NCBI GenBank assembly: GCA_002812745.2
Contig: NCSJ02000067.1
Span: forward strand, 1-64,000
Source: Scytalidium lignicola
Lineage: Eukaryota > Ascomycota > Leotiomycetes
Reading direction: 5' to 3'
DNA: 64,000 bases
Positions 1 to 64,000 of the stretch are shown piece after piece (positions within the stretch are counted from its first letter, which is position 1; each line of letters begins with the position of its first letter). The notes under the pieces are model-generated. The model was given only the letters and a program-made list of their open reading frames with translations, was not told where the DNA came from and ran no database searches. Made by a program: the position numbers and the translations under genes.

Positions 1-1459
1 GTCTGATGCGAGTCGGGGCCAAAGGGCGTCTGGGCGTTCAGCCCTTATCGAAAGAAACGTGCTCTGCTCTTTCTGCTCTCTTCTCCACTGGGCTGAAGAA
101 TGCTGACTGGCTGGCACGGGGCTGACGCCTGGGTCAACTGTGCGCGCGAGAGACGAGGGGAGGGGGAATCGCAACCGCGAAGTGAGGGATGATAGCGGGG
201 TAAGGGTTTCTCTCGGCCTGCCACTACCGGTCCCGTGTTGTTGTTGTTGTTATTGTTGTTCTTGCTTATGTGCTTATTACTAGGTTTACTATTAAACAGG
301 GTAGCTTCATTTCTTTCATTTCCTCTAAACTCGAGAAGAGAAGATGGCTAAGGCTCGGACTAGGATACCGACGGCTTTAAAGATTCAGCAATGTCCGGAT
401 CTGGCAGGATTGGTTCGTTCGCTTGCAGAGAGGGTGTTTGATGGAGCGGGAGGTAGATGATTGATGATTGATTATTGATGATCACTGACAAATGGCCAAT
501 GATCAATAACTTACTGTAATTAATGATTCAATGATGCACATCAGTTAGTTAAGCTCTTTGGCGAGGAGGTTTGGTTGCCTACTTTTCCAGCTCTTCCCAG
601 CAGGCGTACTGTACACTTCTCTTCTGCAGACCTTCAGTATAGGACTGTACTGTAATGTACTGTACTATACCAAATCATAACAAGGCCCATCTGATTCTTG
701 TCTGAGTCTTTATTCACCAAACATCTTTTTTNCTTCTTCAATTTCCAAACTCGACAAATCATAATGGTCATGTGGTGCAGAAAGGAATATAAAGATCCCG
801 GCGCCTGCAACCACAATGTACTGCACACAAATAACAAGGCTCCATCTTTTCCATGGGTTTTTTTCACAAGATGGGTATTTCCCAGATAGAAAAACCAAAG
901 CCAATAGATTCCTCGATACATGATGCTTGTTCAAGGCAAATGGCATAATACACATCCAGCAGGTATAGTAAACGGACACAGCCACACACATATACACACT
1001 CAGTCAGTCAGTCACTCACACTCACTCAACATATCCCCCTCCACACCAATTAAAAATAAGAAAGAAAGAAAGAAAATCTCCTTCAGCCACTACGTTCGGA
1101 GATCTCGCGGGAAAATACTACTCTAGCAGCAAGATACAGTAAAAAGTGAGAAGAAACAATATAATTATGACGTCTCCCAGCCGACATCCGAACCCATGCG
1201 ACGGGGTCCTGGGTCTACCTCCCACTCCCAGGATAGTTTCGTATCATTATCGTATCCTGAAAAAAGCCCCCCTCCACTTTCCCTCTCTTTCTTTTCGGGA
1301 GGATCAATCTGTCAGAAAAGTGGCTTGTTTTTATTCCCGGCCGTAGTAGAGTAAAACCAATGCAAGGTGATGATGGATGGCAAGAAAGGGTTAAGGCTAG
1401 GCGAGGTGGCAGGGCTGACCGACAGCACAGAACGGGTACGTATCTACTGCACAATTCAC

Positions 1460-1496
<37 letters not shown>

Positions 1497-4400
1497 CGGA
1501 ACAAGTCGTAATTATCCAATGCAGAATGCAGAATACAACCCCTCGGAGCGGTGAACCAGAACCATTGAGGCTTTTTTCTTTACAGGCAGCCCACCGGTAT
1601 TTTAATATTTCAAGGGAGGGGAGTGGAAAACCAGCCAACCACCAACAAAAAAAATAGTTATATGTGCATATATATGTATGTACATGCAGTACAAAAAACC
1701 ACACAACACAACCTCGCGTTACTCAAAAAGCCCAGCCCAGGCCCAGCCCAGACCTGCATACCTCCGTACATTATCTGTAATTTGTTGAGTAGCAGTACAG
1801 TTAAAAGCCGCATTCAACACGCGTCACATGCTTTCAGCACAAATATGTGTTGTTCTTAATACAGTAACTGCACTGTAAATTGTAAAGATTTGATTTTCAT
1901 AATAGGACCTAAGACTGAACTTTCAAAGGATGCTTACTTACTTACTTATCTCCTCTTGTGTCCGTGACAGCCGCAGCTGCCGCTGCTTGTCACAATGTAA
2001 ATGCAAAGACTTTTTGGTAATCCGGCTTCAAGGCTTGCATAGCCGCGGAGCCAGGGTGTTCGTTCGTCAAGGTTTGGTTGAGAGAGGGAACTATGTGTTT
2101 GTGTGTATCTTCGTTTGGTTTATGAGACACACGAAACCGACATACCTCCTAGTATTGTGTTTCATATAATGATTACTTGTCTTTTTNGTCTTTTTNGTCT
2201 TTTTGTCTTAATTTTAATTTATATTTATTAGTTAATTCTCTAGAAATTATGGTCGAGAAGGCTCTGAGTTGGATGGGGGCTTCACGTGATGGCTTTTGTA
2301 TGTATGCACTCCGTACGGAGTACTATATGTATGGATGGTAGGTTGTTTGGAAGGAGGAGAGGTTTGGGCTTCGGCTTGCTTTGGATGGTTACACGAAGGT
2401 AAAAGTATGGTGGGACATATGCAGGGCCACACACGGGAGGGAGAAAACAGGATAATACTGTATTGTGTATTATTTGGTTCCATTTTTGAAGACAAGTGAA
2501 AGATTGTACTACACCAATACACATGATACTATCACATGGGAAAAGGGAGCAGGATATGAGGCTGAATCTTTAGTGGACATTTTTGTAGAAGTTGGAGTAG
2601 TAGAAGCCACGTGAGTATATTTTTACCATTTCGTCCAATGCTGAAACCCGGGTGATGCGGATGGGCTTTGTACTGACTGTACTACATAAATGGTTCAGTA
2701 CAATGATAGTTTATGAGGAAATTTGTGTTAAGTTATATATAGAAAGTACTTTAGTATTTATTCTAGAATAAAAGGTGTTATTCCAAAAGCTTTTCAAATG
2801 TTTAAAGCTTTTTCCTTCTTTTTTNCTTGAAGGGTAATCTTCTCATAGTATGTACCTCAACGTGGGGTAGAATAGAAAATCGAAATACAGTTAAGATTAA
2901 CCCCCATATCAATTTCATATTTTCAAAACCCCCAAACCACCAAAAATATACATTCATTGTACTAGTTTGCGGCACAGCTCTTAAAAAAANGGACATATTA
3001 CCCTCGATAATTAAAAGGAGTTTCATCGTAGCTTCAAACCGTTTCCGTTGTGTAACCCGTTTCTTCTAACCGCCACACACACTCACCCACGATGACGCTT
3101 CAGAAATACCACCGTATCACATGGATCGGGTTTTCTGATGCCGATTAAAGTTTTGGGTTGATATCGTTACCGTTGCCGTTACCCTGGCCGTTAATGTACG
3201 GAGTACAGCTTATCGGCGGAGAGGGGTTGCAGGTAGGGTAGTATTTGGCTTTTTGTTGGGTTGTCTCATCAGATCATTGCAGCTGTCACACAAAACACGG
3301 GTTGAAAAGAGACAAATTGACAATCCACACCCGGACAAAATATTGGCCGGATAAGCTCTCAATTGGATTTTGTGACATGACTTTCTTTTCTCCAGAACAG
3401 GACTCCTGATGGAAAGAAAAACAGGTTATCGTAATTCTGTATTGGATGCTGGTAAGTTGCTAAAGGTCCATCATGATTGTTTTGTCATCTATTGGCGGTA
3501 TGATAAGGCTGTGGGGTCGTAGACTGATGGATTGTATCGTATGATTCTTTCCCTTTGTTTCTTTAAAGGATTGGAAGCGTTACAGAAGAGGATATTTTGA
3601 TTGGCTCATGGTCGGTCGATTGGTTGGTTTCGTTCATCTGTTGTGCTTGCCAAGCAGGTATTTCGACAAAGTACTTATCTACATGCCCCTTACGGACACA
3701 CTAGACAGCTACTTCTCACATCATTTCTTCCTCCGTCATGGGATTGGCTACTTGCTAGCTGTTATCTTTGACTTCTAGGCCAATGAAAGAAGTTTTATTG
3801 ATTCGCAATATCGACGTGGTTGGTGATGGATCCTCTTCCCCTTTGATAAACAGTCAAAACACTTTATCAGGTAAAAAGTCTATTAGGGACTCACATTTAC
3901 AGGTTAAGATCTTGTGCTATGAAGACTATACCTGAGTATCACGGAATATGTCACAGGCCGTTCCAAATCACCAACATTCTCTTACATACGTCTTGGAAAT
4001 TCTTCCCGAATTTTAAGATAAACCCCAGGCACGAGAGAGGAGTTGCACATGACATTTTAATCCATCAATCTCATCGTTTAAACCTTTATTTATGTTCCTT
4101 TGCTCTTTGCACTGTTCTTCTGATCTCTCCCACCTGTCTCTGGTATTTTATTTATCTTTGAATAAGTCCTGGCCTGTGCGGACTTCGATGAAAAATATGT
4201 TAGAGACGACCTTGCATTTCTGTCAAACATGCTGCTCAAAATAGTGTAACCCCCATATATCGTGAATAGTCCCGGACTTTGTGGCCTTATCCTCCTGTAT
4301 GGCGGCCGAGGGGCGAGTTTCGATTACCTGTCTGGCGGTCTACGCTCGAGATAAGGGTATTTTCTATATAGAAGATTGATGATGCAATTTGGATATTGAA

Positions 4401-7400
4401 GAAGATTAAAAGTTAAGTGATATTACGATTTGATATATAAAGACCTGAAAGGCAATGTGGTATATTAAAAGGTGTGCCGTAATATAAAAAATAATCTCCT
4501 AACAATTTGCCATAGAGATTGTTATTTATTTTCCTTTAATCTCAAAAATTTACCATTTTCAGCCTCAGTCTATCTTCGTCCACTGTAGGTGATTGTTTTC
4601 GTATATACGTTGAGAATAGCTGCCATCTGTTCTCGGCATTTTACTACATAATCCATCATCTGGATTATCATATCAGGTTTGAGAGATACTTGTTCACTAG
4701 GACACTCCTATCTGGAGGGAATTCAAGCCACCTTGCAGATACTTTATCCGCTCTACATTTTAACTTGTCACTTCTTGGTCATAGCCATATCAATAGAATT
4801 ATTCAATTTTGTGATTGGCTAATCTTTAACTTCTTTATCACAGTGATATAATTTCTGGTCTGTATATTAAACGAGATAAACAGGAATCTATCGAGTTCTT
4901 GCTCAAAAACCTGATCACAAATCCCATTTCCTTGTTTTACGATTCCCCTTCACGATGACTTCTAGGATAGAGCAACATTCATATCTATTTCAAAGCTATC
5001 AAGACGCCAGAATACTATTCCTCATTCACTGTCATGAAGCCCATTAGAGATAGAAACCGATTTTAATGAAGTTGCAAAGTATTCAAAGTGATTACCAAAT
5101 TTTGGATTCACTCTTGACTTTACTAGCTATTTATCTAGACTACGAAGGAGCTAAGTTGCAGTTGTCTTACTCACCATACTATTAACCCGGTTGTGGGCCA
5201 TATCACTTCCCCAGGGTTTACTGCTCAAGGTGTCCATTATAAGAAATGGTCCTATATTATACTCATTGATTGGAAACATTCAAGGATATGGCACCCGCCA
5301 CTTATTTAACCTACAGTTTAGATTCACTGTTCTTTCATGCCTCAACTGAAATTCACATCTGTTTTTGTTGTATTTATTACTTTTTCTGATATTTCAACAG
5401 TACTATCTTGTCTCTTCTTCGAAGAAACGTTGGTATTCAAGGCTGTATCACCCCTAAGTAAGTCTTCTCTAAACGCTAGTCGTACACTGGCGGTCTGCTT
5501 GTACAATTGTGTGGACATCCTCATTTATCTGTACTCTGTGACTATTTTGCTCTAGGTTTATCCCATTCTCAATTTTTACATAACCAATTACGTGGTGTTT
5601 ATGGTTCTTACAAGCTGGGCGACCATGTCTCCTCGTTGTTCGTTTGTTCATGAGGTGGGTGCTTCTCGATCATTCATCTATTATTACCTATTCTTTCTAC
5701 TTCTGATCTAAAAAAANCCAATACATCTGGAGCTCCATACATTTGACTGATAGGTGTTTTAGTAGTGAATTGAAGGATATGCAACAAGTTTGCTGTCCCT
5801 GCAGATATAAATTTGGATATCAGTTTAGATATAGCCCCCCTTATATCTTGTTATGATCATCGCTATGTTGCCAGCATAGCTCAATAAGTTTGATGATATG
5901 AAAATGATGATCCTCCTAGACGCTGCTAGGAATACGGGATATCTGATACGATATAATGCTACTGCTATACATTTTCTAATCGGCTACATCGTGTTATGGG
6001 TATAGCATATTTTATTTGGTTTCAATGTAGTTCTTGTTGTCAATTTCAATTTCGTTGTCATTTACTTTACTTAAAATGTGTCTTGATATAAAGGTAGGAT
6101 GATATCAATGGAATAAAGTAAGAAATGTAAGAGCGCAAGTGGAACATATTCTTGATAAGATTCAGGTGAACTTGATTCATGGCCGGTATGTTCTCTTAGT
6201 TTCATATTATTCATCTACTTCTACTTATAGTATTAAAGATTATATGCTAAAGCATGTGATTTGAATGTTTGTTAGTTCTACTTGAAACGGGTTCGAATGA
6301 TGATGGTAGCTGATTTTATATGTTAGCCGTCAAAGTCCAAAAACCAATTTTCAAAGAATTCACTTCTAATAGGTACTCATCTTGTAGGAATGAGTTTGAT
6401 TACCCCCAAAAGTTTAGCACAAGTTTGAACATTGAGGATATGGAATAAATAAATTTGGTTAAGGGCAAACAACCAGGTATACACTTGGGCTGGTTCTAGT
6501 TTTTTTTTNATTCAATCGTATATCTGTCGAATCAGCATTCAATAACAATTTTTCAATCCACCTTTCGTCGTCATTTCTACTTTTTGCTGTCGTTTTCCCT
6601 GTATACATCTGACATCTGACCGATTCAAGAAGCCTATTATCTCGTAACAGGATAGTAAAGACTATGTATGGTCTGGAGTGTTCTTGCTAAGGCTATCGGA
6701 AACATGATATAGCTCTTTTCCAAGTAATCCACACACACTCTCTCCTATTTTCTGCTGTAACTTGCAATAGTATTCACGATTATGGATATTTTTTAGAAGT
6801 TTACGCTTGAAGATCAACGCTGCCTTTAATAGCTCGGTATTTTAATTTATTCACTGTTTTTATGTACGTTAGAAGTAAGGAATTGAACATCTGTCTAAGA
6901 GCAGGTAGGTCCGTGATTACTGGTGTCCGTCGAAACTTATTCGGTATGTTGGTACTGTTGGTGAAATCATCATCCTTTGAAGGGAGGGTCCTTAGGTCTA
7001 GACCAATGAGGCGGTTGAATATAGTCAAGTCTCTATAGCTTTACCTTGTCTTCGGGAATTCTACTCATCCCAAGGCGTTCTCTCAACTTAATGCACGATT
7101 ACATCGGCGGGATTGAGTCTCTTCCGTCGTAACTATAATCCCAAATCTTCAAAGTTAATACTGTTCCCACTCCTTGAAGGTTTCGCCTTCGTCACTGTTC
7201 ACCAGTTCACACACATACGACTAACACAACATAATAAGAGTGTCAGAAAATTTGATTCATGAGTGAGCTTGTATTTAACTCGTATCTATACCATCCTTCC
7301 TTCAGAGGACTGTTAAAAAAAACCTGATATATATGGGCATCCTGACGCCGGAGCGCGGATTGATACATCGGTTGATCTTCCTTCCTTTTTTTCCCATTTG

Positions 7401-7477
7401 CCGTTGACAGATCATTTCATTATCATTCTTAACCATTTATGCAGCTCCCTCCTGTGATAAGTGTTAGAAATTTGCTA
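1..7477. other. Gene-free stretch with simple sequence
   Basis: No open frame longer than about 95 codons and no splice-compatible coding series was found on either strand. The first 3 kb hold simple sequence: GTT runs near 240, a CAAT microsatellite near 1,461, CA-rich tracts near 980-1,020, and repeated short GTACTGTA-type motifs near 605-670. From about 4,200 to 7,400 the DNA is AT-rich with stops in all frames, so it is either an old decayed repeat or long regulatory DNA. Single N characters follow A or T homopolymers at 732, 2187, 2196, 2825, 2990, 5717 and 6509. I see no tRNA or rRNA gene. Confidence 0.6.
1461..1495. repeat. CAAT tetranucleotide microsatellite
   Basis: About nine uninterrupted CAAT units occur in tandem. 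It lies in non-coding DNA. Slippage-prone and probably polymorphic between strains. Confidence 0.9.
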
Positions 7478-8120
7478 TCATGAAGTGGATGCTGAACGCG
7501 TGGATGTTGCGGTGGGACGGATACATACTGCTCGCTGACCAACGTAGAAGCCCAATCCGAAAGTTTCAGTTGTGAAGGTGATTACGCTTCCTTTGGGGAC
7601 TGTTTTTTTTTATAAAAATTAGCCCACTGCCGTCCCAAGTTGCTTTCGTTTTCCTTTATTTTTTGACTTGTTCACCCAACCTCTACCAACACCAGCCTGC
7701 CATATATCTATCGACAAAATTTCCTCCAAACAAACCTTCAACTCTCTCCCAAAGAAGACTTAAAAGGAAAATAGAAGGAAGGAGGAAGAAAAACTCACAG
7801 TAGAAAACATCTCCCTTAACAGCATGCACCTTTTGTCCAGTCTCATCACTGATATCAAACTCTCCATCAACAATGATCTTCATCTCGTGGTAGGTATAGG
7901 TGTAGACCAGAGGAGTTCCCTTCTCGAGTCTGTAGAATCCGGCGCTGATTGGCTTATCGGCGTCGAGAGATGAGACGACATCACCGAGGAAGGCGTTCTC
8001 GTTGGCAATCAACGGTGGCTTGAAGGTGGTTTGAGCACTGGCGAAGTGTTTGAATGCTGGGACCGACATTTTGGAGGATGGTGAGGATTTGGACTTGGAT
8101 TTGCTGAGGATGGAGCCCAT
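7478..8120 (-). CDS. Small cupin protein, EutQ-like
   Basis: This two-exon gene encodes a 147-residue single-domain cupin. Exon 1 is 8120-7799, the intron 7798-7600 (GTGAGT to CAG, 199 nt) and exon 2 7599-7478. The join gives an uninterrupted cupin core: residues around 65-85 read SAGFYRLEKGTPLVYTYTYH, followed by a GDVFYFPKG turn assembled across the splice and a final strand ending near GFYVGQR. This matches the small EutQ-type cupins common in filamentous fungi, whose substrate is not established. The first Met gives MGSILSKSKS, which resembles an N-myristoylation signal (Gly2, Ser6); the Met at residue 18 (8069) would give the more usual family start MSVPAFKHF. The exon boundaries are well supported because the family motif continues exactly across them. 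No neighbour suggests a pathway. Confidence 0.85.
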
Positions 8121-10720
8121 GTTAGTTTTTATGAGGGTTACTTGGGGGAATCTTTTGCGAGAGGATATGATTTTGGGTATAAAAAGGTATTATGTGATAA
8201 GAAATGAGGGGGGAAGTTCAGATGTAGAAAGAGCAGAGCAAGTTCAGTTGCAAAGATAAATTCAAAAATCAAATACACAAAACATACCAGCTTTTCTTCT
8301 ACTTTTGCAGAAATATTCTTTCTCTTATCAGAAGATTAAAACCCGTTTTCTTAACTCTCTCAAGGTAAATATCACCTACCTGAAGAAGATCGACGGGGAT
8401 TTGCAAATGAAGACAATTGGTCCTTTATTTTAGAAGAAAGGAGGAAAAAAGCTCGGAAAATATCACTCTCTTCGTCCAGCAGCAGAAAAAAAGTGAGCTG
8501 GCAAAGCCTCCCCATTTATAGCATCCCAAAGCTCTGGTGGAAAAGTTACCCGCTTACTGGTCTACCCCCCCTTTTGTTTACCTACCCCACTACAGCCAGT
8601 GACGGACCCCGCGCACGGCTGAGCTTTACTGGTACCAAGAGGCAGAGGGAGGCTAAGGGAGCTTGGGATTTCGCATTGCATTTCTGCTTTTGGGTATGGA
8701 TTGGATGATGGGAGAGAGTATTTCCTCATCACAACTGGATTCTGCTTTGAGCGAAATGGAGATTGCCTTGATCTGGGAAGGCGTGCTGAGTAAGAATGCA
8801 CGAGATAGCTTTGTCAGTCCTCACGGCGTAGCTATTAATTATAGTGATATTTGATGTTTCTTTGATGGAGTAGAGATGTTGCACGAGACAACTGGCAAAC
8901 CACTATAATTATAGTTTTCTGCAGATATTTAGAATTTGCGATGTTTATTACATACAGTGCCTCATATTAAATCTGCCCCTCACTCACAATAATTAACCCT
9001 CACATTAACGCACCAGACAAATAAATCCCCATCCATCAATTCCCATAATTAACACACTGTACAGTAATCAAAATCAAAAACAAACTGCCGTACTATTTAC
9101 CTCCATAAATCCAAACATGGGATTCTCCATCAAATTATCGAGCGATAAGATACCGCGCTTATAAATTGCCTACTGTAGCTGGATAACGATCGTACAGCTA
9201 GCTGCTGACTTGTAACCGGCGGGGAAATTTTTCCTCAAAGCGGTTAACGATTTGTGTATTGCACAACACCCCCTTCTGCTACCCCTTTTAAGCTTGCTTA
9301 AGCCGTATCTGGAAGAGTCCTCTTTTGGAGGGGGGAAGGGCTTATTCGCTATTTCAGCTTCTGCGAAAAGTTGTGCTTATTTGCTTGCTAAAAGGAGAGT
9401 AGTAGATTTTGTATCGTGTCATATTATATCATATCATATCATTTTCTCGGGAAAGGGCAAGGGATGGGGGAGAGGGAAAAGGGTATAAGAAGTGAGGGCG
9501 TACGAGATCGATTTGAGTTCCTTTTTTTTTGTTTGTAGTTTTTTTNAGTTATATTTCTATGTGTTTTGGGGATGTACTGTTCTTGTGCTCTCCTGCATAT
9601 GACGGACGGCTATGTACTTCCGTACCACGCTGGACGTTGGTTGAGTATATCCCACCGTTATATTATTATCACCACAGACGAAACTTTGAAGCTTCGAATT
9701 AAGATCAGTCAATACGGCAATATTTTTCGAAGAAGTTGCTGAGTTCAATTTGAATAAAACTTGGATGCGGCCATGGAGAAACGGCGAATTTTGTGGAAGA
9801 GAAGGAAATCCTTTTTCACCTTTACAGCTCTAGGTTGACATCCGGATTATCCCTCTTATCATTCAGAGCACAGACACACATACACAACATTAAGTCACGG
9901 TGAAAAGAAAGACACAGGGGAACAAGGACACCAAGCATTCAAGACATAATCATCAATTGGGAGTACAGTAGTACATCAGGTAAGCCACCTCATAAACTTA
10001 AAAACCACAACTACACACGAGCCCAACCAATGACAACCCAACAACCAGCAAAATTAAAAACCCATCTAATAATCCAAGAGTGTTAAGTCAGTGGTGAGGA
10101 ATAAAAGCCAACTTTAGATCTTTGCTCAGACCAGATGAGGTCAAGCTGACCATCGTCAAAACATAAAACCGGACGGTACCAAATCCATCCATCCAGAAGC
10201 GAAAAGCCATCACCGACAACACAAAATCTTTCCCCTTGAACAATCCAAAATAGAAGAAGGCCCCATAAGGAAAAAAAAAAGGCTCGCAGAACCCGTTGTC
10301 CAGACCCCAGATTCCCAGTAAAATCCTATCCTTTGCCCGTTCCGGTTGCCCCCCCCTTTTCCAAAACAAAACAAAAAAGAGCAAGAACCGCAGAAGCTCG
10401 ACTAACGCCCCATCCTCGCTGGAAAATGCTTCGCTTGTGTGTAATGATCTGAAAATATCGTTATATAGGTTCATCATCGCGCTCATTTGGTACCAATTTC
10501 CTCTTGTTGCTTTCTTGGTCGTATTCGTTATTAAATTCGTTATTTCCCTTCTTGCACACAAGAGAAAGAGAGAATGTGTGTGTGTGTGCGCGCGCGTGTG
10601 TGGATGGATAGGTGAGTGATAATGAGAGAAAGCATGTGCTTCTATCCTCTTCACCATAACCACTAAAAAAANGAGATAGAAATATATAATATATAACCCT
10701 TTAATTCATAGATCGTTATT
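8121..10720. other. Intergenic region between cupin and regulator genes
   Basis: Only short overlapping frames on both strands occur here, without family signatures or sensible splice series. The 191-codon frame on the minus strand at 10,088-10,663 overlaps a GT-repeat (about 10,575-10,604) and lies where the 3' UTR of the regulator gene should be. Single N characters at 9546 and 10,672 follow homopolymers. Confidence 0.55.
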
Positions 10721-13700
10721 CTATAGAGTTTTCTCGTTGAATTTGGAAAACCATCTGGACGTATAATCAAGATGTCTGCCTTTTGATTCCCTTTTATATT
10801 TGAAGGAATGCAATAGCTGGCGGTGGTGATGATGAGGGTGGAGGATAAAACTCAGCCGAGTAAAACTGTATTGAGAGTTAGTTTCTTTATCCTGGCCGCG
10901 CCATTCTGAAGGAAAAAGGACAAATATAAAAAAAAAAATGGCAATGGTAGAAAGGAAAAAACAACGGGAACTAAAAAAAAGGAAAGAAAACTTACTCTCC
11001 CATTCCCAATCCTTCATGACGCCCACCCAATGCAGTTTACCCCTGACCGTGAGCTCAGGATCCATATCCTCTGTGATAGGTTCCTCAACCCTCCGAGCAC
11101 CAGTCTTGCCACCTCCAGCAGCACCACTACTTCTAGCAGCACCAACTCCCGGGTTCAGACTTGAATTGACGCGTTGTGCACCGTTCTCATCTCTAACGAG
11201 ATCTGTCTTGCCGGCACCACCACGCTGCTCGCGCCGGTTCCGATCCAATTCCTCCTTGGCGGCATAGAAAGCGTCCCTACGATCCCACACCTCCCGAATA
11301 ACCTCCCAGCAGCGATCTACGTTGCCAATCCACATGCGCCGACTCATGCTCTTCCAGCGCTCCTCAACCCACTCCCGGTCCTCGCGCGTGTTGACCTCGC
11401 ACCCGGCGGCTAGCAGCGGGAAGATCTGCACAATCACTAACCGACTACTTAGAGGCACAGTTGCAAGGTACACGAGGACCTTCTTGGCGAGTATAGCACT
11501 GCTAAGGCTGGGGATCTCGGGGACGGCCTGGTGAAGGAAGAGTAGCGTGGCGTAGCGGTAAGCTTCAGCGGTCTGGATGGCGTGGAGGATGTCGGATGAA
11601 GGATCTTCGGGCCGGGCAAACTGACTTGGCGAGATAGACCAGGACTCGATGGATTCCTTGAGGTTGATAGCTGCGCTGATGATGGCTATGCTGTTGGATT
11701 CCGAGTGTCGTACTTTGCGGCAGAGGTTGGCAACGCGGCCGATTAGGGGGAAGAGGGTTGCCGCGCAGCCCATAAGCGGGTCAATTTCGCTGATGGGGTT
11801 GGAGGATGAGGAATTCGAGTTTAGCGGCAAGGAAGGTCCAGAGAAGCCTGCTAAAGGAGCAAGGACGCGGTCGAAATCAACTGATTCGTCTTCTTCAACC
11901 GACGTAAGACGGGATATAACGTCCATGTATACCCAGGTATTACATAGAAACCTCAGCCGCTGTATATCATCTCCTGAGAAGTTGCCACCACCGCTGCCAT
12001 TGCTTTGGACGAGGGATGCGCCGTGTTTATTAAGGGCCTGGTTAACTAATATCCTCGCTCCTCGTAGATGCTCGATTCCCGTAGATATGTGCTGATCCCA
12101 ACTCTCGGAGAAGGCTAACACGAGCGTTGTTGCAAGAGCTGTGTCCACTCTCATCTTATCTATGCCAGTCGCCAGTGCTCGGATGGAGCGACGCATGTGC
12201 TCCATTCCTTCCACGCGGAGATGTGGTCGTTCCTTGGAGGTGTGGAAGGCCGTCATCGAGGCTATGGCGTGGTAAAGGGCCGGAGAGTCACGGGCTAAAG
12301 GCCACACAAGAGTGCGCCAGGGGTTTTCCGTAGGACCGTCCTTGACGGAGAGGATACCGCAGGTGTGCTTGTCGAAGCGGAGCATGAGCATTTCAGGAGA
12401 GCCGGCTGGAATTTCAGGTTGTCGGTACAGTAAGGTGGCGGTTGAGTTGGGGGAAAAGGGATTGTCTGGAGGAGAGGAGGTGGGCGAGATGATGGCGGAT
12501 TGGAAGGCGAACTGTTGGAGATTATACTGACGGTGGTTGAGATCATGACTATCCGACGTCACCCAGGGAGACGGATCGCCGGGGCCGTGATGTGGAGCTT
12601 CACGGACGACTTCTTCAATGTCTTCGTCCATGGTGGTTGGATCTGACATATCTGGTGCTAGATGGAAGGGATGATCGAGGATTGGCGTGGTCATTCCCAT
12701 AGACAGCGTCGGTAGAGATGACCGTCCCTGAAGCTCCGTAGCCGGTAGCAGAAGGTCCATCAAACCAGGTGACTGACCTGACGTCGTCGATCTCCTCGAT
12801 GCTAATGGAGGCGGCGCAAAGGGGTTATTGTCCTCAAATAAGCTGTTCAGACTGCTGGTGACCGAATTGGCCTCGAATAAGCGCCGCGAGTTATGCTGTT
12901 GTTGTTGCTGCTGCTGTTCCCGCAAGAACGGAGGCGTACCTGCATCGAACATAGGGGAACGGAAGATGGATTGATCCTGGAAGCCAGGATTGGGCAGCAC
13001 AAAGCCGCTATCTGAGGGGCCGGCCGGGTCTGCGGGTGATGGCGCAGCAGCCGCAAAGAAGGAGTCTTGCATAGCTGAATCGGGCTCATGCGTTGGACTG
13101 GGAGTGATTGAGCCCTCCGAGAGCGAAGGGCTCTTGGAAAGTTTCTCGGGACTCAATGCATGATTGATTGTGTTGTTGGCGGCAGCGCTGATGCTGGTGC
13201 TTCGCGGTTTCGCCTTGGGCGGGGCGACTTTGTTGGTCAGGGTCGTCTCCTCGAACGGCCGCCATTTGAAGTCCTTCTTATATCCACCACAGGTGACATT
13301 TCTCTTATGGCATTGCTGGCACGAAGGTTTGGTCTCGTCGCATTTTAATCGTTTGGCTTTGCAGGTAATGCATCCTATAGAGCGCAAAAGAAGAAAAACT
13401 CCAAGTCAGCCAGAACTGTACCAGGTACGAGGTAAAAAAAAAAGGAGATTCCAGCCATGACGCAGCTTATCAGTGCAGCGATAAGGGCCGGAGACAGGGC
13501 AAGAAGCATACCATTGCGGCTCTTGGACTGCTTTGGTTTAGTCAGAGTTGATGATTTCTGTTTGGAAACTGCCGCGGTGGTCGGTTTGGCAGTCGTGGTA
13601 GTGGATTTCCGGCGTCGCGGTGGTGGTTGAACGACGGGTGTGGACGCGGGCTGGATGACGGGCGAGTTGAGGAAAGCCGAAGGCGAAGGAATGGTGATGG

Positions 13701-13725
13701 TCTCCATGTAGATGGCAGCTCTCAC
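10721..13725 (-). CDS. Zn(II)2Cys6 transcription factor with Fungal_trans_2-type region
   Basis: Predicted nuclear DNA-binding regulator. Exon 1 runs from the preferred Met at 13,707 (a Met at 13,725 is also in frame) to 13,512, exon 2 is 13,374-10,996 and exon 3 10,905-10,721, giving about 919 residues. The first intron (13,511-13,375) splits the region just before the zinc cluster; joined, the cluster is C67-x2-C70-x6-C77-x6-C84-x2-C87-x6-C94, a perfect Zn2Cys6 pattern followed by a basic linker. Then come a long Ser/Pro-rich region, a Gln run near residue 165 and, from about residue 340, a helical region ending in KLHWVGVMKDWEWE that resembles the fungal-specific regulator domain 2 (PF11951 type). 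The last 60 residues after the second intron (10,995-10,906) are low in complexity and the intron length is a multiple of three, so the true C-terminus is uncertain. Target genes cannot be read from the sequence. Confidence 0.88.
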
Positions 13726-16700
13726 GACGGAACCATGGGATGGCGCGACGAGAGCTCAGCTGAAACCAGGAGAATCGAGCATCGTCAGAAACCCACGAGC
13801 CGTTAGTCGTCGCAAAAAAAGAGAGAAGGTTAGGAATATGGGGAAGTTGGAGGATTGTTTGGAAAGTGCGCAGTTGTGTGCTGGAGTGTGGTGGTGGTCA
13901 CGGGTATCGAGGGGCGGTGGTTGGTGGAGGCGAGTGGAGTTGGCCGAGTCTAGGGAGAAGCAGCAACAAGCAGTTGTCTCGTAATTAGTGTCGTAGTACA
14001 GCAGCAGGACATGTACAGCAGTAGTACGGATTGGTCGTAGCAGCAGAAGCAGCAGAAGCAGTAGAGTAGCAATCTAGTAGTAATAGTTGGAAAGAAGCAG
14101 CACTAATTATCTACTGCCGAGCCAGGGCCAAGTCCAAAGGGCTTTGTTGAGGGGGGATATGTACTGGTCCTTGGTCCTTGATACTTGGAAGAGGAGGTAC
14201 CGGTAAATCAGAATAATACCGGTACATACCACACAGTAAGACTTGATCCTGGAGCTTTAGGGGTTTCGATGATGATGGAAGGGGTCGGGGTGGTCTCTGC
14301 CCGCTGTGATTGGCTGCAGCCGGGGGCGCGAGATAGAGATAGAGATAAGGCGAATGTGGAGAAGAGACTAGTCCGGATTTGTATGCGTAGTGCGAAGTCA
14401 TCCTTCGTTCCTTTGGGCTGAAAGAGAATCTCTCCTCAAGTCAAAGCATCATCGCCCGTCCTAATAATCCCAGAATCACCATGGTCACTGGCGACACTGG
14501 AATGAGACGATGAAGCCCGCTCGCTCTGCCTGTTCTCTCTGATGCGGCCCGGCACGGTACCGCGCAACTGTGCAGTGTGCAAAACATGCAGTACCAGAGA
14601 TGATTTTCGCTGTCACTTGTCTTGATTAGACGGGGCTGCCCGCACGTCCTCGCTCTAATCGTTCTCTCGTCCACTGACCGCGCACGCATCTCCGGCTCGA
14701 TTATGTATTTATGTATGGTGTACCAATCCCTCTAACCCCAGCCAGCGAATCAACCAACGATGTCGACCCAATCCTTGTCACATCGGTGAGCCCTGGGTGC
14801 AACCACGAAGCCCCATAGTCCCTTAGACACTCCCAAGATCTTCAACCATACTTTTTGATATACCACGGTACAGTCCAGTACAGTACCATATTATCGAATT
14901 CTGTCGTACTTCACCGGCTCCCCAGCCCGAGGCGCGGCAGATGGGTAGCCACCTCTCCATGTATGAAGTAGATAGATGTATGTATATGTATATGTACAAC
15001 GTATATATATAAATATATGAATATCATGTCTGCGGATGATCCGTCCTTGGATCCGGAGCTCACGCAGCTAGAAGATGGACGCAGAAAGTAGGTGTAACTT
15101 AAACTTAATACCAAGTCACACACCTCGCACGGCTAGAACCGGTTGGTCATAGTCGCCGTTGCACAACTCCTCTCACCGGATCATCGAATCCTGTGGTCTG
15201 CATCCCTTTCATCTCGTCACTCATTCGTCTGCAGCTTCTGCAAGTCGGGTGCTGATACTCCTCCTGCTGCTCCTCCGGCTGGCTGAGAGTGACTGGTGAC
15301 AAAGAGACGGGGCCTTGGGGAGGGAGAGGGCGTCGTCTGCTACCGCGGAAAACTTTGCATTTGACTTCACACGGTTCTTTCTTCTCCCCCAAAAGCCATC
15401 AATCGGGGCTGTCACAGAAACTGCCCAACCAGCGGCGCAGAACTGCTCGTCTGCTCTCCCCCAGAAGGATACAACCGCCGATGCTGTACGACTTCTCCGT
15501 GCTTCCGTGTTGTGCGGTCTGGCCTGGAACACCCAAGGTCTCGTGCGGCACGAAAATATCAAAAAGGGCTTTGTTTGCTGGGAAGGGATTACGTGTAACC
15601 CCGCAAAAGGTACAAGACAGCGCATCTTCTCGAAATAGATTTGCCGGCCGAGAAATAATCCTAACACCACCGCCACTCTTTTTTTATTTTACCATCACTA
15701 CCAGAAACTGACAAAGGCTTTCGACAAGTTTTCCCTCGGACTCAGGGACGGGTGAAAAGAATGAATGAAGAGGGCCTTGAAGAAAGAGAGTACCTGCCTT
15801 GAGTTGAGGTCCGCTCGTCGATGACTGACCTGATATACTCGGTCTGTGCCTGCTTGACTTGCCTGGTTCGGCTGCACACTCATAGAACGCCTGCATGGCC
15901 TGGCCAGGCCCCCTTCTCGTTGAAAGCCGTGCTCACGCGGCGATGCAGGCCTGCAGCGACGTACCGTACATATACATATACATATACATAGACGCAGACG
16001 CAGCTCCTCCGCACAGCTTGCAGAAAATATACACGGGCGAGGTTAGCTTGGCTACATTGCCGCGTCGTTCCCGACTGTTTGTATCGGGAATGTTGGTTCA
16101 TCATTCGGTGGAAAACGACGCTGCTGCTGGCGGGGTGCGGGAGCTTCTAACTTCCGTTGAGGTGCATTGTGCTGGGTTCTAGAAGATACCAGGTTTTGGT
16201 CGTATGATGGTGACGGAGAGGTTTGATGCAACCCATGTCAAATACTAACGAAGCATATCAAAATGCAATTTATTTTTTGATAGATGACGGATTACTCGTA
16301 GGAGATTAGTTCAGTGCGATCGGAGATTTTATGGATGACTGATCAGTGATCACCAGGGCTTTGCTTCTTGGCCCCCTGCCTCTACTTATCACGAGCACTC
16401 CAATAACTGCCTCGCAAGTCTACTAATAATATTGTTGCAGTGGATAACTTATTCACACATGCCTGATTATTATGTGTCGACGACATCATTCGCTAATGCT
16501 AGATCTCTCGACTGACTCGACCTCTTCCGCAAGGCTGATGATCGCAGATGGCTGGTGAACGACAACGCAAGTATCGTACAGTACAGCAGTACAATATATT
16601 TGCCCCATTCTCCCTCCAGCCCGATATTATGCCCTCCATTCATGCAACTGCAGGAGCCACAATGAGAGAAAAGAAGTGCGCGTCGTCGTCCATGGCTTCC

Positions 16701-18452
16701 TGATACCATGGCAGTGGATAAGGAGCTGCATGCAGAAACTTGCTTGTCCATCGTTATCATCGGCGATCCACCACTGACGTTTCGTTGTGGATGATTTTCT
16801 GCTCTGGCCGTTTCCCCGCCTCCTCCCACGCAGGTCGAGTTATGTAATTGCCTCCAAACCAGGTCCTCGCGCACAACTAAAAGCGGGAATCTACCAGTCG
16901 TGCCAATCTAGCACTATCCGACAAACGCTTCCGTATCACCAGCCACACTTCTTCATATGCGCCGCAACTAAGAAGGCAGTTGAGAAGCCACAGCGCACAT
17001 ACCGGTAACTTACTGTCCTGTACGTACCAGCCACAAGCTTCAAGCTTCAATCTCCCCCTTTATTTGCCCGGATCGACGCCTCCCATTTGTTGATCTGCTG
17101 CTGCGCCCGTTTATCATTCGCCACGTTCGTCAATCTAGCAGCCGCAGTGGCGCGCGCAACTTCCCCAACTCCCCAGCCACAACATGGTTAATCTCGCTAT
17201 GCCCTCTCCGCAGAATACGAAAGCACGCCCGTGGCCCGATCTCTTGGAAGATGGAATTTGTCCTCGTATTATTGCGCACTCACCACCATGATTGGCCCTC
17301 CACACCTTGCTTCTCCCGTTTCAGCTGCATTGAAGACTCAGATCGGGGCAGCATCCGAGCTCCCAGAGCACGGAGCCCTCGAGAGCTTTCGCCTCAGGGG
17401 GGGATGGATGGAGGCAGATGGACGATCGTCTTCCAATCCTTCCTTTCTTCTCGATCGTCCTGCCGCCACCATTGCTGACGAGATGATGATGTTAATCGAA
17501 GGCCGGATCAATGGGGTTTCAGTCCAGAGGCAGGAAAACCCACATGCCATTTGCTGGGCTCTAAATACAGTTTAGACGGGGTCGTCATGGGGATCCAAAA
17601 CGGCTTAGAAGCGTCTTCTGGGCGTGAATCAGGACCGGTATCTGGAACCTGGCTCATGAGGAGCTGCCGTGGCTGACATGGGTGGAGCTTCGCTGCAGCA
17701 CTGTGACTGTAATCCACCTTAGCTAGCAAGCAGGCAAAAGAATCGCACTCAGCCTCCCCTTTATCCTGATTGTTTACTTGCTGGGTTAATTATGGCGTGA
17801 ACAAAGTTGCTCGAGCGCCGTCATCAACCGCGTTCTTTCGACCATTTTCCTTCTTTTTTTTCTCGTCGTCTTCTCCTCCATCATAAGGGAACGGGGTGAT
17901 TCTGTCGCTGGATGCAATAATTCGACCTCAATTCTAACCTTTTGCTGCGCCGTCTTCATGTCTGGCCGGTGGATCTGAAACGATTCGTCCTCGTCAATGC
18001 CAACAAATCCCCCAAGGGAAAGACAACGCTGAAACATAACGCCGCTGAGGGGTTGAATGCGAGCCTTCTGGCTACCTTCTGCTGGCCAATATATATTTTT
18101 TCCTTTTTGCTAGCCGTACATACGTTGGCAGTTGTATTTCCTGCGAGACGGCTGATTTGTGCATAGCCGCCTGTTGTGTTTGGGACCTGGTTCTCCGCGT
18201 CTGATCGTCAAGCCCAAAAAAGAAAGAGACGAACTGCTACAACACCCACCTCAACGTTCGCTGTAATTCACCACGCAAAATATCTTCGATTCTTTTTATT
18301 CCATACCGAAAACCCTCTCGGAACTGCAAGCAGGCTGGGCCGGATAATGGAATACCCAATATTTACAAACTAAATAATAATATTTCTTTTTTGGTTAGGT
18401 TGTAGTTGAAAAAACCCCCGGTCTCAGGTTTGCTCTTGTTGTCTTATGCAGA
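13726..18452. other. Long divergent intergenic region
   Basis: This 4.7-kb stretch separates the minus-strand regulator from the plus-strand 1,543-residue gene and probably holds both promoters. Frames of up to 151 codons overlap on both strands around 15,150-15,710 and 17,230-17,580, but none has a recognisable domain, repeated splice signals or a plausible start context. CAG/CAA-rich tracts occur at 13,960-14,100 and TATG/TACA-rich tracts near 14,975-15,030 and 15,965-15,990. Confidence 0.5.
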
Positions 18453-21400
18453 ATGGGGAATATCCAATCGCACACCTCTACAGCCAATTCCGCGACTACA
18501 ATCACGATCGATACCCCTCCACAACCACCGCCGGATCCTCCTCCAAAATTCGACTCGAACAAGCCTCCGAATAAGCTGTCGAAGCCGAGAACCAACAACT
18601 CGAGCTCAAACAATCTCCTGAACCTGTCTACGGTATCCGTTCCAAACCGCAACGCTATATCGCAGCAGACCCTTGAAGAGAGACCTACAATACGGAGGAG
18701 ATATAGTGTGGCTTCCATGGATACGGTACAGCTGGAGATTGAGAAGTCCGAGAAGGAGAGGAGTAGGCGAGAGCGTTCGAGAACGAGAAAAGCTTTAGGA
18801 CTGTTCCGCAGACGGAGTGTCCAAGCTCCGCCACTGGAGATCCTCGCAACGGGAGCAAATAACCATGCCGAGGTTTTGGAGGTGGAGGGCTTGGAGATGA
18901 AGTACTCGAGGCATAATTCCATGCCGAATAGAGAGCTTTCAAAGAGGTTCCTGAGACGCAATACTATGGCAGCACCAATGACGCCAGCCGTTGAATCTTC
19001 GAGACACCACTCAAGACAGAACTCTGTTGCAAACTCTATTACGGAGGAGCCAGCTATAGATCCAACGCATAGACCCTCCAGACGAGATTCCGTCACGGAG
19101 GAGATGGCTGGAGATCCTACGCGCAGGTACTCAAGACATAATTCGTTTATTCAGGATCTAAGTACTGCGAGGAGATTCTCCCGCCAGAATTCTATCTCAG
19201 AACCAGATCATACCGGGCCACACTTGGGACAAAGCTCTGTGACAGAGCCAGATCCGAGGAAGAGGTATTCCAGGCAAAGCTCATTTAGTCACGAGGGAGC
19301 GGGAGAGCAGAACTATGCTTCAGCGGTGGCACCAGCAGTACCGGAGCTAGCACAACCTCACCCTGTACGAGCATCGGCTCCATTTGTTCCCTATCTACCG
19401 ATCCAAGGACGCCTCTCCAACTTCTTTAGTTCATCTTCGCAAAAACCCCCACAGATGCAACCTGCGCCTCCTGAGCGACGGATGTCAGTTATTGCTCATC
19501 AGGGAGAGCCTCTACAATGCCTTCCAGACCGAGGACCTGGTGAAGATGAGCCAGTGCCTGTACCAATCCGACGGCGGTCTCTGCTACAACCGGGGATTGC
19601 AACGAGAGCCGGCAATTCCAACATGCCCATGCCTGAACCTACGACGCCAAGGGCCTCTCTTCTCCCTTCCTCTGAGCCTGCTAGAGAGACAGATATTGAC
19701 CGAACCAAAGCCAACGATAGCCAAGGCAAATCGATGTCTTCAACCCTGGGGACGCTCGTTTCGCTAGCGCTTGCTAAGGGCAAATTCTCGGAGAAGGTTA
19801 AAGATAAGAATAAGGCGAGGGAAAACGAGCGGTTCAGAGTTCTGGATTTAGATCTTCGTGATGAGGGAACAGCAACTCCTGATCTAGAATACCGCCATAT
19901 CGGAGGATACAAATTCGGTACGTTAAGGATCACTAATGGAACGGCCAGTCCAGCGAGTCTTTCGGAGGATGAATATTTCCCTGCTGCAGGTACAGCAGAA
20001 AAACGTGAGAAGAGGGGCAAGAATCTGCGCAGCCAGACGATGACTTTGGAGACGGGAAAGAAGCCCTGGGGAGATTCGAAACGACCTGAAAGCCCACTTC
20101 GGCAGGTAGTCTCTGAAGCGGTTGATGAAGCTCCTCCACCAAAAATGGACCTGAAAATCATCACAACCCTTGCCGCTCCCCAAACAAATAACGAGAATAA
20201 CGAGATACTTGAATTGAAAGGAAGAGCATCTCCCAATCGAGCGCAGGATCTGGCACAAGACTATATGCAGGACCTACCGATATCACCATTCTCATTCGAT
20301 ACCTCACCAAGAAGGTCACCGATGTTGAAGGTGCAAGCTACGAGTAAGCACACGGCTGCTGAGGACCACTTGTTCGATCTGGAGGAAATTGACCCAGTGT
20401 CTCAATCGTATGAGAATGGTTATCAAGCTGGTATTGCTGCGGCCTTGGCGTGGCAAGCTCAAGCTGCTAAGAATGGTACTCTTGGTCAGCAGCCTGAATT
20501 GATCAACAAACCTCTGTCGAAAGCAGACAGCGGGTACAGCTCGAACACTTCTCTTCGGTCATCCAAGAGTAATGCACAGACGCCATCGAGCAAGGAGTCA
20601 CCTCCTTCACCTCTGAGAGAGAGCATCACTAGAGATAGTGCTATAACGGCGTCAAGCATGTATTCCAGGGACACCAAAACGTCAAGCATCTATTCTAGGG
20701 ACACCATAACCTCTGACCACACGATCCGGCCGAAACGATCATTTCCATCGCGTCCAGTAGTAGAGGGAGAACTTAGACTCGAGACACTACAAGAGCTCAC
20801 TAGAATACCACCTCCAGTCCCTCTAAAGGGACTCGATGATTCCACATTCTCGTTGAAGGAGTTTGAACAAGCACATGCCCAACTTCTTCCTATGGTTCCT
20901 TCAAAGCGTTCTACTGTTCATCTAGCGCAACTGGTAAAGTCACCAACGACAATAGCTCCTGACAAGGAACAAGGCATCCAAGGGGCTGGGAAATCAGGGA
21001 AGGAAGGACGAAAAACGGCTTACAGACAGAGTCTCCCTGTTACTAAGACAATGGAGATATTTCCTGGGAAGATGTCTACGGGTTCGGAGATATCAACTAA
21101 TTCTAGTGGAAATAGTAATGGCAACAATACCTCTTCTAAGTGGCGACCGTGGAGAAAGGAACACTCGGATTCTCAGGCCGAGATAAAAACAGTCCATATG
21201 ATTCAAGCTTTTCCGGCCTCAGCTGTGGAGAAGATCGATATCCCACCCATTCCTTGTCATGTCTCGAGGAGCCAAATGAGCGGCATGGTTGGTTTTCCAG
21301 GTACAAGCTCCCCAAACGAGGTAAACATACGGAAGAGAGCGTCGAAAGAGAGATTGGGCAATTCATTTAGTGTTGAGAGTTTGGAGGAACGACACAATTC

Positions 21401-23084
21401 AATAATGAAGCTGCAGAGCGAGCTTCCTACCATTCAAGCAGGACGGACTACACCGGTACATGTGGCGGAATTGATCAACGAGAAAGGCCGCCAGACGCCT
21501 CCTCTTTCGAGGCATTCAATTGTCCCGATGGCTTCGGGTTCGGTGATGGGGAAGCATATGGTGGCACCAACGTTGGATTCTTCTAGGCGTAAATCAATGC
21601 GTGATCTTCGCGGAAATAACCAATCCACTACTGCACCTTCACCCTTACCTGATACTTCAAGATCGCGCACCAACACTCACAGACGTGCATCAAGTCAGCC
21701 AAAGAACCCTTACGACCTGTTCCTTAGCGAGCCAACTGAGCCAGCATATCGAGCCCTAGCCAAAGAGGAACGAGCTAAGACTATGACGTCGAAGCTTGAG
21801 CTTGCAGCCGCTGCTAGATCTGCGGAGTCAAGGAGGAAGAGCCAGGAGGGACATGTTCAATCACACGCACCTGTAGGACTGGCAAGAAAGAGTAACGAGG
21901 CGCGTTGGCAAGGTCAGGAGGTCCAATCGCAACCCATATCCATCCCTCCTAGTCACAAATCTAGTGATTCTAGTTCTAGCCTAAGCACCAGCCAGAGCGT
22001 TCCCTCTGCCGAATCGCCCTTAAAATTGATGCATCGCCTGGCTCCGAGGATGAAGCGAGCACCACCGCAGGTCCATAAGACGCGTAATACATACATTGGT
22101 CTCGGAATGGAAGCTCAGGCCGAGGCCGAAGCAGGATATCAGGATGCTGGCGCCAGAACAGCTTCGATGACTAGTTTGGGTAGAGTTAGGAGTCCGCCAC
22201 CTGTCAGTTTGAATCAACAGAGGAAGTTTTCGCCGGGGCAGATCAGGAGGGAGCTTGCGCCTACACCTTCTCTTCCCCCTACGCCGATGCTTGAGATGCA
22301 GCCTCAGATGGAGAGAATGGTGTCTCTCAAGGCCGTTGGAGGCTTTCGAACCCGATCGCCTCTTGCTGCACCCGTTCCACCTCGACAACAATCTACACAG
22401 CCAGTTTCCACACGAGATACTTGGGCAGGTTCTAAGAATAACTCGCGCCAGCGACGACAATCCTCTGCAGAAATAATGAGTCATCAACTCAAGTCCCGAA
22501 AATCTACGGAGTACATTTCTAGTGTACGACAACCTCAACAGCAAACACAAGCCGAATTTGAGCATGCGCATCAGTCCCAAGAAGGCAAAAGCTCACATTT
22601 CATGGAATCCAGGAATAGGTTAAAATCATATCGGAGCTTTGATACGAGCCAGACGCATGGACAGGGAAGATATTCTCACTACGGGTATGCATCTCAATCT
22701 CAATCTTACATCGACCCCTATTACCAGAGTGCCTACATGGGCGATGAATATGACCACACTTACGGCTCTGCATCTCGTCAACAACAAAGTGCTTTCCAAC
22801 ACGATGATCCAACATACTACGAAGCGGTCGATGATTCTGAATTTGTTGAACCATCAGCAGGTCAGTTTGGTGGTATCCCTTCGCCTCGGTCGACTTCTAC
22901 TTCAGATATGTTTATTCACCCTCTAGAGGTCGGGCTAGGTGATGGCAGTCTAACTATGAGAGACACTGGTTTCCAGAGTGTAGGGATAGGGAGAAGGGGT
23001 GGTGACGGTGCAGGCCGCTTTGGCGACGGGGTCGAGTTCGAAGAGCGACGCGGTTGGGGTCCAGGGGTTGCTGTTCGGGGATGA
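18453..23084 (+). CDS. Large basic Ser/Arg-rich protein, function unknown
   Basis: A single uninterrupted frame of 1,543 codons. I recognise no enzymatic or binding domain. The N-terminus MGNIQS fits an N-myristoylation signal. Residues about 155-280 carry a run of degenerate repeats built on Arg-(Tyr/Phe/His)-Ser-Arg-(His/Gln)-Asn-Ser, for example YSRHNS, HSRQNS, FSRQNS and YSRQSS; with RRRYSVAS, FRRRSV and RRRRSLL-type sites elsewhere these look like substrates of basophilic kinases and possible 14-3-3 docking sites. The rest is rich in Ser, Pro, Gln and charge, so probably disordered, with a Tyr-rich stretch near residues 1,390-1,470. A membrane-anchored phosphorylated scaffold is a reasonable inference, no more. 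The start was chosen because it gives the whole frame and the MGxxxS signal. Confidence 0.85.
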   Translation: MGNIQSHTSTANSATTITIDTPPQPPPDPPPKFDSNKPPNKLSKPRTNNSSSNNLLNLSTVSVPNRNAISQQTLEERPTIRRRYSVASMDTVQLEIEKSEKERSRRERSRTRKALGLFRRRSVQAPPLEILATGANNHAEVLEVEGLEMKYSRHNSMPNRELSKRFLRRNTMAAPMTPAVESSRHHSRQNSVANSITEEPAIDPTHRPSRRDSVTEEMAGDPTRRYSRHNSFIQDLSTARRFSRQNSISEPDHTGPHLGQSSVTEPDPRKRYSRQSSFSHEGAGEQNYASAVAPAVPELAQPHPVRASAPFVPYLPIQGRLSNFFSSSSQKPPQMQPAPPERRMSVIAHQGEPLQCLPDRGPGEDEPVPVPIRRRSLLQPGIATRAGNSNMPMPEPTTPRASLLPSSEPARETDIDRTKANDSQGKSMSSTLGTLVSLALAKGKFSEKVKDKNKARENERFRVLDLDLRDEGTATPDLEYRHIGGYKFGTLRITNGTASPASLSEDEYFPAAGTAEKREKRGKNLRSQTMTLETGKKPWGDSKRPESPLRQVVSEAVDEAPPPKMDLKIITTLAAPQTNNENNEILELKGRASPNRAQDLAQDYMQDLPISPFSFDTSPRRSPMLKVQATSKHTAAEDHLFDLEEIDPVSQSYENGYQAGIAAALAWQAQAAKNGTLGQQPELINKPLSKADSGYSSNTSLRSSKSNAQTPSSKESPPSPLRESITRDSAITASSMYSRDTKTSSIYSRDTITSDHTIRPKRSFPSRPVVEGELRLETLQELTRIPPPVPLKGLDDSTFSLKEFEQAHAQLLPMVPSKRSTVHLAQLVKSPTTIAPDKEQGIQGAGKSGKEGRKTAYRQSLPVTKTMEIFPGKMSTGSEISTNSSGNSNGNNTSSKWRPWRKEHSDSQAEIKTVHMIQAFPASAVEKIDIPPIPCHVSRSQMSGMVGFPGTSSPNEVNIRKRASKERLGNSFSVESLEERHNSIMKLQSELPTIQAGRTTPVHVAELINEKGRQTPPLSRHSIVPMASGSVMGKHMVAPTLDSSRRKSMRDLRGNNQSTTAPSPLPDTSRSRTNTHRRASSQPKNPYDLFLSEPTEPAYRALAKEERAKTMTSKLELAAAARSAESRRKSQEGHVQSHAPVGLARKSNEARWQGQEVQSQPISIPPSHKSSDSSSSLSTSQSVPSAESPLKLMHRLAPRMKRAPPQVHKTRNTYIGLGMEAQAEAEAGYQDAGARTASMTSLGRVRSPPPVSLNQQRKFSPGQIRRELAPTPSLPPTPMLEMQPQMERMVSLKAVGGFRTRSPLAAPVPPRQQSTQPVSTRDTWAGSKNNSRQRRQSSAEIMSHQLKSRKSTEYISSVRQPQQQTQAEFEHAHQSQEGKSSHFMESRNRLKSYRSFDTSQTHGQGRYSHYGYASQSQSYIDPYYQSAYMGDEYDHTYGSASRQQQSAFQHDDPTYYEAVDDSEFVEPSAGQFGGIPSPRSTSTSDMFIHPLEVGLGDGSLTMRDTGFQSVGIGRRGGDGAGRFGDGVEFEERRGWGPGVAVRG

Positions 23085-24663
23085 TTCAGATGATCACTCC
23101 TCGATTCAACATATGCACATACGAAACACATGCACACTCATTTGCATTTTGGCATTCACTTTTCATAATCATGGTTATTATATCGAATTACATTCCGGCG
23201 CCTCTACATCAGGCATTTCACCATTTATCATATTCATCACCGGCGCCATGGCTCTCAGGCTTCACGCATCTACTTTGTGCATCCAAAAACCACACATTCT
23301 GTCGTCATTTTCATACATCTTCATAATGACCAAAAAACAATAACAGCAAGGAATACATACATATACCAGGATTTTTACGAAAAATTATTATATCAAAATT
23401 AGATACCTCCTCATACGCAACAACATCATCTGACGCCATAATCTATCACAGCTAGTTAGTCAATCAGCAAAGCACTGCACATCGCATTTTTATTTATTTT
23501 TGGTCTTCATTTTGCTTTTCTTGGAAGTATATAGCGATGTGGGCATGTATATTACATCATTTTGCCTAGTAGATTTTTTTTAATTGTATTTAAATAGTTT
23601 TTTGTAATCAGCTTGTCTGGTTTTTGGTTGGCTGGATGCGGGTTTTTCCCCCCTGCACTGGATTGCATTGAGATGCATTGGAATTTGGAATTTGGGGCTG
23701 TGTTTTCTTCTCTCGCGCTCTCATTTTGGAAACGGGAAATCTACATATTTTTATTTTGGTGGAAATTGGGCTTTTAGACCTGGCGATTTTAGCTGAGCTG
23801 GGTTGGGTTAATCTAGGAAAGAAAAGAAATGGTTTGGCTATTGCTATGATGTTTGTTGCCTTTTTTTTGGTTGTTAGTTGTGTGCGTGTGTGTGTGTGTA
23901 GTTAAATTTAGTGGTGAAGTGAGATATATAATTATGGAGAAAGTTGATTGATATATATGATGCTTGTGTGTCTTTTTGGTTTGGATGTGACTTGATTTGA
24001 TATGACTTGATTTTTCAACCCTCTTTTTTGGCGTTGGAACGATGGAATGTAGTTTTTTAATGTGGTGGTTTTGTAGGTAATGAATGTCACATCTAATACC
24101 GCCCACCTAAGTCGTGGAAGTTGGAAATAATGTGAGTTTCTATTATTAGTTTTATAGTCAGACGTGATGTTCAAAAGCAAAAAGGTGGATGAATTCAGTA
24201 TTTGCAGTTCCTGGGTTTCTTTTGCTACTAGCAGGATTATAAAATGTTAGTAAATACGGAGTATAATCACAAAAAGGAGTAAAAGCTAATGTGAGAGCAA
24301 TGTTGCCAATCTTCCTTTGTTCGGTTCTCAAGGACCCCTTGAAAATGTAGAATTAACTCGCATCAACTCTATGGCTTTCCACTTCATAATAAACTTTGAT
24401 GACACCATTTAGATCTTCTAGCTCTTCATTTTAAGCATGTATGGTCGGTGTAATCTAACTATATCTAAAATTGAGAGATAATGTAGTTGTTTGAAGTGAT
24501 TGATTTTATTCGAAGATTGTTATTAAAACTAGACCTAGAACTTGTAATTTTTTCTCCCATTCAGTGTTATTTGCACTTGAGATTCTACCCATTAGATTTT
24601 GTGACTAATAAATGCCTTTTAACGAATTACCAAGCCAACAAATTTGAATATCTTAAGAGCTAT
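23085..24663. other. Intergenic, T/G-rich
   Basis: Presumably contains the 3' UTR of the large plus-strand gene. A GT-rich tract lies at 23,880-23,900. No coding signal was seen; short frames here are strand shadows. Confidence 0.5.
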
Positions 24664-26051
24664 CTATTTCAGTCTCCAGAATCTCACTGCTTGATCTTGA
24701 TCTTGACACACGATAAAACTCGAGTCAGCTGAGCATATTGGCCATGCACGAGTTGTCGATGGAATCGTATCCTCGATGCCTCTTGTAAACTGCTGCTTGG
24801 AATTCAATATAATATTATAGATTTCCGTCGTACCCTCAGTGGTACGGAACATCAGCTTCCTTCCCCCATCTATGAACTTGATCATGAAGACCTCCAGAAA
24901 AGGTCCTGCCATGTAATTCTCAAAGGCCATACTCCATCTCATCTTCTCCTCTCCAGTAAATGGATCCAACACACGAAGTTCACCTAACCCGCCGCCTGCA
25001 GCTAGCAACTTGCCATCTGGGCTCCAGTCTATCGTACAGATCCAATGCTTAAAACCCTCGAATCGAGAAACCTCCTCTCCGGTTTGCATGTTATAAATAT
25101 ATATAGTTGACTTTGGACCTCCCCCGCTCGCCGCAATGTACTTGGAATCTGGTGAAAAGGCTCCGCACCACATCTGACCGCCAAATGGACCCCATACACG
25201 CAAACAAGCACCGGTTTCCACGTTATAAACTCGTATTGTCTCATCCCAGGATATCGATGCTATGACTTTTGAATCTGGGCTTGTGGTGGCCCATGTAATT
25301 AACCCTGTGTGTCCTTCCAGACGATGTCTTACTTGTCGTCTTTCCATATCTCAGACATTAACATACTGCTGTGATCTTAAATCCTCTGGATCGTCAGATA
25401 TCGACTTGTCTAGACTGATATAAGTCATTAACTTTCCATCAGGACTGAAAGATGGTGCCGTGGACGTAATGGTATCCTTGAGCGTGATCTTGTCTTGTAA
25501 TGTGTGCATATTTACCGCCTTGGTCACAGCAGATCCAAAACCCTTTTTTATCAAATCTAATGCTGATTCGTCTACTTTCCAGCCATGATTCTTCACGAGT
25601 TTAGATATCACATCGTCTGCTGCATTGGTTGAAGTAATGTCAATATCAACCGCATTTGTGGCTGCTGTTGGAGAAGCATCCTTTCCTTGATCCGTAAGCT
25701 CCCAAATGATCATATCTCCCTCCCTCATATGCATGTATGGTGCATGGGATCTCAGCGTGTAGTTCCCATGTTCTTTTATCTTCGGAGAAAATTCCACTGT
25801 GCCTACGTTATCCGCATGTCCACGTAGGACTTCCACTAGCTCGTATGTGGTCGTAGAATAGATGTGAACATGCTTCCCGGACTCAAGCTTGATCCAGATG
25901 AGTTAACGGTAATCTTATGGAGCTCTTGGCCCCATCGCATAGGATGGTTTGGTGCCCATGTTGCAGGTTCGCCGTTGTAAATACTCTTGAAATCGTCTTT
26001 CAAGGCATAGACGTATTGCGCCATGAATTGCTCTTGGGTCATACCTGGCAT
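24664..26051 (-). pseudogene. WD40-repeat protein, broken by a frameshift and a nonsense codon
   Basis: Read from 26,051 down, the frame opens MPGMTQEQFMAQYVYALK and continues to about 25,900. The protein then goes on in a different frame (KLESGKHVHIYSTTTYELVE and so on), so one or two bases have been gained or lost between about 25,870 and 25,920. That second frame runs to a TGA at 25,353-25,351 exactly where a WD dipeptide is expected (VNV-stop-DMERRQVRHRLEGH), and beyond it the same frame stays open to 24,664 with clear WD40 strands such as LEGHTGLITWATTSPDSK and IDWSPDGKLLAAGGG. A TGG-to-TGA change explains the stop. Total coding potential is about 460 residues without introns. A full-length product is impossible; translation of the C-terminal 227 residues from an internal Met cannot be excluded. 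Confidence 0.85.
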
Positions 26052-26688
26052 CGTGAAGTAAAAACTCTTCGTGTATGAGGATGTTGGAATGTGCCGGAGT
26101 GTTTCTGTGAAGGTGGAAGAGAGGAGATCTTGTTGTGGTTGCCTTGGGATACGTCAGAGACTACGCGTAACCAAAGTGTGGTTGTATTTGGTACAAACTC
26201 CACGCTGAGGCTTCACAGATCTTGATCAGCCCCCCATAAGATCTAATTATGATAAGTAAATTTAGAAATCTTACAGATTGGTTAGGTAACGTTATCTTTT
26301 GGTTACATGTTAACACGAGAAAATTATAGTCTATGGTAAGCGTTTAGCATTTGGATGGTATTTTATTATGTAAAAGTTGCTAATATCCGCAAAGGTATTC
26401 TGTTGTATTGGATATAATTGACATACCATCCATAACTGTTGTAAACGGAAAGGTAGATTGAATGCTCAGTCTTAATGACATGTTACGATATGAATGAGAC
26501 AAGGAACCTTGAGATATATATTTAAGAGCTACTGTACTTTCAACGCCGAAGATCACATGAGATATTTTTGAACAAGAGAAACAAAAGAAAGAGGTAGTAT
26601 TCAAGAACAAAATTGGTTATACTCATTTATTTCGATTACTTTGAAGGATTTAATAGCGGATTAAAATATAGGGGCGTATGCAACTGAA
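26052..26688. other. AT-rich spacer
   Basis: Low-GC sequence with no supported coding frame; short minus-strand frames around 26,380-26,610 have no family features. Confidence 0.4.
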
Positions 26689-27312
26689 GTGTTAATCGCA
26701 CTCACCACAGTATGTGTGGCTGCTAAAGTTATAAATGTTGTGTTGTATGGAGCCAATAAAGAGTGCCAAGGCAAATCTGCCTGGGTTTGCAATGATCTTA
26801 TCGTCATGAACTACAGGGCTATAGTTACATACATTAATATTCGATTTCAAAAAGATAAGCTGGATAATATTAATCATATGAAGGCTGCAGTAACGGTAGT
26901 TAGCATCTCGGATAGACTAGTAGTAACAATACGTGTTCAAACACAGGTAGAATGTGAGGTGAGTTCGCTCTTGAATCACAATGGCCTCAGATTAACCCAT
27001 CGTCTAGATGGGTGCATCCCCAGGTTTTACCAACGTTTGGCGCCTAAAGAAGGATGTACGGAAGGCGAAATAGCTTTGCCAGAGCAACTCGAAAGGTGGG
27101 GAGACGTTACGGAAGGTGAATCTTCTGACGGTTCATTCGATTCTGAAAGAGCTGTTCTGAGAGCTGCAAAACAGAGTGGGGACAGTATACCTGGTTCTGC
27201 TTTGGATCAGCAACCATCTTTAGAGAGAAATTCTTTCGTTGCGAGTAGCATAACAAATCAAGAGTTCTTTACAGTCGAGCACAACAGACAAGAGCAAAAA
27301 TGCCCTGTTTAG
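26689..27312 (+). CDS. Unrecognised open frame, possibly a relic
   Basis: An uninterrupted frame of 207 codons. The first 40 residues are hydrophobic with several Cys; the last 110 are acidic and Ser-rich (for example EQLERWGDVTEGESSDGSF). I recognise no domain. Length and the acidic C-terminal half argue for real or formerly real coding sequence, perhaps the last exon of a longer gene, but the AT-rich upstream DNA offers no clear earlier exon. Its neighbours are two pseudogenes on the opposite strand, so decay is plausible. Confidence 0.3.
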   Translation: MLIALTTVCVAAKVINVVLYGANKECQGKSAWVCNDLIVMNYRAIVTYINIRFQKDKLDNINHMKAAVTVVSISDRLVVTIRVQTQVECEVSSLLNHNGLRLTHRLDGCIPRFYQRLAPKEGCTEGEIALPEQLERWGDVTEGESSDGSFDSERAVLRAAKQSGDSIPGSALDQQPSLERNSFVASSITNQEFFTVEHNRQEQKCPV

Positions 27313-27523
27313 CACGGTCAGGTTCGACCTGCCCTTCTAGTGGGAGCAATCTGGTGCAATACATGACAAGTGCCTGGGTTTGAGTCTTGAGGATAATTAT
27401 ATAAAAGTCTTCAAAAGATTACTCGGCAAATTTGATAGCTGTATGGCTCTTATCAATAGCGCCACTCGTTGTTTCTTGCCTCAGATACTTAGGCCCCAAT
27501 GCCTTTAGGCTGCAAAAGGCGGA

Positions 27524-28375
27524 TTAAGATTCCGGTACAAAGGTGCCACCAATCTGGAGATCACACAGTAGGTTTGTCAAACTGAGAAATCCATTGTTGT
27601 TGATGGTAAAGGAGCCAATCTTCGGTAAATATCGTCGACTGATGCTCAACATGATCCGGGAAAGGTCACGAAAGAAATTCGTCCTTAGTTTCGAATTATG
27701 TTGCATCTCAGACCATATGTTCGAGAGCATCTCCCCTTGATCTTATTCGATATACCCAATCAAAAGATAGCCGGAATCTGTTACACGACCCTGAGGCAAG
27801 TGGCCTCCGCCCTGATGACGGATATATTGTGAAGGGACCAAATACCCAAACCATGCTAACAAACGGCGTCGGAAAGATTGAAAACAGCGAGCCAGAAATG
27901 GAAAGTTTTCAATTTGAGTAAACTGAGTTGATCCAGGTTAGCTTATATGTTTGACTACGGAAGCTGCTAAAACTTATACCACTTCACCGGTAGACATTGC
28001 AAAGCCATAGAGGCGTGGAATCGGTACGTCTGGGCAGTTCTCTTGCAACCATACATATGCAGGAAGAGGGAGTCGAAGAAGAACGTGTTGTCCACACTGC
28101 TGCTTGACCATCCAACCGGTTATGGTGATGGGAATACAGACGTTATAACTGTCATGAAACCAGTTCTGCATACTGGCCACATGGCATGCATTGGGTGAGC
28201 TGAACCTCAAATAGTGGGCAACCACAGCTTCGATCCAATCAATTTTATAGGAGATCTTGTTGAAGAAATTTTGTTGCTTATCATGATACCCCAATTGATG
28301 GAGGATGTTGACCTCCTTATCTTGAGCGGCCGAATATGTGATCTCCTCACGAAGGAGGCGACGCGTTTTGGGCAT
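27524..28375 (-). pseudogene. APH-type phosphotransferase family relic
   Basis: The frame starts MPKTRRLLREEITYSAAQDK at 28,375 and follows a large fungal family annotated as aminoglycoside-phosphotransferase-like. Exon 1 ends at 27,980 and an intron of 57 nt (27,979-27,923, GTATAAGT to CAG) joins ...STGEV to FTQIENFPFLARCF in frame. From family knowledge, a block of roughly 20 residues that normally lies between LLRLPLP and YVWLQENCPDVPIPRLYGF is missing, an in-frame TAA interrupts exon 2 at 27,745-27,743 (GYIE-stop-DQGEM), and the similarity fades after NNNGFLSLTN near 27,570, so the C-terminal half is absent. The kinase-like fold cannot be complete. Members of this family expand strongly in many ascomycetes; substrates are unknown. 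Confidence 0.78.
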
Positions 28376-28384
28376 TATGTTACA

Positions 28385-28508
28385 TCCTAAAAAGAGGTGC
28401 TGTCAAGGAGAATACAGGCTGACCAGGTACGAAAGCTGGTGCACGGTGAGCATAGGTCAAAGGATTGTCCAAGTCGAGCAGGAATAACCTAGTTCCGGTC
28501 CGGCCTGA
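28385..28508 (-). pseudogene. Short coding-like fragment
   Basis: About 41 codons read CSGRTGTRLFLLDLDNPLTY and onward to a stop just upstream of the APH-type relic. The composition is protein-like, but I cannot name the family and find no start or splice partner. It may be the C-terminal end of another decayed gene. Confidence 0.25.
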
Positions 28509-29967
28509 ACACTGAAATTTACAGCAAAAGAGAGCATTTCTATATTACTATAATATAAAATAAACACATTAAAAGCATAAATATCTTTTTAAATTTTAAT
28601 AAATTTTCTAGAGATTCTAGTCTCCTCCTCCTCTACTTCTTCCTCCTAGTACTTAGTCATATTTCCACGTTTTGTCATCTGTTTCGTCCACTGTAGCCTT
28701 TGCGAGCATGACCCGAGAAAACTTTCTTGAGCTCTTTCTTCGACTTCTCACCTAGCAATGGGTCTGGTGCTACCAACCAGCGCTCGTAGTTTGCTATGAC
28801 CTCGAGGCACTCTTTAGATCGGAAGGGTTATATATGACAAATGGGATTCTCAAACGGACACTTCAGATAGAAATAAGGGTTGAAAAACAAGTTGCCGAGA
28901 GGGAAAAGAAAGAAGCCTTGCATAAAGCTACTGTAATCGCTTCCGGTAGTATCAAGAGGTCTAAAAGACAAAACTGCAACAGATGATATAAGAATAAGAT
29001 AACGAGAAAGATAACTGTACTGCCAAGTTCCATTCCAAGTTCGTATCCTGGCTAATGTGATGTGACTGAAAAGTTAGATCATCGACAGTCAAAGAAGGTT
29101 ACATTTAAAGTAATAGACTTATGAGTTTAATTTTAAACTAATCACACTACTTGCGTTTTTCAGCTGCGACGAAGCTGATGCAAAGAGAATTCAAAGTATG
29201 TATTGGCAAAGATGGCAGATAGTGCATGAACGAAGTTACGCAACCGTGCAGTCGAAAGAGAAAGGGGCTGAGAAAGGAGATCAAAGAGAACAAAAGGTTA
29301 AGGAGTGGTGCAGACAAGCCTTTTAGACAAGCTTTATAGACGGGGAAAGCGGCGGCTGGCTAAGAAAAAAANCTTGAGAAAGGAGATTAAAGAGAACAAG
29401 GGTCAAGGAGTGAAGTGCAGACAAGCTTTACTGTATAAAGGGTGTAAGCCCGTGCACACATCTTACTTAAGACGGGAAGAGGTCGCTAAACCCAAGATTA
29501 CTCAGATACAGTAAGAAATACGATGATACTTATGCCAAGACGCTAAGCTAAATAAACGCTAATAATTCAAGCATTGTTTTCTCCGTATGCCATGTAACTA
29601 CTCGCTTTATGTTACGGTTCAATTAGCAGTCGTTCAATTAGCAGTCATGTTCACCAGCCATGGCCAGCAATTCCCCTTTAAGTATTGATGGGACAACTCT
29701 CTACATTTGTACTACGGATTTGGGAAAACTTCAATAGATACAGTATCAAAGAAAACCAAACCAAAAGCATGTCTCATCTGTGATTCGCAAATCTGCGATG
29801 AAACGTCATTCCTTCACACTACAGATATATGATTGAAGTCCACAGTCCACATGGCACCCCGACAGTCGAGACTAGAAGCAGATGATAAACATGCTTATGA
29901 TTATTTAGTAGCTATTCCAAGGTGTGCCCAAGAAATTGTTAAGAATCACTCACTCTTGATATCCTAC
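28509..29967. other. Degenerate stretch, possible transposon debris
   Basis: AT-rich DNA with two short coding-like islands: minus strand about 28,680-28,825 (RSKECLEVIANYERWLVAPD and onward) and plus strand about 28,865-28,985 (EKQVAEREKKEALHKATVIA). Both are basic and charged, in the style of the C-terminal ends of fungal DDE transposases, but this is weak. No terminal inverted repeats were found around them. Confidence 0.3.
29268..29440 (+). repeat. Diverged tandem duplication, period about 106 bp
   Basis: The segment starting CTGAGAAAGGAGATCAAAGA at 29,268 recurs from 29,374 with a few substitutions (TTGAGAAAGGAGATTAAAGA). Both copies can encode LRKEIKENK and each is followed by a GTGCAGACAAGC-type block. 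A single N at 29,372 sits inside an A run between them, so the exact period may be 105 or 106. No intact gene covers it. Confidence 0.7.
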
Positions 29968-29968
29968 T

Positions 29969-30316
29969 TTAGTCACAATCGCTACAAATTAGCCAAGATC
30001 CAGCGCTTTGCCCAATATTAACACAGCCCCCTGACTCCGCACCAAAATCTCCTATGAAATCCTGGCAGGCTTGGTCGGCATAAACATGGATGGACTGTTG
30101 ATTCTGAAAAGTTTGTTGCAAGATCGACGTAGCTGGCAGAAATGGCGGTCCATGTGCTGAAGTGTCGATTATCTGACACTCTGATCCGGTATGGACTGCA
30201 AAATTATCGCCCTGGCAGTTGGGATCGTTGAAAAAGACTGCAGAAACACTTGCACTAGAGTGTTTGGCAAGTCCGGCTATTAGGAGCAGAATAGCAGGGA
30301 AAGTAATAGCGACCAT
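29969..30316 (-). CDS. Small secreted cysteine-rich protein
   Basis: A 115-residue single-exon protein starting at the Met at 30,316. The frame extends upstream, but that Met is followed at once by a classical signal peptide (MVAITFPAILLLIAGLAKHS, cleavage probably near residue 25), and a TATATAAA box lies about 100 bp upstream. The mature part of about 90 residues has six Cys (FFNDPNCQG, GSECQ, DQACQDF, GGCVN, LICSDCD), an even number suitable for three disulfides, and no recognised domain. Size, secretion and Cys content are those of effector-like or antimicrobial small secreted proteins, but function is unknown. It stands alone among decayed sequence. Confidence 0.75.
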   Translation of the reverse strand: MVAITFPAILLLIAGLAKHSSASVSAVFFNDPNCQGDNFAVHTGSECQIIDTSAHGPPFLPATSILQQTFQNQQSIHVYADQACQDFIGDFGAESGGCVNIGQSAGSWLICSDCD

Positions 30317-30418
30317 TTTGAGAAGAGGATGGAATTGAGATCTTGGAAGAATGCCTGAAGATGCAAGTGTTTTGATGATATGGTTGAGAGTATTCTTGAA
30401 AATAGACGGTTTCTTGCC

Positions 30419-30426
30419 TTTATATA
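30419..30426 (-). promoter_or_regulatory. TATA box of the secreted-protein gene
   Basis: On the minus strand this reads TATATAAA, about 103 bp upstream of the chosen start codon at 30,316. Its spacing supports that start over the more upstream in-frame Met codons. Confidence 0.5.
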
Positions 30427-30956
30427 GTTCTACAAGCGTTGTGTGTCTACGGGGGTTGCCATCAACTAAGTCAGGAATGCAGCAACATTTTACGCCATCA
30501 AGCCTTATAACCTCACTAAGGGGCCTCAGCCCATAACTTAATTTTTGCAAGTGCTTATTTTCGTATCACTTTCGTGTTAAAACAGGGATCAAATGCAAAG
30601 ATTGAACAAAGATTAGACAAGCTTTGTGAGATTTTGGATGAAGACTACATGGTCCTTTTGATCTCATTTGGGTAATTTTAAGAAAGTAGATCCACAAAAC
30701 TGGGCTCTGAGCAAATCAGCGGGCATAAACTTGGGGAGTGATGGGTATTTATGAGCGACAATAGTAGTACCAATGAGCCATGAGTCTTCACCCATCATAT
30801 GACCTGGCGCGGAGCTCCGGAAATGTTGCCATCTAGTTTGGGATAGTATGTTGAGGAGGAACTAACTAGCTTACGTCTAGCATGCGTATATTAGCAAGTA
30901 GAAGAAGAGAGTTAGGAAGGAAAGCCGGCGCTACTCGTACTGTCTACTCATACTGT

Positions 30957-31090
30957 ATAAGCACTAGAAATCTGTTGTACGGAGACGGAGGTACAGTGGT
31001 GAAGTATTCATATAACGCTAGTAAAGGAGTTCCCCTTGCACACTATTCTCGTCCAAATGAGGTAGAAATCCTTATCCCTTCGGATCCCAA
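30957..31090 (+). repeat. Copy A of an inverted repeated coding-like segment
   Basis: A translated stretch with VKYSYNASKGVPLAHYSRPN, matched on the opposite strand by copy B at about 31,270-31,400. In the 57-bp core (31,002-31,058 against 31,353-31,297) there are 8 differences and all are transitions. A 73-codon frame (30,882-31,103) contains copy A but has no signal peptide or known domain. Confidence 0.6.
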
Positions 31091-31269
31091 GTGGTTAGAA
31101 TAGCCAACTGGGGCGTCGTTTCCTTAGATTTAAACATGTTATAAATATACCACTAAAGAAGATCGTTGAGTGGATAGAATCCTTGGATGTTACTTATATA
31201 AATTTGGCCTGATACAGTAAACTTAAGCAAATGAGGCCCCAAGGGATAACTATCACATTTATTTGTTTA

Positions 31270-31400
31270 TTCAAAAGTAGTAAGGCTTCCTGCATAATTT
31301 GGATAAGAACGGTGTGCAAGGGGAACTCCCTTACTAACGCTATATGGATACTTTACCGCTGCACCTCTGTAAGTACTTGCAGTTCTGAACTGCCTAGCAC
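31270..31400 (-). repeat. Copy B of the inverted coding-like segment
   Basis: The minus strand reads VKYPYSVSKGVPLAHRSYPN, the partner of copy A about 240 bp away in opposite orientation. It lies in an 86-codon frame (31,527-31,267). The conserved core KY-x-Y-x2-SKGVPLAH-x-S-x-PN suggests both came from one small protein gene or element; I cannot name it. Confidence 0.6.
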
Positions 31401-32022
31401 ATCCGTTCAGTTTTGATGACGCTTTCAGATAATATAAGTTGTATTTTTGTGAGAGCCGAACTGGTGGCGCAACATCGCTGCTGAGTTGAATTCGTTGATA
31501 ATTTCCACCTTCCTCGCCCCATGGCAAGTTGCATGAATTGACTACCGAAGAATCTCAAATATAAAGGCCTTTGTACTAACTATGTGAAGTATGACTAATG
31601 AGTGGTTTACGCTCTAGTGCTGACAAATCCCCATAATAACTTGCTAGTAAAACCTGAGATTCTTCAATACTTCGCTTTGGATCTTTGGATCCGAGCAAGC
31701 TGAGAAATTTTAGCCTAACAGTCACTAGCAGGGCTGGGAAAATTTAATTTAATTTTAGATTCTAGGCACCTCTCCAACCCGATGAGCCAGTGATATGATT
31801 AAAAACACAAGTAAGAGGATTGTGATCTAGGCCTCAAAATATTCATGCTTACTTGCATTTTGACATAGCGTACTAATGGCACACAGTCACCTGCTGAAAT
31901 CGGAAGAGCAGGAATATTATGACATGGATCATGTAATATGAATTTCGCTCCCCAGTGTGAATTCAGCTTATTTTCATGTAGCATGTCACTATGTATATGT
32001 TCCGGCCGCGCTAATATATGCG
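31401..32022. other. AT-rich spacer
   Basis: No coding frame, RNA gene or repeat of note was recognised between the inverted segment and the MFS fragment. Confidence 0.4.
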
Positions 32023-32337
32023 TTACGCATTGGCGAATCGGCTGGCCGAAAGAGCAGAGAAGTTGTACGTGTCCTTAGACCGGTAGATGACAGAGACAGA
32101 CTGTGAAAGGACAATGGGCCAGCCGATCGAGCAGGAGTAGACCACGGCAGACCACAGAACTGCTGGATAAGCAAAGAGGATGAGCAGCCGCAATGCTACG
32201 CGGATCCAGTTGTCATAGTGGAGACGACCATTCCAGGGCCGTAGCTGTTGGATGAATGTCTGTCGAGGCTTCTCTCGCAAGTAGGTCGTATATTGAGCCG
32301 GGCCCTGTCTAGTTCCCTCTTCATCGACGACGGAGTT
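32023..32337 (-). pseudogene. Internal fragment of an MFS transporter
   Basis: About 104 codons survive: the acidic central loop (around VVDEEGTRQGPAQYTTYL), then the LRPWNGRLHYDNWIRVALR entry to the second half and a transmembrane segment (FAYPAVLWSAVVYSCSIGW) followed by SVIYRSKDTYNFSALS. This is the loop between helices 6 and 7 and helix 7 of a common fungal MFS family. A stop bounds the frame upstream and the similarity ends abruptly downstream, so both halves of the carrier are missing. Confidence 0.7.
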
Positions 32338-32420
32338 TTATGGGTAAGGTTGGCATATTGGCGTATCGGCCAGAACATATACGTAATGACATGCTACATA
32401 AAAATAAGCCGAAGAATATT

Positions 32421-32540
32421 AAATTTACGAGACTTTGACCTAAGAGAAAAATGTAACGCTGTCTATTGAGTATTGTCAGCACTAGAGAGCAGGTCATTAT
32501 GACAGTAATTCATCCTTGTAGTTTAGAGTCTCGTAAATTT
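32421..32540. repeat. 14-bp perfect inverted repeat, 92-bp spacer
   Basis: AAATTTACGAGACT at 32,421-32,434 is exactly complemented by AGTCTCGTAAATTT at 32,527-32,540. It lies between the MFS fragment and the UstYa-like gene. It could be the ends of a very small non-autonomous element or a hairpin; no target-site duplication was recognised. Confidence 0.5.
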
Positions 32541-32775
32541 GAGATTTTTCGGTACTCCTGATTCGACTAAGTACTATGTGCTCAAAGATAACCCCCCTCT
32601 CTCCCTGAGAACGGGAATGACAAAGGAAGAATATTCGGGAAGACGGTCCATTACCTGAACGTGTATATCTAAAGGTTTTCTCCACTCGGCTTTGGAAATT
32701 TATAGCATTGTAGAAACTACCTTTGATATCATTCCTTTTTGTAATAAGTTGGCTACATTACCTTGAAAGCTCACC

Positions 32776-33408
32776 ATGCTTCCAGTCAAGCCTGGACATG
32801 ACGAGTTCATCCCACAATCTCAGCGCCTTAACCACTCGAAAAGCAAATGGGCAGGAGTACTTTTATTTGCCACAATCACAGGATTGATATTGTGGTTATT
32901 TTGGCAAGCATCTTATGTTCAACCCGACCCTACCTGGGCAAACTGTGGTCACTCAGCTACAGAAGCGCGAACAAATGGATGCATTTATGAACCCATGCTA
33001 CGGTCTTGGATTCCGCCCGAGTGCTACTTTAAAGAACCCAGCGACGAATATGACCCTTTCTCCGACCGCGCATGGTTTTTAGACAAGGACCTAACGCGGC
33101 CAGCGACTCCGGAAGATCTTGAAAAACTTCGACGCGGCGATGACCTGAAGGGATACACGCGATACTTCCACGACGAACATTGTCTTTACGCTTTGAGGAA
33201 ACTCGCCATTGCCATGGATAAGAAGGTTCCATTACTCGATACCAAAACCGCCAGCATAATGCACTCAACACATTGTACAACATCTATTGCGGAAAAATTG
33301 GTTGTTGCCGAGGCGTCAAACTTGACCTTTCCTTTCCCTGGCTTTCCCAATCATTCATCAAGTCCGATCATGTTTCAAGGATGTGTGCCGACCGGATTCA
33401 ATAGCTGA
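32776..33408 (+). CDS. UstYa-like single-pass membrane protein
   Basis: A 210-residue single-exon protein. Residues 1-24 are hydrophilic and cytosolic, 25-44 form one transmembrane helix (WAGVLLFATITGLILWLFW) and the rest is a lumenal or secreted domain. That domain has two HxxHC motifs, HDEHC at 132-136 and HSTHC at 163-167, 31 residues apart. This is the layout of the UstYa/DUF3328 family, whose members carry out oxidative cyclisation or modification of fungal ribosomal peptides and other metabolites. The conserved block NCGHSATEARTNGCIYEPML near residue 57 and RSWIPPECY belong to a widespread subgroup of unknown function. No precursor peptide, P450 or PKS/NRPS gene was found nearby, so a RiPP role is only a possibility. 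Confidence 0.75.
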   Translation: MLPVKPGHDEFIPQSQRLNHSKSKWAGVLLFATITGLILWLFWQASYVQPDPTWANCGHSATEARTNGCIYEPMLRSWIPPECYFKEPSDEYDPFSDRAWFLDKDLTRPATPEDLEKLRRGDDLKGYTRYFHDEHCLYALRKLAIAMDKKVPLLDTKTASIMHSTHCTTSIAEKLVVAEASNLTFPFPGFPNHSSSPIMFQGCVPTGFNS

Positions 33409-34454
33409 GATGGGATATTGACAGCATCGGCGCGGAATAGACAGAAAGCACTTTAATTCATTTAAGATGTTTGAGCACAATTCGATTAAGTAAAGTAAAG
33501 TGATCATTTTGAATAATAGTAACTACCAAGAATTCTAAAGCATTTGCATCGTTATACTAGCTGTAGTAAATGCAGGGAATATTGTCAGTCAAACTAAGTT
33601 AGAATCAACTGAAAACCTAAACTTACCCACAAACAGGAGAATCGAGTATATGCAACACGGCAATGTAATTTAACAGCTTCATTCGAGGGAGAGTGCTGAA
33701 AGTCCCGGTTGACATTTTGTTTCGATGAGAAAGGAGCTCACGTATCATTGCAGAGCGGGAAAATATCGAGGTTGCGGAAACGGAACCAAATTTGTAGACA
33801 GCTGCTTCAGCAAGTGACAAACTGGCAGTTTGAGGGATTTAATATATAAGTGCAATTTAGAGACGACCATCCTCGTTCATAATGTTTTTGTATAGAAAAC
33901 TAGATACTCTACACTAAAGAATGATCATTTCTTGAGTCTATCCCGCCTTACCAGTACATCTAATCGGTGTAGTACATCTCTCCTTATATGGAACCCAAGG
34001 AAACACTTCCTTTGTAATAAGTTTCCTTTGTAATAAGTCAGCTCCCTCATTGCAACTGTATTCTAATAGAGAACCCAAACCCAATTTTGGAATATTGGTG
34101 TGACAAGGTGTTAACTCCGTTAACAGCGTTGGAGCCTCGGTCGATTGTCATTGTCGCACTAACTCTAAGTCGTATCTTAAATCGTGCTAACCTTTATTGT
34201 CCGAGGTATCTGTTTGGGGTTGGATACTGTACGTACTACGCTAACCTTATCTTCGTATTCTTGAAAGAATCTCGGTCCCGAATATTGTCAACTTGGAATA
34301 TCTTCCTAACCTCATACTCATGTTATGTAAGAAATATGGAGTTAACGGAAGTAATGAATTTGCTAATGATTCTTCATGCAGTATAAGAAAGGTAAGTTGT
34401 TTTCTTCAAAGTTTCATATGTAATCATTTTTAACAAAATTCATCTAAAAAAACA
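33409..34454. other. Spacer before the oxidoreductase gene
   Basis: No supported gene. Short frames (minus 33,820-33,623; plus 34,087-34,386) lack domains. A CCTTTGTAATAAGTTT unit is tandemly duplicated near 34,009-34,038 and half-matched near 32,740. Confidence 0.4.
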
Positions 34455-35591
34455 ATGTCTTCTACTCAAGGACTTCCACTAACATGTCGAGCCCTAGTCC
34501 TTCAAAGTCCAGGTAAACCTCTTAGTGTCCAGAATATCCCAACACCAGAAGTCACACCAGGCAGCGCTATCGTTCGAGTTCTTGTAAGTAATGTTGAGCC
34601 TGGACTGGCGCGTCTCGTTACCGGACACATTCCAGGTCTCTACATCCCTAACCCATTTGTCCCTGGAGCACGTGCAATTGGCCGTATTGTTGCTCTAGGA
34701 CCAGACGCTACCACACTGCAAGAAGGCCAGCTAGTTATACTTGACCCCTTTGTTCGTGGTCGTGATAACTCAGATGTACAGATTCTCTGGGGTGTGGGAG
34801 TTTTCGGCGATAATCCTGGTGCAAAGAAGCTGATGGATAATTCTTGGCACGATGGCATGTGTGCAGAGTACACCAGGGCACCTCTGGAGAACTGCTTTGC
34901 TCTGAATGAGAAGCGTCTTTGTGGAAGCCTGTCAGAAGGCGGTCTGGGTTACAAAATCGCAGATCTTACTATCCTTACTCGTCAACTAGTTTCATATGGT
35001 GGTTTCCGAGGAATCAACCTTCAGGCAGGGGAGACTGTCGTTATTGCACCAGCGACTGGTTCCTTTAGTGGAGCAGCTGTGGATGTTGCTGTAGCAATGG
35101 GCGCTCGAGTTATTGCTATGGGGCGTAACTTGGAGATCCTAAAGAATCTCCAATCGGTTTACCCAAATATCAGCATCGTGCCCCTGAGGAACAACTTTGA
35201 AGAGGATCTTGCGGCGCTCAAACAATTCGGTCCTATAGACGCCTTTCTTGATATTAGCCCTCACTTAGCAAATGACTCATCTCATGTTCGGAGTTGCCTA
35301 ATGGCGCTGAAGCCGTATGGACGCGCTAGCCTTATGGGAGTCCTAAACAAAGACATTGCAATTCCATACATGGTTGCTGTACTGAGAAATCTCACAATTA
35401 GAGGGCAGTATATGTATGAGCGAGAGGATGTTAAGGCAATTATCAAGTTGGCTGAGAGTGGGAGGTTGACGCTTGGAAAAGAGGCAGGACATGACCTTGT
35501 AGCGACATTCAAGTTTGATGAATGGGAGAAAGCGTTAGAAATAAGTAAAAGCAACTCTGGGGCTGGGAAGATAGTCTTGTTCGAACACTAG
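34455..35591 (+). CDS. Medium-chain dehydrogenase/reductase (zinc-independent type)
   Basis: A complete 378-residue single-exon protein of the MDR superfamily. The N-terminal GroES-like domain (about 10-130) includes the family turn VPGARAIGRIVALGPDA. The Rossmann domain starts near residue 190 with GETVVIAPATGSFSGAAVDV, a variant of the glycine-rich NAD(P) loop, and the C-terminus closes with GAGKIVLFEH. The Cys/His set that binds catalytic and structural zinc in alcohol dehydrogenases is not evident, so a quinone-reductase or enoyl-reductase-like NADPH enzyme is more likely. Such genes are often stand-alone or in metabolite clusters; the GH31 glycosidase follows on the same strand, with no obvious shared pathway. 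The Met at 34,455 follows an A-rich leader typical of fungal starts. Confidence 0.85.
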   Translation: MSSTQGLPLTCRALVLQSPGKPLSVQNIPTPEVTPGSAIVRVLVSNVEPGLARLVTGHIPGLYIPNPFVPGARAIGRIVALGPDATTLQEGQLVILDPFVRGRDNSDVQILWGVGVFGDNPGAKKLMDNSWHDGMCAEYTRAPLENCFALNEKRLCGSLSEGGLGYKIADLTILTRQLVSYGGFRGINLQAGETVVIAPATGSFSGAAVDVAVAMGARVIAMGRNLEILKNLQSVYPNISIVPLRNNFEEDLAALKQFGPIDAFLDISPHLANDSSHVRSCLMALKPYGRASLMGVLNKDIAIPYMVAVLRNLTIRGQYMYEREDVKAIIKLAESGRLTLGKEAGHDLVATFKFDEWEKALEISKSNSGAGKIVLFEH

Positions 35592-36171
35592 GAGATGGTG
35601 CTGATACGGTGTTGCCCAGGTAGATTGTTGCCTATTAAGAAACTTCCGTATTAGTATGACCAAATAGCAAGAACTTGGTTGTAGTAGAAAATTTCCGTAT
35701 CACTTATTCAAATATCTGTTATTGCCAAGAGCAAGTGCATATACTCCGTATAATTCTTTCTAACCCTTACCGCTGTAATGAAACCTATTAGTAATATATG
35801 AGTACAAATCTTCCGTAGATGGGGTTTTACCTACCACTTAACGGCATCCTGGTCATAAATCCCCTGTGCCCTCGGTAGTTATTATTCCGCTGGGGTTGCA
35901 GACGTCATGACGCGGGGTGGAATGGGAAGATCAGCACTTTTATTGCCCATCACCGACAACATCGGATTGGTGCGAAATTAATACTCACTTATATTACCCG
36001 GCACAAAGGTAAATGCAGATAACTGTACCTGACAATTGATGAGGGGGAAGTCTTGGCAAATTGTCAAAAAATATTATTGTGTTGGCGACATACCGAATAA
36101 ATATTATCTTTATGGCCTCCTAAAATCCACCTGGAGACAAAGAAAGGCCAATCTGGTGTCAATTGGAAACC
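35592..36171 (+). promoter_or_regulatory. Promoter region of the GH31 gene
   Basis: The 580-bp spacer holds a CRE-like GACGTCATGACG at 35,901 followed directly by GCGGGG (35,912-35,917), which fits the SYGGRG core of the carbon-catabolite repressor CreA/Cre1. One such hexamer is weak evidence on its own; upstream of a secreted glycosidase it is plausible. Confidence 0.3.
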
Positions 36172-38515
36172 ATGCGCGCTTTCGTAATTTTAAGCTACTT
36201 GCTATTCTCTTTATTGGATTTTGGGTTTGCTATACCGACAGGTTGCGGTGTACACGTCCAGTCAACTCATCCTCTCGAACTTAGAGCTAGCTTTGGCCCT
36301 ATCACCGCTCAACATAATGTTCTCACTGGTAATTAGTTCTCCAATTACCTTTCTCAAATGCACATATGTTAATTAAAGTTTAGGTCCAACAAACACCTCA
36401 TTGACGGAAGTTACCACCTCTAAGAATGGACACACTTTTACCAATGGTAGGGGCAGTATTTCGTGGTCTTGCGTTGCGCCGAACTTGCTCAAAGTTCAGG
36501 TGAAGTCTGATGCTGCAGTTGTTGGAGCTCGCTTTATAGGTGCCAAAAATGAGTATTCATAGTAAGTAGCTCTCGTAAGCAAAGAGAATTGCTAGCTGAT
36601 TAGCACCAGTGGCGCTTGGGAATATCCATGGTTCGGCCAACTTGACAACAATGTTTCATTTCCACTTGAGGGCGTCGGGAATGCCGTAGGCGTCAACTGG
36701 TGCAACGCTAGAGCACCATTCTTCATGAGCAGTGCAGGCTATGGTGTATATGTTTCAGACACCGAGGAGATGGGATACTTCGACTTCACCAACGAAGGCA
36801 CCGTTCAATTTTCCTTTCTGTCTAGTACAGGAAGCTTGACATATTACATTATTGGGCCAAGTTCTCATGAGAAGGATTTCAAAAGCATCATATCAACGTA
36901 TACCAGTCTGAGTGCCCGAGAACAGATGTCGCCAGATTCAAGTTACGGGCCCACTTTCTACTCTGATGACTTTGAGCAAGACTTTCATGGCTATGTACAC
37001 GACGCCGAGACCAACTATTATGACGTTGTCGATCATCTGTATTATAATCAAATACACGCATCAGCACTGTTTGCGGACAGGTGAGAGAAACCCCTTCCTT
37101 TTTATAGCAAGACCCTTATATAATCTAACCACAAATATAGACCATATGGCACAGGAAATATGTCTTTTGGTAATTTCGACTTTGACCCAGTTTACTACCC
37201 AAATCCAGAGCGTCTAGTGAAGAATCTTACAACTTGGGGCTATGACTTTCAAGTTTGGGTGGCCAATCGTGCCTTTCTTTACACCGAGCTTTATAACGCC
37301 TCCGTAGCCAATAACTGGCTATTCCCTCCTTTCTCAGGGGAAAACCTGCTCGGACCAGCCCTTAACCTTTCAATCCCAGAAGCTTATGCCTACTTCAAGG
37401 AGCATCTTAAATATTTCCCTTCTATTGGCGTGAAGGGATATAAAATCGACCGCGGCGAAGAAGGCGAGATGCCTGAGCTTGAACAAAATGTTCAGGATGT
37501 CCTCTTCCACAAGTTATGCTATGAATCTATGGAGGAATTCTGGGGTCCTACAGGGTTCCATAATTTCGCGAGATCAGCTTATGACAATGCCAAACACTAT
37601 ACCCGTCTTTGGAATGGTGATGCACACTCCAACTTCACGGGATTAGCTTACACGGTCACTTCCTCTATTCGTGCTGGCCTACTAGGATTTAGCCATTGGA
37701 CTTCTGATACAGGAGGATATGTGCGTGGCGTAAATGATCCTTCTCCTGAACTCTGGGCAAGATGGATGCAATTCTCAACATTTAGTCCGGAGTACGTGTT
37801 GTTGATGGGCACAAATCATACACCGTGGTATCCGCCGTATACACAACAGACGCTAGATATTCTAAAACAGACAGCGAATTTGCATCATGACCTCATCCCA
37901 TATATTAGGAGCTATGAGTATAAGGCCGTGACGACAGGTGTGCCTATAGTGCGGGCACTGTTTGTGGAGGAACCTTCGGATGTCAAGGTCTACGGGATCA
38001 ATGATGAATACTTTTTTGGGGATTGGTTTTTGGTTGCCCCATTTGTTGCAGAGGGAGGGAAGAGAGAGGTCCACTTCCCAACTGGATCCAAATATCTCGA
38101 GTATTTTGGCAAAACTACCATCGTCCAAGGTGGATCTACTCATTCTGTCTCGCTCGGTATTACTGACTGGCCTGTCTACGTCCGTGAAGGTGCGCTCATC
38201 ACTCGTGGCGATGTAGTTCAGGCCAATAATAGATGGACAAAACACTGGGCTCCGTCGCTGACTATCGAAGCTTTTCCTAGCTTTAATGTTCCAGAAACGG
38301 TGATTGAGTATTACAGGCGGGATACAAATAATGTGGCAACAATTACTATGATTACGAGCAGGAAGAAGAAAGGAGAGGTTATCTTTACTTGGGAGGATAC
38401 TGGAGTGAAGAACTTGACATTAGTGGTGTATACTAAGCATAAGCCCATTACGGTAAAGTTGGAGAGGTCGAAAGGGGAGTATAGTATTGCCGGTGTGGGG
38501 AGCTTGTTTGATTAG
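36172..38515 (+). CDS. Secreted glycoside hydrolase family 31 enzyme
   Basis: Four exons: 36,172-36,328, 36,384-36,561, 36,610-37,080 and 37,141-38,515, giving 726 residues; a CAG six bases upstream (exon 3 from 36,604) is an equally in-frame alternative, but the chosen site restores the family block YGAWEYPW. A signal peptide is clear (MRAFVILSYLLFSLLDFGFA, cleavage before IPTGC). The catalytic nucleophile is expected at Asp372 in GYKIDRGEEGE and the acid/base at Asp429 in WNGDAHSNF; GFSHWTSDTGGYVRG is another GH31 signature. Many N-glycosylation sequons (NLT, NAS, NLS, NFT, NHT) agree with secretion. GH31 includes alpha-glucosidases, alpha-xylosidases and sulfoquinovosidases; the sequence read by eye does not decide among them. 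No lesion is visible. Confidence 0.9.
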
Positions 38516-39012
38516 TGGAAGCGTTGGGCTTTCTGCATATTAACATCAATAAATTCTTCCTGGGCTAAATTCACAATTCATTTATTAAATTGCTAGACGT
38601 TTTTAAACTCATTTCGAGTAGTTGTTATTTATTTTCGATGAGGCTCGGCTTCATCTAAGAATGTTACCACAGAACCCCCAAGCCAACAAAGTCCGCTCCC
38701 ATATCACAAGCAAGCCCTTCATCACCACCTAAATTTCCCATAACGATTTCATCATATCCATCCAGACTAACCCTCAATAACCTGGGAGTCAAACTCCAAA
38801 AGTCCCTGTACCCATCCATCTAAAACCAGAACTAAAAGGTTTACTACTACTCCCAGTAAGTGACAATTCTACACGTGTCAAAACTGCAAATCGCCCTGTG
38901 CAATTGGTATGCTTACAAGACTATAGTTTATTCCAAAACCTAGGGGATACTTGGAGGTTAACCAAAATTTTCATTTTGAGAGATGGGAACAATTTACTCT
39001 CATGGTAGATTT
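38516..39012. other. Convergent spacer
   Basis: Lies between the 3' ends of the GH31 gene and the minus-strand gene that follows. No further gene was seen. Confidence 0.5.
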
Positions 39013-40194
39013 CTAAGGATGCCAGCATGGTGATGAAGGTGTGATTTGATTCATCCGTTCATTTGCCTCTGCAACTGCTACATCATCGATAGGCTCACCA
39101 CGTGAATGTGCAATACTTTGTCGTATCAAGAACATCTCGTCTATGAACTCTGGCCAGTCAATAGAGTTTTGAGTGCTAGGCCCTTGAGGGCGAGATTCTG
39201 GAAGTTTCCGTTCATATCTGTCCCGAAAAATGTGGAATCGGGCCATTGCACCATATGGATCGTAACGCCAGCGGTTCATGCGTGTTGCATAAATGGGAAG
39301 AGGTGGCGGGGTTTTTGGATCTCGCATTGATAAGAGAAAGGCTAATAATGCCTCGTACTGAACTGTAGTTGGTGGATAGATAGTCCTAGGCCAGCAGTGC
39401 GACTTCCATGGAGAAAGACTCGTTTGTGCTATTGAATATGGGCTGGAACAAATATGTTAGGCGATTTACATTTATGTATGGAGGGAGGGTATGAGCTAAT
39501 TTTTAAAACTTGCCTCTTTGTCAGTCTTGCCGCGATCGAAAAGGACAACGCCACCAAAGATCTTGGCTTCAACCCAGTAACCTACCACATCCGCTACTCC
39601 GTTGGGGTACTGGTCCGAATATACATAGCAATTGTGATAGAATGTTGAGGGTGGTAGAATATAGCCGCGCATTCGTTTTCTGTCATATTCCTCGCCTTGA
39701 CGCTTCTTGTCCAGCCAGTGCTCATGTAATTCATGCCTGTGCAACCCGTCATCAAGTTGAAAGAGGTAAACAGCAATTTGATGACAAGCGACAGCCACAA
39801 GATTAATGAGAATTATATTGAATTCTGAGAAGTCGCGGCTACTACTTTGAAACTCTTCTAAAAGCTTCAGCAAATGTAACTGTTAGTTTTATCAAATTTA
39901 GAAGGAGGACCGAAGGGCTCCTACAGCTGATTTAAACTCGATAGTAGTCGGATCAAAACTTGATCTAAACTTCTGAACCTTTTTCAGACTACCCCCACAG
40001 AGTCTTGTGTGGTTCTGTTCGAAGACTGGGTGCCCTTCCGCATAAAAGTGGAAGTCCAAGAAAGATTCTTCTGTAGGTAATCCATCAACGATCTGAGCAT
40101 AGGTGTCTTCGGCGACTTCGGTTGTGAGAACATTCATTAGAGCCTGGCTAAATATCTCCAAGTGGTTATTATCTAGTAAATCAACCGTCGCCAT
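39013..40194 (-). CDS. Conserved fungal protein of unknown function, three exons, one doubtful junction
   Basis: Exon 1 is 40,194-39,925 (90 codons, MATVDLLDNNHLEIFSQALM...). A 45-nt intron (39,924-39,880, GTAGGA to CAG) joins KSA to LHLLKLLEEF in frame. Exon 2 carries the family-like block HEHWLDKKRQGEEYDRKRMR, GYILPPSTFYHNCYVYSDQY and VGYWVEAKIFGGVVLFDRG. Exon 3 ends with RYDPYGAMARFHIFRDRYER and stops at 39,013. The exon 2-3 junction is not clean: the best donor is a non-canonical GAG|GCAAGT near 39,511, and the acceptors near 39,435 and 39,420 both leave a frame change before the strongly coding RTIYPPTTVQYEALLAFLLS. Either an unrecognised splice or a frameshift lies between 39,380 and 39,511. 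I know no function for this family. Total length would be about 330 residues. Confidence 0.6.
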
Positions 40195-40737
40195 TTTGAT
40201 TTTGAAGCAGATAGATAGCGGGTATGCAGGTAAAAAGCTAAAAACGGATGACGTTATGGGGAATCGAGCACGAACCCTATCTTGAATGGGGGAGACAAGA
40301 TAACGAGATGTTGATTTCCAAATATATCAACAAGTATGGTGTTATAAAATCTCATCGAATTATTATTGAGGGCGTCGAATCTACTGGAACAGAAAAATTG
40401 TTGGATTGATGCGAAACTGACATTCAACGTTAAGCGCTATGATTCTGAGGCATATACAATTGTAAACTTTTTGAGATCGATATATGTTAAATGTGGTATT
40501 AAAACTTATATATTATAGTAAGAATATGTTTATTTATAAGTTAATGGTGAAATTGGTATAAAATTCAAGGTAAAATGGGTGAGTTTTGGTGTAAAAAGAC
40601 TATTCACTCACTTGTCTTCGTATGTGTAGTCTCATACTCAAATCTCGTCAAATCTCGTCAAAACCGACTATGTGCCTGTGAATTTTTGATCCCTTTCCTC
40701 TGTAATCTCAAGTTATCACACAACTAATTTTAGAGCA
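40195..40737. promoter_or_regulatory. Divergent promoter region
   Basis: 543 bp between two divergently oriented genes; AT-rich around 40,480-40,560 with a direct repeat of AAATCTCGTC near 40,640-40,660. No specific regulator site was recognised. Confidence 0.35.
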
Positions 40738-41727
40738 ATGCAACCCTCCCAAGCCGCAGACATCCGGGCGATCGTTGAGCCCATCGTATCTTTCTATGCC
40801 CTCTTAGCCACATTCCCCTATCTCCCCGCCTCCGACATCCTCATCCCACCTTCAACCGGCTGGGGTCAGTCCGACATCGCCAACTTCCGTAAGCTGGGCA
40901 AGACGGACTTTGTCGTTGAGATTTTGAAACACCTGCCATATATCCGTACTGATGGCAATCGCGGATGGTGCCTGGGCTACGATGACACGAAGCCAATCGC
41001 TTATGTTGAAGTCCAAGGAGCCTGGGATGGGGCGGGCTTCAAGCTTGCAGCACTGAAGGGCAGCGCGGATCAATCGTTCTTATGGGATAGTGGTCTTGAG
41101 CCGTATGGGCAGAAATTGGATGCGCATGTGGTGGCACTGACGAATGGGTGGCAGTATGGAGCTTGGCTGCTTCTTGATACTGAAGCTGGTAAGCATCGTA
41201 GTGTATATCTCATCGAGGACAGGTTTTGAATTTAGACTGAAATAGGCACAATCACGGACTTCTCTTTATTGGGCGGCATCCGCTCCAGCATTAAATGTCC
41301 GCAAGCAGACCTGGATGCGGGACTAGTCTGGAAGCACTTCCCCTCCAAGCCCATCAAGGACTTCTTCGAAGATTGGAAAGAGAAGTACAATTCTTTAGAA
41401 TGGATGCCGATCCAGGACAAAGATGGTAGGGCATGGGGAGAGATATTCAGCCAGAAGAGGATGGGTACGGCTTCAAATGACCCAGTGGTCAGTTGCTCGC
41501 ACCCACATGAATTACAGAGGAATATGCTGACATTCTTGAAGGAGATTCGAAGCATTTACATGGATCATGGCTGGGGAAGTGCAAACTTCCGGAAGGAAGA
41601 GTGTAGGAAGGCTCTGAGTGAGTGGAGTAAGGCTTGGGGAAAGAGAATTGTTGAGGAGCATCGTAGGCTTGTGAGGGCGAATCGTAGTCCTTCTCCGCCA
41701 GATCCGCTGGATGAGTTCTCAGATTAA
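40738..41727 (+). CDS. Conserved ascomycete protein, function unknown
   Basis: Two exons, 40,738-41,188 and 41,246-41,727, with a 57-nt intron (GTAAGC to ATAG) joining DTEAG to TITDFSLLGGIRSS; total 310 residues. It is soluble, rich in Trp and aromatic residues, with no signal peptide or membrane helix. Recognisable blocks are SFYALLATFPYLPASDILIP, IPPSTGWGQSDIANFRKLGK and HLPYIRTDGN. The style is that of a family of intracellular proteins widespread in filamentous fungi and possibly related to SMI1/KNR4-type domains, but I could not confirm this. Start context and intact splice support a working gene. Confidence 0.7.
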
Positions 41728-42083
41728 GATATCTTTTATGGATGTAAGCATACAGATGTTGATCTTCTGAGTAATGGAAGAATGTAACGTCATGCAGTCT
41801 TCTAAAAGCTGCAGTTTATATCTGGCAGTAAGTTGCTTGCTTGACAAGTTATAAAACATACAGAGCGACTTTAATTTGGATTAGCTGAGCACTATTAGTA
41901 GACCTAGTAAAGAGTTTTTGAGAGTTGCCGAACATCATCACAACTACAAATGGATGCAACAAGACAATGATCTAATCTATAGAATGCTGATGTTTGGCAT
42001 CATGCTAGTGTCTTAGTGATAACTATAGCGATGCTTTTTTAACTAGTTTATAATTGGCCGAATCCGAAAATAATATGTTTATA
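41728..42083. other. Convergent spacer
   Basis: AT-rich sequence between the 3' ends of two genes; nothing else recognised. Confidence 0.5.
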
Positions 42084-42883
42084 TTATTTAGATAAATGCG
42101 TAGCAATCATATCCAAGTAATAACTCGAGGGAGGTATAATATCTTTAACTCCCGCAACTTTCGCTTTGTCATCCCACAACCTTAGTGAAACCATCTGATC
42201 TCGTAGGGGATCACTTTCAAATTCCTCAAGCTCTTCATTTTGAAATGGCCCACCCTGAAAGGCTAGAGACTTTTGGGATGCAGAAGACAGGGCTTCATAA
42301 TAAGATTTGTCAACGGCGGTAAGATATCTATCTCGGATTTAAGAAGAGGTGAAGATTAGATATATGTAAAATTACTTGACTCATTTTCCCATTTCTTATT
42401 AAGAATGCTGAATACAGCATCTATATCTCACCGGGATAGAAATTTTACGTACCTCTTTGCTGCAACATGACTATTCACCAGTCGACACACCTTCTCACTG
42501 AAACCCTGCGCCCGAAGGTACTCGGCTCCAATAGTTTCATGACCAATTCGTCCAACATCTTCTGGGGTATTAGACAGACTCATTCGCACGTCACGAGTTT
42601 CATCGACGGGAATTATCTGGCCAATGTCATGGAAGAGTGCTGCAAGCACGAGCTCATCATCGGATCCTACATTAGTTAACAATTTAAAACAGATTCGTAT
42701 CTCTGTCTTATGTTAATTTATTGTCTGGTGGGATTACATACCTGCATTCCGTGCTTGGTTGGCTGCTTGTAGCGAGTGCTCGAGTTGACTTATAGACTCT
42801 CCAATATAATCACCTTGGCCGTAACTCTCAAGAAGGCCAAGAAGAACCTGGGCTTTCTCAAGAGAAGTCTGGTGGTGTGACAT
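42084..42883 (-). CDS. phnZ-like: PhnZ/TmpB-like HD-domain mixed-valent diiron oxygenase
   Basis: Three exons, 42,883-42,742, 42,666-42,453 and 42,327-42,084 (introns 75 and 125 nt), encode 199 residues, the usual PhnZ size. Residues 24-37 read GDYIGESISQLEHS, including the Tyr26/Glu29 pair that in PhnZ forms the substrate lid and His36 as the first metal ligand; LFHDIG gives His60-Asp61, GHETIGAEYL His90, NSHVAAKRY His114, and RLWDD Asp171. This ligand order (H, HD, H, H, D) is that of PhnZ and myo-inositol oxygenase. The block AAKRYLTAVDKSYYEALSSA followed by FQGGPF further matches PhnZ across the second splice. PhnZ cleaves (R)-2-amino-1-hydroxyethylphosphonate with O2 to glycine and phosphate; TmpB acts on the N-trimethyl analogue. 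The dioxygenase that would make the substrate lies 352 bp upstream on the same strand. Intact; the exact substrate is inferred. Confidence 0.9.
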
Positions 42884-43234
42884 ACTTTAAATATTATTAT
42901 ACGTCAATATTATTAGAATCTAGCAAACGGCGCATATGAATAGCTTGAAGAGAAGAGAGGTTTATTAATATTGAAAAGAACAGAGACATGTGGGGCTTTA
43001 AATAATAGTACTGTTAGTTGTTATTGGATGAGGTTCTTGGTGGGGTTGGCAAATCCTAGACCCAATTATTTATAACGAAAATTTATTGCTTTTCATTTAA
43101 TATAGATGTTTTGTCCCGGATCTATTATGTTCTAAAGCCCTCATTTTCTAAACATGATATTATCTATATTCATCTATTTTCTAATACATGAAAATGAAGC
43201 TACTTTTAGAAGTTTAGAAAATGTACGAGCTGTA
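42884..43234 (-). promoter_or_regulatory. Promoter region of the PhnZ-like gene
   Basis: 351 AT-rich bases between the stop of the dioxygenase gene and the start of the PhnZ-like gene. No CACGTG is present here, unlike in the promoter on the far side of the dioxygenase. Confidence 0.35.
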
Positions 43235-44250
43235 TTAAAATATAACCTGCTTTCGGGTATCGACACTCAGCATTGGTGACCCGAATGCATATCGTTCTCT
43301 ACCTTCTTCGTATGATTCTCCCGCCTTCCGCAAATGCGTGGGTGGCCACAACTTCCTCCTGTCATCATAATACTTGTCGTGAAGATCTCCCTCCGACGTT
43401 CGATTATAAGTTGCATAGACTGCGCGGCGATCTCTTGTGCTAGTGTTTACTCCGCTGCGGTGGGCAAGATATGTTCCGAAGATGAGAATGTCTCCTACAA
43501 ACAGGGGCGAACAATGGAGATGAGTTGGCTTGTTAACTGAATGTCAGAATGGGTTAATGAAAGACCTACCGGCGTTGAGATTGCAGGGAGTCCATTTATG
43601 AGTTTCAACCCAGGAACGCTTAATGCACCGATCACTGCCTAAGGAAATCTCCATGTGATGGCTTCCATTAACGATATCTAGTCCACCATTCTCGGGTGCC
43701 ATATCATCTACCGCAACCAAAACCGTTAAATGCTTGATATTTTTGACATGTGTGTAGGCGTTGGCATCTATATGAGGAGCGAATCCACCTGTGAGATAGC
43801 AAACAATCTGTCAATCTATCGTATGTTTTTCTGAGAACTTTAACTTACCACTACCAGCAAGCTTATAGTTGATCTTCTCCTTGAATAGAATCATTTCTTC
43901 GCCTGCTAATCTCTGCAGGACGCTGAGAATCCGCAGCCCGCGAAGGAAACCGTTGAAATCAGCATGACTCTGTGAAAAATTTTCAGTCCGACAGAGAACA
44001 CTCTTGCCTTGCGAGTTAACTTCTTATAAAATGGTCAATCGATGGGTATTAGAGGTATAGATGAAGTAAATCTTACTTCATAAGGCATATATGGTGTATC
44101 TGTTGTCCGGGGCAAGTCATGGACTTCCTGGGCCCATTGTTTCAGCTTCTGAGATTCCGTAGGAGAAAGGAAAGATGGAATCAGCAGATATCCTTCCTCG
44201 TGAAAAGATTTAATTTGATCTTCTGTTAACTCCTTATGCACCTCGTCCAT
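43235..44250 (-). CDS. phnY-like: PhnY/TmpA-like 2-oxoglutarate/Fe(II) dioxygenase (PhyH family)
   Basis: Four exons. Exon 1 is 44,250-44,077, ending LPRTTDTPYMPYE; exon 3 is 43,788-43,570 and exon 4 43,494-43,235, with clean GT-AG introns of 60 and 75 nt. Exon 2 ends at 43,849 and reads VNSQGKSVLCRTENF through LAGEEMILFKEKINYKLAGS. The iron ligands are expected in APHIDANAYTHVKN (His-x-Asp) and AHRSG in exon 4, where the following Arg is suited to bind 2-oxoglutarate. The pattern follows bacterial PhnY, which hydroxylates 2-aminoethylphosphonate at C1 to make the PhnZ substrate. The exon 1-2 junction is odd: the expected acceptor before GAAGTTAAC reads ATAA, the nearby TATAAG gives the wrong frame, and the frame is restored only by the AG at 44,004-44,003, with the loss of about seven residues (268 in total). 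It is either functional with a shortened loop or newly damaged. Confidence 0.85.
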
Positions 44251-45222
44251 TGTCGATAGTTTAATTAGTAACAGATGACGCTCTGGTCCGTTGAAAGAGG
44301 GAGTACTACAAGCTCCCTAAGATTGATGGTAATTATTGCAACTAAATTATACTAATGTGATAAGATTTCAACTACTGTAGCAAAGCAATTTGCGAAACCC
44401 TATTTTGTGTTGTTCTCTAGCTCAGAGATTAATCTAATAATTCCTTATCAGCACTTTCCCACAGGGAACCAATGCAGAAACTTGAGAGGGGCAGGTTGTC
44501 AAGGCAGTATGCGGAGTCGTGATTTTTCGTGCCATCCATGGGTCTCTTTGGATCTGCATGTATAATAGAGCTATTGAAAGGGGGGACGGCTAAAGGGATC
44601 CAATTGAAGAATGGGAAGCGCCACGTGCAATATCGGATTCTCCACCAATTTCAAGCTTCTCGGCCAGTCTGCTCTCACTTACTCGTTCTACAGTTACGCT
44701 CCATGGTAGATAATGGCGCCTCTGCTCTCTCAAATCCTTGTAATCAAACTGCACTGCCATGCAGATTTTAATAGCGCCATGTACAAGCGGCTTGTTTTCG
44801 TCGGCGTGGTGGGCCTGCTAAATAAAGTTATTCTTGCCGAGACTGAAGCTACCATAGCTTGTTTCATCAAGTGTGCGGACGTAAGTTACTGTACAGTAGG
44901 CTAGACAGTTTCTTCGGCGATTGAATATTTGACTGTCTGCTTAGAGAATGAGGAACGGATCTTCGCCATTGCACGTGCTAATGCCCATATATACGGTTGG
45001 ACTAGGCATACGTGATCATGATGCGATGAAGATTCTAGATTTTAGGGGCGATAATTAGGAAGGAGAGAGATGAACCAAAATTGCACGTGGAAACTTGTAA
45101 AATGCAGATAAATGCAGACGAGATTTCACCTAGAGAAAAGGTCGACTTTGACGTCTAAACGAGTTCCACATTGTTGAGCGACTACCTTCCTTCTGACAGC
45201 AAACGTCTCCTCCGGCCTCATC
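44251..45222. promoter_or_regulatory. Divergent promoter with three CACGTG sites
   Basis: This 972-bp spacer separates the start codons of the dioxygenase (minus) and the Git1-type permease (plus). CACGTG palindromes lie at 44,622-44,627, 44,972-44,977 and 45,084-45,089; the last two are flanked as GCACGTGC and GCACGTGG. CACGTG is the core of the bHLH phosphate-starvation activators Pho4 of yeast and NUC-1 of Neurospora. By chance about one would be expected per 4 kb at even base composition. Small open frames at 44,529-44,904 have no support. Confidence 0.6.
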
Positions 45223-47077
45223 ATGGCTTTCTCGGAGGACGATATGGTTGTCAAACAAAATATTGATGCAGTCAAGGTTGTGGCAGGCGATCTCAATACC
45301 GACTTGAAAAACAACGTGGAAGTCCATGAGCCTTCTCGAAAGTCTGGGATCCTGAATGTTTTCGTGTCCGGTTTAGCACTCTTCAGCGATGGATACAACG
45401 CACAAATAAGTACGGCATTTTGGATTTTACCCCTGATATCTAAAGCTAATGTTTATATTTTTCAGTCGGATATATGGAGCCTTTGCTCTCAGTGTTGTCT
45501 GTATTTGAATCAACTGAGTCGTAAGTGTGTTCCTTACTGACAGCTTTACAGGTACGGGAGCGCTTTGTCTTCAACAATAAAGACTAGATTATCTAATTCC
45601 TACCTTATTGGGGAGATATTTGGGATGCTATTTTTCGGCGTGCTGATTGATAGACTTGGACGAGTGGCGGGTATTGTTGCAGCTACGTTGTTCCTGGTCC
45701 TTGGTATCATCCTAGCTACTGCCTCCCACGGCACATCTGATCTTGGGTATGCACACAAATCAATGCATCTAAGCTTGAATGGTATATATGAAAGATTTAT
45801 TAAACTAACTTACTTCTAAGTCTTTTCTGGATGATGATTGTGGCGCGCGGAGTGGCTGGATTTGGTGCTGGTGGAGAATATCCCGTCTGCGCCACTAGCG
45901 CCACAGAAGCTGCTGATGAGACAGTTTTCCTTCGAAAGAGAAGAGGATTTCTTGTGGCAGTAACTACAGATTTCGCAATTGACCTAGTATGTATGACTTC
46001 GTCTATGAAAAAGTAATGGTAATAACTCGGGCAGGGTTTTGTAGCTGCTGGTATTGTAGCTCTTATTGTCCTCGCCTGTTTCCACCAAGATGTGAAGGAT
46101 GGTGTTTGGCGAGTGTGCTTTATTCTTGGTATTGTGGTAAGAGATTCTCGCCCAGAAGCTCTATTAGATTGTGAGGAGAGAATCGGGCTCATCTGTGATG
46201 ACAGCTCCCTCTAACGATTTTCTTCTTCCGAATCCGTATGATCAACTCAAGCCAGTACCAGAAGCATGCTATTAAGCAGCAGTATCCCTACTGGCTGGTG
46301 CTGAAGCGGTATTGGAGGCCAATGCTGGGCACCTGTAAGTGGAATTAACACTGTCTGCTCCTACCACCCAGAATTAACTGTTGAACTGAAAGCACTCGCA
46401 TGGTTCTGCTATGATTTTGTCACATACCCATTTGGTATCTTCTCCTCCACCATCATCGGGCAATTAAATCCCAATAATACCACTACCCAAAACATTGGAT
46501 ACGGAGTGAGCATACTAGTTGTTACATTCGAAACATCACTGACTCTATCTAGACCGTTATTAACTGCTTCTACCTTCCCGGGTGCATCATTGGAGGTCTT
46601 CTCATGGATCGCATCGGCCGTAAACAAAACATGACACTAGGTTTCATGCTATGGGGTATCTGGGGATTCATCCTCGGCGCTGCTCTTAAACCAATTCAGA
46701 CCGTATTCCCATTATTTGTGGTCATGTACGGTATTTTCAACGCTTTAGGTGAGATGGGGCCCGGTGTGTCCACATTCCTCTGCGCGGCAGAGTCATTTCC
46801 AACTCCCCTTCGAGGCCATTACCTTGGTTTTGCGGCTGCGGTTGGGAAGGCTGGTGCAGCTATTGGAACAGAGGAATTCACGCCAATACAGAATTCGTTC
46901 AGTTCTGTTGAGAAGGGTCAGCAGGGAGTCTTCCTGATAGGCTCCGCCTTTACTATTGTTGGTGGTTTGATCTCGTGGGTTTTAATACCTGATATGTCCA
47001 AGGAGTTAGAGACAGAGGATGCAAAGTTCAAGAAGTACCTAGAAGAGAACGGTTATGATATAACGCATTATTCTTAA
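45223..47077 (+). CDS. MFS permease of the glycerophosphodiester/phosphate (Git1) group
   Basis: Eight exons: 45,223-45,409, 45,466-45,500, 45,544-45,746, 45,821-45,986, 46,035-46,136, 46,205-46,334, 46,393-46,505 and 46,553-47,077, giving 486 residues. The join between exons 2 and 3 is the least certain (an alternative uses a 31-nt intron). SGLALFSDGYNAQIIGYMEP at helix 1 and RLSNSYLIGEIFGMLFFGVL at helix 2 are signatures of the Git1/PHS group; GFGAGGEYPVCATSATEAAD and LMDRIGRKQN are the usual MFS loops. Git1 of yeast takes up glycerophosphoinositol, Candida relatives take up glycerophosphocholine, and other members take up phosphate. It is divergent from the dioxygenase across a shared promoter with three CACGTG sites, so uptake of a phosphonate or phosphodiester under phosphate control is the natural reading. 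No lesion seen. Confidence 0.85.
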
Positions 47078-47295
47078 ATAGATAATAACCAGAAACAAAT
47101 TTGTGCGAACTGGATTAGTTTAATATATATAATTCGATTGATAAAGTATTAATATTAACCTTACACTGACTTTGCTCTATTTTTTATTATACCTTGAAAA
47201 ACGTTAATTATATATTATATATTTCCACTTTTCCACCTTTTGAAATCTTTTAAGACAATTTACCTTGCAGTCGTCCTGAATGCTACCAAAGATTG
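47078..47295. other. AT-rich spacer
   Basis: 3' flank of the permease gene; no gene seen. Confidence 0.5.
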
Positions 47296-47973
47296 ATGGT
47301 TTTGGCTTAGCTTACTGAGGAGATGGAACGGAACCTTGCTGTCTTCCGATACAGCTGCCTCTCTGCCATGCTCCAGGGGTCCTGCTTGGGGGTTACATGG
47401 TCATACAGCGCTGACATCTGGAACTTGGGTGTCTTTGTCAATATTTTCGCGTTATAATGGGATCAGAGACAATAACTAACATGTGACATTGCAGCTTTTT
47501 GGAACATTAGAAGATAAAGAGCTCTTCCACCACCTCAAATCACAAAATAGTGTGTACACTGCTCAGGCACATTTTGCCGAGATGATTGCACTTTTTGCAT
47601 AACCGCCGCAAAAGTTCATTGATCGAGAAAATTATTGGTCTGCCGTTCATTGAACACGGTCTTTTCCTTGTCAGGAAGGGGTTTGGTGTGAGACAACTCG
47701 TGAGAACCATGGTGGACCATTCATCGACTCGAAAGGTATGTCTAAATTTATCACTCGAGTGTCGAACCATAGTTCTGATTTCTACTATAGACTACTTTAC
47801 CCACACTGGAATCATCTCTACGCATGTAAAACATACAACTACGTCATCTGGATAGCAGGAGAAGAAAAGCCGCTTTCCTCAACTTTGTCAGGAGTATGCT
47901 ACAATGGCTCCCGGAGGATAGGAAGTCTGCAAAAGAGCTTCGCGAGGAACCTTGGCTGCAATCTGGACTTTGA
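47296..47973 (+). pseudogene. SRPK-type protein kinase relic (C-terminal lobe)
   Basis: Fragments in changing frames line up with the C-lobe of the fungal SRPK-like kinase family: DGFGLA near 47,296, HAPGVLLG then TWSYSADIWNLGV near 47,395-47,440, LFGTLEDKELFHHLKSQNSV and AQAHFAEMIALF after an intron acceptor near 47,494, PPQKFIDRENYWSAVH, GGPFIDSK, and the conserved tail NFVRSMLQWLPEDRKSAKEL ending in PWLQSGL and a stop. At least two in-frame stops (after ALFA near 47,600 and after SAVH near 47,650) and a frameshift near 47,865 destroy it. The N-lobe is missing. An intron-like GTATGT to CTATAG segment is still present after DSK, so this decayed in place or was copied as genomic DNA. Confidence 0.75.
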
Positions 47974-50115
47974 TTAGGATGAAATTCCGAAGGCACAGCA
48001 TTAGCCTTAATAATAGTATCCACATATAAATAGCCATATAAATGTGGGTGCAGCGAAACGGGTATACATTTTCTAATGAGTTTGAGGAGGGACCATGAGC
48101 TGCTCGTTTGAATATTTCTCAATAACAGAAAAACTCGGAGTTCTTCGAATAATTTCATTGAGGGTAATATACTCAAACAAGCAAGAGCAATAAGAAAAGT
48201 GTAATGAAAAGTATTATTGAAAAGTTAATATTTCTTGAATTATGGCTCAAGGAAATAACCATATTATATTGAGAGTTTCTATTGGTGCTCAGGCACAGTT
48301 CGCATTGGGTGCAGTGATAGTATACGTATCTAGTGCAACGCTTCCCTTTACCATACCGGTTACAATATCCCTCTCAGGCCATACGAGGACGCTACTGCTA
48401 TGGTAGCTTTGCAATTCCTGATATTTGCTAGATCCCGGACCGTTGTCGAGTAATAGCTTCAGCATTATCAGTAGGTTAATATTAGGTTGCGCTATGTGAG
48501 TGTACTGCAGCATGTGCAGCTCCCTCTCCTGCTCTCAGAGCTGCCGAGATCCCGATCGGACCGTAGTTACTGGAGCACAAGCGGTCGAGATAGAGGACCA
48601 CTGCCATGGTATCGGGATTCCATTCGCTGGAGGTACAGAAATTGCGGGTCAATCTCAAGAGTGATATGGCTTGGTACGGTTGGGGACAGGAAAAATTTGC
48701 CACACGGGTGCCATATTCCTGGGTACATGCAGTTGCATTGTACGATCGAGAACGGTGATATCGTAATATCCAGTTGATTAAGGGGGTATGCGGCCTTCGT
48801 CGAGTGGCTTTGGAAGGTGAACAAACCTTATTGTTTGTTTGATGAAGCTAAGAGATGCTTTCCAAGATGGACAGATCAACGGATCTACACGCGGCTACGC
48901 CTGGTCCCTTTGATTTGGTCGATGAAGTAAGGCTGGGCTGTGAGCACTAACTCTAAGATGACCGTGCTGGCGTTTTTTATTTAAAAAAAAANCTTGTTTT
49001 ACGCGTGGTTAGTGCCTCGGGAGGTTCAAAGGGGAACTGCTGAGTGTTGAAAATAGACTTTTTGATATTACATCTCGCAGCGTTGCGATCAAAGAGTCTC
49101 ATGATACTCGTGCCATATCGAAACACCCAGCTACAATGACACAACGCAGAATATCTACAATCGGGGCGTTTTGAAATAGACCTGTCAACTCTAGACATTG
49201 GAAAATCGCGACACAACAATTTGGGAACCCAAAGCCCATTGTGAGAATATCCGAAGTACAGGACATGAGACGCACGAGGTACACCGCATATGTCGCCTTC
49301 AAGCCAACATTGGCGCTATGAACAAGCCCTTTGATCGGACGAACAATCCGATATTTATTGATTTGGAACCCAATATCCAAACAGTAGGCAATCGCATGGC
49401 CAAAGAAGAAACATGCAAGGTTAGTAGGTTACACTGGCTCGTAAGTCGTAGGAATTGGTCGCAGAGGTTAGTAAGCTAGTCTTGTGTCAAAGGCGGAGGT
49501 CTTTCCCGTCAACCCGCAAGAAAGCAAACAAACCTGGGGTTTGAGAACGGTCTGATGCACGTCGGCAAAGAGAAAGCAGCTCGTCAAGTTGCCCCAATGG
49601 CAGGACACTTCTCCCTTGTCACTCAGCGGCTATGGGTTATTACTTGCCCCATGGGTTTGGTTTAGGGGGTGACGATGGTGTTGTGCAGATTTGCCCCTGG
49701 ACTGCCTCTTTCCTCATAGGTTGATGTGTCTAATTGCGACCCGCCCCTGTTGTCGCGAAAGGGCGACTTCCTCCGCATTCCCGTTTAGGCAATCGGGCCA
49801 AGGATGTCGGGTTCCGCAACGAGGGGACATGACATGAGAGAAGAAGAGAAAACAGAGACTTAGATTGAACACGCGACAAGGCCAAGGGTTGCAATATGCG
49901 TTGCAACACCACCAGCGATCATGTTAATCTCACACTCACACTCACAGTCACACAAAATGTGCTTTTGCTTTATGTATATAAGATGCTACCCTCGACCACC
50001 TGGGTTGCGATCGACTATCCCTTCAGCATCAACATCATTACTTACTACAGCATCCCTTGCTGGGAGCTAGACATAGGAATTTTGGTCAAGACATTCCTTT
50101 CATAGCACCGCCATC
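47974..50115. other. Mostly non-coding, with an unrecognised coding-like patch
   Basis: On the minus strand, 48,830-48,289 contains protein-like stretches in more than one frame (NPDTMAVVLYLDRLCSSNYG; VLVWPERDIVTGMVKGSVAL, ending near APNANCA and a stop), suggesting a decayed or unrecognised gene of about 150 codons. I cannot assign a family. A single N at 48,992 follows an A run. From about 49,500 on the DNA is presumably the promoter of the sugar permease. Confidence 0.35.
49972..49982 (+). promoter_or_regulatory. TATA box of the sugar permease gene
   Basis: TGTATATAAGA lies about 135 bp upstream of the ATG at 50,116 and just after a CA-rich leader; a plausible core promoter element. Confidence 0.45.
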
Positions 50116-51951
50116 ATGCCAGAAATAGTCGGCGAGAAGCACGACACAGTTGTCCACCATGAGGACCCTACACTGGACAAACAACATGCCATCACCACCA
50201 AACTCATGCAGGGTGACGACAACTTTGCCCAGGCAATATTGAAGGAGCCTCCAATTCCATGGAATTGGGTTNACCATGCAGCTCTACTTCTTCTCTCTCA
50301 TCGGTTTCTTCTGCTCAACATCAAACGGCTTTGACTCGTCCCTCTTTGGAAACCTGTTGGCAAACGACTCTTTCAATGACTTTATGAATGTTGGGAATGT
50401 CGGTATCGGTGCTGGTATTGTCACTGCTATGTCTCAGATTGGCGGTGTTGCCGCGCTGCCTTTCATCGGTCCTGCCATCGATACCTGGGGTCGCAGGGGT
50501 GGCATGTTCATTGGAGGCATGGTTATCACGGTTGGTGTCATCATCCAGGGAACCTGTGTCGCTAATCATAATATCCACCAATTTATGGGCGGTCGTTTCT
50601 TTATGGGTATGGGTGTCAACATTATCTCTGCTGCTGGTCCTTGCTATGTCGTCGAGATCTCTCATCCAGCCTATCGTGGAGTCGTCACCGCGCTCTATAA
50701 CATATTCTGGTGAGTTTTGAACATTCCTATACTATTTTAGCCTAGGCCCTTGTTTTTCTTGCTAAATAATTTCAAGGCCTGTCGGTGCCATCGTTGCTTC
50801 TGGAGCAAACTCAGGCTCAATCAACCGCTCAGGTAACACCTCTTGGCTCATCCCTCTATGGATGCAATTGCTCTTCCCGGCGCTCGTCGTCATCTTTGCC
50901 TGGGTCATTCCTGAGTCTCCTCGATGGAACTACACCAACGGCAAGATCGAAAAGGCCAGGAAATTCCTCATAAAGTACCATGGACACGGCAACCCGGATT
51001 CCGAGTGGGTCAAGCTTCAGATGTGGGAGTACGAGACACACTTGGAACTCGATGGCGCAGATAAACGCTGGTGGGATTACCGTGCACTCTTCAGGAACCG
51101 TGCCTCAGTATACCGTCTCATGACAAACTGCTTCACTGCTATCTTCGGACAATGGGCAGGTAATGGTGTTGTCTCTTATTTCCTCAGTGGTGTCCTTGAC
51201 ACAGCAGGTGTCTCCAATAGAACTGAGCAGTCTCATCTCTTCGTCATCATGAACGCCGTGCAGATCATCATCTCTGGTATTGGCTGTATGTTCGTCGACC
51301 GCTTTGGACGTCGTCCTCTCCTGATCTGGGCCAACATCGGCTGCGCAATCACCTGGATCGGTGTGACAGCAGCTTCGGGCGTTCAAGCCAGTCGTCACGA
51401 CAAGGCTTCATCTGCTGCCACCGTCGCTCTCATCTATATATTCCAGGCCGTCTATTCCTTTGGCTGGACTCCTCTTCAAGCCCTTTACCCCGTCGAGGTC
51501 CTCTCCTTTGAGATGCGTGCTAAGGGCATGGCATTCTCCAGTTTATTCGTTAGCATCGGGACCCTTATCAATCAATTTGGCTTCCCAGTCGCGTTGAAGA
51601 ATATCCAGTGGAAGACGTACATTGTCTTTATAGTATGGTGTTTCGTCCAGGCTGGTTTGATCTATCTTTTTATGCCTGAGACTAAGAATCGCACGGTTAG
51701 TTTCCCTCCCCTTTTTCCCTTTCCCTAAACCTTCTATCACCACATTTCATTAAGTAAATCATTTTTTTGATACAATATTTACTGACGTATTCATCCCGCA
51801 GCTCGAGGAACTCGATGAAATTTTCAGCCAGCCCAACCCTCGCAAAGCTTCTACCCAGAAGAAGAAGATCGTACTTGATGCCAATGCGAACATTGTGGGT
51901 GTTAAGGCTGTTGATAAGAAAGGCGAGGAAGAAGATGAAAATAAGGTGTAA
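50116..51951 (+). CDS. MFS sugar-porter-type permease, frame interrupted by an assembly N
   Basis: Exons 50,116-50,709, 50,777-51,695 and 51,802-51,951 encode about 553 residues if the N at 50,272 is treated as an inserted artefact; without it PIPWNWVTMQLYFFSLIGFF reads straight through. Twelve helices are expected. Family signatures are DTWGRRGG after helix 2, the IPESPRW motif after helix 6 (residues near 245), VDRFGRRPLL in the second half, and PETKNRT before the last intron. This is the fungal sugar-porter family of hexose and lactose permeases. The C-terminal tail is Lys/Glu-rich. The substrate cannot be told from sequence. It lies on the same strand as the ACS-type permease that follows. 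Confidence 0.88.
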
Positions 51952-53228
51952 AAAGGATTTTATAGTTGCCTAGAAAAATGGTTACCGATCGTTGTGGACC
52001 TAGGATCAATACACGTAATATGTGTTAGGGACAGCTGCCTGTACACCCTCTCCCTCCTTAAACTTTTTTGTGTAATTTTTCCTAATAATCCTCGCATGCC
52101 TTAACTTTATCTGATTCTCATGTGTTTATAATTAGCGCAGCTTTATCATATCTGACACGAACAAAATATTTGAAAGACTGGGTTTATGATTCAAACAAAA
52201 CTATGCCGAAGGTGTGTTTGTAATATGCACAGTTCTTTGTTCTCAGTACACACCTACATCATTAATAGATTAATGTAAATCCTCCTTCCAATCACTTATA
52301 TTTACCACCCATTTTTTCCTTCTTACCTCACCGTATACGTATTGCGAGGAACACAGCGGTAAGACGGGACCACTCATGTCACCGGTTCCAAAGTTAAACC
52401 ATTAAGGTTGCGGAAGGCGTGGAAGAGGTGATTTATTTAAGGGGATGGGTTAGTCAGAAGCGTGAGCTCAATACGGGTGCCTGGAGGGAGTGATGTGAAG
52501 CGATCTGGATTTATTTTCCCCGAGGTTTATTACTGACGGTTCATCATCATTAGGTGGAGATATGTTATAGATAGATTTTAACCCAATTTCTATAAATAAA
52601 TTAGGTAACAAAAGGCGGGAGTGTTAGTCCAATAAAAGTTGAATAATTTCAACCTCTAATTTTGCTACAAGAAAATCCAACTCTCACCGTAATACCTGTT
52701 TAACAAAAGAGGCCTTGCGTTGTCTGAGAACCTAAAATGACAGACTACAGGGTGGGTATTAGGACAATCCTTCGAGATCTCCGCTTTCGTAGTTGCCTCA
52801 CGGTGTCGGGCCACTTTATCTGCTGTCCACTGCGATTTGTGCTAAAAACTAGCTGCCGAGCCAAGGAAACGTAACATACCACTTGCAACTGGTTGTCCAC
52901 ATCATGCGAAGGGCGTTCTGGTCACTTTCGTGCTGGTTAAGGTTTGGAGAACTATAAGTGGCGCATAATCGACCGATGTGGATGGTCGGATCATCCCCAT
53001 GGGGTTGTGAGTAGCCTAGCCAAGACTTACCCAAGAGATTCCCCATCCTCTAAGAATCCTTAAATTTAGATAGTTCCACAAACCCCGCATCGGTCTCCAA
53101 GAGGCCCTACCGAAAGCCCTCGGGCAGGTCATTTGAATGTCGCTGATCAGAGTTTCTTCTGCTTCTCCACATGCTTTTCCATGTGTAAAATCAGAGAGCA
53201 TTGACCTTCTTTATTGAGGTTCTTAAAA
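51952..53228. other. Spacer between two permease genes
   Basis: No supported gene. Short minus-strand frames at 52,849-53,415 overlap the 5' leader of the next gene and have no features. Confidence 0.5.
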
Positions 53229-54874
53229 ATGGCTGTTGATGAACATAATGTAGAGGATAAACAGGTTGAGCATGCGATAGAGCATTCTCATACCTCTGAA
53301 GAATACGAGAAAACCGCCCATTTAGCAGCAGAGAGAGGTAAAGTCGCAACTGACAAGTAAGTGCTCGGTGCCTTTTTTGCAAATCACAATTGCTAACTGT
53401 CATAGGTATGGCCAATCACTCGTCTACTTTGACCCCGAGGCTGAAGCAAAGCTTCGATGGAAAATCGATTTGTATATTGTGCCTATAGTTGCAATGTTAT
53501 ATCTTTTTTGTTTTATTGATCGTGCCAATATTGGTATGCCAACCATTCGGCCAACAAAGTCCCTATTACTTACGGTACATAGGTAATGCGAAGCTGGCTG
53601 GATTCGATAAGGATCTTCACTTGGAAGGCTATGACTACAACAAGGTGCTTTCGATTTTCTACATCTCATACATTCTTTTCGAAATTCCCTCTAACATGGC
53701 CTGTAAAATAATCGGACCTGGATATTTCATTCCTGCAATCACCCTCGGCTTCGGTATATGTTCCATCTGTACTGCATTCGTGCACAACATACACAGCGCG
53801 TCGGGTGTACGTTTCCTCCTCGGAATGTTTGAGGCAGGAATGATGCCTGGGATTGCTTATTATCTTTCCAGATGGTATAGAAGAAGTGAACTAACCTTCC
53901 GATTATCTTTATATATTGTTACAGCACCGCTGTCAGGCGCGTTCGGTGGTCTTTTAGCCTCTGGTATCTTGAAGCTCTCACACTTTGGTGGTCTTCATAC
54001 GTGGCGAATGATCTTTGCTATTGAGGGTATTATTACCTGCGGCTTAGCTGTGATTGCGTTCTTCATAATGACAGATCGCCCTGCAACAGCTAGATGGCTC
54101 AGTCAAGAGGAGAAAGATCTTGCTATCGCTCGTGTGAAATCAGAGCGTGTTGCAACCACCGAGGTCTTGGACAAACTTGACACTCATAAGCTCTTACGGG
54201 GAATTCTTAGCCCTGTCACTCTTGCGACTGCCTTCATCTTTCTTCTGAATAATATTACAGTCCAAGGGCTAGCCTTCTTCGCTCCAACAATCGTCGCTAC
54301 CATATACCCCAAGAACAGCGTTATTTCACAGCAGCTCCACACTGTTCCACCTTACGTTGTAGGCGCATTCTTCGTCGTGTTCTTTAGCTTTGCAAGCTGG
54401 AAAATCGACCGTCGAAACATCTTCATTACTCTAAGTGGACCGTTGTGCATTGTTGGCTACATCATGTTCCTAGCTAGCAAAGTACCTAATGTCAGATATG
54501 GAGCAACCTTCTTGATCGCCAGCGGTGCCTACGCATACGGCGCTCTATGTAACGCTCAGGTGTCGGCAAATGTGGTTTCTGATACAGCAAGAGCCTCTGC
54601 TATTGGGACGAATGTCATGCTTGGCAATATCGGGGGTTTGATATCTACTTGGTCATTTTTGCCTTTTGATGCTCCGGACTACCATATCGGGAATGGTCTC
54701 AATCTTGCAACTACATCGACGATTTTTATTTCCTCAATTCTACTCCTCTTGTGGATGAAGTGGGATAATAAGAAGAGGAGTCAGAAAAATGTTGATTCGG
54801 AGCTTGAGGGTCTGAGTATGAGGAACATTCAAGACCTCGACTGGAGAAATCCTGCGTTTAGGTGGAGACCATAA
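53229..54874 (+). CDS. MFS anion:cation symporter (ACS/Tna1-Dal5 type)
   Basis: Three exons, 53,229-53,356, 53,406-53,533 and 53,583-54,874 (two 49-nt introns), encode 515 residues. The start is set by a hydrophilic N-tail (MAVDEHNVEDKQ...) leading to KLRWKIDLYIVPIVAMLYLF and FIDRANIGNAKLAGF, the helix 1 signature of the ACS family, which imports nicotinate, allantoate, pantothenate, biotin and similar organic anions. YISYILFEIPSNMACKIIGP, FLLGMFEAGMMPGIAYYLSR and the central loop MTDRPATARWLSQEEKDLA are further hallmarks. The substrate is unknown. All splice sites are canonical and no lesion is visible. Confidence 0.9.
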
Positions 54875-56770
54875 TCGAGTATAGCTGGGATCTCATCTAG
54901 ATGTTGTCATTTACCATTATCGTTACTTTAGTTCCTCTTAAGCATTCATACCGCACTGTAGTACATTAAAATTGTTACCTAGTATACCCTAGTTTAATGA
55001 CAAAATTGTAAACACTGATCAGAGTTTATTATCGCTGACGCACTCGCTGTACCGATATAGACTTTAATGAGTCTCCTAAATCTTTTGAGAACGACAGATA
55101 CTTGATATGAAAATTTTTAGCATAGGCAATAGATACGTCTATATGGACTAATAACTTAGACTTGCTTTGAGCATACAACATTTAATGCATCATATTTCCC
55201 TCTAAACAAAATTTATTATTAAAGGATTTTCAGGTAAAACGACCATTGGAACCTTTAAGCTTTACAAGAAAGCGAATATAACATACATATAATATAACAC
55301 CTAGTTGATATTTTAAATTGATTGATAAGAGTATAGTTTTACTTTGCCAGAATGTCTTTCCTGAATTCCCATTATATACACAATATTAGTTGACTATGCT
55401 GAGTATAGCACATCTACATGGATGGGTCTAAATTCCTAACTGCTTCAACGGTATAAAAGTAGACAAGGAATTCTGACTTTGGAAATCTTAGTGAATCCCA
55501 AAAATATACTCTAGATCAAACATTAGCATATCTCGGCATATCCTATCCCTCTAAGCAACCAACTATTCCCAATATCTAAACCAATCATCATTTACCAAGA
55601 ATATCTCCCGTTTAGAATATTCCGAGAACCAGTGTGGAACGAAAGCCCCACAATATTTAAGTTCCCGGGTTCTGCACCCCGGACACCTATCTCAAAAGAG
55701 CCAGCGGAGGGAGGTCTTCCGCAAATTTTGCTTCTTAGCGTATGCCCCAGACTATAACGCTGGAAGAGACATCTGGCTGGTGGAAAAGCTACTGCAAAAG
55801 CCACCCGAGCAAGTTCATGCACGTCGTATAAATTAGAGGGTTTTGGAAAAGCAGAGAGGGAGATACCATGTTTAAATGCGCCTCTCAATCTAGGTTGCTA
55901 AAACCATTTGGGAAAGAGTGAAGGCTAGCTTTCTTCCACATTTAGCCTGTGCTAACGCAACATCAATGCAAATAGAACATTAAGTAGTGGTATCGCGAAA
56001 ATTAATGTAAGGACTTCGGAAACCCTTTTAATGTCAACCTCGAACTACTCTCCATTATAGAAATGATGGCCGATCTATGAGCTCAGAGAGGGACAAGAGA
56101 AATAATTTTAATGTATCTGCGAATTTGTATAGACATCATTTTCAGTCAAGATTTGCTTTAAATATTAAAGTTTTCTGGAGTAACATTTAGACAACTTTGC
56201 AGTCAATATCTTCCAATAGAGTTCTCAGATTCCGGGAGAAAAGTAGCTTTAAGTATTTAAAGTAAAAATGCCCTATTTGTACAGTAGTAATTTCAGACGG
56301 GATGCCTTACTTTTGTTAAATCCTTGCTACACCTAGATTTAGGTGGCAGGGTGGTTAATGGGTCCTAACTACCAATCAGAGAACAGGCAAATCACAAAGG
56401 TTCAAGTAACAAGGGTAAGATCTTAATCTTGTGCAGTACGTTGCTATTATTTATAAGTATACAGACAGAAAAGAAAACTAAGACAAAATGAGCTAATTCA
56501 TTATTATCTCCCCCTCGTACAATAAAATAAGGCACAAAGAGTCCTCATTAAGCGAAAAGGTGGCAGCTTTGCAAGGCTGATCTTCGACGTTAACGTCAGA
56601 TTAAAATGTCTTGATATGAAGCTATTTTCTATACTGTGTATCTAGTGATGCGGAAGGGGTATTACTATGCTTAATGACATAAGCTCCATTAAAAGTAGTC
56701 TTAATTTGTAGGATTTGCGAGTTCCTCCAAGCCTCTCTCTATCAAAGTTATAAAATATATATAATATGAA
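54875..56770. other. AT-rich gene-free region with a GC-richer island
   Basis: Stops in all frames except at about 55,592-55,888, a more GC-rich patch where both strands are partly open (98 codons on the minus strand, no known domain). It may be a scrap of an old element. Nothing else was recognised. Confidence 0.45.
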
Positions 56771-59700
56771 CTACTCTATTAAAAACAAATGTTGAAGTCC
56801 ATAAAAGTCCTCTAGCTCCGATGGCCGATGTACTACAAAGAGCTGTTCTACTCCTTCATGTTTGTTGAATGCAGCTAGTTGTAAGGCAGTCCATCCGCTT
56901 CTATTCTCTATCCCCGCTTCTACGCCCTTCTCGAGCAGTAGCTTCACAACGGCTTCATGCCCATTCTTAGCAGCATACAACAGTGGTGTCTGGCCATATA
57001 TATCTTTTGAATTAACATCTACTTTCCCTGTCTTGAGTAATAACTTCACAACAGCTTCATGCCCATTCTTAGCAGCATATAATAATGGCATTTGGCCATA
57101 TATATCTTTTGGGTTAACATCGACTTTGCTTGTTTCAAGCAATAACTTGACGATAGCTTCATTTCCTTTCCTAGCAGTATATGATAGTGGTGTTTGGCCA
57201 TATGCATCTTTTGAATTAACATTGACTTTCCCTGTCTTGAGTAATAGCTTGACGATGGCTTTATTCCCTTCCCCAGCAGCATACAATAGTGGTGTCTGGC
57301 CATATGTATCCTTTGAATTAACATCTACTTTCCCTGTCTTGAGTAATAACTTCACAATAGCTTCATGCCCATTCTTAGTAGCATATAACAGTGGTGTCTG
57401 GCCATATGTATCCTTTGAATTAACATTTACTTTCCCTGTCTTGAGTAATAGCTTCACAACAGCTTCATGCCCGTTCTTAACAGCATATAATAGTGGCATT
57501 TGGCCATATATATCCTTTGAGTTAACATTAACTTTGTCTATCTCAAGCAAAAACTTGACGACAGCTTCATGCCCTTGCCCAGAAGCATACGATAGTGGTG
57601 TCTCGCCATATGCATCCTTTGAGTCAACATCGACTTTGCCTTTCTCTAGCAATAGCTTGACAACGGCCACAGTCCCAAATAATACTGTTAAATGCAGTCC
57701 TGTCATCCAGGGAACTCGCTGACTATAATTTGAGTCTACTATGTAGATCTTGATAGCCAATAACCCTTGGCTCGATGCATTCACTTTAGCTTCGCTCTCA
57801 AGAAAGTTTATGATCGCCTGGCTTGACGCTTCACTTAAAGTCGAAGTTTTGCCAGCATGATGGCCCCAGTTTTGTGAAGCATACTCGAAAAATTGATTTG
57901 ATTGCAATCGCTTCTCGAATTCATCGTCCGTTTGACAAAATCCACTTTCAAACACATTAAATGAAAGGTAAGTAATGCAGGTTTTTGTAATATCAGCCTC
58001 TGCATCCGGGAACCAATAGCTTTGTGTTCGCTCAAAGTATTCCTGTGTTGTATAGTGGACTAAACGAATGATATTATTATCCTCGTCGATGGTGACTAAT
58101 CCGGCGCACACAGAGACCATGTCTTCGATTTCTGGGAGATTGTCTTCGTCAAGTTCCAGGTGATTTTCTTCCACGGCAATAGCATGTTGAAGTTCTATTG
58201 TTTTAAGTGGCCTATTTGCACAAGTAATCCATGACAATACTTTCTTTGCAAGAAGTTGAAAGCCTTCTTGTTGACCATTGATTTTCTCCATCGTTTGTTC
58301 ATATGCTAAAGATAATATTTCAAGTTTCTTATCTTCGTTCGATTTCTGGATTTGTTTTTGAAATTGTTTTAATGCACTTCTTATAGCTTTCACTGTTGTT
58401 TTGTCTTCAAGTGAACTAAGATAAAGTTGTGCTAAGAGAAACCTAAGATTGTTTAGTAAAGATGTTTCATTTATAAAATAAACAGGATAGCTTACATTCC
58501 TTCAACGCAATTAGCAATTTCCGCTTTGATTTCTTCTTGTAGTTTTGGTTTCTTTAAGACACATAATGGAAGCTGTAACATATGACTGTCCAGATATCTT
58601 TTTACATCTTCATCACTAGCAAGGATTTCACGTGAAAGGCATTATTTGAACTCTTTATTTATCTATGTCCAAGATTGGTCGTGAAGTTGCGAAGAAATTT
58701 GCATTAGTCATATCTTGCAAATTAAAAATATTCGATATCAACCTTGATCGGCATCCATTGGATATTTGACATTCATCTAGTGCATCAACGATAATGAAGA
58801 CTCTCGAGCAAGTGTTAGCTACTGCTTGAAGCGATTTCAAGATTTCATCAAGCGAAGGCCGCGTCCGTGTAATCTTGTACCGATCATAAAGATCTTTTAC
58901 GCTGCTTGGTATAGAAGGTAAGCACATAGCTAGTTGTTTTAGTAAGCTTGCCAGCAAGTCATTGATCTTTTGCTCGTCTTTCCGTCGGAAGTTACAGTAG
59001 ATGTACGCAATACCAATTGTTGAATCTTCGAAAAACCGTGAATTAAGCTCTTCTATTACAATGGATGTAAGGATTGTTTTCCCTGCCCCTGGAATTCCTG
59101 GACAAAATAATGTCTCTTTATTAGTGTTCAACCACGTCTGGAATTCTGTCGAGTCCAAAAGCCACTGGCCGGTTCCTGCCTGTCGCCGATTGATGAAATC
59201 GCTCTGTTGAGTAGCGTAATCAATAGGTGTCAGCCAATCGAGAATAGTCTGGAAATCTCGATTGTTTTGCCATCGAATCGATTGATCCACGTCTCTTTTA
59301 ATGGCTGAGGATATCTTTGTATCTTCTTGGCGCCATTCCTGCTGTTCTCTTCTTACATCTTTGATCTCCTTGAAAGTAGTTACTCCAATTACCGCAGTAT
59401 CGATCGAGAGCATGTTGTTCAAGGTTTGACACTGCCGGCAAAGGTTTTCAACTGAATCTCGAGTGTCCTTTGCTAGGAACGCTCCCTTCAACCGCTCCCA
59501 TCCTAGCCGATGATCTTGTCCTCTCTTCTTCAGCTCTTTCAACAGAGAATCCAACCCTCTCTGGCATACCTGTAGCATGGATTTCGCATCTGTTGTTGGA
59601 GGGGCATGAGATCCTAGTTGCTTTAGCAGCAACGAATGTTGGCCTTGAAAGACTTCGGCAAAATCCGGATTGAAGATGATGTTGGTATTTGTTTCTGATA

Positions 59701-59857
59701 GTACGGTCTTCAGAGTCCCTAGCTCAGCCATGAATGTTTTAACATTTTCTGGCGCATCCTTCCAATCCAGGCCAAACTGAACTACTTCTTTAGTGATCTG
59801 TATAACCAGACTAATGATACCGGCAATACCGGTTGTGGTTCCAAATGGGTCACCCAT
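56771..59857 (-). pseudogene. NACHT-ankyrin NOD-like receptor, lesioned between NTPase and repeats
   Basis: The N-terminal part (59,857-58,655, 400 codons) begins MGDPFGTTTGIAGIISLVIQ, a fungal STAND N-terminal domain of Helo-like type (assignment uncertain), then carries a NACHT NTPase with Walker A GIPGAGKT at residues 254-261 and Walker B VFIIVDALDEC near 353-363, and ATSRP. The protein should continue as INKEFK-x-CLSREILASDEDVKRYLDSH, but this lies in another frame and has a TAA at 58,644-58,642, so a frameshift near 58,655-58,665 and a stop break the gene. Downstream a 53-nt intron (58,495-58,443) is still spliceable and leads to a winged-helix-like region and eight near-identical 34-residue ankyrin repeats ending at 56,771. 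Such receptors act in non-self recognition and cell death. If an unseen splice bypasses the lesion it could still work. Confidence 0.75.
56940..57670 (-). repeat. Eight near-identical ankyrin repeat units, 102 bp each
   Basis: Units of 34 residues follow the pattern TPLLYA-x3-G-HEA-V-VKLLL-x-TGK-V-NVNSKD-x-YGQ. Variation is concentrated at a few positions (K/G/R at 8-9, H/N at 11, V/I at 15, D/N at 25, A/T/I at 31). The DNA repeats share long exact blocks, implying recent duplication or gene conversion. The antisense strand stays open for 286 codons only because of this periodicity. Confidence 0.85.
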
Positions 59858-60915
59858 AGTACATTAGAAGCAGTTCGAATGGAATTGATGGATCCTTTGG
59901 TAAGCTAGCTCCCACCGTCTGAACTCGCTAGATCGGATCGATTAGATTGATAGATTCCTGAAAGATCTGGCCAGCAAACACAACTGTGTTGCTGAAGTCG
60001 CCTGTATCGAAGCCAAGGAGTATCGAGAGGTTACGGATATTTCTATGGTAATATAGAGAGAGAAGATCAAAGGATGGAAGGATGACGGTATTGTTTGGAT
60101 CTCAGCCTGGCGAGGCTGTGTTTGACCCCACTCGGCAGATTGCTGGGCGTTGCACCCTTCTTACAGACCACGTCGCACTCGCATGGCGGCTCAGAGGATT
60201 ACCGTATGACCATGGTCTATGCGTGCAAGGCATGGAGGAAAATGTTAAGAGGTTACAACAGCCGATCCAATTGGTTCATACACAGCTGAATTGTATTTAT
60301 TCCAGCCCATATTCAACCTCGAAACAACTAATACCGTAGACAACTACAACTACAGTAGGCAAATACAACCGTAATATAGACGTTTGTAACATATCGCCAC
60401 AACTATATCAGAAGGTTTGTTGCCTACTAATTGGCCTGTTCCCAACCGTAAGCAAATAGGCAACTATAGGCTTCAGCTATATTTGTGCCTTATACTTAGG
60501 CCACAACAATTCGAGGAGGGACTGGCTATTGCTAAATAGATTAGTATGCGACTCAGAAAACTCTGCTGATTAAGCTGAGATGCAATATTTGAAGTTTAAT
60601 CCTTCCATTCTATGAGTTAGGGTCGTGATAAGCATTGCCACAATCAATTGAGGGGTCCTGGATGGTTGTTCACCTTGCGAATTGACGTCATTTGCATCGC
60701 GAAAACCTGTCCAACAGCCCTACCAATATCATCATTCTCGACGGTGATCACCCTTTTCACGTTACGTTCACTTTGTTCTATAAGTAGGTGGCTTCCTACA
60801 TCTAGTCTGAAATATAATATTCATTTCGTATCATAATCTGTTTATATATATTTCGAGAAAGCTCATAAGTACATCGCCAAGCCTCATCTGATATACCACT
60901 AGAGAAGTTACCAAA
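59858..60915. other. Upstream region of the receptor gene and spacer
   Basis: Contains the presumed promoter of the minus-strand NACHT gene and the plus-strand leader of the next gene. Short frames at 60,082-60,340 and 60,648-60,836 show no domain. Confidence 0.45.
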
Positions 60916-61495
60916 ATGCCTCTCTTCCATCACAGGGCCGAGCCAGCTCCAGAACAAGCTCAAGAACCCCAAATCGTCCAGCCGGATCCCGTCCAAGAGA
61001 AAAGAAGTAGCGGTCTATTCGGTCGACGACACTCCATCTCGCCGTCAACCACCACAAACGGAAATCGCTCCATCAACGGATCCTCAATCTCACCACAGCA
61101 TCAGGGAAACGGCGGTAATGGTGTTCTGCACCGTCGCAGTGATGAGGATCCAAGCATTAGTGCTGCAAGAGACAGAGTATTTAGTGCAGAGGCAGCTGAA
61201 CGAGAGGCAGACAAGGCGCTCGACCAAGCAAGACAGGCGGTTAGGATGGCTAGAGATCATGTGAAGAGATTGGAGCAGGAAGCAGCCGAGGAGTGAGTAT
61301 CCTGTTAGTTCGATGAGTGCGGTATAAAAAGGTACTAACATGATATTCCTGTAGGGCTCGTCTTGCGAAGATTAAGCAGAACCAAGCAGCGAGTATTTCA
61401 AAGAGAGCTAGGCCTCTTGGTCGTACGTGTTCTTAACCTCTAGCATCAAAGCACATGACTGACATCTCATTCTCTTAGGCCACGATAGAGTTTAA
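60916..61495 (+). CDS. Small charged protein with a coiled-coil C-terminus
   Basis: Three exons, 60,916-61,292, 61,355-61,422 and 61,479-61,495 (introns of 62 and 56 nt, canonical), give 153 residues. The first 75 residues are Pro/Ser/Gln-rich with an RRHSIS phosphosite-like motif; residues 80-140 (ARDRVFSAEAAEREADKALD and on to KRLEQEAAEEARLAKIKQNQ) form a continuous amphipathic helix, a probable coiled coil; the tail is RARPLGRHDRV. Short proteins with this build and the -LGRHD- ending occur widely in filamentous ascomycetes, without known function. All three splices keep the frame, so the gene looks intact. Confidence 0.78.
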
Positions 61496-61908
61496 TTGTT
61501 CTTTCCCTTAACAATATACCATTTGACGTTCTAGATGATTAAGCAATGATACCTATGTATTTTTACGATCTTCATTTGTGTGATTTAAGACTGTATGATG
61601 AAACGAGATGGATTCAGCAATTGTACCTGTACTACAAAAATTATAACGCAAGGGGGAGTGAGGGGATATATAAATGTAGTCATCGATATGTCTTTTATAG
61701 CTTGAGAATAAAATTGTTTTATAACAAGACTTTGTCGGATGCAACACCATCTCTTGAGACCCCATATAGAGTTACTTCGACGACGTTATATAAGATTACA
61801 AGACTAAGAATCAACTAATCGTTACTTTGGCCAGTACAATCCAAAGCAGGATAAGCATAAAATAAAACAATTCCCAACTTCTTGATTGCCTGAGTGTATT
61901 AGAATTAC
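61496..61908. other. AT-rich spacer
   Basis: No feature recognised; a 90-codon plus-strand frame at 61,546-61,818 is AT-driven and lacks any signature. Confidence 0.4.
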
Positions 61909-62163
61909 TAGATGTACTATGAGACTATCGGTCCGCACCCCCGTATACCTAGAATCGTCTCTTGAGATCCACAGGCTTGCTATATTAGATGGAATGTCTA
62001 GAAAATGTCACTCTAAAAGGGTATACTTAAAAGAATCATACAAGTGCGAGTTCTCGACTCTGGTAGTGATGGGAAAAGCTGGTATTATCCACTATGATAT
62101 CTCATCGCGCAACTTTTTGCTTGAATAGAACCTTGATCTAAAGATTGCAGATTTTGGGGTGAG
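61909..62163 (+). pseudogene. Protein kinase relic with catalytic loop remnants
   Basis: Fragments match the fungal kinase type with YETIGPHPRIPRIVS-stop-DPQA (TGA at 61,963-61,965 where Trp is expected) and, in another frame, MGKAGIIHYDISSRNFLLE-stop-NLDLKIADFG, the HxDxxxxN catalytic loop and DFG motif, interrupted by a TAG at 62,126-62,128. Further stops lie between the two pieces. The N-terminal Gly-loop and the substrate-binding lobe are missing. Confidence 0.75.
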
Positions 62164-62976
62164 GGGCATCTTTCATTGGCTCTCTACCTTCTGGGTGATT
62201 TTTGACAAGTTTAGTGTATCCACATACTTCTCACAGCCATCGATTATCAAATCTCTCCGGCCATTACATACGATACGGGGCACTTGGCGTTGGTAATTAG
62301 TTGCAACATATGTAGCCTGCGCATTTTGAATAATCTTAGTTGCCTATTAGCTCCACCTGGGATAATGAGCGAGATAACTCTCGGTTATCAATACTCACAT
62401 GCTTGTTTAATCAAACATGAGGGCGGCAGTGTTGTACAGATGCGGAATCGGGGTGTAGTCTTAAAAATCGTAATCTTCTGCATACTCCACTTGGAGTCAC
62501 CAGTCAGAAGCCCGCTCCGCACAAGATAGGAGAAGCCGCCATGAACAAGAACTATTTTGGACTCTGTTGATGGCTGTGAGCTAATGAATGTCACTGTATG
62601 ATCGGCTCTTCGTATGATATCACTGATGCCACCGCGGGGTTGTTGAGCCTCAGGCAGCTTTGGAGGGGATCGCGAGTACCTCCGTACACCAAGCATTAAT
62701 TGTTGAAAGATCTGTTATTAAAATAGGTACACCAAAAATACTTAGATTAATAGCATATATGCAGTCGTTTGAGGTGAAATTTTTGTCTTGGCAACTACCT
62801 ACGAATACTACAAAAGAACACAGTAATGTGATCAGCACTGTCAAGAGTTAAGTCAGAATGGTGTAAATATTAGTCCTCTCGAGGAATTATAGTTAAAGCT
62901 CTCATAATTTGCACTTAAAATTTGCAGATTGACATGCGAAGGATAATTAATTAAAGTCAGAACTTGAATCTTCCTC
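62164..62976. other. Unassigned region with weak coding-like frames
   Basis: On the minus strand a 64-codon frame (62,844-62,650) starts with a signal-peptide-like MTVLITLLCSFVVFVGSCQ, and an overlapping frame (62,696-62,388) contains SSQPSTESKIVLVHGGFSYL. They could be two exons of a small secreted protein or debris; no splice gives a convincing joined product. Confidence 0.3.
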
Positions 62977-63261
62977 TCACAATATCTCAAAACCAATAGT
63001 ACCATTAATATTTACTTGTGTTAACACGTCTACTGTTACATAGTCATGAAAAGCCACTCTTGGCCCATCAGGACACCGCATCTCTACTATAAACCCAGTT
63101 TCCGAAATCGTAGTTAAATCATCATATGTCTAGGCAATAATAGTATCAAAATATAAATACAATGAGTCTGGATACTAAAAGAATGCATACAGTCTTCTTA
63201 GACAAGAACTAAGATTATAACTGCAACGAGCAGTTTCAACCTCTTCATCACATTCTGTCAT
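62977..63261 (-). pseudogene. Small unknown gene with two in-frame TAG codons
   Basis: One frame of 95 codons runs from the ATG at 63,261 to a TGA at 62,977. It reads MTECDEEVETARCSYNLSSC, then LRRLYAFF-TAG-YPDSLYLYFDTIIA-TAG-TYDDLTTISETGFIVE and MRCPDGPRVAFHDYVTVDVL onward. The flanking sequence is clearly protein-like throughout, and both TAGs could come from CAG by a C-to-T change in a CpA context, the change that RIP prefers. No splice removes both stops in frame. The family is unknown. Confidence 0.55.
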
Positions 63262-64000
63262 ATATAGCAGTTAATAATTCGAGATAATAACCAAGAGATA
63301 GAGAAAGACACGGTGGGTGATAAAATATACATTTCGTTATATTTAGATAGAGAAAAAAGCTAGGTCAGGAGTTAGTGTGTGAGTATCTACCTTATATTAG
63401 GATGGCAAATTATAGAAGGCTGACACCTGAGCCGGAGCTTGCTATGTTAAAAACAGGGTATTGTACAATATGGAGGAAGTGGATCCGTACCAGCTTAGCC
63501 TTAAGCGCAAACAACTAGGTATATCAAAGCGGTTGTTATTGCATGCCAGCTTCTAGGCATTATAATCATAATCAATGTGAACAGCTTCTGTCCTTTTTTC
63601 TGCAAACTGTGCCGATTCTATTTTAGTCTTATCTTAAGTTGCTGAGGTGGCGAGGGTTATCTATTTCCCGTAGGAGCGAGCGTTACCATGGGAGAGTAGA
63701 TCGTTGTTGCTGGTGTAAAATGAGATGAAGAAAGCCAGCAGGCTATCCTCTGCGTAAAGCTTGCGTCTGGGGGGTTAATAGGATCGATAGATTAATTACG
63801 GCAGGGATTTGAGAATTAGATAATCTGCATGAAAAAGATGCCAGGTCCACAGAAAATCGCCCGCCCCCTATCTGGGCAGTCAAGTAAGGACACGGTGTGT
63901 ACGTTCGTTACGCACAAGCCGTTTTCAAATAACTCACAGCAACATCCCTCATTATTTGTGAGCTATATCTACGAATTCAGCCGTGCCAGCGTCGAGGACG
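63262..64000. other. Terminal AT-rich stretch
   Basis: No gene supported up to the window edge. A 39-codon plus-strand frame starting at about 63,404 (MANYRRLTPEPELAML) is too short to judge. Confidence 0.4.

Follow-up and report, generated by a model that had tools for sequence, protein, structure and literature searches.

A putative phosphonate-nutrition module in Scytalidium lignicola, composed of PhnZ-like, PhnY-like and Git1-type permease genes

Three neighbouring genes of Scytalidium lignicola, a fungus of wood and leaf litter, raise the question of whether a filamentous fungus may import a phosphonate, hydroxylate it and cleave its C-P bond oxidatively. Within the window, by which we mean the whole analysed stretch of 64,000 nucleotides, positions 42084-47077 hold two genes on one strand, for an HD-domain protein and a PhyH dioxygenase of the PhnY type, together with a divergently oriented gene for a Git1-type MFS permease; the original prediction had recognised these three genes, and gene models, profile matches and residue comparisons bear out that observation. 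Our main reading, to which we assign a probability of roughly 0.8, is that the trio would act as a fungal phosphonate-nutrition module for import, alpha-hydroxylation and oxidative C-P cleavage, likeliest of an aminophosphonate. The permease would take up the phosphonate, the PhyH dioxygenase would hydroxylate the alpha-carbon by using Fe(II), 2-oxoglutarate and O2, as suggested by its kinship to PhnY, and the HD protein, as a di-iron oxygenase, would use O2 to cleave the C-P bond of the hydroxyphosphonate and release phosphate and a carboxylate, as suggested by its kinship to PhnZ and its complete active site. The likeliest substrate would be 2-aminoethylphosphonate (2-AEP), from which the product would be glycine, or a close aminophosphonate. 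Such a trio offers a testable genetic basis for fungal aminophosphonate use, and its permease is a candidate eukaryotic phosphonate importer.

The PhnZ-like HD-domain protein

The HD gene, on the minus strand at 42084..42883 (exons 42742-42883, 42453-42666 and 42084-42327), encodes a predicted oxygenase of 199 amino acids, has two GT-AG introns and reads through without defect. In NCBIfam, the protein scored 176.8 bits (E 2.8e-52) on TIGR03276, the model for a "phosphonate degradation HD-domain oxygenase"; as this lies under the curated cut-off of 214.6, it was classed as PhnZ-like and not as an equivalog. Comparison with PhnZ from the PDB gave an E value of 7.2e-39, and in structure-sequence matches the protein scored 136.8 bits with PhnZ versus 93.4 with TmpB. 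An intact HD protein with the PhnZ ligand set and the YIGE lid had been predicted, and the residues agree: 13 of the 14 PhnZ positions examined, which cover metal-binding, phosphonate-binding (substrate) and lid residues, are identical, with the 14th changed from T to S. Among the identical residues are six metal ligands (H36, H60, D61, H90, H114 and D171, numbered as in the S. lignicola protein). The Y and E of the lid are identical in the HD protein and PhnZ, and TmpB has both too, so that the lid cannot tell PhnZ from TmpB.

Phylogenetic analysis agreed with a PhnZ assignment. In a midpoint-rooted tree of 105 rows, in which PhnZ and TmpB both sit on long branches, a clade of 61 rows recovered at 100/99 contained the fungal HD proteins, including that of the window, PhnZ and the bacterial HD proteins linked to PhyH or PhnA, and TmpB fell outside it. 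A fold search with the Xylogone relative likewise placed PhnZ first (E 3.6e-13, 41% identity) and TmpB behind (E 1.1e-11, 30%). Judged from these comparisons, the HD protein is assigned to the PhnZ side and not to the TmpB side. A bacterial source of these genes was also considered, but no donor is named, since in the tree the fungal proteins form a single group beside the bacterial HD proteins and not within one of their groups.

The PhnY-like dioxygenase and its first intron

The PhyH gene, predicted to encode an Fe(II)/2-oxoglutarate dioxygenase, lies on the minus strand at 43235..44250 (exons 44077-44250, 43849-about 44020, 43570-43788 and 43235-43494). A spacer of 351 bp (42884..43234) separates its stop codon from the start codon of the HD gene. 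The public model B7463_g4508, an AUGUSTUS prediction, spans this spacer and yields one fusion of 448 amino acids; by our gene models HD and PhyH are separate genes, each with its own start and stop codon, and the public model is corrected accordingly.

The PhyH protein gave a Pfam match of 90.8 bits and matched NCBIfam NF052437 (methylphosphonate hydroxylase PhnY) with 172.7 bits, and did not reach the cut-off of 500. A profile built from 34 fungal relatives scored 204-246 bits on PhyH proteins adjoining or fused to HD proteins, at five of 70 bacterial loci, versus at most 21.1 bits on the ORFs of eight other PhyH loci in the same genome, some of which are intron-split. By profile score, the PhyH protein is thus far closer to bacterial HD-linked dioxygenases than to these eight loci, and the predicted PhnY-type character was sustained as kinship to dioxygenases encoded beside PhnZ-like genes. 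When the 34 fungal PhyH proteins were used in a profile search of solved structures, no phosphonate-named enzyme was found among 20 matches and TmpA was absent. A fold search with a PhyH relative listed generic PhyH-fold proteins, with no phosphonate enzyme among the best 50 matches listed, which speaks against our reading.

The first intron of this gene is irregular. None of 22 in-frame GT/GC-AG splice choices in the scanned stretch retains the conserved EVNxxGK segment, which carries two residues invariant in the 34 relatives, and the junction is one codon short compared with Xylogone; the lack of a regular in-frame splice that keeps the segment implies that this copy is either mis-sequenced or damaged. 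The gene may hence be a decayed copy, with the module dead in this strain and functional in relatives, an explanation that we regard as doubtful although it carries some weight. A gene reading that spans the intron keeps 60 of the 61 columns invariant in the 34 relatives, including the HxD...H...R pattern (H121, D123, H200 and R211), of which HxD...H are the iron ligands and R is the 2-oxoglutarate arginine in the PhyH family, and the HD and permease genes read through defect-free. The Ion Torrent platform is known for indel errors. The S. lignicola genome was assembled from Ion Torrent reads alone (PMC6256649), which also speaks against decay. The original statement that this fungus can use a phosphonate is partly supported: gene kinship and linkage stand in favour, and the irregular intron 1 leaves it uncertain for the copy in this assembly.

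The Git1-type permease, the divergent promoter and linkage across genomes

The permease gene occupies 45223..47077 on the plus strand, with eight exons encoding 490 amino acids; its seven introns are all GT-AG, intron 2 being only 31 nt. The protein gave a Sugar_tr match of 130.3 bits and is 86% identical to its Xylogone relative. Its placement as a divergent Git1-group carrier, as foreseen in the original prediction, follows from source names among the 120 relatives listed, which include GIT1 and glycerophosphoinositol permease.

PhyH and the permease gene diverge, with 972 bp between their start codons (44250 and 45223). This promoter region (44251..45222) contains three CACGTG sites (44622, 44972 and 45084), versus six in the remaining 63,028 bp of the window (Poisson P about 1e-4 to 6e-4 depending on the background), and the best PHO84 match has no such site upstream. 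Expression of the trio might be linked to phosphate starvation via a CACGTG-binding regulator. The survey of other genes was mixed: no site was found in 1500 bp upstream of the best PHO84-like match (C543) or upstream of the second (C255), three were found at the third PHO84-like locus (C189) and one at the PHO89-like gene, and one of five acid-phosphatase-type loci examined had a single site. Phosphate-regulon control is left as no more than a suggestion, because the expected CACGTG is absent upstream of the best PHO84-like gene.

Linkage of the three genes extends to other fungi, including Aspergillus, Penicillium, Trichoderma and others. Among 33 fungal genomes with at least two members comparable by locus tag, the members lie within three tags in 32. 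By gene pair, HD and PhyH share a gene model or lie at most one tag apart in all 12 genomes compared, PhyH and the permease are adjacent in 11 of 12, and HD and the permease are never more than three tags apart (15 of 15); every set counts the genome of the window, and all three tags are comparable in three genomes only (that of the window, Aspergillus felis and Penicillium canariense). All three hits also fall on an equally sized small contig in A. pseudoustus (48,157 bp), P. canariense (116,235), A. felis (243,578) and Phialocephala subalpina (249,308), a set that overlaps the locus-tag set in A. felis and P. canariense. Conserved linkage, named at the outset as a check on the original prediction, is thus present by locus tag.

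In bacteria, all three unfused pairs found have the order MFS-PhyH-HD; they come from two Legionella records and one Thiotrichales bacterium (L043, L053 and L055), and as their HD proteins form one clade, they may count as one event. These loci resemble the fungal trio in having three functions side by side, but their MFS proteins are of another line, with about 24% identity to the fungal permease, so that the fungal permease was probably recruited separately. Members of the permease family bear source names such as glycerophosphoinositol permease or phosphate transporter, and the permease might accordingly be unconnected with the two enzymes and transport glycerophosphodiesters or phosphate. 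We consider this unlikely in view of its close linkage to both enzymes across fungi, the presence of two other Git1-type paralogues (about 53% identity over the best segments) that could take that role, and the bacterial loci, where these enzymes stand beside an MFS gene from outside the line of the fungal permease.

Likely substrate and relation to known phosphonate systems

The pathway itself is not new to fungi, a point that the original prediction lacked: a fused PhnY-PhnZ enzyme, PhoF of Fonsecaea multimorphosa, is already published and reportedly acts on 2-aminoethyl- and 3-aminopropylphosphonate (PMC10574752). PhoF shares with the trio a fungal origin, the same two catalytic domains and oxidative C-P cleavage; compared by description, it is one protein, whereas the window has two genes 351 bp apart and a linked permease. 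A stand-alone fungal trio was not described in the titles and abstract openings of a limited set of listed papers, and the PhoF paper may describe it.

Bacterial PhnY*/PhnZ (HF130) has active-site residues in common with the HD protein, a PhnZ fold shared by the fungal relative and an adjoining PhyH; it differs by the roughly 41% identity between PhnZ and the Xylogone relative in the fold alignment, and by the introns and Git1-type permease on the fungal side. TmpA/TmpB (Leisingera) performs the same two-enzyme chemistry, with the lid Y/E and ligands common to TmpB and the HD protein, but the fungal HD proteins stand apart in the tree with lower score and identity, a likeness judged on TmpB. 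The phosphonocholine- or glycerophosphonate-like substrate originally envisaged found no support, with the HD protein off the TmpB side and PhoF reported to use aminophosphonates.

The same chemistry might act on another phosphonate, namely methylphosphonate, which the Gimesia pair GmPhnY/GmPhnZ converts into formate and phosphate, or the trimethylated substrate of TmpA/TmpB. Among named models, the Gimesia methylphosphonate hydroxylase matched the PhyH protein best (the 172.7-bit match), and the HD protein scored 139.2 bits on the model of its partner. All these matches are far under the equivalog cut-offs, however, and no named aminoethylphosphonate PhnY model was among the NCBIfam matches of the PhyH protein as a competitor, the best named PhnY being that for methylphosphonate. 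Since the HD protein also scores higher with TIGR03276 and PhnZ than with TmpB, and its fungal relative PhoF acts on aminophosphonates, another phosphonate appears improbable as the substrate.

EpoA of Penicillium decumbens is known for fosfomycin formation, and several PhyH relatives bear the source name "Epoxidase subunit A", a likeness by name only; a role in phosphonate biosynthesis or tailoring is nevertheless very improbable, given the partner HD protein with its complete PhnZ-type active site, the absence of a PEP mutase over cut-off in an exon-by-exon search of the genome, and the fact that the Penicillium reaction fits equally well as a secondary reaction of a hydroxylase with a catabolic role. 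The trio may be the natural setting of the Penicillium enzyme used for making fosfomycin.

Aminophosphonate catabolism by the trio has one physiological observation against it. Pseudogymnoascus, which is kin to Geomyces pannorum, carries homologues of the trio proteins. In G. pannorum, the use of 2-AEP reportedly involved transaminase and phosphonatase activities and did not depend on phosphate status (PMC3905195), and this route counts against our reading of the trio. In S. lignicola, the exon-by-exon search gave matches to PhnW, PhnX and PEP mutase that were all far below cut-off, which counts in its favour.

For filamentous fungi at large, a bolder reading, which we rate as less likely than not, is a dedicated, co-inherited phosphonate cassette of an importer, a hydroxylase (which would be the long-unexplained EpoA) and a C-P oxygenase, with a permease recruited independently of the bacterial one, in addition to a second cluster that would combine a PhnZ-like oxygenase lacking PhyH with a phosphonoacetate hydrolase. 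Elsewhere in the S. lignicola genome, a second PhnZ-like gene is paired with a phosphonoacetate hydrolase (PhnA-like) gene and has no PhyH partner; no description of this fungal arrangement was found in a literature search over limited listings. A Geomyces strain has been reported to grow on phosphonoacetate (PMC4133637).

Gene structures and the irregular PhyH intron

The three genes on which the original prediction was built were confirmed by gene models at window positions 42084-47077, on a contig of 159,888 bp within the 46.85 Mb (664 contigs) of the fungus's own genome that were searched. The PhnZ-like HD gene (42084-42883, minus strand; 199 aa, two GT-AG introns) and the PhyH gene (43235-44250, minus strand; four exons) are co-oriented with a spacer of 351 bp, and the PhyH gene is separated by 972 bp from the divergent permease gene (45223-47077, plus strand; 490 aa), which has eight exons and seven GT-AG introns. 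Permease intron 2 has only 31 nt and adjoins an eight-residue gap in the alignment to the Xylogone protein, so this junction is the least sure part of the model.

The published assembly of S. lignicola DSM 105466 (47.7 Mb, 826 contigs) was made from Ion Torrent reads only and carries AUGUSTUS gene models (PMC6256649). In the public model B7463_g4508 (window 42084-44250), PhyH and HD are fused into 448 aa, without 17 PhyH residues at intron 1, where a conserved piece is omitted, and without 8 at the bridge; B7463_g4509 is the permease without 34 residues. These left-out pieces are the sole differences from our spliced proteins, and the fusion is probably an AUGUSTUS merge. At PhyH intron 1, the reading that matches relatives requires an intron of 56 nt whose donor is regular but whose 3' end lacks AG, and the junction is one codon shorter than in Xylogone. 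None of the 22 in-frame GT/GC-AG choices in the scanned stretch retains the conserved EVNxxGK segment, which includes E59 and G64, both invariant across 34 fungal relatives; g4508 gets around the irregularity by omitting its 17 residues. Either a sequencing indel, plausible because the data are Ion Torrent, or real damage may be the cause. The prediction that this fungus can take up a phosphonate and cleave it oxidatively was right at its core, but too bold on the working state of this copy and on a phosphonocholine- or glycerophosphonate-like substrate.

Relationships of the HD and PhyH proteins

The HD protein scored 176.8 bits against TIGR03276, below the curated cut-off of 214.6, and among PDB proteins it matched the bacterial oxygenase PhnZ (136.8 bits) better than TmpB (93.4 bits); when the query was a profile built from 30 relatives in fungi, PhnZ scored 199 bits and TmpB 138. 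It is identical to PhnZ at 13 of the 14 positions examined, with a T-to-S change at the remaining one. The ligand half of the argument from PhnZ ligands plus a YIGE lid stood, but lid residues Y24 and E27 are common to all 15 HD proteins compared, TmpB among them, and hence are not diagnostic of PhnZ. A fold search with the predicted model of a Xylogone relative (mean pLDDT 92.2) placed PhnZ nearest (E 3.6e-13, 41% identity) and TmpB second (E 1.1e-11, 30% identity), the next structure being at E 0.027.

Besides the window protein, PhnZ and TmpB, the HD tree of 105 rows held 30 relatives and three fused models from fungi, the genome's second HD protein and 68 of 70 bacterial loci; L074 and L103 were left out, one being truncated at a contig end and the other short and low-scoring. 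Fungal rows, with the second HD protein, formed a single group (97/92). In this midpoint-rooted tree, which has several long branches including PhnZ and TmpB, that group fell with PhnZ and with every bacterial HD protein linked to PhyH (five) or to PhnA (five) in a 61-row set (100/99), opposite TmpB and Sphingomonas-type HD proteins.

The PhyH protein matched PF05721 (90.8 bits); among NCBIfam models it scored 172.7 bits on methylphosphonate hydroxylase, whose cut-off is 500, and 36 bits on ectoine hydroxylase. A profile of 34 fungal relatives gave 204-246 bits on the PhyH proteins of five of the 70 bacterial HD loci; pairwise identity to the bacterial proteins was 29-36%. On unspliced ORFs from eight other PhyH loci of the fungus's own genome, in which PhyH matches number 28 with that of the window, the same profile gave at most 21.1 bits, intron-cut ORFs scoring below whole proteins. 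For the predicted model of a PhyH relative (P0123, pLDDT 92.5), a phosphonate enzyme was absent among the 50 fold matches listed.

Linkage, predicted import and the divergent promoter

Linkage in other fungi was read from serial locus tags, a proxy for distance, in the best 120 rows per search; tags without serial order were excluded. This gave 45 HD, 40 PhyH and 65 permease genome prefixes, genomes with a single member among the listed matches being uninformative. At least two members were comparable in 33 genomes, counting the window's own, and all three in the window's genome, Aspergillus felis and Penicillium canariense. The predicted clustering was borne out: HD-PhyH tags were 0 or 1 apart in 12/12 genomes (0 denoting three fused models), PhyH-permease tags were adjacent in 11/12 (five apart in Aspergillus tanneri), and HD-permease tags were at most three apart in 15/15. 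Linked genera include Aspergillus, Penicillium, Talaromyces, Paecilomyces, Trichoderma, Sporothrix and Recurvomyces; HD relatives from Sistotremastrum, Clathrus and Mortierella were also among the matches listed. A PhyH-permease pair with adjacent tags (P0210 and P0334, FH972_024868/9) is recorded under the tree Carpinus fangiana, and is probably fungal contamination of the plant assembly.

The permease has Sugar_tr as its top Pfam match (130.3 bits) and phosphate transporters as PDB relatives, and its relatives among the matches listed are named GIT1, glycerophosphoinositol permease or phosphate transporter; gene position would suggest its substrate. By the tests used, the 70 bacterial HD loci have PhyH beside or fused to HD in five, PhnA (phosphonoacetate hydrolase) beside it in five and neither in 60. 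Two of the PhyH-linked loci (L054, L077) have both domains in one frame or overlapping frames, and the three unfused pairs (L043, L053, L055) all have a co-directional MFS gene immediately upstream, that of L043 being truncated by the contig end and recognised by similarity to the window permease alone. Since the HD proteins of these three form one clade (100/98), the arrangement may be a single event. Their MFS proteins share only ~24% identity with the fungal permease, and two Git1-type paralogues in the fungus's own genome share ~53% with it over best segments. Recruitment of a permease apparently took place on two or more occasions, which argues that substrate import belongs to the module's job. 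At a Pseudomonas locus (L035:2820-4013), the HD gene adjoins a TIGR03364 FAD-dependent oxidoreductase (437.4 bits, cut-off 285.1) rather than PhyH.

CACGTG is the Pho4/NUC-1 site and is also bound by other regulators. The window has nine copies (7.78 expected), three of them within the 972-bp divergent promoter, where 0.09 were expected from the rest of the window; because the motif was picked after the sequence had been read, the P values are post hoc (Poisson, 1.2e-4; Markov simulation, 5e-5; with other own-genome loci, 83,908 bp holding 14 sites, as background, 6.3e-4). In Geomyces pannorum, 2-AEP use irrespective of phosphate is reported (PMC3905195). CACGTG was absent upstream of the genome's best PHO84-like gene.

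Known fungal systems and a second cluster

EpoA of Penicillium decumbens, the subject of Watanabe et al. 1999, is reportedly required for the conversion in fosfomycin formation. Oxidative systems covered in a review are PhnY*/PhnZ, a Gimesia version, TmpA/TmpB and PhoF, the last a fungal fusion from Fonsecaea multimorphosa acting on 2-aminoethyl- and 3-aminopropylphosphonate (PMC10574752), and the pathway is therefore already known in fungi. Whereas PhoF is fused, the window has two unfused enzymes with a linked candidate importer, and it is this broadly conserved form that is added, together with a second cluster combining HD and phosphonoacetate hydrolase genes.

The latter contains the genome's one further PhnZ-like gene, on contig C366 (locus L033, 186500-196499 of the contig; locus coordinates 2771-9520, minus strand). 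The HD gene (8753-9520) is accompanied on the same strand by genes for phosphonoacetate hydrolase (7479-8777; 544 bits, above the curated cut-off of 407.55), a phosphate-symporter-like MFS protein (4749-6363 region) and a PhoD-like phosphatase (2771-4090), and no PhyH match is listed within the last 10 kb of C366. Likewise, PhnA immediately precedes the HD gene at five Bacteroidota loci (L044, L046, L048, L049, L098), where a PhyH match is absent and whose HD proteins form a single clade (100/99). Growth of Geomyces pannorum P15 on phosphonoacetate is already reported (PMC4133637).

Elsewhere in the window, a 1561-aa open frame (18399-23081, plus strand) has no Pfam-A match at E 0.001, and adjacent open frames at 56774-59863 (minus strand) carry NPHP3_N/NACHT and winged-helix plus ankyrin repeats in an NLR-like layout.
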